Of a stretch of DNA of 64,000 bases, positions 1-64,000 are shown piece by piece. Source of the DNA: Flagellatimonas centrodinii (GTDB lineage Bacteria > Pseudomonadota > Gammaproteobacteria > Nevskiales > Nevskiaceae); NCBI RefSeq assembly GCF_016918765.2, contig NZ_CP092104.1:2976001-3040000 (forward strand), read 5' to 3'. Under the pieces are notes generated by a model. It saw nothing but the letters and a program-made list of their open reading frames with translations. It did not search any database and was not told the origin of the DNA. Positions within the stretch are counted from its first letter, which is position 1. Every line of letters begins with the position of its first letter. A program made the position numbers and the translations under genes.

Positions 1-105
1 AGGACGTACCTGACGTCCCGTAGGCGATTTGCGGATGCGACACCGCAGCGACTCGCCTACACTCGCTGCAGCAGCGGCCCCGGGGCCGGAAGAACTGAGA
101 AGACA

Positions 106-759
106 ATGATCAAGATCATGCTGGTTGATGACCACCGCCTGGTTCGTGCCGGTCTCAAACGGGTACTCACTGAAATCGCGGATATGGAAGTGGTCGCTGA
201 AGCCAGCACTGGGGAAGAAGCACTCGAGCTGGCCCGCGGCAACGCGCCGGACATCGTGCTCATGGACATCAACATGCCCGGCATCGGCGGTCTGGAAACC
301 ACCCGCCGATTGAAGCAGCGACTGCCCGAGGTGAAGATCATCGTGGTATCGATGCACCTTGAGGAGCCCTATCCCAGCCGTCTGTTGGCGGCAGGTGCGG
401 CCGGTTACCTCAGCAAGGACTCGGCGGCCGACGAAGTGGTCGCGGCCATCCGCCGCGTCAATGGCGGCGGTCACTATGTGGCGGCGGACGTGGCCGGCAA
501 CCTCGCCGCAAGCCTGGTCAAGGGCAAGAGCGACTCGCCCTTCGAGCAACTCTCCCAGCGTGAAACCCAGGTCATGCTGATGGTCACCAAAGGGCATTCA
601 ACCCAGGACATCTCCGACCGGCTGCACCTTTCGCCCAAGACGGTGAGTACCTACCGCTACCGCCTGTTCGAGAAGCTCGGGGTGTCCAACGACGTGGAAC
701 TGACACGGATGGCGATGCGCTACGGCCTGCTCGACGAGAAGAGTGAATCCGCCCTCTGA
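106..759 (+). CDS. gacA: GacA/UvrY-type two-component response regulator
   Basis: 217-residue DNA-binding response regulator of the NarL/FixJ class. An N-terminal receiver domain (about 1-118) shows the acidic pair D8-D9, the phosphoacceptor D54 in LMDINMPG and the conserved K104 in YLSKD. A C-terminal LuxR-type helix-turn-helix (about 150-205) contains LSPKTVSTYRYR. In gammaproteobacteria GacA/UvrY is phosphorylated by a BarA/GacS kinase and activates small RNAs that titrate CsrA. The gene overlaps the GTG start of uvrC by 17 bases, the classical uvrY-uvrC arrangement, which supports the assignment. The ATG at 106 is preceded by a purine-rich GAGAAGAC stretch. No cognate kinase gene lies beside it. 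Confidence 0.92.
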   Translation: MIKIMLVDDHRLVRAGLKRVLTEIADMEVVAEASTGEEALELARGNAPDIVLMDINMPGIGGLETTRRLKQRLPEVKIIVVSMHLEEPYPSRLLAAGAAGYLSKDSAADEVVAAIRRVNGGGHYVAADVAGNLAASLVKGKSDSPFEQLSQRETQVMLMVTKGHSTQDISDRLHLSPKTVSTYRYRLFEKLGVSNDVELTRMAMRYGLLDEKSESAL

Positions 760-2581
760 ACCCGAACCGCAGGGTGGCGATGAGTTTGACGCCCGGAGTT
801 TCCTGCAGCAGTTGACCCATGCGCCGGGGGTCTACCGCATGTATGGCGGGGCAGGGGAGTTGCTGTATGTCGGCAAGGCCCGCAATTTGCGCAAGCGGGT
901 CGGCACCTATTTCCTCAGAGCCTCCGGCAATGCGCGGATCGAGAGCATGGTCTCGCAGATTCGCCGCATCGAGGTCACGGTAACTCACACCGAGGACGAA
1001 GCACTCATCCTCGAGGCGACGCTGATCAAGGAACAGCAGCCGCGCTACAACATTCTCTATCGCGACGACAAGAGCTATCCCTACGTCCGGCTATCGGCCC
1101 ATGCGTTTCCGCGCATCAGCTACTACCGCGGTGAAAAGCGCGGTCGCGACCAGTATTTCGGGCCGTTTCCCAGCGCCACGGCAGTACGCGACACGCTCTA
1201 CACGCTGCAGAAGCTCTTCCTGCTGCGCCCCTGTCGTGACAGCTTCTTCGCCCATCGCGACCGTGCCTGCCTGCAGTATCAGATCAAGCGTTGTTCCGGC
1301 CCCTGTGTCGGCCTGATCAGCCCCGAGGATTACGCCCGGGACGTACGCAATGCGGCGCGGTTGCTGGAGGGTCGCGGCGACGAGCTGGCCGACGAGCTGG
1401 CGGTCGAGATGGAGCGCGCCGCCGAAGCGCTCGCCTTCGAGCGTGCCGCCCGCCTGCGGGATCAGATCAGCGCGCTGAAACGGGTCCGCGAGAGCCGGAG
1501 CATGACCGGCGGCGCAAGCGAGCTGGACGTCATCGCCGTCGCCCCTCACCCCAGCCAGTCCTGTGTCGTCGTGATGTCGGTGCGCGACGGCATGAACATG
1601 GGGCATCGCAGTCATTTTCCACGGCATCCCCCGCATGCCGCACCGGAGGCTCTGCTTGAAAGCTTTCTCGGTCAGCACTATCTCGGCATACCGACACCGG
1701 GCGAGATTCTGCTGAGCCACGTGCCGGAAGAGTTGGACTGGATCGCCGCAGCCCTCGGCCAGACGGCAGGACGCCGCATCCGCCTCGCCAAGCCCCAGCG
1801 TGGTGCCAAATTGCGGCTGCTGGAGATGGCCCAGAACACTGCCAACCAAGCATTGTCAGCACGGCTGGCGGACATGGCCAGCATGGATGCCCGGTTGCTG
1901 GAGCTGCAGGGCGCGCTGGACCTGCCGCACCCGCCACGACGGCTCGAATGCTTCGACATATCGCATACCGGCGGCGAGCGCGCCGTCGCTTCCTGCGTGG
2001 TCTTCAACGAGCATGGCCCCCTGAAGACGGCTTACCGCAAGTTCAATATCGAGGGCATCACGCCGGGTGATGACTATGCGGCCATCCGTCAGGCCGTGAT
2101 GCGGCGTTTTGCCCGGGTCAAAGGGGGTGAGGTACAAGCGCCCGACCTGCTGCTGATCGACGGCGGCCAGGGACAGCTGGATGCCGCGCTGGAGGGGCTT
2201 GAGGCAGTGGATTTTACTGACGTGCGTGTGGTGGGCGTCGCCAAGGGCCCCACCCGCAAGGCGGGCATGGAGGAACTGATCGTGCCGGAGCGCGCTCATC
2301 CGCTGCGGCTTCCACCGGATTCGCCGGCGCTTCACCTGATACAGCGGATCCGCGACGAAGCTCACCGATTCGCCATCACCGGCCACCGGGGTCGTCGGGA
2401 CAAAGCGCGCCTGACGTCGGATCTTGATGCCATCGAGGGCCTAGGCCCCGCCCGCAAGCGCGCCCTGCTGCGCCACTTTGGCGGCCTGCCGCAACTGCGA
2501 CGCGCTGCCATTGACGACTTGGCCCGCGTCGAGGGCATCTCTCGGCGTCTGGCCGAGCGAATTTATCGGCATTTTCAGTAG
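743..2581 (+). CDS. uvrC: Excinuclease ABC subunit C (UvrC)
   Basis: 612-residue UvrC, the nuclease that makes both incisions around a lesion in UvrABC nucleotide excision repair. Visible in order: the GIY-YIG nuclease (GVYRMY, then LYVGKARNLRKR, about 30-60), a cysteine-bearing region (CLQYQIKRCSGPC), the UVR/UvrB-binding helices (about 210-245), the RNase H-like C-terminal endonuclease (ECFDISHTGG, LLIDGGQGQL) and tandem helix-hairpin-helix motifs at the end (IEGLGPARKRALLRHFGG). Length is normal for the family. Translation probably starts at the GTG at 743, inside the preceding regulator gene, suggesting translational coupling. Confidence 0.96.
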   Translation: MNPPSEPEPQGGDEFDARSFLQQLTHAPGVYRMYGGAGELLYVGKARNLRKRVGTYFLRASGNARIESMVSQIRRIEVTVTHTEDEALILEATLIKEQQPRYNILYRDDKSYPYVRLSAHAFPRISYYRGEKRGRDQYFGPFPSATAVRDTLYTLQKLFLLRPCRDSFFAHRDRACLQYQIKRCSGPCVGLISPEDYARDVRNAARLLEGRGDELADELAVEMERAAEALAFERAARLRDQISALKRVRESRSMTGGASELDVIAVAPHPSQSCVVVMSVRDGMNMGHRSHFPRHPPHAAPEALLESFLGQHYLGIPTPGEILLSHVPEELDWIAAALGQTAGRRIRLAKPQRGAKLRLLEMAQNTANQALSARLADMASMDARLLELQGALDLPHPPRRLECFDISHTGGERAVASCVVFNEHGPLKTAYRKFNIEGITPGDDYAAIRQAVMRRFARVKGGEVQAPDLLLIDGGQGQLDAALEGLEAVDFTDVRVVGVAKGPTRKAGMEELIVPERAHPLRLPPDSPALHLIQRIRDEAHRFAITGHRGRRDKARLTSDLDAIEGLGPARKRALLRHFGGLPQLRRAAIDDLARVEGISRRLAERIYRHFQ

Positions 2582-2624
2582 CCCGCGACTGCCGTTCGGC
2601 CGCCACACGCTCTACACTCCGTCG

Positions 2625-3182
2625 ATGACCATGACGCTCCCGCTGTTGCTGACCCTGCTCCGCGTGGCCGCCATTCCGGTCGTGCTGGCACTGTTCTATG
2701 TCCCGATCCCGTATGCGCGGCAAGTGGCAACGGTGATCTACATCGCGGCCTGCATCACGGACTGGCTTGATGGCTACCTCGCCCGGCGCTGGGATCAGAC
2801 TTCGCGTTTCGGAGCTTTCCTTGACCCCGTGGCCGACAAGCTGCTGGTGGCGACCAGCCTGGTCTTGCTGCTGAAGGATCGGCCGGATGGCATTCTCGCC
2901 CTGCTGGTCTGCATCATCATCGGCCGCGAGATCACCATCTCGGCCTTGCGCGAGTGGATGGCGGACCTCGGCAAGCGCGCCAGCGTCGCGGTCAGCTGGA
3001 TCGGCAAGTGGAAGACCGGCTTCCAGATGACGGCCATTGGCATGATGCTCTGGGAGCAATCCACGTTCGGTCTGCCGTGGTACCTGATGGGATACGGGCT
3101 GTTGTTCGTCGCAGCCGTGCTGACCTTGTGGAGCATGTGCCTGTATCTGCGAGCGGCCTGGCCGATGATGCGGGAGCCCTAG
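2625..3182 (+). CDS. pgsA: CDP-diacylglycerol--glycerol-3-phosphate 3-phosphatidyltransferase
   Basis: 185-residue integral membrane enzyme that makes phosphatidylglycerophosphate from CDP-diacylglycerol and glycerol-3-phosphate. The CDP-alcohol phosphatidyltransferase signature is intact: DWLDGYLARRWDQTSRFG followed by AFLDPVADK. Several hydrophobic helices are evident. The reading frame is open further upstream to 2478 inside uvrC, but the ATG at 2625 (MTMTLPLLLTLLR) gives the usual N-terminus and lies 43 bases after uvrC; a second ATG is at 2631. The uvrY-uvrC-pgsA order is conserved in gammaproteobacteria. Confidence 0.93.
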   Translation: MTMTLPLLLTLLRVAAIPVVLALFYVPIPYARQVATVIYIAACITDWLDGYLARRWDQTSRFGAFLDPVADKLLVATSLVLLLKDRPDGILALLVCIIIGREITISALREWMADLGKRASVAVSWIGKWKTGFQMTAIGMMLWEQSTFGLPWYLMGYGLLFVAAVLTLWSMCLYLRAAWPMMREP

Positions 3183-3211
3183 CCGCCAAGTCGGTACACT
3201 GCCGGCTGTCC

Positions 3212-3296
3212 GCCCGCGTGGCGAAACAGGTAGACGCAGGGGACTTAAAATCCCCCGGTTCACACCATCCCGGTTCGAGTCCGGGCGCGGGCACCA
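3212..3296 (+). tRNA. tRNA-Leu (anticodon UAA)
   Basis: An 85-base gene with encoded CCA. The acceptor stem GCCCGCG pairs with CGCGGGC. The anticodon arm GGGGA-CTTAAAA-TCCCC reads UAA. A variable arm follows, and the T arm is CCCGG-TTCGAGT-CCGGG. It sits just after pgsA, where E. coli carries its glyW-cysT-leuZ tRNA cluster. Confidence 0.95.
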
Positions 3297-3337
3297 CCCC
3301 TGCCGCTGTCGGCGGCCTGATCGGGAATATCGTCGGC

Positions 3338-3784
3338 ATGGCGCGAGAGCCCACCTTGCTGGAACAGGCACTGCAACGCGGTCGCGTTACCGTCAGCGGT
3401 GGCGTGGCAACCTGGGTGGTGGACGGGCAGGGGGCTGCGGCCATGCCGGCCGATGAATGGCGCAGTGCCGAAAAGTGGGCGGCTTCCCGGCGCGGTGGAA
3501 TCAATGCCGCGCGCGATCGGGCAGTACTGCTGGAACGGATAACCACCATGGTGACCCGCTCGGGCACCACCTTTACGACCCTGAAAGGTTCGCAGAAGTC
3601 GCTCGATCAGCTTCACAAGGCGATGAAGGGTGGCGGCTTTGACCTGAATGAATGGCGCTTCCCGGCCGACGAAGGAACCCCCAGGCGACGGCCAAAGGGG
3701 GACAATGATGTCGAGCCGTCATCGAATCCATCCGCGCAGGGCGCCGGAACCGAGGACGGGAGCCACGACACACCCCAGACGTAA
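3338..3784 (+). CDS. Hypothetical protein, 148 residues
   Basis: Small soluble protein starting MAREPTLLEQALQRG. It contains a central basic region (EWRSAEKWAASRRGG) and a lysine-rich helix near KGSQKSLDQLHKAMKGGG, and ends in a low-complexity, charged tail. No domain was recognised. The frame is open upstream through the tRNA gene, but the ATG at 3338 is the first plausible start after the tRNA. It lies in the core flank upstream of another unassigned gene, 30 bases away, so the two may be cotranscribed. Third-position GC is high, like the neighbouring core genes. Confidence 0.6.
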   Translation: MAREPTLLEQALQRGRVTVSGGVATWVVDGQGAAAMPADEWRSAEKWAASRRGGINAARDRAVLLERITTMVTRSGTTFTTLKGSQKSLDQLHKAMKGGGFDLNEWRFPADEGTPRRRPKGDNDVEPSSNPSAQGAGTEDGSHDTPQT

Positions 3785-3814
3785 CGGAGGGCGGTCCCGG
3801 AACCCGCTGACATT

Positions 3815-4714
3815 GTGACCCAGACCTCGACCGAACCGCTGCTGCGCCGCGCCACTGACTACGAAACGGTTGCCGGCCTGCTTCATCACCAGCCGGCAGC
3901 GGCCTTCACGTCGATGTTCGTCCTCCATGGCTATGGCCACGACCTGGGCCCCGATCTGGTGGTGGCGGACCTTGCGGAGATCGAGACGGTCACCCGTGGC
4001 GTTGGCGCGACCCGGGAGTACGAATTGCGCAAGGTGGTGCTGCGGCCCCTGCAATCCGAACGTCGCATCAACCTGACCCACGAGACCCTCAACGTCTTCT
4101 GTTTCGATCACTGTTCGATCCGGCAGTTTCCGGTGTTCTTCATTCTCCGGGATCCCGATGCCCTGGCTGCAATGGATCAGATGGTTCCCCAGGCCGTCGG
4201 AATGGCCACCGTGCGGTTCAACGACTGGCGATTGGAAAACGCCTACGAATGGGCCCTGCTGTCACGCGCAGCAAGTCACGGCGAGCTGATGCCGGTGATG
4301 GACTTTCCGTTGATGGAGGCCCTGGGATGGCGGCTGATTCGTCCCATCACCGAGATGGGGGGGCGCTCGCCGGTACTCGAATGGCACCTGCTCAAGACTG
4401 ACGAACTGGCCAATGCTGGCGCCATCCCCTTGATGACGGTACTGACCAGCCCCGAAGGCCGCGTTCTACGGCGTGCCGACGCACAAATGCTCAATGTGTT
4501 CCGTTCGCAGCGCCCTCGGCAGCGTCCGGTGATGGTCGCGCTGGCAGCGGATCGCAGCCCGTTGATCAACGTCAAGACTCTGGCGCGGGAAGAGGCACCG
4601 GTCGACACCGATGCCGACGGCGACGCCGTCGAAACGTCCGCCATGCTCCAGCCGCTGACCTTGGTTGACTCGGCGCGCGACAAGGTCGTGCCCCTGCAGC
4701 GAATCGCGGTCTGA
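3815..4714 (+). CDS. Hypothetical protein, 299 residues
   Basis: Soluble protein of unknown function beginning at GTG 3815 (MTQTSTEPLLRRATDYE). The body looks globular, with segments such as INLTHETLNVFCFDHCSIRQFP and ENAYEWALLSRAASHGELMPVMDFPLMEALGW. The C-terminus is acidic and probably disordered (APVDTDADGDAVE). There is no signal peptide or membrane segment. It is the last core gene before the island boundary; its stop lies 35 bases from the left copy of the attachment repeat. Confidence 0.62.
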   Translation: MTQTSTEPLLRRATDYETVAGLLHHQPAAAFTSMFVLHGYGHDLGPDLVVADLAEIETVTRGVGATREYELRKVVLRPLQSERRINLTHETLNVFCFDHCSIRQFPVFFILRDPDALAAMDQMVPQAVGMATVRFNDWRLENAYEWALLSRAASHGELMPVMDFPLMEALGWRLIRPITEMGGRSPVLEWHLLKTDELANAGAIPLMTVLTSPEGRVLRRADAQMLNVFRSQRPRQRPVMVALAADRSPLINVKTLAREEAPVDTDADGDAVETSAMLQPLTLVDSARDKVVPLQRIAV

Positions 4715-4749
4715 CACCACCGCATTGCGCGGTAGCGAGCGTTTCTCCG

Positions 4750-4767
4750 TTGGAGGCTGGGGTCGGA
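4750..4767. repeat. Left attachment repeat (att) of the island
   Basis: TTGGAGGCTGGGGTCGGA duplicates the terminal 17 bases of tRNA-Cys (minus strand, including CCA) plus one base, with a single T/C difference from the right copy at 56611-56628. The sequence to its left is core chromosome; an A/T-rich arm follows to its right. Confidence 0.82.
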
Positions 4768-4824
4768 TTACAATCATTACCTAAGTCAATGATAAAATTA
4801 AAAATATAAATGAATTGAAAAATA

Positions 4825-4845
4825 TGACCCCACTAATGACCCCAC
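4825..4845. promoter_or_regulatory. Integrase arm-type binding sites, left end (two TGACCCCAC copies)
   Basis: TGACCCCAC occurs at 4825-4833 and 4837-4845, 12 bases apart, followed by TGCA. The same doublet, also spaced 12 bases and followed by TGCA, occurs at 56476-56496 near the other end. Paired repeats in both arms are typical of tyrosine-integrase arm sites. The intervening 4768-4824 is very A/T-rich. Binding itself is inferred. Confidence 0.6.
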
Positions 4846-4854
4846 CTGCAGATT

Positions 4855-5055
4855 TCATTGGCTGACAACTGAACCCTTGCCCCGGACTTTCGGGTGGCCG
4901 TTGCGCTGGGCCAGACGCTCGGCGTTCTTCCCGCCATAGGCTGCGCCGGTCAGGGCGCTAACTTCCAGCTCCATCAGCCGCTGGCTGGCAAAGCCAATCA
5001 TCTCGCGAAGCAGATCGGCGTCTGGGCTCTTTTCCAAAAGCGCCCGCAGGTTCAT
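4855..5055 (-). pseudogene. IS256-family transposase, N-terminal remnant
   Basis: A 66-residue frame (MNLRALLEKSPDADLLREMIG, then RLMELEVSALTGAAYGGKNAERLAQRNG) matches the start of IS256/mutator-type transposases, which normally run to about 400 residues. The frame degenerates after RNGHPKVRGK and stops at 4855. The catalytic DDE region and terminal repeats are absent, so this is a decayed fragment marking an earlier insertion at the island's left end. Confidence 0.7.
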
Positions 5056-5182
5056 ATCTCATCGGTCATCGGTAGTTCCTTGTATTCAGGTTGGTCGTCG
5101 AAACCCAAACCTAAACCTGTTACCACCGGTGGCATTCAGAACCTACCCCACGTCTCGGGACACGACCGACGACGGTCTTGTC

Positions 5183-5270
5183 AACAAAAAAGCCGACCAT
5201 CAGATCGGCTTTCGCAGATGCTTCTTAGACGAATTGAAGCCTCCGGCAAACACCCCTCTCGCAAGGTGGT
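5183..5270. repeat. Diverged repeat with terminator-like hairpin, copy A
   Basis: Contains AAAGCCGA...TCGGCTTT (arms 5189-5196 and 5205-5212), a bidirectional terminator-like hairpin, followed by about 55 bases ending in CTCGCAAGGT. A related sequence with the same hairpin and the same CGCAAGGT end occurs at 12270-12355. The rest of 5056-5401 contains no gene I can support. Confidence 0.5.
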
Positions 5271-5401
5271 ACCAGCTTACTCAGGTCAATCGAAAGTGGT
5301 CAAACCAAGCTTTCTACCGTTGGCGGGCGAGAGGGACACGGACATTGTTTTGACGCAGACGAAATCCGAGCCCGTTCAGCGGTGCCCAGCCCTCCGGCAA
5401 G

Positions 5402-5581
5402 ATGGAGGGTGAGCAAGCAGAACATGAATCCGGAATCGACGAATCCAAGGATTTGTCTCAGCCTGTGCGCGTCACAGAATCTGAACATGGCGTGCGAGGA
5501 ACGACCTCACGTGGTCCTCTTGCTAGGTCGTCGTCGCTGTCCATCGGCGACGTCTCGGCACTTCGAAGCAGGGCGTCATGA
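5402..5581 (+). CDS. Possible small ORF, 59 residues, coupled to an interrupted ORF
   Basis: A short frame starting ATG 5402 (MEGEQAEHESGIDESKDLSQ), acidic at first and Ser/Arg-rich at the end. Its TGA stop overlaps the ATG of the next small frame (ATGA at 5578-5581), an arrangement common in real operons. No family was recognised, and the codon pattern is not decisive. It may equally be the tail of a decayed gene. Confidence 0.25.
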   Translation: MEGEQAEHESGIDESKDLSQPVRVTESEHGVRGTTSRGPLARSSSLSIGDVSALRSRAS

Positions 5582-5716
5582 TTGTGGAAATACTGCTCGC
5601 TGGCGCAGTCGGTTTTATCTGGCGAACTGGCTACAGTCTCTTATTTCTGTTGGCGCCGAATGAGTTCTGACCCGGGGTGCCGATCGAAAACTGACCCACG
5701 GATATGGGACAGCAGT

Positions 5717-6505
5717 TTAGATCGATTCTGTGGATAAGCTGGGTTTTCTGGTCTTGGCTTTAGCCTCCTTTCGGTTTGTGGATGATTGCTTGAAGCGGTA
5801 GGACTCGTTGCCGGTCTCGACGATGTGGCAGTGATGCGTCATGCGGTCGAGCAGCGCGGTGGTCATCTTCGGATCGCCGAAGACGCTGGCCCACTCTGAG
5901 AAACTCAGGTTGGTCGTGATCACCAGGCTGGTGTGCTCGTAGAGCTTGCTGATCAGGTGAAACAGCAGAGCGCCGCCAGCCTGCGAAAACGGCAGATAGC
6001 CCAGCTCGTCGAGGATGACCAGATCGGCATACATCAGCCGGTGCGCCGTTTGCCCGGCCTTGCCGGTCTGCTTCTCCTGCTCAAGCTGATTGACCAGCTC
6101 GACGGTGGAAAAGCAGCGCACGCGCTTCTTGTGCCGGCGGATCGCCTCGACCCCCAGCGCCGTCGCCAGATGCGTCTTGCCGGTGCCGGGACCACCGACC
6201 AGCACGACGTTCTGCGCCCCCTCGATGAATTCGCCCCGATGCAGGGTGCGGATCAGCGCCTCGTCCACCGGAGTGTGGGCAAAGTCGAAGCCGGCCAGAT
6301 CGCGATACGCCGGAAAGCGCGCTGCCTTCATCTGGTAGGACAGCGAGCGCACCTCGCGCTCCGCGCCCTCGGCCCGCAGCAGCTCGGCCATCAGGCCTTC
6401 CGGATTCTGTGGTGGGGTGCTGTGCGCCGACAGCTCGTCGAAGGCCGCCGCCATGCCGTGCAGCTTCAGCGCCTTGAGCCCCGCGACGATCTCAGTGCGC
6501 TGCAT
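5717..6505 (-). CDS. istB: IS21 helper ATPase IstB
   Basis: 262-residue AAA+ ATPase that assists IstA during IS21 transposition. The Walker A motif [14 protein letters not shown] and Walker B region ([19 protein letters not shown]) are clear, as is [16 protein letters not shown]. The start was placed at ATG 6505 ([19 protein letters not shown]), which overlaps the end of istA by 14 bases; the frame is open upstream but only within istA. Length is normal for the family. Confidence 0.95.
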
Positions 6506-8033
6506 GACGCACCTCCGCAAGCAGGGGCAGCATTGGCAGGATCGGCAGCAGCACGCGCAGCGTGTCATAGCGCGCCACATCGGCCCTGGGCTCCTGCGTG
6601 AGGGTCAGTGCGGCCGGTGCCTGCACGCCGTCGGGTGCCTTGGGCTCCCTGAGGCGGGCCAGCAGATTGAAAACATGCTCGCGACTGGGATGCTTGCCCT
6701 CCAGCGCCAGCTCGACCGCGACCAGCACATCATCAAGACCATGGGTCGGCACGCAGCCGAGGATGTCGGCCATCTCCCGATCGCCGCCGGGCCGGCGCAG
6801 CAGCCGATCCTGCAGCCGCTGCAGCGGCCCGGGCAGATCGGCAAACGGTGCGCCGTTACGCAGGGCACCGGGCTTTCGGGCCAGCACCGGGATGTAGTGC
6901 CGCCAGTCGTAGATCGTCTGGCCTCGGCCGAAGACCCGGCCGTGGCGGGCGATCACCTCGCCGTCGCCGACGACCTCGATGCGATCGGCATACGCGCGCA
7001 GGCTGACCGCCCGATTGGCGAAGGCAGCGTGCACGCTGTAGCGGTTGCGCTCGAAGGACACCAGGCAGGTCGGCGATACGCGCACCGGCTCTTCGACGAA
7101 GGCGTCGAAGGCGGTGCCCAGGGCCATCAGGTGGGCCTGCTCCTGCGCGAAGACCTCGGCGACGGACTGCCCCCGGATTTCCGGATGGCGGATCTCGTCG
7201 GCCAGACGCAGGCACTGCTCGGCGAGCCAGGCATTGAGCTGGTCCAGCGTCTCGAAGCGAGGACGCGGCACAAACAGCTCGCGCCGGCCGTCCTGCACGG
7301 CCTTCTCGACCCGGCCTTTCTCCCAGCCGGCGGCCCGGTTGCAGAATTCGGGCTCCAGCAGGTAGTGGCTCATCATCGCGCCGAAGCGTTGATTGACCTT
7401 GCGCGCCTTGCCCTGGCCGACCTTGTCGACGGCGGTCTTCATGTTGTCGTAGATCGCCCGGCGCGGGATGCCGCCAAAGAAGGCAAACGCCCGCCAGTGC
7501 GCATCGAAGAGCATCTCGTGCGCTTCCGATGGATACGCCACGCGCAAGGCCATGCGGCTGTGGCACAGCTTGATCTGCGCGACCTTGAGCGTGGTGACGA
7601 TCCCGCCGATCTCGGCGGTCTCGGTGCTCCAGTCGAATTGCAGGGCCTCGCCCGGCGCGAATGCGAGCGGCACGTAGGTGTCGCGCCGGGTCTGGCTCTG
7701 CTCGCGGCGCCAGCCACGCACGAAGTCGGTGACGCGCGAGTACTCGCCGGTATAGCCCTGGGCCTTGAGCAGCTCGAAGTAGCGTTTGGCGGTGCGCCGC
7801 TGCTTGCGCGGCTTGCCCTGGTCGGACTTGAGCCACGCCTGCAGTTGCTCGGCATACGGGTCGAGCTTGTGTGGCATGCGCTTGCGCCGATACTCCGGCG
7901 TCACGTCGCCGCTGCGCAGGTACGACTTGACGGTGTTCTTCGATAAGCTGGTGCGGCGCGCGATTTCCCGGATCGGAACCTGATCCCGAAAGTGCCAACG
8001 CCTGATCTTTGCTAACAACTCCACGCTAATCAC
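6492..8033 (-). CDS. istA: IS21 transposase IstA
   Basis: 513-residue DDE transposase. The N-terminal helix-turn-helix reads [20 protein letters not shown] (about 17-36). The retroviral-integrase-type core includes [12 protein letters not shown] for the first Asp and [14 protein letters not shown] for the second, followed by [11 protein letters not shown] for the Glu. The full length and undamaged motifs suggest an active protein. It is translated upstream of istB, with overlapping frames. Confidence 0.95.
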
Positions 8034-8296
8034 TCCTTGCGCACCCCGCTGAGCAAAATCTCAGCAAGGTACCGATTAACGTGGGTCAGATTTCAGTCGG
8101 TACTACCCATCAAAGTGGGTCAGATTTCAGACCGCGCCAACACTTATTTCGCTTCGTCGCGCGCATGCCTCTTCATCAGTGGGGTAACTGGCGGCGCAGG
8201 TGAAGATTGTAGTTGCCTCGCCTGGCAACGTGCAGCAGCAAAACGGTGGCAAGAAAGCAGTTTCAACACGGTACTTTTCCTCCCGGGTATGTCTAA

Positions 8297-9528
8297 GGAA
8301 ACACTGATCAAGTGTCTGAATTTTGCGCCGCTCCGCACTTGGGCGCCAAGAGTCGGCTGACTTTGCGGTTTTCAGCACGTTTGGCATGAGAATCGCTCAG
8401 TTCTTCCCGATATTCGGGCTCTTTCGCATATTTGCCCACTGATTCTGCTTGCTGCAGACGCAATTCATCTGCTGGGCTCGGGGATTCGTCGGGCGGCAAT
8501 CAGCAGATTGGCCAGCCCGAACAGGCTGTAAAGCTGGGCGGTGTTCTTGAACAAGCCCCGATAGCGAGCCTTCCGATGCCTGAACAGGTTCTTGATGATG
8601 TGAAATGGGTGCTCGACCTTGGCACGCAGGCTGGATTTCAGTTGTTCGGTTTGCTGAAGCAGCCGTCCGCCTTCGGTGTCAGGGAGTTTGCGTCGCTTGC
8701 CCGGTCGCATCGCGATCTGCCAGGCGACGGTGTGTTCGGGGTTGCACTCTTCCCGCTTCTCCACACCCTGATAGCCCGCATCACCATGGGCGTGTCGCTC
8801 TTCGCCATGCAGCAGGGCATGGGCTTGGGTGATGTCAGCCACGTTACCCGCCGTGCCAATGAGGCTGTGCACCAGTCCCGAGGCGGCATCTACGCCGATA
8901 TGGGCCTTCATGCCGAAGTGCCACTGGTTGCCCTTCTTCGATTGATGCATCTCAGGATCTCGCTCGCCTGCTTTGTTCTTTGTCGAAGGCGAAGCAGCAA
9001 TCAGGGTGGCATCGACAATGGTGCCTTCCCGCATCAGCAGTCCCTGTTCGGCCAGGTGTCCCTTGATGGTCTCGAAGATCAGCTTCGTCAGCCCGTGGGT
9101 TTCCAATAGCCGCCGGAACTTCAGCACCGTGGTGGCATCCGGGGACGACTCCCGTCCCAGATCAATGCCGACAAACCGGCGAATTGCGCCAGAGTCGTAA
9201 ATCGCATCCTCGATCCCCTCGTCGGAGAAACCAAGACATTGCTGGGCAACGTACATCCGCAGCATGCGTTCACAGCCTAGGGGAGGTCGACCATTGCCCG
9301 CCTTCGGGTAGAAGGGATCGATGACCGCAAGCAGTGCAGGCCAGGGCGTTGCGGCATCAATCTTCGATAAAAACCGATCCTGCCGCGTCTGACGTGGCTT
9401 GGCGGCATATTCGGCATCAGCAAAGCTGCGCTGCTTCATCACCCTCATCCCCGTGGAATTCGTCAGCAATATTTTCTCATGTCCAGTCAATCGCAAAAAG
9501 CGTTTGAGGGGACTTGATCAGTGTTTCC
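8297..9528 (-). mobile_element. IS5-family insertion sequence, copy 1
   Basis: 1232-bp element with perfect 17-bp terminal inverted repeats, GGAAACACTGATCAAGT at the left and its reverse complement at the right. It encodes one transposase on the minus strand. The 3' non-coding part (8297-8464) differs from copy 2 at six positions, while no differences were seen in the coding region. Confidence 0.92.
8465..9439 (-). CDS. IS5-family transposase (copy 1)
   Basis: 324-residue DDE transposase (343 if an upstream start at 9496 is used). The start MKQRSFADAEYAAKPRQTR at 9439 matches the usual IS5 beginning. The DDE residues lie in GTIVDATLIAAS, HGDAGYQGVEKR and KVEHPFHIIKN, the last being the YREK-like helix region. 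The protein is identical to copy 2 at 10837-11811. Confidence 0.94.
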   Translation of the reverse strand: MKQRSFADAEYAAKPRQTRQDRFLSKIDAATPWPALLAVIDPFYPKAGNGRPPLGCERMLRMYVAQQCLGFSDEGIEDAIYDSGAIRRFVGIDLGRESSPDATTVLKFRRLLETHGLTKLIFETIKGHLAEQGLLMREGTIVDATLIAASPSTKNKAGERDPEMHQSKKGNQWHFGMKAHIGVDAASGLVHSLIGTAGNVADITQAHALLHGEERHAHGDAGYQGVEKREECNPEHTVAWQIAMRPGKRRKLPDTEGGRLLQQTEQLKSSLRAKVEHPFHIIKNLFRHRKARYRGLFKNTAQLYSLFGLANLLIAARRIPEPSR

Positions 9529-9602
9529 TAAACAGCTTAAATTGTGTAAATAGTAAGGCGTCACCGTAATTCCTGATCATAGACATCCCCCGCGAGACGC
9601 CG

Positions 9603-10538
9603 ATGCCCCTGCACAACGCCACACTCATTGCCATTGCCCTGGCCGCGCTGCTGACCGGTTGCGCCGAGTCCCCGCCGCCGCCGGCACCCGTGCAAGCCGA
9701 AACCGAAGCCGCCTTTGCGCCTGCCGCCCACCCTGACGTGCACCGGTTCGCCATTGGTCAGTACGCCGCGATCGTGCTGCGCGACGGTGACATCCGCGTG
9801 CCCAACGACGGGTCGGTCGTCGCACAGGGTGTGCCGAAGGCTGAAACCGATGCCTTGCTCGCCGCTGCCGGACAGCCCACCGACACCCTGCACCTCGCGG
9901 TGCAGTCGTTGCTGGTGGACCTTGGCGATCGCGTGGTCTTGTTCGATACCGGTGCGGGCGATGCCGCGTTCGCCGACGCGGGACGCTTGCCGCAATCGCT
10001 GTTGGCCGCGGGCGTGGATGCGGCAGGCGTGACCGACATCGTCATCAGCCATGCCCATGGCGATCACGTCGGCGGCCTACTCGACGGCAACGGCCAGCTC
10101 GCGTTCGCCAATGCGACGGTGCGGCTGTCCGCACCGGAATGGCAGGCCTTGCAGGACGATGCCGGGATGGCAGCGCTGGCCGAAGCGATCGCGCCACGCG
10201 TGGAGGTCTTCGAGCCCGGTGCCAATGTCCTGCCCGGCGTCGCTAGCCTGCCGGTCGAAGGCCACACACCGGGCCACAGCGCCTACGTCATCGCCGACGG
10301 CGACCAGCGCCTGCTTTACATCGGCGACACTGCCCACCACCACGTCATCTCGGTGCAGCGTCCGCGCTGGACGATCCAATTCGACGGCGACGCACCCGTG
10401 GCCGAGGACAGCCGCGAAGCGCTGCTGGCCCGCATCGCCGACGAAGGCTGGACGATGCAGTCGCCACATTTCCCGTTCCCGGGGCTGGGACGCATCGAAC
10501 GCCGCGACGACAGTTTCGCGTGGGTGCCGCTGGACTAG
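9603..10538 (+). CDS. Metallo-beta-lactamase-fold lipoprotein hydrolase
   Basis: 311-residue protein with a lipoprotein signal peptide ending in the lipobox LLTGC (about residues 17-21), so probably anchored on the periplasmic side of a membrane. The zinc-binding motif HAHGDHVGG is intact. The third metal histidine is in EGHTPGHSAYV and the bridging Asp in LYIGDTAHHH. This layout is shared by lactonase-like and other MBL hydrolases; the substrate cannot be read from the sequence. It lies alone between two IS5 copies, as the cargo of a probable composite transposon. Confidence 0.85.
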   Translation: MPLHNATLIAIALAALLTGCAESPPPPAPVQAETEAAFAPAAHPDVHRFAIGQYAAIVLRDGDIRVPNDGSVVAQGVPKAETDALLAAAGQPTDTLHLAVQSLLVDLGDRVVLFDTGAGDAAFADAGRLPQSLLAAGVDAAGVTDIVISHAHGDHVGGLLDGNGQLAFANATVRLSAPEWQALQDDAGMAALAEAIAPRVEVFEPGANVLPGVASLPVEGHTPGHSAYVIADGDQRLLYIGDTAHHHVISVQRPRWTIQFDGDAPVAEDSREALLARIADEGWTMQSPHFPFPGLGRIERRDDSFAWVPLD

Positions 10539-10668
10539 AGATCAAACAGGCCGTCGATGCTCCGGCGGCATGGCTTCCTGGCGTTTGCGTTGGGCCAAGT
10601 CGTCGACGGTATCCGGGCGGTACTTCTAAATAAGTCGCGTCTTTAAAGCGCCAGCATCGCACTCTTAG

Positions 10669-11900
10669 GGAAACACTGATCAAGTGTCTGAATTTTGCGC
10701 CGCTGCGCACTTGGGAGCCAAGAGTCGGCTGACTTTGCGGTTTTCAGCAGGCTTGGCATGAGAATCGCTCGGTTCTTCCCGATATTCGGGCTCTTTCGCA
10801 TATTTGCCCACTGATTCTGCTTACTGCAGACGCAATTCATCTGCTGGGCTCGGGGATTCGTCGGGCGGCAATCAGCAGATTGGCCAGCCCGAACAGGCTG
10901 TAAAGCTGGGCGGTGTTCTTGAACAAGCCCCGATAGCGAGCCTTCCGATGCCTGAACAGGTTCTTGATGATGTGAAATGGGTGCTCGACCTTGGCACGCA
11001 GGCTGGATTTCAGTTGTTCGGTTTGCTGAAGCAGCCGTCCGCCTTCGGTGTCAGGGAGTTTGCGTCGCTTGCCCGGTCGCATCGCGATCTGCCAGGCGAC
11101 GGTGTGTTCGGGGTTGCACTCTTCCCGCTTCTCCACACCCTGATAGCCCGCATCACCATGGGCGTGTCGCTCTTCGCCATGCAGCAGGGCATGGGCTTGG
11201 GTGATGTCAGCCACGTTACCCGCCGTGCCAATGAGGCTGTGCACCAGTCCCGAGGCGGCATCTACGCCGATATGGGCCTTCATGCCGAAGTGCCACTGGT
11301 TGCCCTTCTTCGATTGATGCATCTCAGGATCTCGCTCGCCTGCTTTGTTCTTTGTCGAAGGCGAAGCAGCAATCAGGGTGGCATCGACAATGGTGCCTTC
11401 CCGCATCAGCAGTCCCTGTTCGGCCAGGTGTCCCTTGATGGTCTCGAAGATCAGCTTCGTCAGCCCGTGGGTTTCCAATAGCCGCCGGAACTTCAGCACC
11501 GTGGTGGCATCCGGGGACGACTCCCGTCCCAGATCAATGCCGACAAACCGGCGAATTGCGCCAGAGTCGTAAATCGCATCCTCGATCCCCTCGTCGGAGA
11601 AACCAAGACATTGCTGGGCAACGTACATCCGCAGCATGCGTTCACAGCCTAGGGGAGGTCGACCATTGCCCGCCTTCGGGTAGAAGGGATCGATGACCGC
11701 AAGCAGTGCAGGCCAGGGCGTTGCGGCATCAATCTTCGATAAAAACCGATCCTGCCGCGTCTGACGTGGCTTGGCGGCATATTCGGCATCAGCAAAGCTG
11801 CGCTGCTTCATCACCCTCATCCCCGTGGAATTCGTCAGCAATATTTTCTCATGTCCAGTCAATCGCAAAAAGCGTTTGAGGGGACTTGATCAGTGTTTCC
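10669..11900 (-). mobile_element. IS5-family insertion sequence, copy 2
   Basis: 1232-bp copy with the same 17-bp terminal inverted repeats as copy 1 and the same orientation. Left flank TTAG, right flank CTAA. The six differences from copy 1 are confined to its first 170 bases. Confidence 0.92.
10837..11811 (-). CDS. IS5-family transposase (copy 2)
   Basis: Protein identical to the copy at 8465-9439, including the IVDATLIAA, GDAGYQG and VEHPFHIIK catalytic segments. The same start (MKQRSFADAEYA) is used; the upstream ATG at 11868 is an alternative. Because the coding regions appear identical, the two copies are recent duplicates or have been homogenised. Confidence 0.94.
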   Translation of the reverse strand: MKQRSFADAEYAAKPRQTRQDRFLSKIDAATPWPALLAVIDPFYPKAGNGRPPLGCERMLRMYVAQQCLGFSDEGIEDAIYDSGAIRRFVGIDLGRESSPDATTVLKFRRLLETHGLTKLIFETIKGHLAEQGLLMREGTIVDATLIAASPSTKNKAGERDPEMHQSKKGNQWHFGMKAHIGVDAASGLVHSLIGTAGNVADITQAHALLHGEERHAHGDAGYQGVEKREECNPEHTVAWQIAMRPGKRRKLPDTEGGRLLQQTEQLKSSLRAKVEHPFHIIKNLFRHRKARYRGLFKNTAQLYSLFGLANLLIAARRIPEPSR

Positions 11901-12981
11901 CTAAAAGATTACGAAAAGACCCGGCCTGAGGCTATTTCGAGGTGCTGTACAGATAACGAGTCTGTGCCGGGCATTGCAGCCCGGCTTACATGCGCCGCTG
12001 GACGTGGGTTCCCAGCGGCGATGGCGAAAATTAGTTCATCTTAATGGCGATATTGACGCTTTGTGCGAGCTCCGTTGGCGTATTCAGGCCCGTGTAGCCA
12101 CTGGTTCTTGCCCAAGCCTGACACACGGTTTTGGGGTGATTGAATACCCTACATGCGGTCACGATGTGGCGGAATTGCCCACCACCGAAAGCACTTACTA
12201 TCGTCTCGACGAACATACATGCTAGGCCGGTACGCCTCTGTCGCAAATTAAAAAAAGCGAACGCGTCAGAAATCAAAAAAGCCGATTATCTGATCGGCTT
12301 TTGGCGTGCTGCTGAGGCCGAACCGAACCTCAATCGAGACACCCCCGTCGCAAGGTTTTTCAATCCTATTCCTCGAATTTGAATCCGGTCAACCGGGCTT
12401 GCACCCAGGCAGCTAGGAGCGAGTTGGAGCCCATTGTGGGTGCTCCATCTGCACATAGAGGCAGGGGGCAGACCCACACATTTGGTAGCGGGGCGGCATC
12501 CTCTCTGCTCCAATTCGGAGAAAAGAACTCGACCTTCATGCGGTCCTATTTACGTCGCAAACTGTGGCCGCGACGATCCAAAAGCTCTACTTCGATCGCC
12601 AAAAAATCAATCGTGATTCCCGATCATCCTGCTGCCAAAGCTGGACAGTTTCTTGCGGATTCTTCGGTAAGCTTGGCCCCTCGCGAGATCATCATGTTCT
12701 GGCACTGCCGAGCCGACACCGACTGCGGAATCCGCACCATTTCAAAAGGCTGAGTCAAACGAAATGGGGGGGTTACCCCGGACTAGGAATAGAATCAGTC
12801 TAAATGAGAAAAAAAGTGGGGGAGGGGCTCCCGCAGCCGCGATCTCCTGAGACTACACGTTGACGAGGTTCCAGTCGGACGTTTCGCCGGTTCGAACGCG
12901 CATCGCCCGCGAGCCCTTCGAACATTCAAATCTCAAACAGAATGCTCGAAGGACTGCGCCGCGTTCTGTGCTGACGGGGCG
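11901..12981. other. Gene-poor interval between the composite transposon and the HD operon
   Basis: About 1.1 kb with no convincing coding sequence; short frames here lack family features. It contains the second copy of the hairpin repeat (12270-12355) and A/T-rich patches. It is probably decayed mobile DNA. Confidence 0.5.
12270..12355. repeat. Diverged repeat with terminator-like hairpin, copy B
   Basis: Stem AAAAGCCGAT / ATCGGCTTTT (12277-12302) followed by about 50 bases ending GTCGCAAGGT. It aligns over about 85 bases with 5183-5270, with many substitutions but a conserved hairpin and 3' end. Confidence 0.5.
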
Positions 12982-13293
12982 TCAAAATATCAACATTCCT
13001 GCGCTTAAGAAATTTCTCACCTCTTCCTCCGCCGCATCCGATACAAGCTCGTCAGAATTTATCCGCAGTGTTACGGCGACACCATCATCAAGGGTGATGC
13101 TTGCAATGAGGCCAGGAGCCAAGAGCTGCAGATAAATTTTTTCCTCTGCGCCAAGCAGCATCATTTCGGCAGCCGAAAGCATGTCAGCGAGCGCCTCGAA
13201 TTTTTGCCGACCGCATTTAATATCGCTGCGAATTACGACAACTTCGTGCGGGAATTTTTTGCAGGCCCTGCAGTGGTTCTCCAACTCCGTCAT
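12982..13293 (-). CDS. Small hypothetical protein of the HD operon, 103 residues
   Basis: Soluble acidic protein beginning MTELENHCRACKKFPHEVVV, with a CRAC pair near the N-terminus and a central helix FEALADMLSAAEMMLLG. The second half (IASITLDDGVAVTLRINSDELV) looks like beta strands. No family was recognised. Its ATG overlaps the stop of the preceding gene (ATGA at 13290-13293), implying translational coupling and a shared function with the two OB/HD-type proteins upstream in the same operon. Confidence 0.6.
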   Translation of the reverse strand: MTELENHCRACKKFPHEVVVIRSDIKCGRQKFEALADMLSAAEMMLLGAEEKIYLQLLAPGLIASITLDDGVAVTLRINSDELVSDAAEEEVRNFLSAGMLIF

Positions 13294-14000
13294 AGCCGTG
13301 CCACCAACGCCTGATACAGCCCTGCATTCAACGCTTTCAGATTCACAAGCGCGCCTGTCAGCAGATCACCGGCAGTGTTGTTTCCGGTAACGATTGGAAC
13401 CGGTTTGAGAAGCGCAGCCGTGGCGGCGATTTCTCCCTGTAGCGTTGGCTGTTTTAGCTCGGCAGATTTCGCTTTCAACATCTCTGCATCCACCACCGCG
13501 CGCATGGCTAGTCCCCCCGGCATTCCGTGGCGTGATCTCGACTTCATTGCAGGCATCGCAAAGTAGCCTGGATGGATCTGCGGATGGCCGATCACACCGC
13601 CGATGAGATCTGCAAGGTCAGTTGAGCTAATCGCGCTGATGAAGCGATGCATCCTGAGGGCGGTGATGCGACCCCTCTCCATCAGTTCGCCAGTAGGGAT
13701 GCAGTACACCGCCAGCCTCGGCGGAACGGGGCGCACAGCGATCAGCGTGCAGTCACCGCCGTGATGATTGAGGTGCTGGCTGAAATCCAGCTTTGCTTTG
13801 AAAATGTCGCCGATCCGCAGCGTTCCGGCGGCGTCATTTGCATCGTGGACACACACCGTGAGACCCGTCCGGAAGTTGTCGAAACCCGTCAGGGTGATGG
13901 CGCTAGCACCGCAGCGATGGACAACTTCCGTGATGCGGTAGTGGTCGACGACTATGGTGGCTGGGTTGGGCTGATGCAGCGCGTGAGTGGGTTTGTTCAT
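13290..14000 (-). CDS. Degenerate HD-domain paralogue (pseudo-enzyme)
   Basis: 236-residue protein with the same plan as its upstream neighbour: a beta-rich N-terminal part (about 35-105), a linker, then a segment SRHGMPGGLAMRA (156-168) that aligns with SHHAEPGGLAQHS of the neighbour. The three visible HD-metal ligands are gone: the PGGLA-H histidine is R167 and the HD dyad is K199-P200 in ALLKPVPI. It therefore looks like a catalytically dead paralogue, perhaps a regulatory or structural partner. The start was set at ATG 14000 (MNKPTHALHQPN); the frame is open upstream to 14138 but without a better start. It ends by ATGA overlap with the next gene. Confidence 0.6.
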   Translation of the reverse strand: MNKPTHALHQPNPATIVVDHYRITEVVHRCGASAITLTGFDNFRTGLTVCVHDANDAAGTLRIGDIFKAKLDFSQHLNHHGGDCTLIAVRPVPPRLAVYCIPTGELMERGRITALRMHRFISAISSTDLADLIGGVIGHPQIHPGYFAMPAMKSRSRHGMPGGLAMRAVVDAEMLKAKSAELKQPTLQGEIAATAALLKPVPIVTGNNTAGDLLTGALVNLKALNAGLYQALVARL

Positions 14001-14147
14001 GATTGATTTCTCTGCTGGATTACGGGTACGTGTCAGCCTGTTGACTGACCGCTGAGTGGATCGCGGTGATTGAGGTTGATCGCGCCCTACACCGCCAAGT
14101 CCGATAACGTCCAGCCCCGCCTCCCAGAGGGCTGCCAAACGTTTGGA

Positions 14148-15176
14148 TCAATCCATGGCGCCCTCCTCTCCGGTCGCATCACTCGCGTCTGCGGCGGCAG
14201 CAGTGCTGCTCACATAAGGCGGTGTTCGATGTCGCTCTACGGCCCGGATATGTTTCTTCGTCCGACCGTTGCCCGTGTCGCGGATGACATGGCGGTAGTA
14301 CGACGGGGCGTCCGCAAATGCGATGGCAGCCGATGAACGAGTTGCGCTGATGCGATCAGCCAATGTGATGGCGGCGGCTGCGACGCAGCTGGCGTGTTCG
14401 GCCCGGCTGTCGATTGAGAGCAGGTGCATCAGCATCTCGGCGACGCTGATGTCCTCGTGCTCTTCGAGCCACGCAATCATCGGCCCCACGAGACCGATCG
14501 TGCGGGTTTCATGGGAGGTATCGTGCATCCGGTACGGCTCGTCAGCCGAGCGATAGAGCTGGATTTTGCCGAGGTCATGGATGACTGCAGCGACGATTGC
14601 GATGTCCCGGTTGATTGGCTCGCCGTAGTAGCGGACGGGTATGGCGCAGACCAGTTGAGCGACTTCCAGGCTGTGTTGTGCCAGCCCACCGGGCTCCGCG
14701 TGATGAGAGACGACAGAGGCGGGTTTCGAGGAAAATGCAGAAAAGATCTTGGGCTGACTTAGCAGCCCGTGAACCGCCTGCGCCACGGCTGGATTGCGAA
14801 TCTCCGTGTCGATGAGCTCAGCGATTTTTCTCACCGCCTCAGCACCGACAACCGGCAGTCCGGCCACAGGGCAGTGGTGCAAGGTGCATTGCTCCGGCGG
14901 GAGCAGGTCAGTGATTTCCAGGTACAGCGCTTCGTGCTTGTCGAACACTTCGGGCCAGCCTGTGCAGCAAACCACCGTGCCAACTTGAAGCTGATCGCGG
15001 AGAGCGGGGGGCACGTCGGCCACCGCCCGATGTTCGCCATAGAGCGTGCCGACGCGGAGGTTGACCAGATCACTATTTGGGCGCGCATCGACGGCCAAAA
15101 TCCGGAATTGACCGTCGACGAAGGCTAGATCTTCGCGGATGGATTGTTCGACTGCGATAACACTATGTTTCTGCAT
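14148..15176 (-). CDS. HD-domain phosphohydrolase, OB-HD (YhaM/TraI_2-like)
   Basis: 342-residue protein. The N-terminal about 100 residues resemble an OB-fold (LVNLRVGTLYGEHRAV, LQVGTVVCCTG). The HD domain has H168 in PGGLAQHSLEV, the dyad H200-D201 in AAVIHDLGK, H251, and D274 in LADRIS. This layout is found in YhaM-type 3'-5' exonucleases and in the TraI_2/HD proteins of integrative elements; which of these applies cannot be decided here. The C-terminus is a disordered Ala/Asp-rich tail. It is the first gene of a three-gene minus-strand operon and is divergent from a Cro/C1 regulator. Confidence 0.75.
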   Translation of the reverse strand: MQKHSVIAVEQSIREDLAFVDGQFRILAVDARPNSDLVNLRVGTLYGEHRAVADVPPALRDQLQVGTVVCCTGWPEVFDKHEALYLEITDLLPPEQCTLHHCPVAGLPVVGAEAVRKIAELIDTEIRNPAVAQAVHGLLSQPKIFSAFSSKPASVVSHHAEPGGLAQHSLEVAQLVCAIPVRYYGEPINRDIAIVAAVIHDLGKIQLYRSADEPYRMHDTSHETRTIGLVGPMIAWLEEHEDISVAEMLMHLLSIDSRAEHASCVAAAAITLADRISATRSSAAIAFADAPSYYRHVIRDTGNGRTKKHIRAVERHRTPPYVSSTAAAADASDATGEEGAMD

Positions 15177-15235
15177 GATTTATCAAAAGTCCTTGTGACG
15201 AAAACGAGTCACTTGAGTTGGCAGTGAATGAAATA

Positions 15236-15264
15236 TAACGCATCGTTATGATGTGTTACGCATC
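15236..15264. promoter_or_regulatory. Putative operator between the HD operon and the Cro/C1 regulator
   Basis: Inverted repeat TAACGCATC-GTTAT-GATGTGTTA (15236-15258, one mismatch) with a third half-site TTACGCATC at 15256-15264. It lies in the divergent intergenic region and is a good candidate site for the adjacent helix-turn-helix protein. No promoter consensus is unambiguous here. Confidence 0.5.
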
Positions 15265-15340
15265 ACAATAAGGCGAAATGGATCGGCCCGCAAGGGGGTT
15301 CAGCTATCCTTTAAAAAATTCACCAATGGATGGCGTCGGA

Positions 15341-15571
15341 ATGATCAAAAGCGCGCTGGCGATTAGGCTTGCTGAGAAGAAGATCAAGATCACCGACCTT
15401 GCCCGTGAGACGGGCATTGATCGGACAATGCTCACCAAGCTGTACTACGACCGAACCAGACGCCTCGATTTGGAGACTTTGAACAGGCTCTGCGTGTATT
15501 TCGGCTGCAACGTCGAGGGCATCATCAGGTTCGAGACCGATGAAAAAGGGAAGGGCGACGATAACGCTTAG
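15341..15571 (+). CDS. Cro/C1-type helix-turn-helix regulator
   Basis: 76-residue protein MIKSALAIRLAEKKIKITDLARETGIDR... with the five-helix Cro/C1 fold; the recognition helix lies near TMLTKLYYDRTRRLDLETL, and the end NRLCVYFGCNVEGIIRFE is typical of small phage-like repressors. The start ATG 15341 was preferred over upstream ATGs at 15278 and 15326, because it begins exactly at the domain. It is divergent from the HD operon, with a partly palindromic operator between them, and lies upstream of the BREX genes, so it could regulate either side. Confidence 0.8.
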   Translation: MIKSALAIRLAEKKIKITDLARETGIDRTMLTKLYYDRTRRLDLETLNRLCVYFGCNVEGIIRFETDEKGKGDDNA

Positions 15572-15580
15572 CCATCCTTC

Positions 15581-15605
15581 TGCTGTCTCACCAAATGAGA
15601 CAGCA
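15581..15605. promoter_or_regulatory. Perfect 10-bp inverted repeat TGCTGTCTCA-N5-TGAGACAGCA
   Basis: The stem is perfect, with a 5-base spacer, located between the regulator stop and brxA. It could be a terminator hairpin without a U-tract, or an operator. The motif TGCTGTCTCA-N5-TGAGAC recurs at 36640-36660 upstream of umuC. Confidence 0.5.
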
Positions 15606-15706
15606 ACCTACTAGGCTGATCCCTCAACAACCGATTTCAGAATGCTCGCCAAGAAACCTACGCCTTGTTTTGCCAAGTGCCTTCGACATATCGGGCTATT
15701 CCGACT

Positions 15707-16291
15707 GTGGCCTTGAAGGCAAACTTCACCAAGTGCTCCCTCATCGTCCCCGAGACCCGCTGTGTGGCGGATCTCTTGTTGGCGGGTATCTCGACGGATG
15801 AGTGGCGGCAGCGTATTGAGATCGACAACGTGCTCCAGAAGAAGACCCGAAACAGTGCGATCACCTACGCCAGCTTGGCTCGTTCGAGGTTAATGACGAT
15901 GAATGCGCCGCTGTGGCAACTCGTCCGAGACGGCACATCTCCAGAGGCCACTGACGGCGCACTTGCGGCCACCATCAAGTTCTCGCCCCTCTTCGGGCAA
16001 TTTTTGAGCACGGTTGTTCGGGACTGCCACCGCCGCTATCTCACTGAGCTCCCGGCCAGTGCGTGGGATGACTACCTAGATGACATGCAGCGCACCCATT
16101 CCGAGATGCCCAGCTTCAACGAATCCACCCGCGTGAAGCTGAGGCAAAACGCGATGCGCATACTCCAAGAAGCGGGATTCATCGAGAGCACGCGGCATCT
16201 CGTTCTTCGCAAGCGGCAAACCGAGCCGCGCGTCCTTGCATACCTCAATGAACATCAAGAGGACTTCGTGATGGAGTGCATCCAGGCATGA
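15707..16291 (+). CDS. brxA: BREX protein BrxA (DUF1819)
   Basis: About 194 residues. The start ANFTKCSLIVPETRCVADLLL matches the DUF1819/BrxA family, small proteins essential for many type 1 BREX systems. The start is uncertain: a GTG at 15707 begins right at the domain, while a TTG at 15665 would add 14 residues; neither has a clear ribosome binding site. The stop overlaps the ATG of brxB (ATGA at 16288-16291). It is the first gene of an unbroken BREX operon. Confidence 0.85.
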   Translation: MALKANFTKCSLIVPETRCVADLLLAGISTDEWRQRIEIDNVLQKKTRNSAITYASLARSRLMTMNAPLWQLVRDGTSPEATDGALAATIKFSPLFGQFLSTVVRDCHRRYLTELPASAWDDYLDDMQRTHSEMPSFNESTRVKLRQNAMRILQEAGFIESTRHLVLRKRQTEPRVLAYLNEHQEDFVMECIQA

Positions 16292-16866
16292 GCCTCGCCA
16301 AGCTGGAAGATCGGCTCAATGCCGTCCTTGAACGCATCACCGCTGATGACTTTCTCTCCGGGCGCGGTCTGGGCAATGAGGTGCCTTTTTACGCCTTCGA
16401 CTATCCCCCGGAGTTCGAGCCCAAGGTTCGCGACCACATTCAGTTTCTGCTCGAAACTGCGCCCAAGCGTCGTCCCGGCGTGCGCATCAAGGTCATCAAC
16501 CTGTTCGAAGTCCTTATCCGCATGCTGGAAGCGCGTGGCCTTTACGAGAAGTCGGTGGCCATGCAAAAGAGCAAGGGCGATCAAGCCCTGCTTAAAGCCA
16601 TTCGGGCGCCGTTGGAAGCCGACAAGGTCGCCGCTGAGGTCATGGCGGACCTGCAAGCCGATCCCTGCGATGTATTGCTGATGACTGGCGTCGGCAGCGC
16701 GTATCCGCTGGTGCGCACCCACACCCTGCTCAACAGCCTGCAACCCAGGCTGGGCAGCCTGCCTTTGGTGCTGTTCTATCCCGGACGTTACGACGGCCAG
16801 TCCCTTCAGCTCTTTGGGCTGCTGGGCGAGAAGCCCTACTACCGTGCCTTCAGACTCGTGAGCTGA
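16288..16866 (+). CDS. brxB: BREX protein BrxB (DUF1788)
   Basis: 192-residue protein starting MSLAKLEDRLNAVLERI. The family body is visible in VRIKVINLFEVLIRMLEARGLYEKS and VLLMTGVGSAYPLVRTHTLL, ending LPLVLFYPGRYDGQSLQLFG. BrxB is a required type 1 BREX component, probably a scaffold for complex assembly. The ATG at 16288 overlaps the brxA stop, which fixes the start; brxC begins 13 bases after the stop. Confidence 0.9.
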   Translation: MSLAKLEDRLNAVLERITADDFLSGRGLGNEVPFYAFDYPPEFEPKVRDHIQFLLETAPKRRPGVRIKVINLFEVLIRMLEARGLYEKSVAMQKSKGDQALLKAIRAPLEADKVAAEVMADLQADPCDVLLMTGVGSAYPLVRTHTLLNSLQPRLGSLPLVLFYPGRYDGQSLQLFGLLGEKPYYRAFRLVS

Positions 16867-16879
16867 GACCCAACTCAAA

Positions 16880-19800
16880 ATGAAAATTCAGGAACTCTTC
16901 GAGCGGCCCATCCGCCGCAACATCAATGGTGTCATCAAGGCGGACCAGAACGATGCCGCATCGGTCTGGCAGGAGCTTGACGAGTACGTTGTCACCAAGG
17001 AGCTGGACCAGCACTTTCGCCGCTTCTTCGACAGCTATCTTGCCGCCCTGCAACGGCCCGAAGAAGCGGCAGGCAAAGTGGGCGTCTGGATCTCCGGCTT
17101 CTTCGGCTCTGGTAAGTCCCACTTCCTGAAGATCCTGTCTTACCTATTGGAGAACCGCGAGGTCACCCATGATGGGCAGACCCGCAAGGCAGCCGAGTTC
17201 TTCCGCAGCAAGATCACCGATGCCATGCTGGTGGCGGACATCGAGCGCGCCGTCTCCAGTGACACCGACGTGCTGCTGTTCAACATCGACAGCAAAGCCG
17301 ATGCAGCAGATGGTCGAGACACCGTGCTGCGCGTCTTCCTCAAGGTGTTTAACGAGAAGCTTGGCTACTGCGGCGACCACGCACACATTGCGCACATGGA
17401 GCGCATGCTCAGTGCCAAGGGGGTCTACGACCGCTTCCGTGCCACCTTCGAGGCCGATGCAGGCGAGTCGTGGGAGGCCGCCCGTGACGCCTACAGCTTC
17501 CATCTCGATGCCTTTGGTAAGGCCCTGTCGGAAGCACTCGGCCAGGCGATCCCGGATGCCGAAGCCTGGATGCAGCGCTTTGAGACCGACTTCTCCCTGA
17601 CCGTTGAGAACTTCGCGGAATGGATCAAGGACTACCTCGACAAGCAGGGCAAGTCGCGCCGACTGGTGTTCCTCGTCGACGAAATCGGCCAGTTCGTGGG
17701 CAAAGACACCCAGCTCATGCTCAGCCTGCAAACCATCACCGAAAACCTCGGCACCGTTTGCGGTGGCCGTGCCTGGGTGGTGGTCACCTCACAGGAAGAC
17801 ATCGATGCCGTCATCGGTGAAGTCCGCGCCTCCCGCGCCAACGACTTCTCGAAGATTCAGGGCCGCTTCAAAACCCGGTTGTCACTTTCCAGCGCCAATG
17901 TCGATGAGGTCATTCAGGCCCGCCTGTTGGCCAAGCCCAAACCCATCCATGACCAGCTGACCCAGCTCTACTCGGGTAAAGCAGACATCCTCAGCAATCA
18001 GCTGAGCTTCGTGGGCACCGGGCGAACCTTCCGTGCCTACGGCGACCAAAATCACTTTGCCGAGGTGTATCCCTTCGCGCCTTACCAGTTCCAACTGGTG
18101 CAGCGCATCTTCGAGAGCATTCGCAAAGCGGGCGCCACAGGGCTGCATCTCGCACGTGGCGAGCGTTCGCTCCTGGATGCCTTCCAGTCAGCGGCGACGG
18201 CGGTTGCCGAGGAAGAGGTCGGCATTCTTGTTCCTCTCCATCGCTTCTACTCCAGCATCGAGAGCTTTCTCGAAGGCGTCGTCAAATCCACCATCGATAA
18301 CGCCAGCCGCAACGTCAGCCTCAAGCCCTTTGACGTCCTGCTGCTCAAAACCCTGTTTCTCATCCGTTACGTGGACGAACTCAAGGGCAACGTCGACAAC
18401 CTCATCACCCTGTTCATCGACCGCATTGATGCCGACCGCCTAGCGCTCCGCAACGAGATAGAAGCCAGCCTCCAGCGTTTGGAAAAGGAAACACTCGTCG
18501 CCCGCAACGGCGATGACTTCTTCTTCCTCACCAACGAAGAGCGGGATGTCAGCCGCGAGATCAAGGAAGTTGATCTCAGCAGCGCTGACGAGGCCAAAGA
18601 GCTGGGCAAGCTGGTCTTTGAAGAGGTGCTCAAGGGCATCCGCAAATTCCGCTACCCGACCAATCGCAAGGACTTCGGCCTCAACCTCACCTGCGATGGT
18701 TTTCCTCACGGGCGGCCTGAAGAAGGCAACTTGCCGTTGCAGGTCATCAGCCCGTTGAACGACGAGCACCGCAGCTTTGACGAGCCACGCTGCATCATGG
18801 CCAGCGGCAATGCACCCGGCAGCGTCATCGTGCGCATGAGTGATGACGAAGCGCTGGCCCGAGAGCTGCGCCTCTATCTCCAGACTGACCGCTATGTCAG
18901 CCGCAAGGCCGACAACTCGCTGCCATCCGCCACCCAGAAAATCCTCCGCGAGCGAACCGAAGAAAACCGCCAGCGCAGAGGCCGTCTGTCGGTGATTGTC
19001 GAGCGCCTGATCAAAGACGCCGACTATTACGCCGCAGGCCAAAAGCCGACCCTCAAGGGCAGCGCGCCGCAGGCATTGGTCGATGAAGCACTGGGTTACT
19101 TCGTCGCCAACACCTTCTCCAAGCTCGGCTACATCGAGCACCTCAATCCCGATCCGCAGAAGGAGGCCCACACCCTCATCGCCACCCACGGCACGGCGGG
19201 GCTGGACCTCGAAACCACTTCGCAGACCAATCCGCGCGCGCTTAAAGAACTGAGCCAGCTCATCGCGCTACAAACCCAGGCTTCGCGGCGCATCGTTCTG
19301 CACGACCTCACCGATGGACACTTTGCCCGGCGTCCTTACGGCTGGCCGGAATGGGAGACCCTCTTGTTGGTCGTGCGCTTGGTCCTTCAGGGCGAACTCA
19401 CCCTCATCTACAACAACACAGCGCTCAAAGTGGAGGAACTCTGGCCGGTGCTGAACACGCCTTCGCGGTGGCGCAGCGTAGAAGTCCAGAAGCGGCAGGC
19501 GATGGGCTCGGCCGAGCTACAGAAGGCGCGGCAGCTGATGAAGGATCTTTTCCACCAGATTGGCCCGGATGGGGAGGACGCCCTTTACGCCGAACTGCGC
19601 CGACAGCTCAGCGGCTGGAAGGTCGAGCTGGAAAAGTGGAAGCTCATGAGTCAGAACGGCTACCCCGGTGGCAAGGCTATCGCCGCCGCCATGGAGGTCG
19701 TCAATCGTCAACTGGCTGCTGCCGACAGCTATGCCGCCATCAGTGGCTTTCTCACGCAACAAAGTGACTTGCTGGATTCGGGTGACACCTTCCACGAACT

Positions 19801-20491
19801 CAAGGACTTCTTCGGCAGCCAGAAAGAAGCCTGGGACCGTCTCAAACAAGCCAGCCAGCGCTTCGGCCTCAACCGCAGCAAGTTGGAGAAGGACGCCCAA
19901 GCAGGTCCAGCCCTGCAACGCATCGAGCTCATTCTCAACGCCGACGCTCCCTACGGGCTGCTGCGGGAAGCCGATGGCCTGATCTCCACCTTAGAGAAAG
20001 CCAACAACGATCTGTTGGAGGCCGCACGACTCCGCGCCCTCGCCAACCTAGAAAAGTCCATTGACAAGGTTCAAGCCGAACTTGAGCTGGTGAAGGCCGA
20101 CGCTGACCTGCGCAACCGCAGCCTCAAGCCCCTTCAAGACCGCAAGGCGCAGATTGGCCAACAGCTCAGCCTCGCGCACCTGTTCCAGTTGCAGGACGAG
20201 CTACAGCATCAAGCCGATGAGGCCATCGACCGCATCCATGCTTGGCAGGAAGCCCAACGCAAGGTGGCACCCCAGCCGCCACCTGTGCCCCCAGCAGGCG
20301 GATCAGCAGGAATCCCCTCAGGCGAGCCCATCATCGCGCCTGCGTTCAAGAAACCTCACATCCTGCGGGCGGCCCAGCTCGCCAGTACGGCGTATATCAG
20401 CTCAGACACCGAGGCAGAGGCATTCCTCGAAAAGCTACGCGCGGAGATGATGTCAGCGCTCAAGCGGGGTGAGCGCATTGAGATCCGATAG
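16880..20491 (+). CDS. brxC: BREX ATPase BrxC
   Basis: 1203-residue large P-loop ATPase of type 1 BREX (also called PglY-like, DUF499). Walker A is GFFGSGKS at 73-80. A Walker B-like region follows at LVFLVDEIGQFVG. The C-terminal half carries long coiled-coil helices (LEKANNDLLEAARLRALANLEKSIDKV) and ends in a Pro-rich linker and a short folded tail. It is full length for the family. ATP hydrolysis by BrxC is needed for host methylation and phage exclusion. Confidence 0.93.
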   Translation: MKIQELFERPIRRNINGVIKADQNDAASVWQELDEYVVTKELDQHFRRFFDSYLAALQRPEEAAGKVGVWISGFFGSGKSHFLKILSYLLENREVTHDGQTRKAAEFFRSKITDAMLVADIERAVSSDTDVLLFNIDSKADAADGRDTVLRVFLKVFNEKLGYCGDHAHIAHMERMLSAKGVYDRFRATFEADAGESWEAARDAYSFHLDAFGKALSEALGQAIPDAEAWMQRFETDFSLTVENFAEWIKDYLDKQGKSRRLVFLVDEIGQFVGKDTQLMLSLQTITENLGTVCGGRAWVVVTSQEDIDAVIGEVRASRANDFSKIQGRFKTRLSLSSANVDEVIQARLLAKPKPIHDQLTQLYSGKADILSNQLSFVGTGRTFRAYGDQNHFAEVYPFAPYQFQLVQRIFESIRKAGATGLHLARGERSLLDAFQSAATAVAEEEVGILVPLHRFYSSIESFLEGVVKSTIDNASRNVSLKPFDVLLLKTLFLIRYVDELKGNVDNLITLFIDRIDADRLALRNEIEASLQRLEKETLVARNGDDFFFLTNEERDVSREIKEVDLSSADEAKELGKLVFEEVLKGIRKFRYPTNRKDFGLNLTCDGFPHGRPEEGNLPLQVISPLNDEHRSFDEPRCIMASGNAPGSVIVRMSDDEALARELRLYLQTDRYVSRKADNSLPSATQKILRERTEENRQRRGRLSVIVERLIKDADYYAAGQKPTLKGSAPQALVDEALGYFVANTFSKLGYIEHLNPDPQKEAHTLIATHGTAGLDLETTSQTNPRALKELSQLIALQTQASRRIVLHDLTDGHFARRPYGWPEWETLLLVVRLVLQGELTLIYNNTALKVEELWPVLNTPSRWRSVEVQKRQAMGSAELQKARQLMKDLFHQIGPDGEDALYAELRRQLSGWKVELEKWKLMSQNGYPGGKAIAAAMEVVNRQLAAADSYAAISGFLTQQSDLLDSGDTFHELKDFFGSQKEAWDRLKQASQRFGLNRSKLEKDAQAGPALQRIELILNADAPYGLLREADGLISTLEKANNDLLEAARLRALANLEKSIDKVQAELELVKADADLRNRSLKPLQDRKAQIGQQLSLAHLFQLQDELQHQADEAIDRIHAWQEAQRKVAPQPPPVPPAGGSAGIPSGEPIIAPAFKKPHILRAAQLASTAYISSDTEAEAFLEKLRAEMMSALKRGERIEIR

Positions 20492-20520
20492 CCAAACCGA
20501 CAGGACCAAGAGGGACGTGA

Positions 20521-22254
20521 ATGTATAAGCCAGGCGGAACAATTCACGATCTGCTCAACGGCATCGTCGACCACAAATACATTCTTCCAGCTATCCAACG
20601 GGAATTTGTCTGGGGACCTGAGCAAATCTGCAAGCTCTTCGACAGCCTGATGCAGGGGTATCCGTTCGGAACCTTCTTGTTTTGGAAAATCGAACCCGAG
20701 CAACAAGCGCAGTATCAATTTTACGATTTCGTCCAGCACTTTCATCAGCGCGACCGATACCATTGCGAGCTGATCGAGGCCCTTCCGCAGAAAGCACTGA
20801 CGGCCGTGCTCGATGGTCAGCAACGCATGACCGCGCTCAATATTGGTTTGCGTGGCTCCTACGCATGGCGAATCGCCGGAAAGTGGCGAACCAATGACGC
20901 AGCCTTCCCGATCAGACATCTTCACCTCGACCTCTTGGGCAAGCCTGACCCGGAAAGCGGATCGCAGTATCGGTTTGAATTCCTCACCGGTGACCAGCTG
21001 GCGAAAGCGACGCCTGACCAATGCTGGTTCAAGGTATCGAGAGTCGTCAGCGAATCACATGATGAGCTGGTGGACGAACTCGACCACATCGCCGACGGCG
21101 AGCGGCGGAAGACCGCTCGTGGAGTGCTTCGGCATCTGCTGAAAACCATTCACGACCGAGAGGTGGTGTCCTACTACGAGGAAACCAATCAGGACCTTGA
21201 GCGCGTCCTGAACATCTTCATCCGGATGAACAGCGGCGGCACGGCGCTCTCATACTCGGATCTGTTGCTTTCCATTGCCGTTGCGCAATGGAGCAAACTC
21301 GATGCCCGCCAGGAGATTCATGATCTGGTGGACGAGATGAATGCGGAGGGCGATGGCTTTGCCTACAGCAAGGACCTCGTGCTGAAAGCGGGGCTGATGC
21401 TTGCCGATATCGGCAGCGTTGGCTTCAAGGTCGAGAACTTCAACAAGGCCAACATGGCCAAGCTTGAGGATCAGTGGCAGGTCATCCGAACCTCATTGAT
21501 GCTCGCAGTCCGTTTGCTTGCCAGCTTCGGATTCAACGGCCAGAACCTGCGAGCGGACAGCGCCATCTTGCCCATCGCGTACTACCTACACATGAGAGCG
21601 CTGGGTGAAGGCTATTTGTCGCGCTCGGAGTTCGCAGTTGATCGAGAGGCCGTTCGCAAATGGCTGGTCCGCAGTCTGCTGAAGGCGTCAGGCATCTGGG
21701 GGAGTGGTCTGGATACGCTGCTGACCGACCTGCGTGAGGTGCTCAAGACCAAAGCGTCGAGTGGCTTTCCTGTCGCCGATTTGGAAGGTGCGATGTCGAA
21801 GCGTGGCAAGTCACTGACCTTTTCGGAAGATGAGATCGACGAGCTCTGTGATTTGCCCTACGGGCACAAATCCACCTTCGCTCTCCTATCCGTGCTCTTC
21901 CCTGGGTTCGACTTCTCCCAGCATTTTCATGTTGACCACATCTTCCCCAAAGGTCGGTTCACTAAGGCAAAGCTGATCAAGGCTGGATTTGATTCCAATC
22001 TGGTTGATGAGCTCACCGAGCAGTGCAATCAATTGCCGAACCTGCAACTACTCGTCGGCTCCATTAACAACGAAAAGCGCCAGAAGATGCCTCTAGAGTG
22101 GTACGCCGTGCAGTGGCCCGATGAGATGGCTCGAAGGCAGTACCTCGACAACCAAGCCATACCGAACCTCCCTGCCGACCTGCTCGGGTTCCCCGAGTTC
22201 TACAAGCAACGTAGGGCCACTCTTAAGGCCCGTATCACGGCGGCTCTTCAATAA
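20521..22254 (+). CDS. brxU: GmrSD/BrxU-like DUF262-HNH endonuclease, BREX accessory
   Basis: 577-residue protein with an N-terminal DUF262/ParB-like nucleotidase motif (AIQREFVWGPEQI, then VLDGQQRMTAL) and a C-terminal DUF1524 HNH-type nuclease (HFHVDHIFPKGRF, then NLQLLVGSINNEKRQ). This fusion is the GmrSD/BrxU family, type IV enzymes that cleave modified (e.g. hydroxymethyl- or glucosyl-cytosine) phage DNA. It lies in the operon between brxC and pglX, 29 bases after brxC and 3 bases before pglX. It would complement BREX by attacking modified phages. The symbol is by family resemblance. Confidence 0.82.
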   Translation: MYKPGGTIHDLLNGIVDHKYILPAIQREFVWGPEQICKLFDSLMQGYPFGTFLFWKIEPEQQAQYQFYDFVQHFHQRDRYHCELIEALPQKALTAVLDGQQRMTALNIGLRGSYAWRIAGKWRTNDAAFPIRHLHLDLLGKPDPESGSQYRFEFLTGDQLAKATPDQCWFKVSRVVSESHDELVDELDHIADGERRKTARGVLRHLLKTIHDREVVSYYEETNQDLERVLNIFIRMNSGGTALSYSDLLLSIAVAQWSKLDARQEIHDLVDEMNAEGDGFAYSKDLVLKAGLMLADIGSVGFKVENFNKANMAKLEDQWQVIRTSLMLAVRLLASFGFNGQNLRADSAILPIAYYLHMRALGEGYLSRSEFAVDREAVRKWLVRSLLKASGIWGSGLDTLLTDLREVLKTKASSGFPVADLEGAMSKRGKSLTFSEDEIDELCDLPYGHKSTFALLSVLFPGFDFSQHFHVDHIFPKGRFTKAKLIKAGFDSNLVDELTEQCNQLPNLQLLVGSINNEKRQKMPLEWYAVQWPDEMARRQYLDNQAIPNLPADLLGFPEFYKQRRATLKARITAALQ

Positions 22255-22257
22255 CTC

Positions 22258-25200
22258 ATGAACAAATCCGCCCTCAAGAAATACGCGCCCCAAGCCCGTA
22301 GGGACTTCATCGCCGCCGTCACTCAGCGCGCCCAGCGTCTGGGGCTGGACCCGGCGCGGCCTGCCACGGTGCAGCAAACCGGGGACGTGCTGCTGATTGA
22401 CGGCCAAGCGTATTCCTCCAATTGGTCCGGGCTGCGTAGCCAACTTCAGGCCCGCATCAAAGACCAAGGCTTTGCCCAGGTGATGGACGCCATGGCCTAC
22501 ACCTGGTTCAACCGCCTGGTGGCCATCCGCTACATGGAGCTGCACGGCTTCCTGGACCATGGCTACCGCGTGCTCAGCCACCCGGCCAACAAAGACACTG
22601 GCCACACCCAGCCCGAGATCCTCGATCACATCAATGAGCTGGATCTGCCCGGCCTCGACCGCAGCCGCGCGCTGGATCTCAAGCTCGCAGGCAACCGCGA
22701 CGAAGAGCTGTACCGCGAGGTGCTGCTGGCTCAGTGCCACGCCTTGCACAAGGCCATGCCCTTCCTGTTCGAATCGCTGGACGACGCCACCGAGCTGCTG
22801 CTGCCCGACGGCCTGCTGCGCACCGATTCCATCCTGGGCAAGCTCGTCACTGCCATCGACGAGGCCGACTGGCAGGACGTCGAAATCATCGGCTGGCTCT
22901 ACCAGTTCTACATCAGCGAGAAGAAGGATCAGGTCATCGGCAAGGTGGTGAAAAGCGAGGACATCCCCGCCGCCACTCAGCTCTTCACCCCCAACTGGAT
23001 CGTCAAATACTTGGTGCAGAATAGCCTCGGCCGCCTGTGGCTGATGGCCAACTCCACAAGCCAACTGGCGACCAAGTGGGAGTACTACATCCAGCCCGCC
23101 GAGCAGACGCCCGAAGTCAACGCCCAGCTCGACACGCTCATTCAGGCCCGGATCAAAGAGGACGGCGCCACCCTCAACCCCGAGTCCCTCACGCTGCTCG
23201 ACCCGGCCTGCGGATCCGGCCACATCCTGGTGGAAGCCTACGACCTGCTGCGCGACATATACCTGGAGCGTGGCTACCGCCGGCAGGACATCCCCCGCCT
23301 GATTCTGGAAATGAACCTCTTCGGCCTGGACATCGACGACCGTGCCGCCCAGCTCGCCGGTTTTGCCCTGTTGATGAAGGCGCGGGCGGATGATCGGCGG
23401 TTGTTTGGGCAGCCTGTGGTGTTGAATGTGTTGGCTTTGCAGGAGGCGAAGGAAGGCAGCGCGGCGGAACTGCACAGCGCGCTGAATGCGCCGCAGATTG
23501 ACTATGCGACGGTGAGCCAGCTTTTTGAGACGTTTGAGCAGGCCAAGACCTTTGGATCGTTGATTCAGATTTCCGATGAACTGGCGAGTGCCTTGCCGGA
23601 TTTGCAGCGTGAGCTGGAGGCCGTACGCGGCGGTGGCGACATGCTAGGGCAGGATGCGGCGGAAACATTGCTGCGGCTGGTGGAGCAGGCGGAAGTGCTA
23701 GCCAAGCAGTTTGATGCTGTAGTGGCGAATCCGCCGTATATGGGCGGCAAAGGCATGAATGCTGACTTGAAGGCTTGGGCAAAGAAAACCTTCCCGGCCA
23801 GCAAGGCCGATCTGTTCGCCATGTTCATAGAACGCGGTTTTGGCTGGTGCAAGCCGGCCGGCTTCAACGGCATGGTGACGATGCAGAGTTGGATGTTCCT
23901 ATCCAGCTTTGAGGACATGCGGACGAAGCTGCTCGAAAATCGCAGCATCAGCACGATGGCGCACCTGGGCGCACGGGCCTTCAGCGAGATCTCCGGCGAA
24001 GTCGTACAGACCACTGCTTTTGTGCTTCAACAAAGGCATATAACTGGTTTCTGCCCGGTGTTTTTCCGGCTAGTTGACGGGAGTGAACCGGCTAAAGCCG
24101 AAGCCCTGCGCACAAATCAGAATCGTTTTGATACAACGTTTCAAGATGAATTCATTAAGGTGCCCGGCAGTCCTATCGCCTATTGGCTAACACAGGACGG
24201 AATCTCGACCTTTGTCGATCAACCAAAATTGGCTGACGTAGGAAAAACACGTCGAGGCTTACAGACCGGCCAGAAAGACAAATTCATTCGTTATTGGCAT
24301 GAATGTGATTCGCGACAGATCGAGTTCAGGTACTTGAGCAGAAATGAAGCCATCGAGTCTCCAGCAAAGTGGTTCATGTTCAACAATGGAGGTGATTTTC
24401 GAAAATGGTTTGGGAATTTGGATCTTGTCGTAAACTGGAAGAATAATGGAAGTGAGCTTAAGGAGTTCCCTGGATCCATCATCCCAAGTGAGGAATTGTA
24501 TTTTGAGCAGGCCGTGGCTTGGCCGAGAATTACAACCACGACCCTTGGTTTTCGACTGCATCCGGAAGGCGTGTTGCCGGGAGATTTGTCTCCGTGCTAC
24601 TACACCGATGACCACCTTGTAGCTTTGGGGTATTTGAACAGCAGCAGCGCCGGCTACTTTTTGAATGCAATTAACCCTACGATAACTTCACCTGTGGGGG
24701 ATATCGCCAAGATCCCCATACCCAGATTGAGCGATTCCGAGCGCACATCAATTGTTGATGCTGTTAGTCAACTGATCGAAATTCACAAAGCCGATTGGAA
24801 TAATCGGGAACAATCTTGGGATTTTTGTTCGATTGAGGGGGTCAAGCCAGGCGGCCGAGGGGCACTCTGTGGTTGGGCGGCAAAACTAAAAGATCAAGAA
24901 AACCGTGCTCGCGAGAAGACATTGGCGTTGGAATCCGAGCTGCAACGGACGATGGCAAGGCTTTGCCTTGTTGAATCCGTGGTTTCGACAGCGGCAGATC
25001 CCCTAGAGATTTGCATTGAACAACAAAATGACTCTTCTCGGGCGGCTGCTCTGACTTCATACGCCATCGGCTGCATGATGGGCCGCTATAGCCTCGACGC
25101 CCCCGGCCTGATCTACGCCCACGCTGGCAACGAAGGCTTCGACCCTAGCCGTTACGAAACCTTCCCGGCCGACGACGACGGCATCGTCCCCATCACCGAC

Positions 25201-25788
25201 GAAGCCTGGTTCGACGACGACGGCGCCAACCGCATCCGCGAATTCGTCCGCGTCGTCTGGGGCGAAGACACCGAAGCCGAAAACATGGCTTGGCTTGCCG
25301 AATCTCTCGGCAGCAAAGCCAGTGAGTCCGTCGACGACACCATCCGCCGCTACCTCAGCCGCGACTTCTACAAAGACCACCTGCAGACCTACAAAAAGCG
25401 GCCCATCTACTGGCTGTTCAGCTCCGGCAAACATAAAGCCTTCGAAGCCCTCGTGTACCTGCACCGCTACAACGCCGGCACACTCTCCCGCATGCGCATG
25501 GAATACGTCGTCCCCCTCCAGTCCCGCATGCAAGCCCGCATCGACAAGCTGGAAGACGACATCACCAGCACCACCAGCAGCGCCCAACAAAAAGCCCTGC
25601 GCAAGCAAAAAGACAAACTCGCCAAACAGCTCGAAGAACTCCGCAGCTTCGACGAAAAACTCCGCCACTTCGCCGACCAACGCATCACCCTGGATCTGGA
25701 TGACGGCGTGAAGGTCAACTACGGCAAGTTCGGGGATCTGTTGGCAGAGGTGAAAGCGGTGACGGGAGGTAGTTCAGATGAGTCTTAA
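22258..25788 (+). CDS. pglX: BREX adenine methyltransferase PglX
   Basis: 1176-residue N6-adenine methyltransferase that marks host DNA in BREX. SAM-binding motif I reads LDPACGSGHILVEAYDLLRD (about 314-330) and the catalytic motif IV is NPPY at 491-494 in VVANPPYMGGKG. The C-terminal part carries the target-recognition region and ends with coiled-coil helices (SRMQARIDKLEDDI, LRKQKDKLAKQLEELRS). The region around 24010-25060 is noticeably more A/T-rich than both sides, consistent with exchange of the specificity domain. The stop overlaps the next gene by 11 bases. Confidence 0.93.
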   Translation: MNKSALKKYAPQARRDFIAAVTQRAQRLGLDPARPATVQQTGDVLLIDGQAYSSNWSGLRSQLQARIKDQGFAQVMDAMAYTWFNRLVAIRYMELHGFLDHGYRVLSHPANKDTGHTQPEILDHINELDLPGLDRSRALDLKLAGNRDEELYREVLLAQCHALHKAMPFLFESLDDATELLLPDGLLRTDSILGKLVTAIDEADWQDVEIIGWLYQFYISEKKDQVIGKVVKSEDIPAATQLFTPNWIVKYLVQNSLGRLWLMANSTSQLATKWEYYIQPAEQTPEVNAQLDTLIQARIKEDGATLNPESLTLLDPACGSGHILVEAYDLLRDIYLERGYRRQDIPRLILEMNLFGLDIDDRAAQLAGFALLMKARADDRRLFGQPVVLNVLALQEAKEGSAAELHSALNAPQIDYATVSQLFETFEQAKTFGSLIQISDELASALPDLQRELEAVRGGGDMLGQDAAETLLRLVEQAEVLAKQFDAVVANPPYMGGKGMNADLKAWAKKTFPASKADLFAMFIERGFGWCKPAGFNGMVTMQSWMFLSSFEDMRTKLLENRSISTMAHLGARAFSEISGEVVQTTAFVLQQRHITGFCPVFFRLVDGSEPAKAEALRTNQNRFDTTFQDEFIKVPGSPIAYWLTQDGISTFVDQPKLADVGKTRRGLQTGQKDKFIRYWHECDSRQIEFRYLSRNEAIESPAKWFMFNNGGDFRKWFGNLDLVVNWKNNGSELKEFPGSIIPSEELYFEQAVAWPRITTTTLGFRLHPEGVLPGDLSPCYYTDDHLVALGYLNSSSAGYFLNAINPTITSPVGDIAKIPIPRLSDSERTSIVDAVSQLIEIHKADWNNREQSWDFCSIEGVKPGGRGALCGWAAKLKDQENRAREKTLALESELQRTMARLCLVESVVSTAADPLEICIEQQNDSSRAAALTSYAIGCMMGRYSLDAPGLIYAHAGNEGFDPSRYETFPADDDGIVPITDEAWFDDDGANRIREFVRVVWGEDTEAENMAWLAESLGSKASESVDDTIRRYLSRDFYKDHLQTYKKRPIYWLFSSGKHKAFEALVYLHRYNAGTLSRMRMEYVVPLQSRMQARIDKLEDDITSTTSSAQQKALRKQKDKLAKQLEELRSFDEKLRHFADQRITLDLDDGVKVNYGKFGDLLAEVKAVTGGSSDES

Positions 25789-26287
25789 CCGGGAGCCGGA
25801 TCCAACTGAACTTTTGACCCATGCGCCATCTGATGACCTCGCTCGTGCGCGGAGGACTCTGTTGGCTATGTCTTTCATTTGCTATCTGATTGTCTACGCT
25901 GGGGTAGTGCCTACCAAGTTGTCATTTCTTGGTGTTGAATTTAGTGCAATGGACCAGATAGCTTTCCTTTGGCTTGTATTGGTGCTTTTCTCGTTCTTCT
26001 CTTTTTCTTTCGTGGTTGCGTTATTACCAGATAGGGCACTGCGAAGTTTCAAGAAAAGTCAGTATGTCGCACACCTCGATTCGTATGCTGAGAGTTTGGA
26101 TCAGGAAACTGAACATCAGAGGCAGGACTATTACCGCACTACTAGAGACCCAGCCGATGTTATAAAACGGGCCCCTTTTCTTTCTACACTTCATGCTGTG
26201 TGGCTCTATTGGATTCCGCTATTGATTGCAGCCCATAGTGGTTTATCGCTGCTGATTAAGATTTTGGAGATAAGGTGCGTTGAGTAG
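25778..26287 (+). CDS. Small membrane protein inside the BREX operon
   Basis: 169-residue protein with hydrophobic helices at about 29-50 (MSFICYLIVYAGVVPTKLSF), 61-83 (IAFLWLVLVLFSFFSFSFVV) and near the C-terminus (WLYWIPLLIAAHSGLSLLI), with a charged, Gln/Glu-rich segment between. No family was recognised. It starts inside the end of pglX (11-base overlap), so it is translationally linked to the methyltransferase. It is clearly more A/T-rich than most neighbours, like the central part of pglX, which suggests it arrived together with that specificity region. Confidence 0.65.
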   Translation: MSLNREPDPTELLTHAPSDDLARARRTLLAMSFICYLIVYAGVVPTKLSFLGVEFSAMDQIAFLWLVLVLFSFFSFSFVVALLPDRALRSFKKSQYVAHLDSYAESLDQETEHQRQDYYRTTRDPADVIKRAPFLSTLHAVWLYWIPLLIAAHSGLSLLIKILEIRCVE

Positions 26288-26375
26288 CACTCGCGAGAAG
26301 TGTCTGGTTTTGTACAGCTGTAATGTCGCGGCGATTGTGCACGTTAGCTTCAAGACGTCTTGGTGATCGTTTGGT

Positions 26376-26410
26376 TTGACATGGAGCGCCAGAGCGTACT
26401 ATTAGTACGC
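26376..26410 (+). promoter_or_regulatory. abiE promoter with palindromic operator
   Basis: TTGACA (26376-26381) and TACTAT (26397-26402), with a 15-base spacer, resemble -35 and -10 boxes; CTATTA at 26399 gives 17. The -10 is embedded in the perfect palindrome GCGTACT-ATT-AGTACGC (26394-26410), two bases before the GTG start of abiEi. AbiEi antitoxins repress their own promoters by binding inverted repeats, so this is a likely autoregulatory operator, and the transcript may be leaderless. Confidence 0.6.
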
Positions 26411-26412
26411 CT

Positions 26413-27183
26413 GTGGACGCCAAGATAAACCTTCTCCTCTCTCAACTTCCGCGCGCCGCCGTGGCCACGCCGCCATGGCTGCGGACGTTGGATATCGACC
26501 GCAACCTCACGGCGCGCTATCTGCGGAGCGGCTGGCTGGCGTCCGTTGCAGCAGGGGCTTACACACGAGCTGGAGATTCCCCGGACTGGCCTGGAGCCCT
26601 CTGGGGCCTGCAAAAAGCAGGGTGCCCGGTTTGGGCGGGCGGACAGACCGCTTTGGAGCTCTCTGGACTTGGCCAGAATCTTGTCATGGGTGCGGCACCC
26701 ATCACGTTGTTTGGTGACCCCGGCGCCAAGTTGCCCAAGTGGGCTGTAGGTGGTCCCTGGCGTCGGCCACTCACCCTGTTCACGCCAGCGCTGCTGAACG
26801 AGACTGTGGCCGAATCTACTTCATTTCAAACAATAACGGCCGGGGAGATAGCGCTCAAGATATCGACCCCCGAACGGGCTGTGTTGGAACTGGCTTACGG
26901 CGTACACGATGAGGCGGGCTTTGAGCCTCTGGACCATGCAATGCAAGGGCTGATGACCTTGCGCCCAGCCGCGATGCAATCACTACTGGAGAAATGCCGA
27001 TTGGTGCGCGTTGTGCGCTTGGTGCTGCTGCTTGCTGAGCACTACGGCCACCCATGGGTGAAGCGGGTCGATTTGTCAGCGCTCGATCTCGGCAGCGGCA
27101 AGCGGCAGCTTTGGCCCGGAAGCTCGATCCACCCCAAGTACCTCATCAGTGTGCCGAAGGGGTTCCTGAATGGCACTGTATGA
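26413..27183 (+). CDS. abiEi: AbiEi-family antitoxin / transcriptional autoregulator
   Basis: 256-residue protein with an N-terminal winged-helix region (LSQLPRAAVATPPWLRTLDIDRNLTARYLRSGWL), the usual AbiEi start, and a C-terminal antitoxin domain (ERAVLELAYGVHDEAGFEPLDHAMQGLMTL). AbiEi neutralises the nucleotidyltransferase toxin AbiEii and represses the operon. GTG 26413 is used as start; it lies 2 bases after a palindrome. The stop overlaps the abiEii start by 14 bases. The pair interrupts the BREX operon between pglX and pglZ. Confidence 0.8.
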   Translation: MDAKINLLLSQLPRAAVATPPWLRTLDIDRNLTARYLRSGWLASVAAGAYTRAGDSPDWPGALWGLQKAGCPVWAGGQTALELSGLGQNLVMGAAPITLFGDPGAKLPKWAVGGPWRRPLTLFTPALLNETVAESTSFQTITAGEIALKISTPERAVLELAYGVHDEAGFEPLDHAMQGLMTLRPAAMQSLLEKCRLVRVVRLVLLLAEHYGHPWVKRVDLSALDLGSGKRQLWPGSSIHPKYLISVPKGFLNGTV

Positions 27184-28093
27184 ACAATACGCCCGGCAGG
27201 TTCGGCTACTGGTGGACGTTCTGCCCTACGTGGCCCAGGAGTCTTGCTTCGCATTGAAGGGCGGCACGGCCATCAATCTGTTTGTGAGGGACCTGCTACG
27301 ACTGTCGGTGGACATAGACCTCGCGTATTTACCCATCGCCTCTCGTGAGGCATCACTGACGGATGCGCGGGCGGCGCTGACGCGCATCGCTACCGCTCTG
27401 TCAGAGCGATTGCCGGGGGCGCAGGCCCGCCAAGATCACAACCGCGAGGACAGTCTGCGGATCGTCGTTCTGCGGCAGGGCATCCAGATCAAGATCGAGG
27501 TTTCGCCGGTGCTGCGGGGCACGTTGCACCCCCCAGAGGTGATGGACGTGTCGCCAGGGGTGGAGACTGAATTCGGCTTTGCCTCGATGCCCGTACTCGC
27601 CATGCCGGACCTGTACGGTGGCAAGCTTTGCGCGGCGTTAGACCGGCAGCATCCACGCGACTGGTTTGACGTGAAGCTGCTGCTGGATGCGGGCGAGTTG
27701 AGCCGAGAGGTCTTCGAAGGGTTTCTGGTGTACCTGATCAGCCACGGGCGCCCAATGCACGAGCTGCTGGGGGGTCGTTGGAAGCCGTTGGAGGCTGTCT
27801 ACAAAACCCAGTTCGAGGGCATGACGCGCGAGCCGATGTCGCTTGCTGACTTGGAGTCGGTGCGGGACAGACTTCTGAGCCGACTGAAGCAGTTAATGAC
27901 AGCCAAGGACAAGGCATTTCTACTCTCTGTCAAACAGGGGGAGCCAGACTGGGCGTTGTTCCCGCATACGGGCGTTGACCGACTCCCCGCCGTGCAGTGG
28001 AAGCTACACAACATAAGGCTGATGAAGCCGGTACAACAGGCGAAAGCCATCGAGCTGCTCCGGCAGACGCTTGAACAATATGGGGAGGCCTGA
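27170..28093 (+). CDS. abiEii: AbiEii-family nucleotidyltransferase toxin
   Basis: 307-residue nucleotidyltransferase with the family motif GGT at 31-33 (FALKGGTAINLF) followed by D48 and D50 (SVDIDLAYLP), and a later conserved segment LYGGKLCAALDRQHPRDWFDVKLLL. Members of this family (AbiEii/MenT-like) transfer nucleotides to RNA targets and arrest growth during phage infection. It starts inside abiEi and its TGA overlaps the ATG of pglZ by one base (TGATG), so the pair is built into the BREX transcript. Confidence 0.85.
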   Translation: MALYEQYARQVRLLVDVLPYVAQESCFALKGGTAINLFVRDLLRLSVDIDLAYLPIASREASLTDARAALTRIATALSERLPGAQARQDHNREDSLRIVVLRQGIQIKIEVSPVLRGTLHPPEVMDVSPGVETEFGFASMPVLAMPDLYGGKLCAALDRQHPRDWFDVKLLLDAGELSREVFEGFLVYLISHGRPMHELLGGRWKPLEAVYKTQFEGMTREPMSLADLESVRDRLLSRLKQLMTAKDKAFLLSVKQGEPDWALFPHTGVDRLPAVQWKLHNIRLMKPVQQAKAIELLRQTLEQYGEA

Positions 28094-30732
28094 TGCCGCA
28101 GCCGCAGAGCCAAGGGCAGGTAGAGAGAATCAAGGCAGGACTCGCGTCGTTGCTGGCTGGGGGCAATCGCATCATCTGGTGGTCAGACCCTGATGCAGAG
28201 CTTTCCGAGATGGTCTCGGAGATAGATTTAGAGGGAGTTGAGATCGTCTCTCTTGAACAGGAATCTGCCTTTGCATTGAAGCGCCGGATTGAGCTGGACG
28301 CGCCGAAACAACCCTTTGTGATTTACGACAACCAGCCGCCACCGCCGGTTGAGTCCGACTGGCTACTGGATGTGCGCCTGTATGCCGCCCGCTTTGAGGC
28401 CGATGCAACCGCCATGCTGATTCAGGATTTGGGCCTGAAGAACCAGCATCTACGTGACCACTTGAAGGCGCGGGCTCGCTTTCTCGCCAGTCAGGAGCGG
28501 GTGGAGCGCCTGAAACGTTGGTTACAGCCTGATGATCTTGAACCCGCCATAGACCTGAAGATGCTGGCCGTTGCGGTGAGAGCGGAGCAGCCGGATGTAT
28601 TTCATGTGTTCTCGGCACTCTTCAGCTCTCTCGCCGCGCTCGACGAAGGCGCTGAGCCCGAAGGTTGCGCTGCATTCGTGGCAATTCAAAAGCTCGGTTT
28701 GGAAGCGCCGTTCTGGGTTTTTGCAAAGGCGACTTTCGGCTACAGCGCGGTTGAGACGAAGCTCTGGAATCTGCTGCTACACCTGTTGGTGACCGATCTA
28801 GGAGCAGCTCTTGGCTCGTCGCTGCCCGTGCCCTTGAAGCCACTGCTGTTGACCGGCCCCAAAGCGGCGACGGTATGCGTATTTCTGTCTCAGTGGCGTG
28901 ACAGCACCTTGCGGCAGGGAGCCTACGACGTGCTGTCGTCTCGGGTGGGCCGCGAGCTGAATGTGTCGGATCTTCTGGCGGACGTGCCCCTAAGCCGCCT
29001 GGCCGTGTGCATGAGCTTTATCGCGGTGGAGCGACAGTTGGCGGACCGCATTCGCTCGGCGCTGCTGAATGACAGCAGCGACGTGGTGACCCACGAGCTG
29101 AGAGCAGTGATGACTCGGCGCCTTGATGGTTACTGGGCCAATCCTCGTTGGCCAGATACACCGGAAGCGCCGCGCAAGACCTGGAACGCTTATTACCTGG
29201 CCGCGCAAACTGCGATGCGTTTCTTCGAGCTGTGTCTGCCGCTACCGGCCAGTTTGAAGTTTTCGTCGGCGGGCGAGTGCGTGAAACGCTACACCGATGA
29301 ACTGTTCGAAGTAGATCAGCTCTACCGCCAGTATCACGAGCATGCTGATGTGGTGGATCAGCGCGGCGCCGATACCTTGCAGGCCGTGGGTCAAAAGGTG
29401 GAGGACTGGTATCTCAACCGTTTCTTGCAGCCCTTGGCGCAGCGGTGGGACGGCTTCATTGAAGGCGGACTGCTGGAGCAGTGGCAAGTCGAGGGGCTGC
29501 CGTCTCAGCAGGCGTTTTTTGCGCGCGAGGTGCTGAAGTATTTGTCAGGCGATGCGGATCGCCGGGTGTTCGTGGTGATCAGCGATGCGCTTCGCTATGA
29601 GGTGGCGGAGGAGCTCTCACAACAGCTCAACGGCAAAAACCGGTTTTTGGCGACGCTGGCAGCCCAATTGGGTGTGTTGCCGTCCTACACCAAGCTGGGC
29701 ATGGCGAGCCTGCTGCCGCATGAGGTCCTGAGCTACAACGACAAGGGCTTGGTGCTGGCTGACGGACAATCAACTGAGGGCTTAGATCAGCGCTCCCGCT
29801 TGCTGAACAAGCACGACGGGCTGGCGCTGAGGGCTGAAGACTTCCTCGCGATGAACAAGGCGCAGGGGCGTGAGGCGGTGAAGGACGCCTCTGTGATCTA
29901 CGTCTACCACAACAAAATCGACGCGATTGGCGACACCGCCAGCACCGAGAGCGAGACATTTTCGGCCTGCCGGAAAGCCATCGACGAGCTGGACCAGATC
30001 GTCAGCCGCATCATCAACAATCTCAACGGCCATCATGTGCTGGTGACCGCCGACCACGGGTTTCTTTTCCGGGAAAGCGACCTCGAAGCGTTAGACAAAA
30101 ACGCGCTCGCCCAGAAGCCCGGTGGCACCGTGGTTGCCAAAAAGCGCTACCTGATCGGCAAGGGATTGCCCTCCGTACCGCAGGCCCACACGGGCCATGT
30201 GCGCAACACAGCAGGGTGCGACGACGACATGATGTTCTGGCTACCAAAGGGTGTCGCGCGATTCCACTTCGTCGGCGGTGCGCGCTTCGTCCATGGCGGT
30301 GCCGCGTTGCAGGAAGTGGTGGTGCCGGTCATCACCGTGCGCCAACAGCGCGGCGCAAAGGCCAAGGCGACTGAGATCCGCAAGGCCGGGGTCACGGTGC
30401 TGGGCAGTAACTTTCGTGTCACCACCAACCGCTATGCCTTTACGCTGTTGCAGGCCGAGGCGGTGAGTGAGCGCGTCAAGCCTGTCGCGATTCGGGTGGG
30501 CCTTTACGGACCCAGCAACAAGCCAATCTCAAACATCGAGCACCTGACGCTGGACAGTGAGGCCGAGGATCTTGGCCAACGCCAGCGGACCGTGAGCCTC
30601 AATCTCACCGCAGGACCCTTTAACCGATCCGACACCCATCACCTGGTGATCTCGGATGCCGACACAACGGTGGAGCTAATGCGCACCGAAGTGAAAATCG
30701 ACTTGGCGTTTACCAATGACTTTGACTTCTGA
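28093..30732 (+). CDS. pglZ: BREX alkaline-phosphatase-superfamily protein PglZ
   Basis: 879-residue PglZ. The alkaline-phosphatase-like core is visible in VFVVISDALRYEVAEEL, the metal-site segment VIYVYHNKIDAIGD and HHVLVTADHGFLFRESD (about 645-660). The C-terminal part includes GGAALQEVVVPVITV. PglZ is a hallmark of all BREX and Pgl systems and may hydrolyse phosphodiesters. It overlaps abiEii by one base at the start and brxL by 17 bases at the end. Confidence 0.92.
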   Translation: MPQPQSQGQVERIKAGLASLLAGGNRIIWWSDPDAELSEMVSEIDLEGVEIVSLEQESAFALKRRIELDAPKQPFVIYDNQPPPPVESDWLLDVRLYAARFEADATAMLIQDLGLKNQHLRDHLKARARFLASQERVERLKRWLQPDDLEPAIDLKMLAVAVRAEQPDVFHVFSALFSSLAALDEGAEPEGCAAFVAIQKLGLEAPFWVFAKATFGYSAVETKLWNLLLHLLVTDLGAALGSSLPVPLKPLLLTGPKAATVCVFLSQWRDSTLRQGAYDVLSSRVGRELNVSDLLADVPLSRLAVCMSFIAVERQLADRIRSALLNDSSDVVTHELRAVMTRRLDGYWANPRWPDTPEAPRKTWNAYYLAAQTAMRFFELCLPLPASLKFSSAGECVKRYTDELFEVDQLYRQYHEHADVVDQRGADTLQAVGQKVEDWYLNRFLQPLAQRWDGFIEGGLLEQWQVEGLPSQQAFFAREVLKYLSGDADRRVFVVISDALRYEVAEELSQQLNGKNRFLATLAAQLGVLPSYTKLGMASLLPHEVLSYNDKGLVLADGQSTEGLDQRSRLLNKHDGLALRAEDFLAMNKAQGREAVKDASVIYVYHNKIDAIGDTASTESETFSACRKAIDELDQIVSRIINNLNGHHVLVTADHGFLFRESDLEALDKNALAQKPGGTVVAKKRYLIGKGLPSVPQAHTGHVRNTAGCDDDMMFWLPKGVARFHFVGGARFVHGGAALQEVVVPVITVRQQRGAKAKATEIRKAGVTVLGSNFRVTTNRYAFTLLQAEAVSERVKPVAIRVGLYGPSNKPISNIEHLTLDSEAEDLGQRQRTVSLNLTAGPFNRSDTHHLVISDADTTVELMRTEVKIDLAFTNDFDF

Positions 30733-32764
30733 AATTCAGCCGCGCGATCTCGACCGGCTGCTCAACGAGCACTTTGCCGGTCGCGTGGTCCGCAAGGACC
30801 TCACCAAGCGTCTCAAAGAGGGCGCCAACGTGCCTGTGTACGTGCTGGAGTACCTACTCGGCATGTACTGCGCGTCTGATGACCAAACGGTCATTGACGC
30901 GGGCATGGAGACCGTTAAAAAGATCCTGGCCGAAAACTATGTGCGCCCCGATGAAGCGGAGAAAGTGAAGAGCCGCATCAAGGAACGGGGCAGCTTCAAG
31001 ATCATCGACAAGGTGTCGGTGACGCTGAACGACAAGAAGGATGTCTATCAGGCGCTGTTCCATAACTTGGGCGTGAAAGACGCCGAGATCCACGACCGCT
31101 ATGTACGCGAGTTCGAGAAGCTGCTGGCAGGCGGCATCTGGTGCATCGTGACGCTGGCCTATGTCTTCGACGAGGGCTCCAAAACGTCGCCGTTCGTGGT
31201 GACCGAACTCAAGCCCATCCAGATGCCGAACATGGATATGGACGGGCTCATGAAGGCGCGGGATGCCTTCACCGAAGACGAGTGGATCGATGTACTGCTT
31301 CGATCCACAGGCATGGAGCCGACCAACCTTGATCGCCGCGCTTGCTGGCACCTGCTGGCGCGCATGGTTGGGTATGTGGAGAACAACTACAACAGCTGCG
31401 AGCTGGGCCCGCGCGGTACCGGCAAAAGTCACATCTACAAGGAGGTCAGCCCCAATAGCATCCTGATCTCTGGCGGCCAAACGACGGTGGCCAACCTGTT
31501 CTACAACATGGCGCGGCGCATCGTCGGACTGGTGGGGATGTGGGATGTCGTGGCCTTTGACGAGGTGGCAGGCATCACCTTCAAGGACAAGGACGGCGTC
31601 CAAATCATGAAGGACTACATGGCCTCCGGCTCGTTCGCACGGGGCCGCGATGCCATCTCGGCATCCGCCAGCATGATGTTCATCGGGAACATCAATCAGC
31701 CGGTAGAAACACTGGTGAAGACCAGCCACCTGCTGGCGCCGTTCCCGGCTGCGATGATCGACACGGCATTCTTTGATCGCTTCCATGCCTACATCCCAGG
31801 CTGGGAGATCCCCAAGATGCGTCCGGAGTTCTTCACGGATCACTACGGCCTGATCACTGACTATCTGGCCGAGTATCTGCGCGAGATGCGCAAGCATAAT
31901 TTTGCGGATGCCATCGACAAGTACTTCCGGCTTGGCAAGGACTTGAACCAGCGCGACACCATCGCAGTGCGGCGGACCACGTCGGGGCTGCTGAAGTTGC
32001 TTTACCCGCATGGCAAGTTCGACAAGGAGGCCGTACAGCGCTGCCTGGAGTACGCGCTGGAGGTGCGCCGCCGGGTGAAGGAGCAGCTCAAGAAGATCGG
32101 CGGCATGGAGTTCTATGACGTGAACTTCAGCTACGTTGATCATAAGACCGATGAAGAGCGTTATGTGCTGGTGGCCGAGCAGGGCGGTGGCGGTCTCATC
32201 CCTGATGCGCCGTCGAAGCCTGGTGTCCTGCACCTGATCACTACAGGATCAAACGGACACTTGGGCCTGTATCGCATCGAGACGCAGGTCACGACAGGCG
32301 GCGGAAAGCTCAGCACCTCAGGTCTTGGGTCCAGTTCCCAAGCCAAAGAGGCGCTCAAGGTCGGATTCGACTACCTCAAGGCGAACGCTAATCGCGTCAG
32401 CGCAGGGAGCAAGGTCAATGAACACGACTATCACCTGCACTTGGTGGAGCTGCACAACAGCGGCGCGCCACGGGCGCTGACGTTGGCGAGCTTCATTGCG
32501 CTGTGTTCGGGCCTCGTGAACCGCCCGGTGCAACAACAACTGGTGATCCTGGGAGACATGAGCCTGGGTGGCAACATCACACCGGTCGACAATTTGGCCG
32601 ACTGCTTGCAAATGGCTCTGGATGCGGGTGCCAAGCGCGTGCTGATGCCAATGGCCAGCGTGGGCGCCATCCCAACAGTCCCCGGCGAGCTTTTCGGCAA
32701 GTTCCAGGTGAGCTTTTATGCTGACCCCGTCGATGCCGCCTTCAAAGCGATAGGCATTTCATAG
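30716..32764 (+). CDS. brxL: BREX Lon-like ATPase/protease BrxL
   Basis: 682-residue protein with an AAA+ domain (Walker A GPRGTGKSHIY at about 231, Walker B VVAFDEVAGITF) and a Lon-protease-like C-terminal domain (LGDMSLGGNITPV with the nucleophile-type Ser, then DAGAKRVLMPMAS). BrxL hexamers bind DNA and are required for phage exclusion in type 1 BREX. It is the last BREX gene; the stop at 32764 is followed by convergent small frames on the other strand. Confidence 0.93.
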   Translation: MTLTSEIQPRDLDRLLNEHFAGRVVRKDLTKRLKEGANVPVYVLEYLLGMYCASDDQTVIDAGMETVKKILAENYVRPDEAEKVKSRIKERGSFKIIDKVSVTLNDKKDVYQALFHNLGVKDAEIHDRYVREFEKLLAGGIWCIVTLAYVFDEGSKTSPFVVTELKPIQMPNMDMDGLMKARDAFTEDEWIDVLLRSTGMEPTNLDRRACWHLLARMVGYVENNYNSCELGPRGTGKSHIYKEVSPNSILISGGQTTVANLFYNMARRIVGLVGMWDVVAFDEVAGITFKDKDGVQIMKDYMASGSFARGRDAISASASMMFIGNINQPVETLVKTSHLLAPFPAAMIDTAFFDRFHAYIPGWEIPKMRPEFFTDHYGLITDYLAEYLREMRKHNFADAIDKYFRLGKDLNQRDTIAVRRTTSGLLKLLYPHGKFDKEAVQRCLEYALEVRRRVKEQLKKIGGMEFYDVNFSYVDHKTDEERYVLVAEQGGGGLIPDAPSKPGVLHLITTGSNGHLGLYRIETQVTTGGGKLSTSGLGSSSQAKEALKVGFDYLKANANRVSAGSKVNEHDYHLHLVELHNSGAPRALTLASFIALCSGLVNRPVQQQLVILGDMSLGGNITPVDNLADCLQMALDAGAKRVLMPMASVGAIPTVPGELFGKFQVSFYADPVDAAFKAIGIS

Positions 32765-32791
32765 GTCTGCCTCTTTCGCTGCGGAGGCTGC

Positions 32792-32893
32792 TCACTTCGA
32801 CCCGCCGAGGAGCCAGTTCACTATCCATTTCACGGGGAAATAGATCGCGAAAAAAACGAAGAGAAGCCCAAGCAACAGCATTGACGAGCTCAT
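32792..32893 (-). CDS. Possible 33-residue membrane microprotein
   Basis: Frame MSSSMLLLGLLFVFFAIYFP followed by a short amphipathic end NWLLGGSK. It reads as one transmembrane helix. It starts 8 bases after the stop of the small secreted-type ORF on the same strand. No strong ribosome binding site is visible. It is offered as a candidate only. Confidence 0.3.
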   Translation of the reverse strand: MSSSMLLLGLLFVFFAIYFPVKWIVNWLLGGSK

Positions 32894-32901
32894 GGTAGTA
32901 A

Positions 32902-33177
32902 CTACGTGTTTCGGGCCATGTACACACCATCTCGGGTCACCACCGACAGACAGACCTCCGTTGAGTTGCCAGCAAACGACGGGATGTTAATCCGTCCAAC
33001 ATCCCGTCCGGATGCAATATCGGTGCTGCGAGCCCCAAACAGAACCGAGCCACTCACGGCCACTTCGGCTTGCACCGTTTCCCGAAACTCTGAATGTTTC
33101 AACCTGGCCTCGGATCCCGCTGCCATGCCGGTGCTAATGACGGTAACAAGCACTACAGCTGCAAGTGTCTGGATCAT
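32902..33177 (-). CDS. Possible small exported protein, 91 residues
   Basis: ATG 33177 gives MIQTLAAVVLVTVISTGMAA, a good signal peptide with a likely cut after AAG or nearby, then a polar mature part ending VCLSVVTRDGVYMARNT. No family was recognised. Upstream extension to 33279 is possible but would precede the signal peptide. The protein may be truncated at its C-terminus. It is convergent with brxL. Confidence 0.4.
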   Translation of the reverse strand: MIQTLAAVVLVTVISTGMAAGSEARLKHSEFRETVQAEVAVSGSVLFGARSTDIASGRDVGRINIPSFAGNSTEVCLSVVTRDGVYMARNT

Positions 33178-33757
33178 GCGAGCGCATCCCCCAAGATTAA
33201 GGAACCTAGCATCCGACGCTTTGCAATTTGTGGCGACTTCGGCGTGGATCAGCGGCCAAGCTGGACCGCTTAGTAACAAATGCTCCGATAAGCGCGCACC
33301 GTAACAGTAACAATTGTTCTCATAGCATCTTCGCCCAGCTTCGCTCCGACCGATACGGCGTGGCCTTGGCCAGGCTCACCCACGTTGAAATGCTGGGCAC
33401 GAAGGGCTCCGTCCTCGGTGCCGCTCTCACCATCACGAGTCTGTCGTCTTCTTCGACCATCACCCCGCAGCACTCGGGGATCTCTTCCGGTTTGGCGATA
33501 CCTGCCGCCAGCACGTAGATGCACTGCCCAGCAGCGGCGAGATAGCCTTGATGCTTTTCCGGTTTCTTCAGGTCCCCCAGCAGATCAGCACGGCGTACCT
33601 TCACCTCGTGGATGATCGGTTCGAGATACTTCTCTGAAGTCGTTTTCCGGATCGAGAATACATCCGGCCTGCTGTGCTGCCAGTCCTCACCGGGTTTGCT
33701 GAGCAGGGTAAGGTCCAGATAGACAATCCGGCCCTGCTCGATCTGTTGCTCTGGGTT

Positions 33758-34579
33758 CTACCCCGTAACCACGGACGGTTTGGAAAGAGCTGAAAACTTC
33801 TGATCCTGCTTGGCGACTCTACGCCGCATTCTCGGGTTGTGGAATCGCTCGATGTAGTCGAACACATCCGCCTTGGCGACATCGAGCGTCGGATACTTCA
33901 CACGGTGCGTGCGCTCCCGCTTGAGCATGCCGAAGAAGCCCTCGCAGGCAGCGTTGTCTCCGCAATGGCCAACGGCACTCATTGAGCACAGCAGCGTGTT
34001 CCTGGTCAGATAGCGTTGATAGTCACTGCTGCGGAATTGGCTGCCGCGATCCGAATGTAGGATCACTGACCATCCGCCCTGACGTTGCCAGATCGCCATT
34101 TCGACGGCCCGGATCACCATCTGACGGTCCTGCCGGTGATGCATCGACCACCCGATCACGAGCTTGCTGAACAGGTCGAGGACGACGCATAGATACAGCT
34201 TGCCCTCGTCGGTTTTGATCTCGGTGATGTCGGTCACCCACTTGGTCTCGGGCTCCAAAGCATTGAAATCCCGCTCCAGCAGATTGCGCACGCCAGGTGG
34301 CGGCAGCCCCGGCTGACCGCGCGGGCCGCGCCGTTTCCTGCGCGGCCAGCCCTGCACGCCGTGCAGCGCCATCAGGCGAGCCACGCGATTGACGCTGGCA
34401 GTCTCACCTTCTTCGGCAAGATCCTCCTGCATGCGAGGCGCACCCAGAACGCCACGGCTGTCTTCGTGAAGCTCACGGATGCGTGCAAGCAGTCGATCGT
34501 TGTCGACCTGACGTGCGCTGGGCTGGCGCGTACTCCAGCCGTAATAACCGCTCGGCGACACCCGCAGGCAGCGGCACAT
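33758..34579 (-). CDS. IS3-family transposase OrfB
   Basis: 273 residues from ATG 34579 ([15 protein letters not shown]); the frame continues upstream without an ATG to about 34625 ([16 protein letters not shown]), as expected for an OrfAB fusion made by -1 frameshifting. The integrase-type DDE residues lie in [22 protein letters not shown] and [14 protein letters not shown]. It ends inside the terminal repeat of the element. Confidence 0.93.
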
Positions 34580-34626
34580 CAGGCGAACAGGGAAATCATC
34601 GCGGCAACGCTCGATCGCCTGATATC

Positions 34627-34914
34627 TCAGGACGACCCCTTGGCAAAGAACGTCGCCGCTTCGCGTAAAAAATCCCGCTCCTTCTTCACCCGGGCAAGCT
34701 CGCGTTTGAGCCGCGCCAGCTCCTCATCGCGGGCGGTGCCCGTGCCACCAAAGGCGACTTGCCCTTGGCCCTCAATCTCGCGCTTCCAGCGGGTTAGCAG
34801 GCTGTCCCGGATGCCCAACTCCCGGGCGACCTGCGCGCAACTCACACCCGGCTGGCGGCACTGCTCAACAGCCCCGCGCTTGAACTCCGGGCTGAACTTC
34901 CTTCGCTTCGACAT
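34627..34914 (-). CDS. IS3-family transposase OrfA
   Basis: 95-residue helix-turn-helix protein ([20 protein letters not shown], with [18 protein letters not shown]) followed by a leucine-zipper helix ([19 protein letters not shown]). The alternative ATG at 34920 adds two residues. OrfA binds the element ends and is the N-terminal part of the OrfAB fusion. Confidence 0.92.
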
Positions 34915-35273
34915 GAACACTCCTTTTGGCCATTGTCGGCCTTCTCGAAAGTGTCCGTGCTATCGGGGTAGAACCCTCTGCTACTTTTCTGACCAACGCC
35001 TCATGGGCGTCGTAAGCCGCGCGGTTGGTTTCCAGTGACTGCGCCAGGACCTGCATGCCGCTGTCGCTCACCCGCAGGTATTCCGGTTTGCCTTCTGGGT
35101 TGACCCTCTCCAGTAGCCCTGCCGCGATGAGATCAATCTCGATGCTGTCCAGACATGGCCATCCTGCTGATCGGTACATCTGCCGCAGGCGCTGCATATG
35201 GATACGTTTGAGGGTGGGCGGCTGAATCGCTTGATCACTCATCACTTGATGATCTTGGCTTGACGGTCCTTGC

Positions 35274-36620
35274 TCACTGCACCGTGGGCAGCGAACGCCA
35301 ATCCGTTGTGTACGCCGCCGACAGGTTGCCGCGCTTCATGCTCCAGCTCTTGTGAATGCCCGCACCTGCTGTTTGCAGGGTCCGGCTGCCATATCGTCGG
35401 TTGACGGTGTCGAGGGCTGCATTGAGGCGCTCTCGCTTCTCTCTCCCCTCCGTGTCCTCGAACAGCGTGATCTGCCGTTCGGTTCTGGGGCTGAGATCCG
35501 TCAGCATGATCGATGCCTTCTGGTAGACGTAACCCTCGCGGTAGAGCTGCTTGAGCATCCTCACCGCGTACTGCCCAAGCACCAAGGTGTCGTCAGTGGC
35601 CTCTGCCAGCTTGCAGCTGATGGCTTTGTTGTACTGGGGCACATCCGGCTTGAAGGGATTGGTTTGGATGCCGACCTGCAACATTCCCGCGATGGAGCCC
35701 TGAGCGCGCAGCTTCTCGGCGGCGCGGGCCAGATAGGTCAGTACGGCTTCTCTGAGATCTGCCTCTGATGTCACGTGCTGGCCGAAACTACGCGACGACA
35801 GGATCTGCTGTTTCTTGGGTGACAGCTCCTCAATGTCGAGGCAGCTGATGCCGTTGAGCTCTTCGACCGTCCGCTCCAAGACCACCGAGAACTGACCGCG
35901 AATCCGTTTCGGATTGGCGTCCTTCAGGTCCTGAACCGTGTGGATGCCCATGGCCTTGAGCTGTGCGGTCAATCGACCACCCACACCCCAGACTTCACCG
36001 ACATCCAGCGATGACAGCCATTGGCGCTGTTCATCGATCGTGAGCGATTCCAGATCAAAGCTGCCTACCCACTGCGGGTTCTTCTTGGCGATGTGGTTTG
36101 CAAGCTTCGCTCTGGTCTTGGTGCTGCCGATGCCGACGCAGACGGTGAGTCCGGTCCACTGCTGAATCCGGTTTCGGATGAGCAGACCGTGGTCTCTGAA
36201 TGTGGTGGTGATCAAGCCCATCCCGGAAAAATCGAGGAAGCACTCATCGATGGAGTAGACCTCCTGTCTGGGTGCCATGCCCCCGAGGATGGTCATCACC
36301 CGATGGCTCATGTCGGCGTACAGGGTGTAGTTGCTGGACAGGGCTTTCAGCCCACGGGCTTTGAACTCCTTCGGTACCAGGTGCCACGGCTGACCCATCT
36401 TGATACCTAGGGACTTGGCTTCGGCAGAGCGGGCCACCACGCAGCCGTCGTTATTCGACAAGACCACCAGCGGCTTGCCAGCAAGCCGTGGATCGAAAAC
36501 GGCTTCGCAGCTGCAATAGAAGTTGTTGACGTCGACCAAAGCGAAACGGGTTTGCACCCTTGGCCGCGCTCCGGTTACGAGGCTGTCGGTGTCTACGCTG
36601 GAAGGGGAGATTGTGTCCAT
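35274..36620 (-). CDS. umuC: UmuC-type Y-family DNA polymerase V subunit
   Basis: 448-residue translesion polymerase. Palm residues are visible in [19 protein letters not shown] and [15 protein letters not shown]; the helix-hairpin-helix region [17 protein letters not shown] and the C-terminal little-finger and DUF4113 tail ([18 protein letters not shown]) are present. ATG 36620 was chosen; the frame is open further but only with non-homologous sequence. With UmuD' it copies past lesions at the cost of mutation. umuD lies 82 bases upstream in the same direction. Confidence 0.93.
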
Positions 36621-36639
36621 GGACAGAAGGCTATTGGTC

Positions 36640-36660
36640 TGCTGTCTCAAACCGTGAGAC
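36640..36660. promoter_or_regulatory. Inverted repeat TGCTGTCTCA-N5-TGAGAC upstream of umuC
   Basis: A 6-bp GTCTCA/TGAGAC stem with a 5-base spacer in the umuD-umuC gap. The left ten bases are identical to the inverted repeat at 15581-15605 before brxA. It could be an attenuating hairpin or a shared operator. Confidence 0.4.
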
Positions 36661-36702
36661 TCCACCCAGTGATTCCGAAACAGATCGCAGCAGCCGCGCC
36701 GC

Positions 36703-37209
36703 CTAGAACCGCCGCACCGATCCGGTGACCACACCCCACAGCGTGCAGTCCTCCGCCTGATCGAGATAGAGAATGGGGTACTGATCACGCTGGGCCGCAT
36801 TTTCGGACACCAGCGCAAGCCGTCCGCCGGCCAACTTGGCGAGGCGCTTCACGTAGATATCGCCAGCATAGGTGGCGACAACGATCGATCCAGGTCGCGT
36901 ATCAATGGAGCGGTCCACCGCGAGCACATCCCCTTCGAAGATCTTGGCATCGACCATCGACTCACCCTGGACACGGACGAAGAACGTCGCGGGGGGATTG
37001 CGGATCAGCAGCTCGTTGAGATCCAGGGTTTCCTCGACGTAGTCAGCCGCTGGTGACGGAAACCCTGCCTGAGGACAGGGTGATGCAATCAGCGGCAGGC
37101 GCAGGGAGACCGGTTCTGGATGCGCATCGCCGAGATGCAGCGCATTCGCGCTGAATCTGACGGAGGGAAATAGCGGTGTGGTGGTTGCCGGGATCAGAGA
37201 GCGCTGCAT
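36703..37209 (-). CDS. umuD: UmuD-type SOS mutagenesis protein
   Basis: 168-residue LexA-like autoprotease. The Ala-Gly cleavage site is in [16 protein letters not shown], the nucleophile Ser in [15 protein letters not shown] and the general-base Lys in [10 protein letters not shown]. Cleavage by RecA filament would give UmuD', the partner of UmuC. The N-terminal arm before the cleavage site is longer than in E. coli. The start ATG 37209 ([14 protein letters not shown]) lies 29 bases downstream of an SOS box; the upstream start at 37278 would place the box inside the gene. Confidence 0.88.
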
Positions 37210-37237
37210 GGGGGGAATGCCTGGAGGAAAGCGGAGA

Positions 37238-37253
37238 CTGGCTGGATATACAG
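37238..37253 (-). promoter_or_regulatory. LexA (SOS) box upstream of umuD
   Basis: On the minus strand CTGTATATCCAGCCAG fits the CTGT-N8-ACAG consensus with one mismatch in the right half, in the context ACTGTATAT. It lies immediately upstream of the chosen umuD start, as expected for a LexA-repressed mutagenesis operon. Confidence 0.7.
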
Positions 37254-37427
37254 TCTCACGCGGCTCGACAGTCGGCAAGCCGTCGAGGATAGCCGTGAGG
37301 TGTTGGGGCAGAAATGATTTTCGCTACTTGGCCGGATTTACTGGGCACTCATTGGCGCCAACCGCGACAATGATGGCCATCTAATTTCAGCTTCGATCCA
37401 GCGCTCACGCGCGCTGGCTCGCTCCAC

Positions 37428-38546
37428 ATGCCCAAACGAAAAACCAAGGCTGCAACGCCCCGGCGTCGCAGCCGAAGAGCAGCGCCTGCTCGCCGTACTC
37501 AATCGATCTTTGCCAAGCTGATCGCACCGCTGTGGGTGCTGTTGGTGGTGGTGCTTGCCGTGGCTTTTGTAAGTTCCGAGCAGGGATCTGACTGGGTTGG
37601 CAGAACGCTGTCGAGCCTCGGTGCCGACCTCCAGAAAGATCTGGCCTCCGTGACCAAGAGTGTCACTGCGGCGCTGCCATCTTCGGGTGTTGCCGAGCCC
37701 CGACCATCAATATCACCCGCACCTCGGCCTCCAGCGAGAGTGGTTGCTGCGGCACCGAGACCAAAACCTGAATCAAAGCCGAGTCCTAATGTAACGCTGT
37801 TACAACAGCCATTACCGACACCCTCTCAGGCAGCGTCGAGCAATGAATCGACGCGCGCCGCGCGGCAACAGCCCCAGACCATCATCCTGCGGTCGTCGGG
37901 ATTCCCTACCAGCTTCGATGCCGCAAAGCGGATGCTGGCGCGGGATGTCTACTTCGATGTGCGGACAGACCGTTACTGCGACTGCACGTTCGACAGCCGT
38001 CTACGTGTCGATATGGCGACCTGCCCAATGCGGACGGAGCAATTCCAGAATCGGCAGGGCGGAATCGAATGGGGGCATGTGGTCCCAGCCTCCGATTTTG
38101 GCCGCCAGCGCCCCTGCTGGCGCAATGCGCCTCAGGGCACCGATGGCAGAACGCACTGCGGCCGGGTGGATGAGACCTACCGTCTCATGGAAGCCGATCC
38201 CCACAACTTGATTCCGGTGATCGGCGCGCTGAATGCCATTCGGTCGAATTACCGGTTTGGAATGGTCAGCGCTGGGACCGAAGACCCCGTCATTTCAGGC
38301 TGCGGATTCCGGGTGGCCAGACAGGGCGGCGGGCGATTCGTTGAGCCGCCCGATGCCGTGAAGGGACAGATCGCCCGCATCTACTTCTACTTTGAAGACC
38401 GCTACGGCCATCGCATAAGCGGGTCGCAGCGACGGGTCTTCGATACCTGGAATAAACAGTTCCCGCCAGATGCTTCCGAAATCGAGCGGGATCAGCGCCT
38501 AGCGGCGATCACCGGGGTGTCGAATCCGTTTGTGGTTTTGTACTGA
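37428..38546 (+). CDS. EndA/NucM-type endonuclease I with N-terminal membrane anchor
   Basis: 372-residue protein. A basic N-terminus (MPKRKTKAATPRRRSRRAAP) precedes a transmembrane helix at about 31-50 (LIAPLWVLLVVVLAVAFV), then a Pro/Ser-rich linker. The C-terminal domain (about 145-372) is the endonuclease I family: EWGHVVPASDFG with the catalytic His, ADPHNLIPVIGALNAIRSNY, and the end NPFVVLY. Classical EndA is a soluble periplasmic DNase; here the enzyme seems tethered, with the nuclease predicted outside the cytoplasm. It is divergent from the umuD promoter. Confidence 0.85.
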   Translation: MPKRKTKAATPRRRSRRAAPARRTQSIFAKLIAPLWVLLVVVLAVAFVSSEQGSDWVGRTLSSLGADLQKDLASVTKSVTAALPSSGVAEPRPSISPAPRPPARVVAAAPRPKPESKPSPNVTLLQQPLPTPSQAASSNESTRAARQQPQTIILRSSGFPTSFDAAKRMLARDVYFDVRTDRYCDCTFDSRLRVDMATCPMRTEQFQNRQGGIEWGHVVPASDFGRQRPCWRNAPQGTDGRTHCGRVDETYRLMEADPHNLIPVIGALNAIRSNYRFGMVSAGTEDPVISGCGFRVARQGGGRFVEPPDAVKGQIARIYFYFEDRYGHRISGSQRRVFDTWNKQFPPDASEIERDQRLAAITGVSNPFVVLY

Positions 38547-38647
38547 GCTCCACAAACACATGAGCATCGGCGCGAATACCATGATCAAACAGTCCCGAAG
38601 AGGACCGCCAGCAGCTCTCCCATGCCACTCACACCTTCACGGAAGAT

Positions 38648-38836
38648 ATGACCACCACCAACCCCCTTAGCTACGTCGAACTGCAAGAGCGTATTGCAGC
38701 GCTGGAAGCCCAGGCCCGCATGATCAAGGCGCAGGAGCGCAATCAGCAGATTCGCGAGATCCTGGACCGGATGAATCGACACGGCATCGACATCGCTGAT
38801 CTCAGAAAGCGCAGGCGTTCACGCAAGGGCAGCTGA
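38648..38836 (+). CDS. Truncated H-NS-like nucleoid protein, 62 residues
   Basis: MTTTNPLSYVELQERIAALEAQARMIKAQERNQQ... forms an N-terminal coiled-coil dimerisation helix followed by a short segment (ILDRMNRHGIDIADL), the pattern of the H-NS oligomerisation domain. It ends in a basic tail (RKRRRSRKGS) where full H-NS proteins continue with an AT-hook-like DNA-binding domain. A GGAAG ribosome binding site precedes the ATG. Such short forms could act as H-NS antagonists by mixed dimers; that role is inferred. Confidence 0.6.
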   Translation: MTTTNPLSYVELQERIAALEAQARMIKAQERNQQIREILDRMNRHGIDIADLRKRRRSRKGS

Positions 38837-38898
38837 GCGCTACTCGGATGACGAGCCACTCGACCGCAGATGCTTATCAGTAAGGGGGACCACCACCC

Positions 38899-39543
38899 AT
38901 GTGCGCCAACTTCGAACCACCACCCGTTGAAAAGCTAATCGCCTGGGGATTCGCAATTGCAGCGGGCGCCCACTACAAGTCCGAGGTCTATCCCGGACAG
39001 GTGGCACCGGTCATCACCAGCGCCGATCCAAACCAGATTCACCTGGCCTGCTTTGGATTGGTGCCGCACTGGGCAGATCCCAAGCTGGCCCGCATGACCT
39101 ACAACGCGCGCTGCGAAACGGTTGCAAGCAAACCCAGTTTCAGAACGGCCTGGCGCAACGGGCAACTCGCCGCCATCCCGGTCCAGTGCTTCTATGAGCC
39201 CAGCTACGAAACCGGAAAAGCGGTCCGCCACGCTATCCGCCGTAAAGACGGTGAGCCCTTCTGGCTGGCGGGTCTTTGGGAGCGACGGATGGATGATCCC
39301 GGCCCGACGCGCAAGTCATTCACCATGCTGACGATGGCCGCACCCTGTCATCCCATCATGGGACGCATGCATGGACCGGAGGACGAAAAGCGGTCGGTTG
39401 TAGTGCTCGAAGGGGAGAACCGTAATCGGTGGCTCGGCGCCAGCCGCCCCGGTGACCGCGCGCAGTTTCTGGAATTGTTTGATGCCGACGAATACGAGGA
39501 CACCCCATCACCCCGTACCCGCGCGGCAACCAAAACCGGGTAA
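38899..39543 (+). CDS. SRAP/HMCES-family abasic-site shielding protein (YedK-like)
   Basis: 214-residue protein with the essential Cys2 exposed after Met removal (MCANFEPPPVEKL). Other family landmarks are FGLVPHWADP, NARCETVASKPSF, IPVQCFYEPSY and HPIMGRMHGPED with the conserved His. SRAP proteins form a thiazolidine crosslink to abasic sites in single-stranded DNA and are often linked to SOS genes. Upstream TAAGGGGG is a likely ribosome binding site. The C-terminus is a short disordered tail. Confidence 0.88.
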   Translation: MCANFEPPPVEKLIAWGFAIAAGAHYKSEVYPGQVAPVITSADPNQIHLACFGLVPHWADPKLARMTYNARCETVASKPSFRTAWRNGQLAAIPVQCFYEPSYETGKAVRHAIRRKDGEPFWLAGLWERRMDDPGPTRKSFTMLTMAAPCHPIMGRMHGPEDEKRSVVVLEGENRNRWLGASRPGDRAQFLELFDADEYEDTPSPRTRAATKTG

Positions 39544-39607
39544 GGCGACAAGTGCGCGGCGGCATGGGCGCCCCGACGCCGACCAAGCATCTCAGTTGAG
39601 CGCGTCC

Positions 39608-39721
39608 GAATCACTGGCCGACGTCCCTCGCTACGCTCGGGCGTGAATCACCACGAATCAGTGAAATGCCTGAATCACTAACCCCGAATCACAAAGGCTG
39701 AATCACTCACCAGCCGAATCA
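39608..39721. repeat. Array of seven GAATCA direct repeats
   Basis: GAATCA occurs at 39608, 39645, 39655, 39672, 39686, 39700 and 39716, most followed by C; spacing after the first is 10, 17, 14, 14 and 16 bases. It lies in the 316-base gap between the SRAP gene and the Mrr-like gene. The sequence does not code. Its role (regulator binding, iteron-like) is unknown. Confidence 0.65.
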
Positions 39722-39859
39722 TCAGTCCGATGCCTCCAAGCGGGATGCCGCCTGCGGTGGCGACCACCATGGGCTGCAGTTGTGATCCTGGGGCAGGGTG
39801 GGGTGACATCGCCGCCGCTGATCGCGATGATTCGGCAATAACTCTCGCCACATAAGCGC

Positions 39860-41125
39860 ATGCGACACATCGCCTTGCTGGTCCTACTCACCCTGATCGC
39901 CAGCGATGTCACCGCGCAGCGGCCCAAACCGGTTTGGGTGTGTGAATCCCCAGGTGGCGTGCGAGGCGCGCAAGATCGACCATGTCCTGATGGTTACATC
40001 ATTCTGCGCTCGCCGGAGGGATGGGCCAGCCCAACGCCTCCATCAACTCCGTCGACACCGACAACAGCGCCGACACCGCCACGAATCCTGCCTAGTCTGC
40101 GATCAGCGGTGATTGAGGCCATGGCACCGGCCAGCACAACCGCATCGACCGGCAGCATCACCGAGCCCAGCAGGTCGCCTGCGACATCCAATCCGTTTGC
40201 GCCACTGATCAAAATGGTTTGGACCGCAGCAGGCATCGTCATCGCCGTCCTGCTCATTCTCGGCATTGCCAGAGTCGTCTTCTACAAGCGCAGCCTCGGC
40301 CACATCCTGACCTTTCTTGGCTTGATCGCAAGAGATCAAGCCAACCGTCGGCAACGCAGCCATCGCCGCGCCGCTGCTGGACGCACGTCGGCGCGGCCAG
40401 CCTCATCAGATCGAAAAACCGGTTTAAGCCCGATGCCCTGGCCAAAGCCACCATCGCAATCTGCACCGCCGCCACAAGCAACTAAACCAACAACGACGTC
40501 GCCACCGCCATCAACCTCAGAAACCGGAAATCCCGAACCGCAGGTCCATCGCCCCGCGCCTTACCCGGAGGCTTGGTCGATGGACCTGCTCCGCACCATG
40601 GATTGGCGACTACTGGAAACGCTGGTGTGCCGCTACTGGCAGATCAAGGGATACAACGCAGCCACCACCGGTCCGGGTGCCGACGGCGGTGTCGACGTCA
40701 TTCTCCGCGACCGCCAAGACCCGCGACGGGTCGTCGCCGTCGCCCAATGCAAGTCATGGACCACAGGCAACGTAGGCGTTGAATCCGTCCGCGCACTCTG
40801 GGGTGCGCGCGACCACTTCAAAGCACAGCTTGCCCTGTTCTATACCGTTTACGGCTTTACCGAGGCCGCATCCGAGTTCGCCAAAAGCAAACACCTCAAG
40901 CTCATCGACGGCCACAGCCTGCTCACCCAGATCAATGCGCTCCCAACAGAGGATGCAAAAGCATTGTTGAGAGAAATCACAGAAGGTGACTACACAACAC
41001 CCAGCTGCCCGAAGTGCGAATCCAAAATGGTGTTCAAGCGAGGCACCGAGGGCAAACACGACTTCTGGGGCTGCCCACGATTCCCGGTTTGTCGCTCCAG
41101 CACCATGAGATTGCGAAAGCAGTAG
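39860..41125 (+). CDS. Mrr-like restriction endonuclease with signal peptide and membrane anchor
   Basis: 421-residue protein. The N-terminus MRHIALLVLLTLIASDVTAQ looks like a signal peptide, followed by a cysteine-containing module (WVCESPGGVRGAQDRPCPDG). A second hydrophobic helix at about 113-134 (VWTAAGIVIAVLLILGIARV) would place the rest in the cytoplasm. A Pro-rich linker leads to an Mrr_cat PD-(D/E)XK nuclease (GADGGVDVIL, VAVAQCKSW) and a C-terminal zinc ribbon of the topoisomerase type (CPKCESKM, WGCPRFPVC). Mrr enzymes cut methylated or otherwise modified DNA; the membrane tether is unusual. Confidence 0.85.
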   Translation: MRHIALLVLLTLIASDVTAQRPKPVWVCESPGGVRGAQDRPCPDGYIILRSPEGWASPTPPSTPSTPTTAPTPPRILPSLRSAVIEAMAPASTTASTGSITEPSRSPATSNPFAPLIKMVWTAAGIVIAVLLILGIARVVFYKRSLGHILTFLGLIARDQANRRQRSHRRAAAGRTSARPASSDRKTGLSPMPWPKPPSQSAPPPQATKPTTTSPPPSTSETGNPEPQVHRPAPYPEAWSMDLLRTMDWRLLETLVCRYWQIKGYNAATTGPGADGGVDVILRDRQDPRRVVAVAQCKSWTTGNVGVESVRALWGARDHFKAQLALFYTVYGFTEAASEFAKSKHLKLIDGHSLLTQINALPTEDAKALLREITEGDYTTPSCPKCESKMVFKRGTEGKHDFWGCPRFPVCRSSTMRLRKQ

Positions 41126-41196
41126 CCAGCGATCAGAGACAGTCCCATCACCAACAGCCACCCACCTCCAGCAGCCCCCCATCAGCAACCCACTAA

Positions 41197-41236
41197 CAGC
41201 TGACGCCAGCCACTCATGAGTGGCTGGCGTCAGCTG
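41197..41236. repeat. Perfect 40-bp palindrome
   Basis: The half starting CAGCTGACGCCAGCCACTCA at 41197 is followed directly by its exact reverse complement, centred between 41216 and 41217, without a loop. It stands between the stop of the Mrr-like gene and the stop of a convergent 28-residue ORF. It may act as a bidirectional terminator or a site for a recombinase or dimeric regulator. There is no T-run. Confidence 0.9.
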
Positions 41237-41246
41237 AAATCTACCG

Positions 41247-41333
41247 CTATCCGCGACGCACCATCAGCCAGGTTAGACCGGTAATCAGCAGCCCTGCGGC
41301 CGCAAGGCTGCCGTACATCAATACCTCAACCAT
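41247..41333 (-). CDS. Candidate 28-residue membrane microprotein
   Basis: MVEVLMYGSLAAAGLLITGL followed by TWLMVRRG reads as a single transmembrane helix with a basic cytoplasmic end. Purine-rich GAGGA and TGAGG segments precede the ATG. It ends 11 bases from the 40-bp palindrome. Too short for confident family assignment. Confidence 0.4.
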   Translation of the reverse strand: MVEVLMYGSLAAAGLLITGLTWLMVRRG

Positions 41334-41441
41334 CCTCAGTTTTCCTCATTCACCTGATGCCCGAGCACCGGCTTGGCAGGGCAGCACCGCGACCGCACAG
41401 TTGCAGGCGCGCTAAAAGTAACGCCATAAAGTTTAAACAGT

Positions 41442-41494
41442 AGAAGAGCAGAAGAGCAGAAGAGAAAAACAGAAGAACAGAAGAACAGAAGAAG
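41442..41494. repeat. Octamer tandem repeat AGAAGARC
   Basis: AGAAGAGC, AGAAGAGC, AGAAGAG, then AAAAAC, then AGAAGAAC, AGAAGAAC and AGAAGAAG: six purine-rich units in 53 bases. It does not code in any supported frame and lies about 70 bases upstream of the DUF2384-type gene. Confidence 0.8.
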
Positions 41495-41561
41495 ATAAGG
41501 GTTGGGACATTGCGGCCCAGGTCTGCTATCAATGCGGCACACCGAGTGCGAGCAGATCCAC

Positions 41562-41789
41562 ATGTGCCGTTCATCAACAGTAAAAACCATAGACCTCAAG
41601 CGGCAGCCCATCCCCGAGAGCGTGCTCAACGCCGCTACCGACGCATTCGGCAGTGAGGCAATGGCCTACCTCGACGCGCCTAACTACGCGCTTGGCGGGC
41701 GCAGCCCCAGAGAGCTACTCAAGACCACCGATGGTCAACGGACCGTATTGAACGAAATACAGGCGCATGTTGGCGGAGGGCCCATTTGA
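41562..41789 (+). CDS. MbcA/ParS/Xre-type antitoxin toxin-binding domain (DUF2384)
   Basis: 75-residue protein MCRSSTVKTIDLKRQPIPESV... ending MAYLDAPNYALGGRSPRELLKTTDGQRTVLNEIQAHV, the signature of the DUF2384 domain in which ALGGRSP-x-ELL is diagnostic. Full antitoxins of this family carry an N-terminal helix-turn-helix and are followed by a RES-domain toxin; here the N-terminal domain is missing and no RES gene follows. It is likely an orphan or remnant. Confidence 0.65.
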   Translation: MCRSSTVKTIDLKRQPIPESVLNAATDAFGSEAMAYLDAPNYALGGRSPRELLKTTDGQRTVLNEIQAHVGGGPI

Positions 41790-41977
41790 GCGGACGAGGG
41801 GATGGGTGGGTGACCGGCAACAAGGTGCCATTTGCTGCCACTCGCGAACATCCGGTCTGGGCCGACCGAATGTCGACGAAGCGATACGACCGATTGTTGG
41901 CAAGAGACATCAGGCCCATTCCCTTTGCCAACAATAGTTTGGTGCGCGGCGTCGATTGGGCGAGCGGTTCCCCGGTC

Positions 41978-42307
41978 TCAACGAAAAGATGCCGCTACAA
42001 GGATGCTGCAGCCCAGCGCGATGGTGCCGACGCCGGCCACATCGAAAACGGTCGGCGTTACGCGATCCACGATCCACAGCCACGCCAGCGCGGTGCAGGT
42101 ATACACACCGCCGTAAGCCGCATACACGCGACCCGATTCCGCGGGGTGTCGCGTCAACAACCACGCGAAGGCCATGAGGCTGAGCGCGGCGCCTGCAAGC
42201 ACCCAAAGACTGGCACCGCGCTTGGCCCACAGCAGCACCAGATAGCAGCCGACGATTTCCGCGACGGCAGTCAGAACAAACAGTCCCAGCGTGGTCGTCC
42301 AGCTCAT
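41978..42307 (-). CDS. YnfA/UPF0060-family membrane protein
   Basis: 109-residue protein with four transmembrane helices ([70 protein letters not shown]) and the family segment [12 protein letters not shown]. These small drug/metabolite-type proteins are frequently found with metal regulators. The ATG at 42307 overlaps the TAA stop of the MerR-type gene (TAATG), so the two form a coupled operon. Confidence 0.88.
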
Positions 42308-42768
42308 TAATGGCCCCTGTTCGGTCCATGCACGCCGGCACGGCGAGATGCCGTTCGGGATTTCGTGGGCGTGGCCAGGCCTTGCAAGATGCCGCATTCC
42401 TTCGACGTGCCCGGCGCGTCGCAGCGTGCGCGCAGGTCCTTGAGCTGGCCCTGCAGGCTGCGCAACACGCGGATGCGTTCGGCGACGTGGCCGATGTGTT
42501 CGTCGAGCACGGTGTTGACCTCGGCGCAGCCCCGCTCCGGCGCGTCACGCAGTCGCAGCAGGTTGCGGATTTCCTCGTGGGTCATGTCCAGCGCCCGGCA
42601 GTGCAGGATGAATCCCAGTCGCTGGCGCTCGGCGTCCGAGTAAAGACGGTAGTTGCCCTCGCTGCGGGCAGGCTGCGGTAGCAGCCCCTCCTTCTCGTAA
42701 TAGCGGATGGTCTCGATGGCGACCGACAGATGACTCGCCAGCTCACCGATGCGGTAGGTCTTGGGCAT
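42307..42768 (-). CDS. cadR: CadR/PbrR-type MerR-family metal regulator
   Basis: 153-residue MerR regulator: winged helix-turn-helix ([26 protein letters not shown]), dimerisation helix, and metal site cysteines in [14 protein letters not shown] and [15 protein letters not shown]. This pattern belongs to the cadmium/lead/zinc-responsive CadR/PbrR branch. It is divergent from a cation-diffusion gene, with a MerR-type promoter between them, and it precedes ynfA in the same transcript. The exact metal cannot be fixed. Confidence 0.85.
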
Positions 42769-42783
42769 GTGCTGCTCCGGGGC

Positions 42784-42807
42784 TTGACCCTGAAGTTACT
42801 ACAGGCT
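42784..42807 (+). promoter_or_regulatory. MerR-type operator/promoter
   Basis: TTGACC (42784-42789) overlaps the dyad ACCCTGAAGTTACTACAGGCT (42787-42807), the standard CadR/PbrR operator that sits in an elongated spacer. It drives the plus-strand cation-diffusion gene starting at 42843. Confidence 0.75.
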
Positions 42808-42842
42808 GTCCAATACGGTCCATCGTCCACGTCGGGATTCCG

Positions 42843-43484
42843 ATGGCTATTGATTTCTGTGCTTCCAATTGTGCCTCGAACGTGCTGGTTCCGCCGCGCT
42901 ATCGCCGAGTGCTGTGGATCGCGTTATGCGTGAACCTGGCGATGTTCGGGGTGGAGCTGGCGGCTGGCTGGGGAGCGGGCTCGGTCTCACTGCTGGCCGA
43001 CGCCGTGGACTTCTTTGGCGATGCCGCGAACTATGCGGTGTCGCTGTTCGTGCTGTCGATGGGGCTGGCCGCTCGCGCCCGCACGGCACTGCTCAAGGGG
43101 CTGTTCATGGGCGGCTATGGCGTCTATGTCCTGGGTCATGCGAGCTGGAACGCGCTGCACGGGGTGGTGCCAGAGCCGCTGACGATGGGCCTCGTCGGTG
43201 GCCTGGCCCTAGTCGCGAACCTGAGCGTGGCCTGGCTGCTATACGCCTACCGCGAGGGGGATGCCAACATGCGCTCCGTGTGGCTGTGCTCACGCAACGA
43301 CGCCATCGGTAATGTCGCGGTGATGATGGCGGCGGTGGGCGTCGTTGGAACTGGTACTGCCTGGCCGGATCTCACCGTAGCGGTCGGGATGGGCCTACTG
43401 GGCCTCTGTGCCGCGCGGCAGGTCATTGCGCAGGCACGCGTTGAACTTGCATCGACCCGGGAGGTGCGCCGTGCTCACGCCTGA
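42843..43484 (+). CDS. Cation-diffusion-facilitator-like transporter, short form
   Basis: 213-residue membrane protein with about six helices. The CDF metal site region is LLADAVDFFGDAANYAVSL in helix 2, with CSRNDAIGNVAVMM in helix 5. The usual cytoplasmic C-terminal domain is absent, the protein ending soon after the last helix (VELASTREVRRAHA). It is controlled by the MerR-type promoter just upstream. It probably exports divalent metal ions from the cytoplasm. The next gene starts before its stop. Confidence 0.85.
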   Translation: MAIDFCASNCASNVLVPPRYRRVLWIALCVNLAMFGVELAAGWGAGSVSLLADAVDFFGDAANYAVSLFVLSMGLAARARTALLKGLFMGGYGVYVLGHASWNALHGVVPEPLTMGLVGGLALVANLSVAWLLYAYREGDANMRSVWLCSRNDAIGNVAVMMAAVGVVGTGTAWPDLTVAVGMGLLGLCAARQVIAQARVELASTREVRRAHA

Positions 43485-43767
43485 ATTGACCTATACGGCC
43501 TTGCTGATCGTGCAGGCCCTGCATCTGCTGCATCACCGTCTGATCAAGCGACACATCAGCTCTGCGGAAGTGGTGTCGGCGGCGGTGCTGTGCGTACCGC
43601 CCACGGTCGCGATCCCCGTCGGCCTGCTGATGGGCACGCACCTGACGCTGATCGCCGTGCAAATCGTCGACAGCGTGTGGGTTCGGACGCTGTCGCCGAG
43701 CTGGTCGTCGTCGCCCGGCGATCCGCGCGCCCTGAATGCTGTCCCTTCCGTGATAGCCTCTCAGTGA
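43471..43767 (+). CDS. Small membrane protein of the metal-resistance operon
   Basis: 98-residue protein with two hydrophobic helices (TYTALLIVQALHLLHHRLI; VVSAAVLCVPPTVAIPVGLL, continuing into LTLIAVQIVDSVWV). GTG 43471 was chosen as start; it overlaps the CDF gene by 14 bases, and its TGA overlaps the ATG of the following gene (TGATG). His residues in HLLHHRLIKRH could contact metal. No family was recognised. Confidence 0.6.
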   Translation: MLTPELTYTALLIVQALHLLHHRLIKRHISSAEVVSAAVLCVPPTVAIPVGLLMGTHLTLIAVQIVDSVWVRTLSPSWSSSPGDPRALNAVPSVIASQ

Positions 43768-44165
43768 TGACCCGCATGCCCGCCATCTGGTTGCTGTGCC
43801 TCGGCCTCGCGCTGACGCGGATGCTCGGTCTGCACGCGCACGCCTGTGCTGGCCTGGAAAGCGCGGGCCACGAGCACGAGGCGCCGCACTACGCTGACGC
43901 GGGGCTCCTGTTCGGCGAGTTCCACGTTGATGATCATCCCGACAACCTGGAATTGGAACTTTCGGCGGCGCTGTCGCCGGCCCAGTTCCAGCTCGACCTG
44001 AGCGCCGACGAACCTGTGCTGCACTCAGCCGACATCGCCGATCCTGTCGCGGCCTCGGGCGGACTGACGGTGCTCACCGCGCGCGGACCGCCCGACGCGC
44101 ACGAAACCCGACCGCCTCACTTCGCACCGCCGCTGCGCGGTCCGCCCTCGATCTCCCTCGCCTGA
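43767..44165 (+). CDS. Periplasmic His-rich protein of the czc locus (CzcI-like position)
   Basis: 132-residue protein with a signal peptide (MTRMPAIWLLCLGLALTRML) and a His/Asp-rich mature segment (HAHACAGLESAGHEHEAPHY, HVDDHPDN). Small periplasmic proteins precede czcC in several heavy-metal loci and may modulate metal sensing; homology to CzcI is not demonstrable by eye. It overlaps the previous gene by one base and is 57 bases before czcC. Confidence 0.6.
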   Translation: MTRMPAIWLLCLGLALTRMLGLHAHACAGLESAGHEHEAPHYADAGLLFGEFHVDDHPDNLELELSAALSPAQFQLDLSADEPVLHSADIADPVAASGGLTVLTARGPPDAHETRPPHFAPPLRGPPSISLA

Positions 44166-44222
44166 ACCCACCCCTTGCCCTGATCCCAGGGCATCCGTTC
44201 ACGCTGCACGGGAGTTCCCCTC

Positions 44223-45479
44223 ATGTTTCGATTCACCGCCACCGGGCGCTTCGCGCTCGCGGCACTGCTGGCTTTTGGCGCGGCCAGTGCCGCGCTTGCA
44301 GCCGAGGTCCCTCTGACCTTGCGCGAAGCGTTATCACGCACGTTGCAATCCAATCCAGACCTAGCGGCCTATCAATACGTACTCAAGGCGCAAGACGGCC
44401 TCGTCACACAGGCGGGCCTGAAGCCGAACCCCAGGCTGACGGCCGATCTGGAGAACGTGCTCGGCACCGGCGACACCAGCGGCTTCGATGCTGCCGAACT
44501 CACCATTGGGCTGAGCCAGTTGATCGAACTGGACGGCCTGCGCGACAAGCGCGTCGCCAGTGCCCGCCTGGAACGTGAAGGCCTTGAAGTTGAGGGCCAC
44601 ATAGCGCGCCTGGACTTGCTGGCCGAAACGGCCAGACGATTCGTCTCGTTGGTCAGCCAGCAAGAGGAACATCGTCTCGCACATCTGGCTGTGGAGCTTG
44701 CAGACAAGACTGCGGCAGCGGTGAAGCGCCGCGTGGAAGCAGCCAAATCGCCCGAGGCGGAGCTGGATCGGGCGGCTGTGGCACTCGAACGCGCCCGCAT
44801 CGCCGATGCACATGCCGAGCACGAACTGCTCGCCGCGCGCTCCGATCTGGCGGCGTCCTGGGGCGCGGCGATGCCTGATTTCACCGAGGCTGCGGCCGAC
44901 CTTTACCAGCTTCCCGAGATTGCGCCGTATCCGGATCTGCTCACTGCGCTGGAACGCACGCCTGATCTGACGCGCTACCTGAGCCAGGCCCGTCTGCGTG
45001 AATCGGAAATTACGCTGGCGCTGGCCAGCCGCCGCCCGGGCATCGAGATCGGTGCGGGCCTGCGCCGGCAGCAAGCGGTCAGGGACACCGCGCTGGTTTT
45101 TTCGGTGGGCATCCCGCTGCTGACTTCTGATCGCAACCAGGGCCGCATCGCCGCAGCCGAGGCACTCAGGGACGGCGCCGAAGCGCAACGCATTGCAGCG
45201 CTGGTGAATGCGCGGGCCCAACTGTTCCGCAATCATCGCGAGCTGCTTGACCTGCGGCAGCAGGTGTCCGCGCTGCGCGAGCGTGCCCTGCCCCAGATTG
45301 AGGCCGCGCTCAAGAAGACCGAATACGCCTACGAGCGTGGACGCTACAGCTACCTCGAACTGGTGGACGCACAGCGCGAGCTGGTGGCGGTGCGCGACAG
45401 CCTGATTGATGCAGCCACCGCCTACCACCTGACCCTGATTGAAATCGAACGGCTCAGCGGCCTGTCCGCCAGCCGCTAA
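44223..45479 (+). CDS. czcC: Heavy-metal efflux outer membrane channel CzcC
   Basis: 418-residue TolC-family protein with a signal peptide ending SAALAAEVP. Two outer-membrane-efflux repeats are evident: LTLREALSRTLQSNPDL to ELTIGLSQLIELDGLRDKR, and VFSVGIPLLTSDRNQGRI to YAYERGRYSYLELVDAQRELV. It forms the outer-membrane exit of the CzcCBA tripartite pump for Co/Zn/Cd or related metals. It is followed 14 bases later by czcB. Confidence 0.9.
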   Translation: MFRFTATGRFALAALLAFGAASAALAAEVPLTLREALSRTLQSNPDLAAYQYVLKAQDGLVTQAGLKPNPRLTADLENVLGTGDTSGFDAAELTIGLSQLIELDGLRDKRVASARLEREGLEVEGHIARLDLLAETARRFVSLVSQQEEHRLAHLAVELADKTAAAVKRRVEAAKSPEAELDRAAVALERARIADAHAEHELLAARSDLAASWGAAMPDFTEAAADLYQLPEIAPYPDLLTALERTPDLTRYLSQARLRESEITLALASRRPGIEIGAGLRRQQAVRDTALVFSVGIPLLTSDRNQGRIAAAEALRDGAEAQRIAALVNARAQLFRNHRELLDLRQQVSALRERALPQIEAALKKTEYAYERGRYSYLELVDAQRELVAVRDSLIDAATAYHLTLIEIERLSGLSASR

Positions 45480-45493
45480 AGGATCGCTCCACC

Positions 45494-46637
45494 ATGAAGA
45501 CCATCACCTACTCCGCCTTATTACTGACGCTCGGGCTTGCCCTGACGGCCTGCGGTAAGCCGAATGAACCCGCCCACACCGACGAGGAAGGGCACGCTCA
45601 CGATGACGCGAAGAGTCATTCCGAGGCCGAGCCGCACAACGAAAGCGAAGGCCATCACGAAGGAGATCGCCACGAGTCAGCAGGCGAAGCCAACCACACT
45701 GACGAAAAAGGCCATGCCCACGATGACGCGGAGGGCCATTCGGAGAGTGATCCCCACAACGAGCGGGAGGATCACAGCGAGGGGGATCGCCACGAACAAG
45801 GCGAAAGCGGCCACACCGAGGAAGAAGGCCATGCCGAAGCGCTGAACCTCAGCGCTGAGGCCCGCGCGGCCGCAGGCCTGGTGATTGCACCCGCCGGGCC
45901 CGCGATGTTGAGGGAAACCCTTTCTCTCTATGGCGTGGTCAAGCCCAATCCCGAACGCGTGGCCAGTGTCACGGCCCGTTTTCCCGGCATGGTTCGCAGC
46001 GTCAATGTGCAGATCGGAGACACCGTCAAACGCGGCCAGTCACTGGCCACCGTCGAAAGCAACGAGAGCTTGCAGGTCTACACCGTCAGCAGTCCACAGG
46101 GGGGTGTGGTGACTGAACGATTCACCAATCCCGGTGAGCAGGTTCAGGGTCAGCCGCTGTTTACAGTGGTGGATCTGTCCACAGTGTGGGTTGAGTTGTC
46201 GCTGTTCCCGCGAGATCGATCTCTTGTGAAAGTGGGCCAGAACGCTCGGGTGCAGACCGCCGACCGGGGATCGACCAGCGAGGGCCGTATCGTGTTCGTG
46301 TCACCGCTCTCAGTCAGTGCCACACAGAGCCTCACTGCGCGGGTCGAGCTGGAGAACGCTGACGGCCGTTGGGCCCCAGGTCTTTACGTACAGGCCGAGG
46401 TGGCCATCGGCGAGGCTCAGCTTGCGCTGGCCGTGCCGGAAGTCGCCCTGCAGGAGCTGGAGGGTCGGACGTCCGTATTTGTCGAAGACGCTGGCGGATT
46501 TGAATCACGGGTCGTAAAGACAGGCCGCCGTGACGGCGACGTTGTCGAGATTCTGGACGGCCTCACGGCGGGTGAAGCGGTGGTGGGTGAGGGCAGCTTT
46601 GTGCTCAAGGCAGAGTTGGGCAAGGGGGAGGCCGAGC

Positions 46638-46648
<11 letters not shown>
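45494..46648 (+). CDS. czcB: Heavy-metal RND periplasmic adaptor CzcB with His-rich repeats
   Basis: 384-residue lipoprotein-type adaptor: signal with lipobox LALTACG, then a His/Asp/Glu-rich segment of two near-identical tandem units (HTDEEGHAHDDAKSHSEAEP... and HTDEKGHAHDDAEGHSESDP...) and a third partial one, then the HlyD/barrel-sandwich region (VASVTARFPGMVRSVNVQIG, PGEQVQGQPLFTVVDLS). The His-rich part is likely a periplasmic metal sponge. It links CzcA to CzcC. Confidence 0.9.
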
Positions 46649-51736
<5,088 letters not shown>

Positions 51737-51740
<4 letters not shown>

Positions 51741-51844
51741 GCGCGGGGCACGCCCACGGACGCAGCGCCAGCGAACGCGCGACGTGGATCGCGTTCGCAC
51801 TCACCGGCGGCTTCATGCTGGCCGAAGTCGCGAACGTGTGCTGA
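51737..51844 (+). pseudogene. CzcD-type cation diffusion facilitator, N-terminal fragment
   Basis: 35 codons, MSAGHAHGRSASERATWIAF then ALTGGFMLAEVANVC, matching the start of CzcD/DmeF-type transporters, which normally continue with the metal-binding helix 2. The frame stops at 51842-51844 after the first helix begins, so the gene was cut here. ATGA overlap with the desaturase stop. Nothing recognisable follows in 51845-52062. Confidence 0.7.
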
Positions 51845-52062
51845 GCGGCCATTTGTTCAGCATCGCGAATGACAGGTTTGGGCTGACTCCAGCCGATGCA
51901 TGGCTTATAGCGTGGCGACGCTTCGGTAAGGTTTCGGGTCGAGGGTCCTCGCCTGGCGCCTGGCGCAACAGGCGGAAACGAGAGCCAACCGACGCTGCGG
52001 TCGTGAAGTTGCATTTGTCCGACGACGTTGCATGATGCAGACCTCACAAGGGGACCCAACGG

Positions 52063-52990
52063 ATGAACGAATCAATGATCCTGCATCACTACGATGCTTC
52101 GCCTTATGCGGAGAAGATTCGCCTGATGTTCGGTCTGACCCACGCGCGCTGGCAGTCGCTGATCTCGCCGGTGCAGCCGCCCAGGCCGAATGTTGACCCA
52201 TTGACCGGTGGCTACCGGCGGATTCCGGTCGCGCAGATCGGCGCCGATATTTTTTGTGACTCCACGCTCATTGCACGCGAGATTGCGCGGGCGACGGATT
52301 GTCCGGCGCTTGACCCGGCCAACGTTGACGCTGCCACTGCCGAGTTGATGTCTCGGGCCGAGAAGCAGGCGTTCTTCGCTGCAATTACCGCGATTCCGCC
52401 GCTACGGTTGCTGGGCACCATGCTGCTGGCGTTTGGCCCCGTCGGCACCTACCAGTTCGCCAAGGATCGGGCCGGTTTGTTGAAGGGTGGCACGGTGCGA
52501 CCGCCCAAGGGCGCGCAAGCCCAGGCCATCCTGGATTCGTTAATGGAAACGCTGGAAACCCGGTTGGCGACGCAACCGTGGGTGGGTGGGTGGTGACGCT
52601 GTGTCGGTGGCCGACTTCACCGTCTATCACCCGCTTTGGCTGTATGTGAGTTGCAACCGCCGTCCGCTGAAGGCCGGGCCAAAGGTGATGGCCTGGTATC
52701 AAAAGGTCAGCGACCTGGGGCACGGTCAGCGCGAAGACATCACCCAGGAACAAGCGTTTGCGGCGGCCCGAAACGCAGAACCGCGCCCGCTGCCGGCGAG
52801 CGTGGCGGACCCGTCCGTGGCCATTGGCACCCTGGTGGACGTGGCCCCTGCCGACTATGGTCTGGTGCCGGTGACTGGCACGCTGGCTGCCGTGACAGAG
52901 GATCGAATCATCGTGGCGCGCAGCCATGCGGATCTGGGCACGCTGCATATTCACTTTCCGCGCGCGGGCTACTCCATCAAGGCGAAGTGA
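52063..52990 (+). pseudogene. Glutathione S-transferase-like gene with tandem-repeat frameshift
   Basis: The N-terminal frame (52063-52596) encodes a thioredoxin-fold start (MILHHYDASPYAEKIRLMFG) and much of the helical domain; the C-terminal frame (to 52990) continues with VSVADFTVYHPLWLY, a typical GST C-terminal motif. The frames meet in four tandem GTGG units at 52578-52593. With three units the reading would be QPWVGGDAVSVADF in one frame; the fourth creates a TGA. The full product would be about 308 residues. It is either a pseudogene or a phase-variable gene. Confidence 0.72.
52578..52593. repeat. GTGG x4 tandem tetranucleotide repeat
   Basis: Four uninterrupted GTGG copies inside a coding sequence. 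Gain or loss of one unit shifts the frame of the GST-like gene, the usual basis of slipped-strand phase variation. Confidence 0.85.
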
Positions 52991-53038
52991 CCCAGCGCCC
53001 GATGGTGGCACTTCAGCGTCACCTGCAAGGAAGTCGAG

Positions 53039-53503
53039 ATGAAATATGCCCAGTACAAAGAAGACTTGCAGCGCATTCACGAGTCGGAAGTTTACGGGCG
53101 GGCGGTGTTCGCCACGGCCGCACGGCTGACACAGAACGCCGAGCGCAAGGCGAAGTGGCTGACCCTGAAGGCACTGGAGGAAGAGACGCTGGCGCGTTAT
53201 CTGGCGTACGTGACCAAGACCGGCCAGCCTGTGGTCGAGCCGAAAGTCTGGGAGCTGAAAGGATATGCCGAGGGCGTGGCACTGGGGCTCATGCCCTGGA
53301 GTCTAGCCATGCGACTCGTGCGTGATGCTACGGGCCCCTTCCAAGAGAGATTCCTCCGCCTGAAGCAGAACAGTGAGAAGCCGGATTTGGAGTTCTTTTC
53401 CTACGTCTATGCGCACGAAAAGGCCATCGAGGCTTTCGCAGTGAAAGAGCTGGCCAATGAGCAGGACAGCTTGAAGGCGGTAGAGAGCCTTTTGGCGCGC
53501 TAA
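53039..53503 (+). CDS. Helical protein, ferritin-like in appearance, 154 residues
   Basis: Mostly alpha-helical soluble protein: MKYAQYKEDLQRIHESEVYG, KAKWLTLKALEEETLARYLAY, FFSYVYAHEKAIEAFAVKELA. The recurring Glu and His spacing (ESEVYG, LEEETLARY, AHEKAIEAF) recalls the four-helix diiron/ferritin-like fold, but this is a visual impression and no family name can be given. ATG 53039 has a moderate GGAAG-type ribosome site. It follows the broken GST-like gene by 48 bases. Confidence 0.6.
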   Translation: MKYAQYKEDLQRIHESEVYGRAVFATAARLTQNAERKAKWLTLKALEEETLARYLAYVTKTGQPVVEPKVWELKGYAEGVALGLMPWSLAMRLVRDATGPFQERFLRLKQNSEKPDLEFFSYVYAHEKAIEAFAVKELANEQDSLKAVESLLAR

Positions 53504-53720
53504 ATCAGACGGCAGGCAAACCAAACCGGCCTTCGCAAGCAAAGGAGCCGTCTTGAAAGTAGCCGCCCGACAAGCTGCTCATGCGATCTACTGAGTTACA
53601 GCAGGTTCGTTGGCGTCAATGCCCTGTAGTAGATCGGAAGGGATGCAGTGCGAGTTTTATTGAGGGCAGCGGGTGTGGATGCAGACATGAGTCGATTTTT
53701 TTGCACTCGGCTCAAGCTAA

Positions 53721-54782
53721 TCACCTTTTCCTGATTCGCCCGCTCTCAATCATCTGCGCAAAGAAGTCATTCATCGAATCAGACAGTGGGCGGTAAGTCA
53801 CTTCAAGGATTTCGCGGCTACGTCGATTGTCGGCACGCCATGGTAGATCAACATTCAGGCTAACCATTTTTCGAGTGAAGCCTTTGGTGGTCAGTGGTCC
53901 GAACAGCCACACCACCCACTTGGGCAACTTCCTGCGCGGCAAAGGATAGTCGTTGCCGAAGCGGTTCAGTAGACACCTCGCCATTTCGAGAAAACTGGTG
54001 TTGTGCCCCGAGACAATAAATCGGCCTTCAGCTTCGGGGAGATAACCAGCCTTAAGGTGAGCATCGGCGAGGTCACGGACATCAACAACACCAAAGCCGA
54101 TATCTGGAATACCCATCTTCATGGTGCCGTTGCCCATCTGCCGAATGATGTTGAAGCTCTCAGATGTGCCGTCGGGGCGAATCCCCGGGCCGACCACCAA
54201 CGAAGGATTGATGCAGACCAATTTCCAGCGACTTTGTGATGAGGCAATGGACCATGCCTCCTTTTCGGCCAAAAGCTTCGAGTACGAGTAAGGCTGGTGT
54301 TCGACGGATGAGGTGGTATTCCAAAGCGCTTCGGTGAATACCCCGCCCGGTGCCGAGTCAAGGTCAGCGTTGTCTCCGTAAATCGCCGCGCAACTGCTCG
54401 TCACGACCACCCGCTCTACGGACGGGGTCTCGTTAACTGACTCGAGCACATTGCGGGTCCCGAAGCGGGCGGGTTCGATGAGCTCTTTGACTGCATCTTT
54501 CACATCCAGTGTGAATGGCGATGCCGTGTGAAAGACCACCGAACAACCCTCCATGGCCGCTCGGTACGACCCAGCCTCCATCAGATCAGCCTTAAAGAAG
54601 CGCAACGTGCCCGGGGAGTTCTTTGCTAGTACCACCAAGGTGCTGAGCTTTTCCGCTTGTCCTGGGTCGCGGACCGCCGCGTGAACCGTTAGCCCTTCAT
54701 CTAGCAAACGTTTGATCACCCAACCGGCGACGTAACCCGTCGCGCCGGTCACCATCACTGGTTTCGATGTATCGATTTGCAT
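53721..54782 (-). CDS. NAD(P)-dependent epimerase/dihydroflavonol-reductase-like protein
   Basis: 353-residue extended short-chain dehydrogenase. The Rossmann motif is VTGATGYVAGWVIKRLL, and the catalytic Ser and Tyr-Lys pair lie in VVVTSSCAAIYGD and YSYSKLLAEK. Downstream ICINP-like (VCINPSLVVGPG) is typical of cinnamoyl-CoA/dihydroflavonol reductase relatives. Substrate unknown. It is the last gene before the recombination module of the island and is transcribed toward the left. Confidence 0.85.
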   Translation of the reverse strand: MQIDTSKPVMVTGATGYVAGWVIKRLLDEGLTVHAAVRDPGQAEKLSTLVVLAKNSPGTLRFFKADLMEAGSYRAAMEGCSVVFHTASPFTLDVKDAVKELIEPARFGTRNVLESVNETPSVERVVVTSSCAAIYGDNADLDSAPGGVFTEALWNTTSSVEHQPYSYSKLLAEKEAWSIASSQSRWKLVCINPSLVVGPGIRPDGTSESFNIIRQMGNGTMKMGIPDIGFGVVDVRDLADAHLKAGYLPEAEGRFIVSGHNTSFLEMARCLLNRFGNDYPLPRRKLPKWVVWLFGPLTTKGFTRKMVSLNVDLPWRADNRRSREILEVTYRPLSDSMNDFFAQMIESGRIRKR

Positions 54783-54828
54783 GATGGTCGTTCTCGATTC
54801 TTCCGCTATGTGAAGTCGCTTGGAGCGG

Positions 54829-55026
54829 TTAATGCTTCAAGGTCGTCGATTCTAAGCGCGCGATCGCCGCCTCTACGTCTGCGACACGCCACCTGGCGCA
54901 GCTTCCCAATCGAATGGGTCTTGGAAGAAGACCGCGTTGTACGAGCTTGTAAACGGTCGAGCGGTGTATCGAACAACGTGCTGCGACGGTACGAACATTG
55001 ACATACTGGTGTTGATGATCAGACAT
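54829..55026 (-). CDS. alpA: AlpA-family excisionase / regulator
   Basis: 65-residue winged-helix protein (MSDHQHQYVNVRTVAARCSI, then RSTVYKLVQRGLLPRPIRLG, WRVADVEAAIARLE), the standard AlpA/MerR-like excisionase form. In P4-type elements AlpA controls integrase expression and excision. It lies 98 bases from the end of the integrase gene on the same strand. Confidence 0.85.
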   Translation of the reverse strand: MSDHQHQYVNVRTVAARCSIHRSTVYKLVQRGLLPRPIRLGSCARWRVADVEAAIARLESTTLKH

Positions 55027-55124
55027 TGAAAATTACTCATGTATTGAGCGCTTTGGCGCTCGAAAGAAGGGAAACGAGCCATCTCAGCCCTCCTTTCTGT
55101 CGATCAGCCTTTAAGCTATCTGCT

Positions 55125-56426
55125 TTAGATTGCTTCCGCAAGAGGAACAACATTGCCAGTTGCGAGGGCATACTCTCGGCTTCCAAAATAATTCGAAAGA
55201 AGCGGGGCGGGCTGTTTGAGTCTTGCAGCGTCGAGCCAGTTGGCCCACCACCTCATCAATGCCTTGCGCTGAGAGAGATACTCGGCTGCGTTGTAGGCGG
55301 CCTCAGTTTCATCCTCGACCACGTGTCCCAATTGTGCTTCAGCCCAAGAGCGGGGAGCTCCAGCTTCTCTGGCGATGGTGCTGAACGATCCTCGCCAACC
55401 ATGGCCGGTGTGCTCTTGTCGCGTATCAATACCCATGCGCCGAAGTGCTGCTCCAACGGTAGATTCACTGAGCGGTTTTCCGGGGATCAACCCCGGAAAG
55501 ATGAACTGATCGGGGTCGTCACGATTAAACGAGTAGGGCCGAATAAGCTCGATTTCGGCGAGTACCTGTGGCGCAAGTGGACAAATCATGATTCTTTTGT
55601 CCCTCAGTTTGCGTGTCTTCGCCAGGGTTCGCTTCCATATTGCCTTGTCGAAATCAATTTCTGACCATCTCCAGTGCCTTATTTCTACGGGTCTTGCGGC
55701 GACATAGGGCATGACTCGCAGTAGTGTCTGTACTGAGAAGGATCCGGGGTAGTCCCAAGTTGCGCGAAGGATGTCTCCGATCTGATCAGGACAACGAGCG
55801 GCCGCAAAGTGCTTGACTGGCTTTTGCCGCATACCCTTTGCTGTTCCGCGTGCTGGATTTGTTGTCGCTCGTCCCCGAGCAACAGCCCAATCAAAGATCT
55901 GCTCGATCAGGTTTCGAACTCTATGCGCGGTTTCAATCTTGTCTGCGTTCTCAATCGGGATGAGCGTCGACATCACATCTGCAGTGGTGATGTCGGCTGA
56001 GTCGCGGCTACCCAGAACAGGTATGACGTAGATTTCAATTCGGCGCTTCCGTTGTTCGTAGCTCGACTGTTTGAGGTTTGGCTTGATGTGAGCCAGCCAG
56101 TCTGTTGCTAGGCAGCCAAAGGATTTCTTGGGCTCCAGTGCAACCCTGCGTGTTTCTGCACGTATTTCGCGCCGTTGCGATGCGGGATCATGACCTTGAA
56201 TCAGGTCTCCACGGATCAAATCGCGTTGTCTCCTCGCGGCGGCCAAAGACACCGCAGGCCACTGACCTAGCGACATGACGCTTTCCTTCCCATCGCGTCT
56301 GTACTTCAGCCTCCATGACTTGCCGCCACTCGGCAGGACTAGGAGGTAGAGGCCGTGGGCGTCGTGTCTTTTGTACTGCTTCTCAGAGACGGGAAGCTTG
56401 CGTATTTCAAGGTCGGTTAGAGCCAT
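55125..56426 (-). CDS. int: P4-type tyrosine integrase
   Basis: 433-residue integrase with an N-terminal DUF4102 arm-binding domain (LTDLEIRKLPVSEKQYKRHD, LPSGGKSWRLKYRRDGKE), a core-binding domain, and the catalytic domain: Arg in PVEIRHWRWSEID, the His-x-x-Arg box in HTGHGWRGSFSTIAREAG, and a later Tyr in ETEAAYNAAEYL. It starts at ATG 56426, directly after a TGACCCCAC motif. It lies 185 bases from tRNA-Cys, the likely target. Confidence 0.93.
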   Translation of the reverse strand: MALTDLEIRKLPVSEKQYKRHDAHGLYLLVLPSGGKSWRLKYRRDGKESVMSLGQWPAVSLAAARRQRDLIRGDLIQGHDPASQRREIRAETRRVALEPKKSFGCLATDWLAHIKPNLKQSSYEQRKRRIEIYVIPVLGSRDSADITTADVMSTLIPIENADKIETAHRVRNLIEQIFDWAVARGRATTNPARGTAKGMRQKPVKHFAAARCPDQIGDILRATWDYPGSFSVQTLLRVMPYVAARPVEIRHWRWSEIDFDKAIWKRTLAKTRKLRDKRIMICPLAPQVLAEIELIRPYSFNRDDPDQFIFPGLIPGKPLSESTVGAALRRMGIDTRQEHTGHGWRGSFSTIAREAGAPRSWAEAQLGHVVEDETEAAYNAAEYLSQRKALMRWWANWLDAARLKQPAPLLSNYFGSREYALATGNVVPLAEAI

Positions 56427-56496
56427 GTGGGGTCAATTTCAGGCTGCCAGTCAAGATTGGCGGGATGACCGATTTTGACCCCACTTGTGACCCCAC
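56427..56496. promoter_or_regulatory. Integrase arm sites and int promoter, right end
   Basis: TGACCCCAC occurs at 56476-56484 and 56488-56496 in the same orientation as the left-end doublet, and once inverted at 56427-56435, immediately upstream of the integrase ATG. Binding by the integrase to the last site would repress its own expression. Confidence 0.58.
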
Positions 56497-56576
56497 TGCA
56501 AACGACGATTTTGGGCAGATCAGCAGCGACAGGTGGCTACTGCTACAGACACTAAATTATTGTTTCATAAAGACAA

Positions 56577-56596
56577 ATGGCGCCTTTCGGCGCCAT
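56577..56596 (-). terminator. Hairpin downstream of tRNA-Cys
   Basis: ATGGCGCC-GAAA-GGCGCCAT on the minus strand, followed by TTTGTCTTT. It lies inside the island end, 15 bases after the attachment core, and could terminate tRNA transcription. Confidence 0.65.
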
Positions 56597-56610
56597 CTGA
56601 ATTCATGCAA

Positions 56611-56628
56611 TTGGAGGCTGGGGCCGGA
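56611..56628. repeat. Right attachment repeat (att) in tRNA-Cys
   Basis: TTGGAGGCTGGGGCCGGA covers the last bases of tRNA-Cys including CCA. One mismatch relative to 4750-4767. The tRNA remains complete on this side. Confidence 0.85.
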
Positions 56629-56685
56629 ATTGAACCGACGTACGCGGATTTGCAGTCCGCTGCATAACCACTCTGCCACCCAGCC
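56612..56685 (-). tRNA. tRNA-Cys (anticodon GCA)
   Basis: 74-base gene with encoded CCA; acceptor GGCTGGG pairs with CCCAGCC, anticodon loop CTGCAAA reads GCA, T-loop TTCAATT. Its 3' end is the insertion target of the island. Confidence 0.95.
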
Positions 56686-56714
56686 AGATCCGGAGCGGAC
56701 ACTGGACCTTCGAA

Positions 56715-56746
56715 ACAAAAAAGCCCCGCTCATTCAACCGGGGCTT
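56715..56746 (-). terminator. Rho-independent terminator between tRNA-Gly and tRNA-Cys
   Basis: On the minus strand AAGCCCCG-N10-CGGGGCTT followed by a run of T. It lies in the gap between the two tRNA genes, implying that at least part of tRNA-Gly transcription stops before tRNA-Cys. Confidence 0.75.
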
Positions 56747-56754
56747 GAACATCT

Positions 56755-56830
56755 TGGAGCGGGTAACGAGGCTCGAACTCGTGACCTCGACCTTGGCAAG
56801 GTCGCGCTCTACCAACTGAGCTACACCCGC
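56755..56830 (-). tRNA. tRNA-Gly (anticodon GCC)
   Basis: 76-base gene with encoded CCA; acceptor GCGGGTG pairs with TACCCGC, anticodon loop TTGCCAA reads GCC, T-loop TTCGAGC. Confidence 0.95.
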
Positions 56831-56904
56831 ATCACTGTGTGGCGCGTATTCTAATGACGGCGGGCTTGAAGTCAAGCAATTTCGTCATGCGATAACGCCG
56901 AAAG

Positions 56905-57666
56905 TCAGCGGTCGCGATACTGCGCTTCGACGCGTTCGTCCTGCCCCTTGATGTCGACGCAGACGGTGGCGGTCGGACGTGCCAGCAGACGCGGAATACC
57001 GATCGGGTCGCCGGTCTTTTCGCAGTAGCCGTATTCACGGTCAACGATGCGTTTGAGGGCTTCGTCGATCTTGCGCAGTAGCAAGGATTCACGCTCGCGA
57101 AGTCGCAGATCGAGCCAGTGCTCTTCCTCCGCGGTAGCACGGTCTGCGGGGTCGGCAAAGATCTCCCGCTGGTGAAGACGCTCCTTGACATCCACTTCTC
57201 GCGCCAGGACTTCCGCTCTCATCATCAGCAGGCGCTCACGGAAGAAGGTGAGTTGCGCCTCGTTCATATAGTCGTTGTCCGACATCTTGCGGATTTGCGC
57301 CTCGGTCAACGGCCCCTTGGGCGCAGCCGTTGCCTTCTTGGCAGCAGGCTTCTTGGGGGCGGCCTTCGAGACAGCCTTGGACGCGGCGCCAGTGGCGGCA
57401 GACTTGGACTTTGCGGCTGGGGTTTTCGCAGTCATTAATTTCGGCTTCGGGGAAGCGCTTGCAGCGGCGCGCTTCCGGGTGGATGAAGGAGTGGCGGCGG
57501 CAGCCTTGGTGGCGGTCTTCTTTGCCGGCGTTGCGGCTTTGACCGGTCCGCCGGTCTTTTGGGGCGCCTTGGCTGTTTTCTTGGCAGCCGTGGGCTTCGA
57601 CACAGCCTTTCGGCTGGCAGTTCGCGAGGGCGATGCGGGTTTCTTCGCGGGTGCACGCGTCGGCAT
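56905..57666 (-). CDS. DksA-like protein with a histone H1-like N-terminal tail
   Basis: 253-residue protein. The first about 118 residues are almost entirely Ala, Lys, Pro, Ser and Thr (MPTRAPAKKPASPSRTASRK..., AAPKKPAAKKATAAPK), like histone H1. The rest is DksA: LTEAQIRKMSDNDYMNEAQL, the coiled coil with LREREsLLLRKIDEAL and the zinc-finger region YCEKTGDPIGIPRLLARPTATVC. Two of the four zinc cysteines are replaced (CEKT instead of CxxC, CVDI instead of CxxC), as in some cysteine-poor relatives. DksA binds RNA polymerase with ppGpp; the tail might bind DNA or RNA. Start ATG 57666. Confidence 0.88.
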   Translation of the reverse strand: MPTRAPAKKPASPSRTASRKAVSKPTAAKKTAKAPQKTGGPVKAATPAKKTATKAAAATPSSTRKRAAASASPKPKLMTAKTPAAKSKSAATGAASKAVSKAAPKKPAAKKATAAPKGPLTEAQIRKMSDNDYMNEAQLTFFRERLLMMRAEVLAREVDVKERLHQREIFADPADRATAEEEHWLDLRLRERESLLLRKIDEALKRIVDREYGYCEKTGDPIGIPRLLARPTATVCVDIKGQDERVEAQYRDR

Positions 57667-57765
57667 TGGGCGCTCCCAAGGCTGCAGATGAAGGCGGGGC
57701 TTATAGCATTGGGGCTCGGGGGCGTCAACGCGATGGGCGGCCGGCGATCGCAGCCGGCAAGGGCC

Positions 57766-58707
57766 CTACGCGGCTGTCACCATTCGATCGGCAGCGGTTG
57801 ACAGCAAGGTCGGCAGCATCTGAATCAGGCGGCCCATACCGTCGTGATCGGCACCGGTTTCCGCCAAGGTCTGCTGCAGGGTGTGAATCAGCCGTAGCCA
57901 GTTGATCGAGGTATAGGTCAGGTGGGCGTCCATGAAGAAGCTGCCCATGTTCCATTCGGCGAAGCTGCGCACCCAGATGGGCTCATCCACGATGATGCCG
58001 ATATTGCGGTGACGAGGATCACGTTGCAGGCGGTCCACCAGCGCCATCAGTGCCGATTCCGGGCCTTCAACCACCTGCACGAAACAGGTGCCGGCGACGA
58101 CCAATGCCCCGGTGATGCCATGTCGTGCGTTGGCGGCCGCCGCATTGGTGCACAGGGTGTAGATCTCCTGCTGGGAGAACGCCCGCGTCGCTTGACTGAT
58201 GTAAACCACCCGCCGCATCGATTCCGCGGGCACCCCCAGCGCCTGAGCATCACTGGCCGATCGGGTAGGGGCCTGCTGACCCATCAACAGCTGGAGCTCC
58301 CGTGGCGTGATTCGGGTACTGAGCAGTCGTTCGACACGAGAGCGAATCATCGACCAGCGGGTAAGGCGTTCGATTTCCTCCGCAGCCAGCCGATCCTTGT
58401 TGACGAAGTCAGTGGCGCCGGCGAGCAGCGCATTCTCTCCGAGGGTCTCGATGTTCTGACCGGTGATCACCACGATCGGCAGCCGAACACCACGATTCCG
58501 AAGTGCCGCGACCAGATCGAGACCACTTTCGATCCCGAGCCGATAGTCCACATAACAGATGTCCTGCTCGTCGAGCATCGCATGAACGATGTCGGGGTCA
58601 GTCGATGTAGTGGTTGTCAGCCGGTATCCGGATGGCATCCGCCGTTCGAACAGCAGAACATCCTCAGGGTCGTCCTCAACCAATAGCAATCGGAATTGGC
58701 GGGCCAT
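57766..58707 (-). CDS. Response regulator receiver fused to a BLUF blue-light domain
   Basis: 313-residue protein. The receiver (1-120) has E11-D12-D13 and phosphoacceptor D54 (ICYVDYRLG), with K104 (FVNKDRL). The BLUF domain (about 164-260) has Tyr169, Asn193, Gln211, Trp252 and Met254, whose spacing (24, 18, 41, 2) equals that of AppA Y21, N45, Q63, W104, M106. A helical C-terminus follows. The protein should bind flavin and couple blue light to a phosphorelay. It begins one base after the stop of the preceding response-regulator gene. Confidence 0.9.
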   Translation of the reverse strand: MARQFRLLLVEDDPEDVLLFERRMPSGYRLTTTTSTDPDIVHAMLDEQDICYVDYRLGIESGLDLVAALRNRGVRLPIVVITGQNIETLGENALLAGATDFVNKDRLAAEEIERLTRWSMIRSRVERLLSTRITPRELQLLMGQQAPTRSASDAQALGVPAESMRRVVYISQATRAFSQQEIYTLCTNAAAANARHGITGALVVAGTCFVQVVEGPESALMALVDRLQRDPRHRNIGIIVDEPIWVRSFAEWNMGSFFMDAHLTYTSINWLRLIHTLQQTLAETGADHDGMGRLIQMLPTLLSTAADRMVTAA

Positions 58708-58708
58708 G

Positions 58709-59122
58709 TCAGGTCTGAACGCCTACAGCAGGAAACCAGGGCGCAATCAGGGGCGGCAACATCGCCACCAGCTCGCGAAAGGTGTCGGGCTTGACGATCA
58801 GGGCCTTCGCCCCGAGCGCCGCGGCGCGCTGGCGATCGCGTGTTTCGGTCGAGGTGGTCAGGATGATCAGGGGAATCTCCGACCAACCGTCCACTGTTGC
58901 AATGGCGCCGAGCAGTTCCCAACCGGACATCCGCGGCATATTGAGGTCGACAAGCATCAACGCAGGGGGGGGCTCCTCGGTGGCGATTGCCTGCATCAAC
59001 TCGATACCGTCTCGTTTGGCGCGAACGGGAACGGCAGGGCAGACCCGGGCCAAGGCCGTCCGGATCAGCAGCAGATCGTCGGGATCGTCCTCAACGATCA
59101 TCAGGCTGGGCTCATGGTCCAT
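58709..59122 (-). CDS. Single-domain response regulator (Rcp1-like)
   Basis: 137-residue receiver with no output domain: acidic EDDPDD at the N-terminus, phosphoacceptor in LMLVDLNMPRMSGWE, Thr/Lys in ILTTSTETRDR and ALIVKPDTF. The EDDPDDLLLIRTAL start is typical of phytochrome-associated Rcp1 regulators. ATG 59122 (MDHEPSLMIVEDD) overlaps the end of the histidine kinase gene by 11 bases; an in-frame start at 59152 is less likely. Confidence 0.88.
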   Translation of the reverse strand: MDHEPSLMIVEDDPDDLLLIRTALARVCPAVPVRAKRDGIELMQAIATEEPPPALMLVDLNMPRMSGWELLGAIATVDGWSEIPLIILTTSTETRDRQRAAALGAKALIVKPDTFRELVAMLPPLIAPWFPAVGVQT

Positions 59123-60671
59123 CGAGGCGGTGCTCCACGGCACAGTGGGCACCTTGAAGGGTCACCACGATGGCGGCACCCGCGCCCGGTGCCCCCGACG
59201 CCGTGATGGTTCCGCCATGGCGTTCGCAGATCTTTCGGCAAACGGCCAGGCCAACGCCGGATCCAGGAATCTGATCACGCGTATGCAGCCGCTGGAAGAT
59301 GCCGAATATTCGCTCGGCATACTTGGGTTCGAAGCCGATACCGTTGTCCCGTATCTCTATGACCACTCGAGTCGGATCGTGTGATTCGAGACCCCCGATC
59401 TCGATCCGCAGTGGCACCGCAGAATTCCGGTACTTCAGTGCGTTCTCGAGCAGGTTCTGGAACAGCTGGCGCATCTGGGCAGGATCGGCCTCGATGCGGG
59501 GCAGGGGAGAGACCACCACCGTGGCGGCGGCATCGCGAATGGCGATATCCATGTCTGCCAAGACTTCTGCCAGAGCATCATCAAGTTCGCACAGACTGAA
59601 ACTCTCACCATGTGCATTGACGCGTGTGAGCTGCATCAGACTGTCAAGCAAACCCTGCATCCGCTGCGTCGCGGCACTGATGCTTTTCAGGTAGCCCCGG
59701 CGCGTATCGTCAATCACGTCTTGCAGGTCGCATTCGAGCAAGTCGCTGAATGCCAGAACCTTGCGCAAGGGTTCTCGCAGATCGTGCGACGCGATCTGCA
59801 CAAAATGTTCCAGCTCTTCATTGGCGCGCGTCAGGTCCTTCAGTCGTAGTTCACTGATTCTGCGCTCGCTGATATCACGCGTGATCTTGGCGAATCCGAT
59901 CGGTTCGCCGGCCTCGTTGTGAATCAGGTCGATGATCACATTGGCCCAGAACGTTTCACCGTTCTTTTTTACGCGCCAGGCCGTGTCTTCGAATCGCCCG
60001 GTCGTCAAAGCGGTCTGCAGCGCACGTGTTGGCCGACCATCGGCGATATCCGTATCGCTGTAGAACACCGAAAAGTGCCGCCCCAACACCTCGTTCTGCG
60101 TATAGCCCTTCAGACGTTGAGCACCTGCGTTCCAGCTACTGATATGACCATTGAGGTCCAGCATGTAGATGGCATAGTCGGTGACGCCCGATACCAGCAA
60201 ACGGAACCGTCGCTCGCTCTCGCGAAGTTCCTGCTCCTGGGCATAGCTGTCGCTGATGTCACGGGTGATCTTGGCGTAGCCGATCACGATGCCGTGATCA
60301 TCACGGACCGGATCGATCACGACATGTGCCATGAAGCGGCGTCCGTCCTTGCGTACCCGCCACGCCTTGTCTTCGAATCTTCCACGCTGACGGGCGATTC
60401 TCAGCGCTGTCTCCGGGCGTCCCGCCATGCGGTCTTCCGCTGAATAGAAGGTCGAGAAGTGTCGCCCGATGATTTCATCAGCCAGATACCCCTTGAACCG
60501 CTGGGCGCCGGGATTCCAGCTGCTGACATATCCGTCGCAGTCGAGCATGTAGATGGCATAGTCGCTGACGCTCTCGACCAGTCGACGATACATCGCCTCG
60601 TCGGTGACCTTCGTCTTCCCGTGTCCGGGATCGATGGCGTCGGGTCGCTTGAGCTCGTTCGGAATCACCAT
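59112..60671 (-). CDS. PAS-PAS hybrid-type sensor histidine kinase
   Basis: 519-residue soluble kinase. Two tandem, near-duplicate PAS domains (SDYAIYMLDCDGYVSSWNPGAQRFKGY and TDYAIYMLDLNGHISSWNAGAQRLKGY, each followed by a PAC motif ending KITRDIS). The HisKA box has the phosphorylated His in QIASHDLREPLRKV. The ATPase has the N box (QNLLENALKYRN), EIRDNGIGFEPKYAERIFGIFQR and GSGVGLAVCRKICERHGG. No membrane helices, so it senses an intracellular signal. It likely phosphorylates the overlapping receiver and perhaps the REC-BLUF protein. Confidence 0.92.
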   Translation of the reverse strand: MVIPNELKRPDAIDPGHGKTKVTDEAMYRRLVESVSDYAIYMLDCDGYVSSWNPGAQRFKGYLADEIIGRHFSTFYSAEDRMAGRPETALRIARQRGRFEDKAWRVRKDGRRFMAHVVIDPVRDDHGIVIGYAKITRDISDSYAQEQELRESERRFRLLVSGVTDYAIYMLDLNGHISSWNAGAQRLKGYTQNEVLGRHFSVFYSDTDIADGRPTRALQTALTTGRFEDTAWRVKKNGETFWANVIIDLIHNEAGEPIGFAKITRDISERRISELRLKDLTRANEELEHFVQIASHDLREPLRKVLAFSDLLECDLQDVIDDTRRGYLKSISAATQRMQGLLDSLMQLTRVNAHGESFSLCELDDALAEVLADMDIAIRDAAATVVVSPLPRIEADPAQMRQLFQNLLENALKYRNSAVPLRIEIGGLESHDPTRVVIEIRDNGIGFEPKYAERIFGIFQRLHTRDQIPGSGVGLAVCRKICERHGGTITASGAPGAGAAIVVTLQGAHCAVEHRLDGP

Positions 60672-60947
60672 GTCATGTCGCCTAGCGTCGACCAGGCGCG
60701 GAGCGCACCCGGTGAGGCATCGAGCTTATGCGTGGCCAGTGCTGTCAGGGCCCAGATGGCGGCAAACGGGGAGCCTTCGCCGACTGACGGTTGTTCGGCA
60801 TCGCAGGGCATCGAGATCGGGCCCAACGGCACGCACGCCGCTCCCTTACTTTCCGATACTTTACATAATATACATTATGCGTTGTATTGGCGGGTTCGCG
60901 TCTGTGGTTGTGGCGGGCCGGTCTGCCGTCGTTGGTTGAGCGCGGCG
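60672..60947. promoter_or_regulatory. Upstream region of the kinase/BLUF operon
   Basis: 276 bases without a gene. It holds an A/T-rich inverted repeat CATAAT-ATAC-ATTATG (60864-60879) in an otherwise G/C-rich setting, a plausible promoter or operator for the leftward operon. No clear consensus promoter could be fixed. Confidence 0.35.
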
Positions 60948-61520
60948 CTAGCGAAGGCAATGCAGGCGCTGCATTCGCTTGACGATGTCATTCAGTTCCG
61001 CATGCAGGCCACGACTGGCTGAGGCGCTGTAGCCGGTCCGCATGATGGATTCTATGTAGGCCTTGCGTTGTGCCAACCATTTGCATTGGGACTGCGAGGC
61101 GGCTGCCGGCCGTGCTGTAGGCCGCGGTGTCGGGCGTGTAGGTGGTCGTGATCCGGACCCCATTGAGCGGTAAATCTCGGACGCTCGCTCGTAGCGCTGC
61201 TGGTTGGTCAGCGTGGGGACCGGCGCGGGGTGAGTGTAGAACTCGACCTGACCGGTTTCCCTGAACGGCGATGCGGTCTGTTGTTGGGCCTGCCGGGCCA
61301 TGTCCGGGGTCGGCGTAGCGATCACCGGCGCCGGGCGGACGGCGGTCGTCGCGGGCGCCCTTTGAGGGTCCGTGGCGGGCGCCTGGGGGTTGGTGCGCGA
61401 GAGTGCGAAAAGGAACAACAACATGACAACCGGGGCGGCGATGATGGTGGCAATCACCAACAGCGTCTGGTCCTGCTTTCGCGTTTCACGGCGACGATAC
61501 CCCGGTCGAAGCGGCTCCAT
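60948..61520 (-). CDS. Single-pass membrane protein with Pro/Thr-rich region, 190 residues
   Basis: An Arg-rich N-terminus (MEPLRPGYRRRETRKQDQT) precedes one transmembrane helix (LLVIATIIAAPVVMLLFLFAL), then a Pro/Ala/Thr-rich periplasmic linker and a small C-terminal domain with two cysteines (SQCKWLAQRKAYIESIM, RMQRLHCLR). The plan matches the next gene downstream-to-upstream (61608-62156), so both may belong to one family. Function unknown. Confidence 0.7.
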   Translation of the reverse strand: MEPLRPGYRRRETRKQDQTLLVIATIIAAPVVMLLFLFALSRTNPQAPATDPQRAPATTAVRPAPVIATPTPDMARQAQQQTASPFRETGQVEFYTHPAPVPTLTNQQRYERASEIYRSMGSGSRPPTRPTPRPTARPAAASQSQCKWLAQRKAYIESIMRTGYSASASRGLHAELNDIVKRMQRLHCLR

Positions 61521-61607
61521 GCGCTATTCCCTCATTCTTCCTTCGCGCAAGAGTGCCAAGCATCAACGTAAAGAACAATATCGAAGCAACCGTTGCCCTG
61601 CCTGGGG

Positions 61608-62156
61608 TTACTCGAAGCAACCCAGGCGGCTCAGGTTCTGGATCGCATTGTCGCGCTCGTTGCGGAACAGGCGGGCTTCGCTCGGCGGCAGCTGTTTCTC
61701 GAGCTGGGCCTCGGCGGCTTCGCGCTGGGTCTGCAGGCTCTTGCACAGCGGGTTGTCCTGGCCCTCGGCCGACAGTTCGCGTGACACCGCCGGTTCCGGC
61801 AGGCGGTCGCCACCGCCAACCGCACGCGCGCCCGCCAAGGGAACCTCGGTGGGCCGCGGCTCGAAGCGCTCGACCTGGGCGGGCTCAAGCGCGGGGGCCG
61901 GTGTGACGCCGCCGACGATGATCGGGCTGCCCTGGGCGCCGATGCTGCCGACACTGCCTCCGGAGGCCCCGCCCGGACTGCCGCCACCGTTGTGGCCTGG
62001 CACCGGGAGATCAACCGGTTGCTGGGCCCGGTACCACTGCAGCACCCCGAACAGCACGACCGCGGGAATCAACAACGACAGCCAGAGGCCACCATGGCCC
62101 GGCTTCTTCTTTGCGGGTTGACGGTCGGTACGACGCTCGCTTCGCAGGGGGTCCAT
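61608..62156 (-). CDS. Single-pass membrane protein with Gly/Pro-rich region, 182 residues
   Basis: Basic N-terminus (MDPLRSERRTDRQPAKKKPG), one transmembrane helix (LWLSLLIPAVVLFGVLQWY), a Gly/Pro-rich periplasmic linker, and a C-terminal helix pair with two cysteines (NPLCKSLQTQREAAEAQLEK, QNLSRLGCFE). It shares architecture and the start MDPLR/MEPLR with the neighbouring gene. Function unknown. Confidence 0.7.
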   Translation of the reverse strand: MDPLRSERRTDRQPAKKKPGHGGLWLSLLIPAVVLFGVLQWYRAQQPVDLPVPGHNGGGSPGGASGGSVGSIGAQGSPIIVGGVTPAPALEPAQVERFEPRPTEVPLAGARAVGGGDRLPEPAVSRELSAEGQDNPLCKSLQTQREAAEAQLEKQLPPSEARLFRNERDNAIQNLSRLGCFE

Positions 62157-62304
62157 GCCAGATATTTCCGGTTGCCGATGAGGCCGCTAGCCTACCGTGT
62201 TTGCCGGGACAGCCGCATCGTCTGCGCTGCCGTTTGCCGGGCGGCTGTGATACAAACGCCGGCCGGATGAAAAGCCATAACAATTCAGTTTCAGGAGGAG
62301 TTCC

Positions 62305-63189
62305 GTGCAGCAAAGCCCGCTGATCGCCATCGGCCTGCCGATCGCCTTGTTCATCATCATGATCGGCATGGGGCTGACGCTGACGCCGAACGACTTTCGC
62401 CGTGAAGCCAGGGCCCCCAAGGGCCTGTTGATTGGCAGCCTGCTGCAGTTGCTCGCCCTGCCCCTCGTCGGCCTCGCCCTGATGGGGCTACCCGGCCTGA
62501 CCGCCTCCCTGGCGGTGGGGGTGGTGATCGTCGCCGCCTGCCCCGGCGGCACCACGTCGAACCTCATTTCCTTCATGGCTCGGGGCAACGTCGCCTTGTC
62601 GATCATCCTCACGGTCATCGCCAGCCTCGCCACCATTGCCACCCTGCCGTTCTGGGTCAATCTGGCACTGGACCGCACCGCCGTTGTTGATGCCGCCGCC
62701 ACCACGGTGCACCTGCCTTTCCTGAAGACGGTGGCCATGCTCGCCGTGTTGATCCTGATACCGGTCAGCATCGGCATGATCATCCGCGGCCGCAACTCAG
62801 CGCTGGCCGCACGTGCCGATCGCGCCGTCAGCCTGTTCGGTGCCGTGGTGCTGGCAGCGCTGATCGTCGGCATCGCCACCGTCAACCGCGACCGGCTGGG
62901 CACCCTGCTGATTCAGGCCGGTCCGGCCTGCGCGGCGCTGAACGTCGTGGGCATCAGCCTTGGGCTGTTGGGTGGGCGCCTGGCCCGTCTGAACTGGCAG
63001 GACAGCCTCACCATCGCCGTCGAGTTGGGAATCAAGAACAGCACCATCGGCCTGCTGGTGGCGATGACCCTGTTGCAGAATACCGAGATGGCGGTGCCGT
63101 CAGCGGTCTACGGCATCATGATGTACGGATTCGGAATCGGCCTCATTGCATTCGGCAAGCGGCTACCGGCTGCCGCGGTTACCCCATAA
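62305..63189 (+). CDS. Bile acid:sodium symporter (BASS)-family transporter
   Basis: 294-residue membrane protein with about nine to ten helices. Family landmarks are IIMIGMGLTLTPNDFRR, ACPGGTTSNLISFMARGNVALS and NVVGISLGLLGGRLARL followed by VELGIKNSTIGLLVA. BASS members import organic acids with sodium; the substrate cannot be read. GTG 62305 is preceded by AGGAGG, a strong ribosome binding site. It is followed 11 bases later by a dehydrogenase gene, probably in one operon. Confidence 0.9.
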   Translation: MQQSPLIAIGLPIALFIIMIGMGLTLTPNDFRREARAPKGLLIGSLLQLLALPLVGLALMGLPGLTASLAVGVVIVAACPGGTTSNLISFMARGNVALSIILTVIASLATIATLPFWVNLALDRTAVVDAAATTVHLPFLKTVAMLAVLILIPVSIGMIIRGRNSALAARADRAVSLFGAVVLAALIVGIATVNRDRLGTLLIQAGPACAALNVVGISLGLLGGRLARLNWQDSLTIAVELGIKNSTIGLLVAMTLLQNTEMAVPSAVYGIMMYGFGIGLIAFGKRLPAAAVTP

Positions 63190-63200
63190 GGAGCACCACA

Positions 63201-63965
63201 ATGCCCACTCAACTTTTTGACCTCAAGGGACGGGTGGCGCTGGTCACCGGCGCATCACGGGGGATCGGCGAAGCCACCGCACGCCTGCTGGCAGAGCAAG
63301 GCGCGCATGTCGTGCTGGCATCGCGCAAGCAGGCCGATCTTGACAAGGTAGCGGCCGAAATCGTCGCCGCAGGCGGCAAGGCCACCGCCATCGCCGCCCA
63401 TCAGGGTGATTCCGCAGCGCTGGGCAAGCTGGTGGCCGAAATCGATCGCCAGTTCGGGCGTCTCGACATCCTGGTCAACAACGCCGCCACCAATCCGCAC
63501 TTCGGTCACATCACCGACACCGGCATGGACATGGTCGACAAGACCCTGCAGGTCAACATCAAGGGCTACTTCGAACTGTCCTCCCTCGCCGCCCGCCTGA
63601 TGCAGCGTGGCGGGCGCGGCGCCATCGTCAACATCGCCAGTATCAATGGCATTCGGCCGGGTCCGATGCAGGGCATCTATTCCATCACCAAGGCGGCGGT
63701 CATCAATATGACCAAGGCCTTCGCCAAGGAATGTGCGCCGTGGGGGGTGCGGGTAAATGCGGTGCTGCCGGGCCTGACCGAAACCAAGTTCGCCTCGGCG
63801 CTGACCAGCAACGACGAGATGCTCAAGCACTTCATGCCCAGCATCCCGCTTGGCCGTGTGGCGCAGCCCAGCGAGATCGCACCGGCTGTCCTGTTTCTGG
63901 TGTCGGATGGCGCCAGCTACGTCACCGGCAGCAGCCTGGTGGTGGACGGCGGCTTCCTGACCTGA
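63201..63965 (+). CDS. Short-chain dehydrogenase/reductase
   Basis: 254-residue classical SDR. Cofactor motif TGASRGIGEAT, NNAATNPHFG, catalytic Ser in VNIASINGIRPG and Tyr-Lys in YSITKAAVINM, and the C-terminal YVTGSSLVVDGGFLT. Probably an NAD(P)(H)-dependent oxidoreductase of a small alcohol or ketone. AAGGAG precedes the ATG. It seems cotranscribed with the BASS transporter. Confidence 0.93.
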   Translation: MPTQLFDLKGRVALVTGASRGIGEATARLLAEQGAHVVLASRKQADLDKVAAEIVAAGGKATAIAAHQGDSAALGKLVAEIDRQFGRLDILVNNAATNPHFGHITDTGMDMVDKTLQVNIKGYFELSSLAARLMQRGGRGAIVNIASINGIRPGPMQGIYSITKAAVINMTKAFAKECAPWGVRVNAVLPGLTETKFASALTSNDEMLKHFMPSIPLGRVAQPSEIAPAVLFLVSDGASYVTGSSLVVDGGFLT

Positions 63966-64000
63966 GGCTGCTACGGGGTCTCGCTACTGCGCCTTGCGGC

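Follow-up and report, generated by a model that had tools for sequence, protein, structure and literature searches.

The YhaM/CBF1 3'-5' exoribonucleases of Bacillota combine an OB domain with an HD domain and carry the motif series HH...GGL..H...HD.GK...D. YhaM of S. aureus degrades single-stranded RNA and single-stranded DNA with Mn; it functions in dimeric and hexameric form, and in its HD mutants assembly is poor (PMC11347170). The MobH/TraI_2 relaxases of PFGI-1-type ICEs share the HH..PGGL..H...HD core of the HD domain, as a short local match only. The Int-Xis-repressor modules of tRNA-targeting islands, which use Arm-DNA-bind_2 integrases, consist of a divergent HTH gene, a small gene that is excisionase-like by position and size (with no Pfam match), the integrase and sometimes a KfrA-like gene. 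The literature searched yielded no paper that connects YhaM-like proteins with integrases or islands. The locus described here lies at 12982-15571 of a 64,000-nucleotide stretch of the Flagellatimonas centrodinii genome, hereafter the window. It encodes an OB-HD protein with the architecture and motifs of YhaM, and its relatives have the Int-Xis-repressor modules as their usual neighbours. Unlike YhaM of Bacillota, this HD family is encoded in mobile-island modules of Pseudomonadota, and the window member is accompanied by a dead paralogue.

The operon runs on the minus strand. Its lead gene (14148-15176) encodes the 342-residue OB-HD protein, which is single-copy in its own genome. The second gene (13290-14000) encodes a dead relative of 236 residues when counted from its likely ATG start, and the third (12982-13293) encodes a small protein of 103 residues from no known family. 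An ATGA overlap at 13290-13293 joins the small gene to the gene of the dead paralogue, as described in the first-pass annotation of this DNA. A Cro/C1-type regulator of 76 residues (15341-15571, plus strand) is divergent from the operon. All elements of the operon proposed in that annotation are thus present. The open frame of the regulator reaches back to an ATG at 15278, and the start at 15341 was set by relatives that begin with MIRC or MIKS. The open frame of the second gene begins at a TTG at 14138; the ATG at 14000 is the likelier start, because the relative in another species of the same genus (genome G034) begins at the equivalent residue.

The OB-fold part of the lead protein covers residues ~18-95 (14892-15125), with beta strands at residues 20-92 in the AlphaFold model, and the HD domain covers residues ~147-286 (14319-14738). 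Pfam identifies the HD domain with an E-value of 4.3e-7 and gives a weak TraI_2 match. Ten columns, H158, H159, G163, G164, L165, H168, H200, D201, K204 and D274, are invariant in 18 relatives. The H...HD...D set reported earlier for this protein is therefore intact, its ligands H168, H200, D201 and D274 being invariant across the 18 sequences. In the AlphaFold model (pLDDT 83.5), an OB-like barrel at the N terminus is followed by a helical HD domain. YhaM was ranked first by both Foldseek and VIA-align, with a Z-score of 18.6 for the HD part over 197 of 212 residues, while the next HD protein reached only 9.5. OB-fold chains match residues 1-99 of the model at Z-scores of 8-9. The family profile aligns to residues 7-283 of the 321 in the solved YhaM structure (9h3f) with an E-value of 1.9e-25, and to CBF1/YhaM (9o7t) with 2.5e-18. 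All 18 family members match the NCBIfam YhaM model at E<=0.01. That model (NF010007) is also the best NCBIfam match of the window protein, with an E-value of 3.4e-6, and the score is 26.3 bits against a cut-off of 460. The protein has the co-linear OB and HD domains and the intact H...HD...D ligands of the broad YhaM/CBF1 superfamily.

The shared HD core raises the alternative that this is a small protein of relaxase-like (MOBH) type that mobilises an island in trans. Fourteen of 18 members match NCBIfam MobH locally (best E-value 8.7e-10), eight of 18 match TraI_2, and the gene stands beside integrases as in mobilisable elements. However, the MobH model (NF041494) has a cut-off of 200 bits for a 340-residue domain and gives the window protein 21.5 bits across 24 positions, and members within the order Nevskiales score 19-26 bits over ~25-65 positions. 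The same order has genuine MobH proteins, separate from the HD family, in open frames of 580-848 residues with scores above 316 bits; the HD protein has 342 residues and matches YhaM nearly end to end. We consider this alternative very unlikely. Curated cut-offs rule out both the MobH relaxase and the YhaM equivalog labels. Since the profile matches YhaM nearly end to end, structure comparison ranks YhaM first and MobH shares only a short stretch, the protein belongs with the YhaM/CBF1-like OB-HD proteins; by those cut-offs it is not a YhaM equivalog, and not a relaxase either. It is probably an Mn-dependent 3'-5' exonuclease, a prediction in which family and fold are shown and catalysis is taken from YhaM. 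The second HH pair of YhaM (SHHG) is not conserved in the family, so the activity may differ from that of YhaM.

The second protein had been described as a dead paralogue with R, K and P in place of the metal ligands. We find exactly these replacements, H168 to R, H200 to K and D201 to P; H159, one of the two adjacent histidines, is retained. The homology is beyond chance: BLASTP of the pair gives an E-value of 5e-5, the family HMM finds the copies of the window and of G034 with 1e-7 and 1e-9, respectively, and profile-profile alignment with hhalign gives a probability of 96.8 with an E-value of 2.5e-10. The second protein is a true relative of the HD protein, predicted from its lost ligands to be catalytically dead. 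In the dead copy of G034 (L034:10077-10877) the H168, H200 and D201 columns hold R, D and G, so that both copies are predicted to be dead by partly different changes. The PGGLA segment noted in the second protein is real, but the alignment does not demonstrate the same OB-like plan, as the aligned block starts only after the N-terminal ~95 residues. Structure prediction, suggested earlier for both proteins, gave an OB and HD arrangement for the active one and an unusable model for the dead one (pLDDT 39.8, too few sequences), in which the N-terminal part is predicted as strands. No meaningful match for the dead protein was found in the PDB, and no relative among plasmids and viral contigs. The small protein matches nothing in Pfam, NCBIfam, PADLOC, PHROGs or the PDB and shows no similarity to the HD family. 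Its relative in G034 (L034:10971-11246) is 34% identical, and one marginal match (E 8e-4) was found elsewhere in the order, in genome G016.

Among 85 genomes of the order, the dead copy and the small gene occur together only in this genome and in G034. Otherwise the dead copy is absent from these genomes, except for profile matches to the HD genes themselves, and none was found in a sample of 398 genomes across the phylum. The first-pass annotation had named rarity of the three genes together as something that would count against a common module; the trio is indeed rare, at 2 of 85 genomes. In G034 the trio (L034:8983-11246) has the same order behind the HD gene at 28-34% identity, with a one-base overlap between the HD gene and the dead gene. 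The dead and small genes of the two genomes are far diverged, yet the gene order and the segments RITE, PGYFAMP and PGG are kept, suggesting that the dead copies are unlike decaying debris. Lipoprotein-like, KfrA-like, methylase and serine recombinase genes lie near the G034 trio, and no BREX was found near it. A block of UmuDC and endonuclease I genes in the window (35274-38546) is common to G034 (L081:11632-14889), and the G034 trio lies ~12 kb away, on the other side of this block. This part of the genome resembles an insertion hotspot for islands.

Of the 85 genomes of the order, 20 have a relative of the HD protein; across the phylum, at an E-value of 1e-10, 11 of 398 sampled genomes do. 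Gene context was counted in 31 loci of Pseudomonadota with a usable gene call; these are partly dependent (L032 and L033 are near-identical and L072 and L073 are close), and their boundaries come from a simple gene caller. A tyrosine or serine recombinase lies within four genes in 25 of the 31. In 20 loci the HD gene follows a tyrosine integrase gene in the same direction, overlapping it in eight. A homologous divergent regulator is present in 22, the window included, and 11 of the regulator genes lie within ~300 bp of a tRNA gene. A representative integrase is of the Arm-DNA-bind_2 type. Integrase-free loci are those of the window, its sister (L030), L031, L032/L033 and L034, with recombinases further off in L031 and L034. 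In the tree, the window groups with L031-L033, and L034 is placed near them at an unresolved position. Unlike the Int-Xis-repressor modules, the window copy has the dead paralogue and the small gene and no adjacent integrase or excisionase; neither these nor island ends were found beside it. A tblastn search of the window with the proteins of L031-L035 and G034 revealed no remnants of integrase, KfrA, methylase or serine recombinase. Its island matches were confined to the regulator, the HD gene, the dead copy and the small gene, and the remaining matches fell in IS elements, UmuDC and chromosomal genes of the neighbourhood. Plasmids hold no relative of the window HD protein or of the HD protein of locus L042; phages hold none of the former and one weak match for the latter. 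A search of genome contigs gave two distant matches in Clostridia only.

Given the recombinases in 25 of 31 loci, the usual divergent regulator and the tRNA gene near 11 of them, we read the operon as the regulatory and nuclease part of an integrative genomic-island module that is present here without its integrase, with BREX as cargo or neighbour, and give this reading a probability of roughly 0.55. The operon is probably what remains of a genomic-island mobility or maintenance module, or a variant of one, and probably mobile-island machinery rather than part of a defence system.

The earlier assignment of the regulator to the Cro/C1 type agrees with its match to Pfam HTH_26 (PF13443, E 7.9e-18), and its divergent placement recurs in the family, where 22 of 31 loci have a homologue in this arrangement. 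Between the regulator and the HD gene lies a candidate operator, GATG-N7-CATC (15250-15264), which overlaps a promoter-like site found by a promoter scan (15259-15232, minus strand). This motif is present in all five integrase-free loci with a regulator-HD pair, 61-90 bp from the domain start of the regulator. It matches at 8 of 8 positions in the window and in L031, a score that none of 300 shuffles reached for either locus, and at 7 of 8 in L030, L032 and L033, where each match alone has shuffle odds of ~7-11%. In a sliding alignment with the sister species (genome G035, L030:12266-12640), a cassette that holds the DNA-binding part of the regulator and the operator (15160-15470) is only ~55-60% identical, lower with gaps, compared to ~90-100% in the flanks, which reach 92-100% on the BREX side and ~90% within the HD gene; the borders of the divergent part are sharp. 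The two species share the final 21 residues of the regulator without a difference, while the DNA-binding part differs. At the level of sequence, this divergence ties the regulator to the regulator-HD intergenic region. It is like what replacement of a repressor and its operator would leave, as in a swapped phage immunity cassette.

On its right the operon adjoins a type I BREX system (15665-32764) with BrxA, BrxB, BrxC, PglX, PglZ and BrxL. A HEC-05 (GmrSD-like) gene and an AbiE pair lie inside the BREX operon at 20521-22254 and 25778-28093. In G035 the same BREX, with ~90-96% DNA identity in aligned parts, again has the regulator and the HD gene as neighbours. An IS3-type element interrupts and shortens this second HD gene while BREX is kept, so the operon is dispensable in that genome. 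Other parts of the system differ between the two species: the HEC-05 gene was not found in G035, a 38-residue remnant was all that was detected of AbiEii, and a part of PglX (24131-25057) is a gap in the alignment between parts of 90% and 94% identity, as would be expected from the sequence for exchange of a target-recognition part.

Two further readings place the trio with defence. In the first, it is an independent anti-phage module (nuclease effector, pseudoenzyme inhibitor or sensor, partner and repressor) in a defence island beside BREX. The adjoining BREX, AbiE and HEC-05 genes fit this, active and dead paralogues with an autoregulator resemble toxin-antitoxin or defence layouts, and type I restriction-like genes, recognised by eye, lie near some other HD loci. 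However, BREX is found in only 2 of 31 HD loci, those of this genome and G035, which points to a single linkage event that does not define the operon, and the HD family goes with integrases and not with one defence type. PADLOC gives no convincing match for the trio, only weak Cas3-HD matches (0.002-0.016) and a generic HTH model. We regard this reading as doubtful. The first-pass annotation had likened this build, next to BREX, to defence or regulatory modules; a defence role linked with BREX finds no support here, given the same single linkage, the same lack of a convincing PADLOC match and the integrase and excisionase genes that are the typical neighbours. The neighbourhood survey it had called for finds the trio again once, in G034 in the same order and with no BREX nearby. 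Type I BREX is adjacent to the trio, linked in one lineage only, and not part of the operon. In the second reading, the regulator and the HD gene control BREX expression, the regulator being the first gene upstream of brxA. It reads towards brxA, with a 10-bp hairpin without a T run between them (15581-15605, plus strand; RNA fold z -3.4), and both are also retained in G035. But many islands that lack BREX carry this regulator-HD pair as well, and in G035 BREX persists although the HD gene is broken, which makes such control improbable.

For the genomic-island module, a possible mechanism can be outlined. GATG-N7-CATC sites in the stretch that separates regulator and HD gene are probably bound by the Cro/C1 protein, which would thereby repress the two genes, an idea that co-variation supports. 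The OB domain of the HD protein probably binds single-stranded nucleic acid, and the HD protein probably trims 3' ends in an Mn-dependent manner. Its targets may be the transcripts of the island itself, or single-stranded DNA during island excision or replication. The dead paralogue and the active protein probably form mixed oligomers, changing activity or target; the oligomers of YhaM (PMC11347170) and the gene order kept in G034 were counted in favour of this idea. The small protein would be a co-translated partner of the dead paralogue. More tentatively, a YhaM-type exonuclease and its pseudoenzyme twin may act in a repressor-controlled mixed complex that governs excision or replication of the island or keeps out related islands; interchangeable repressor and operator specificities would then create immunity groups like those of temperate phages. 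We put this forward as a speculative possibility.

Elsewhere in the window, two direct copies of an IS5-like element (8294-9539 and 10666-11911), 99.2% identical, flank a gene of the metallo-beta-lactamase fold (9603-10538) in a composite-transposon layout. A perfect 40-bp palindrome is found at 41197-41236.

A branch of the YhaM/CBF1 nucleases goes with genomic-island integrases across Pseudomonadota, a link that is absent from the literature searched. If the nuclease role is true, it would open a new way to study how islands that carry defence genes control their excision and maintenance. The regulation is open to direct tests through the rare dead twin and through the divergence of repressor and operator between the sister species.
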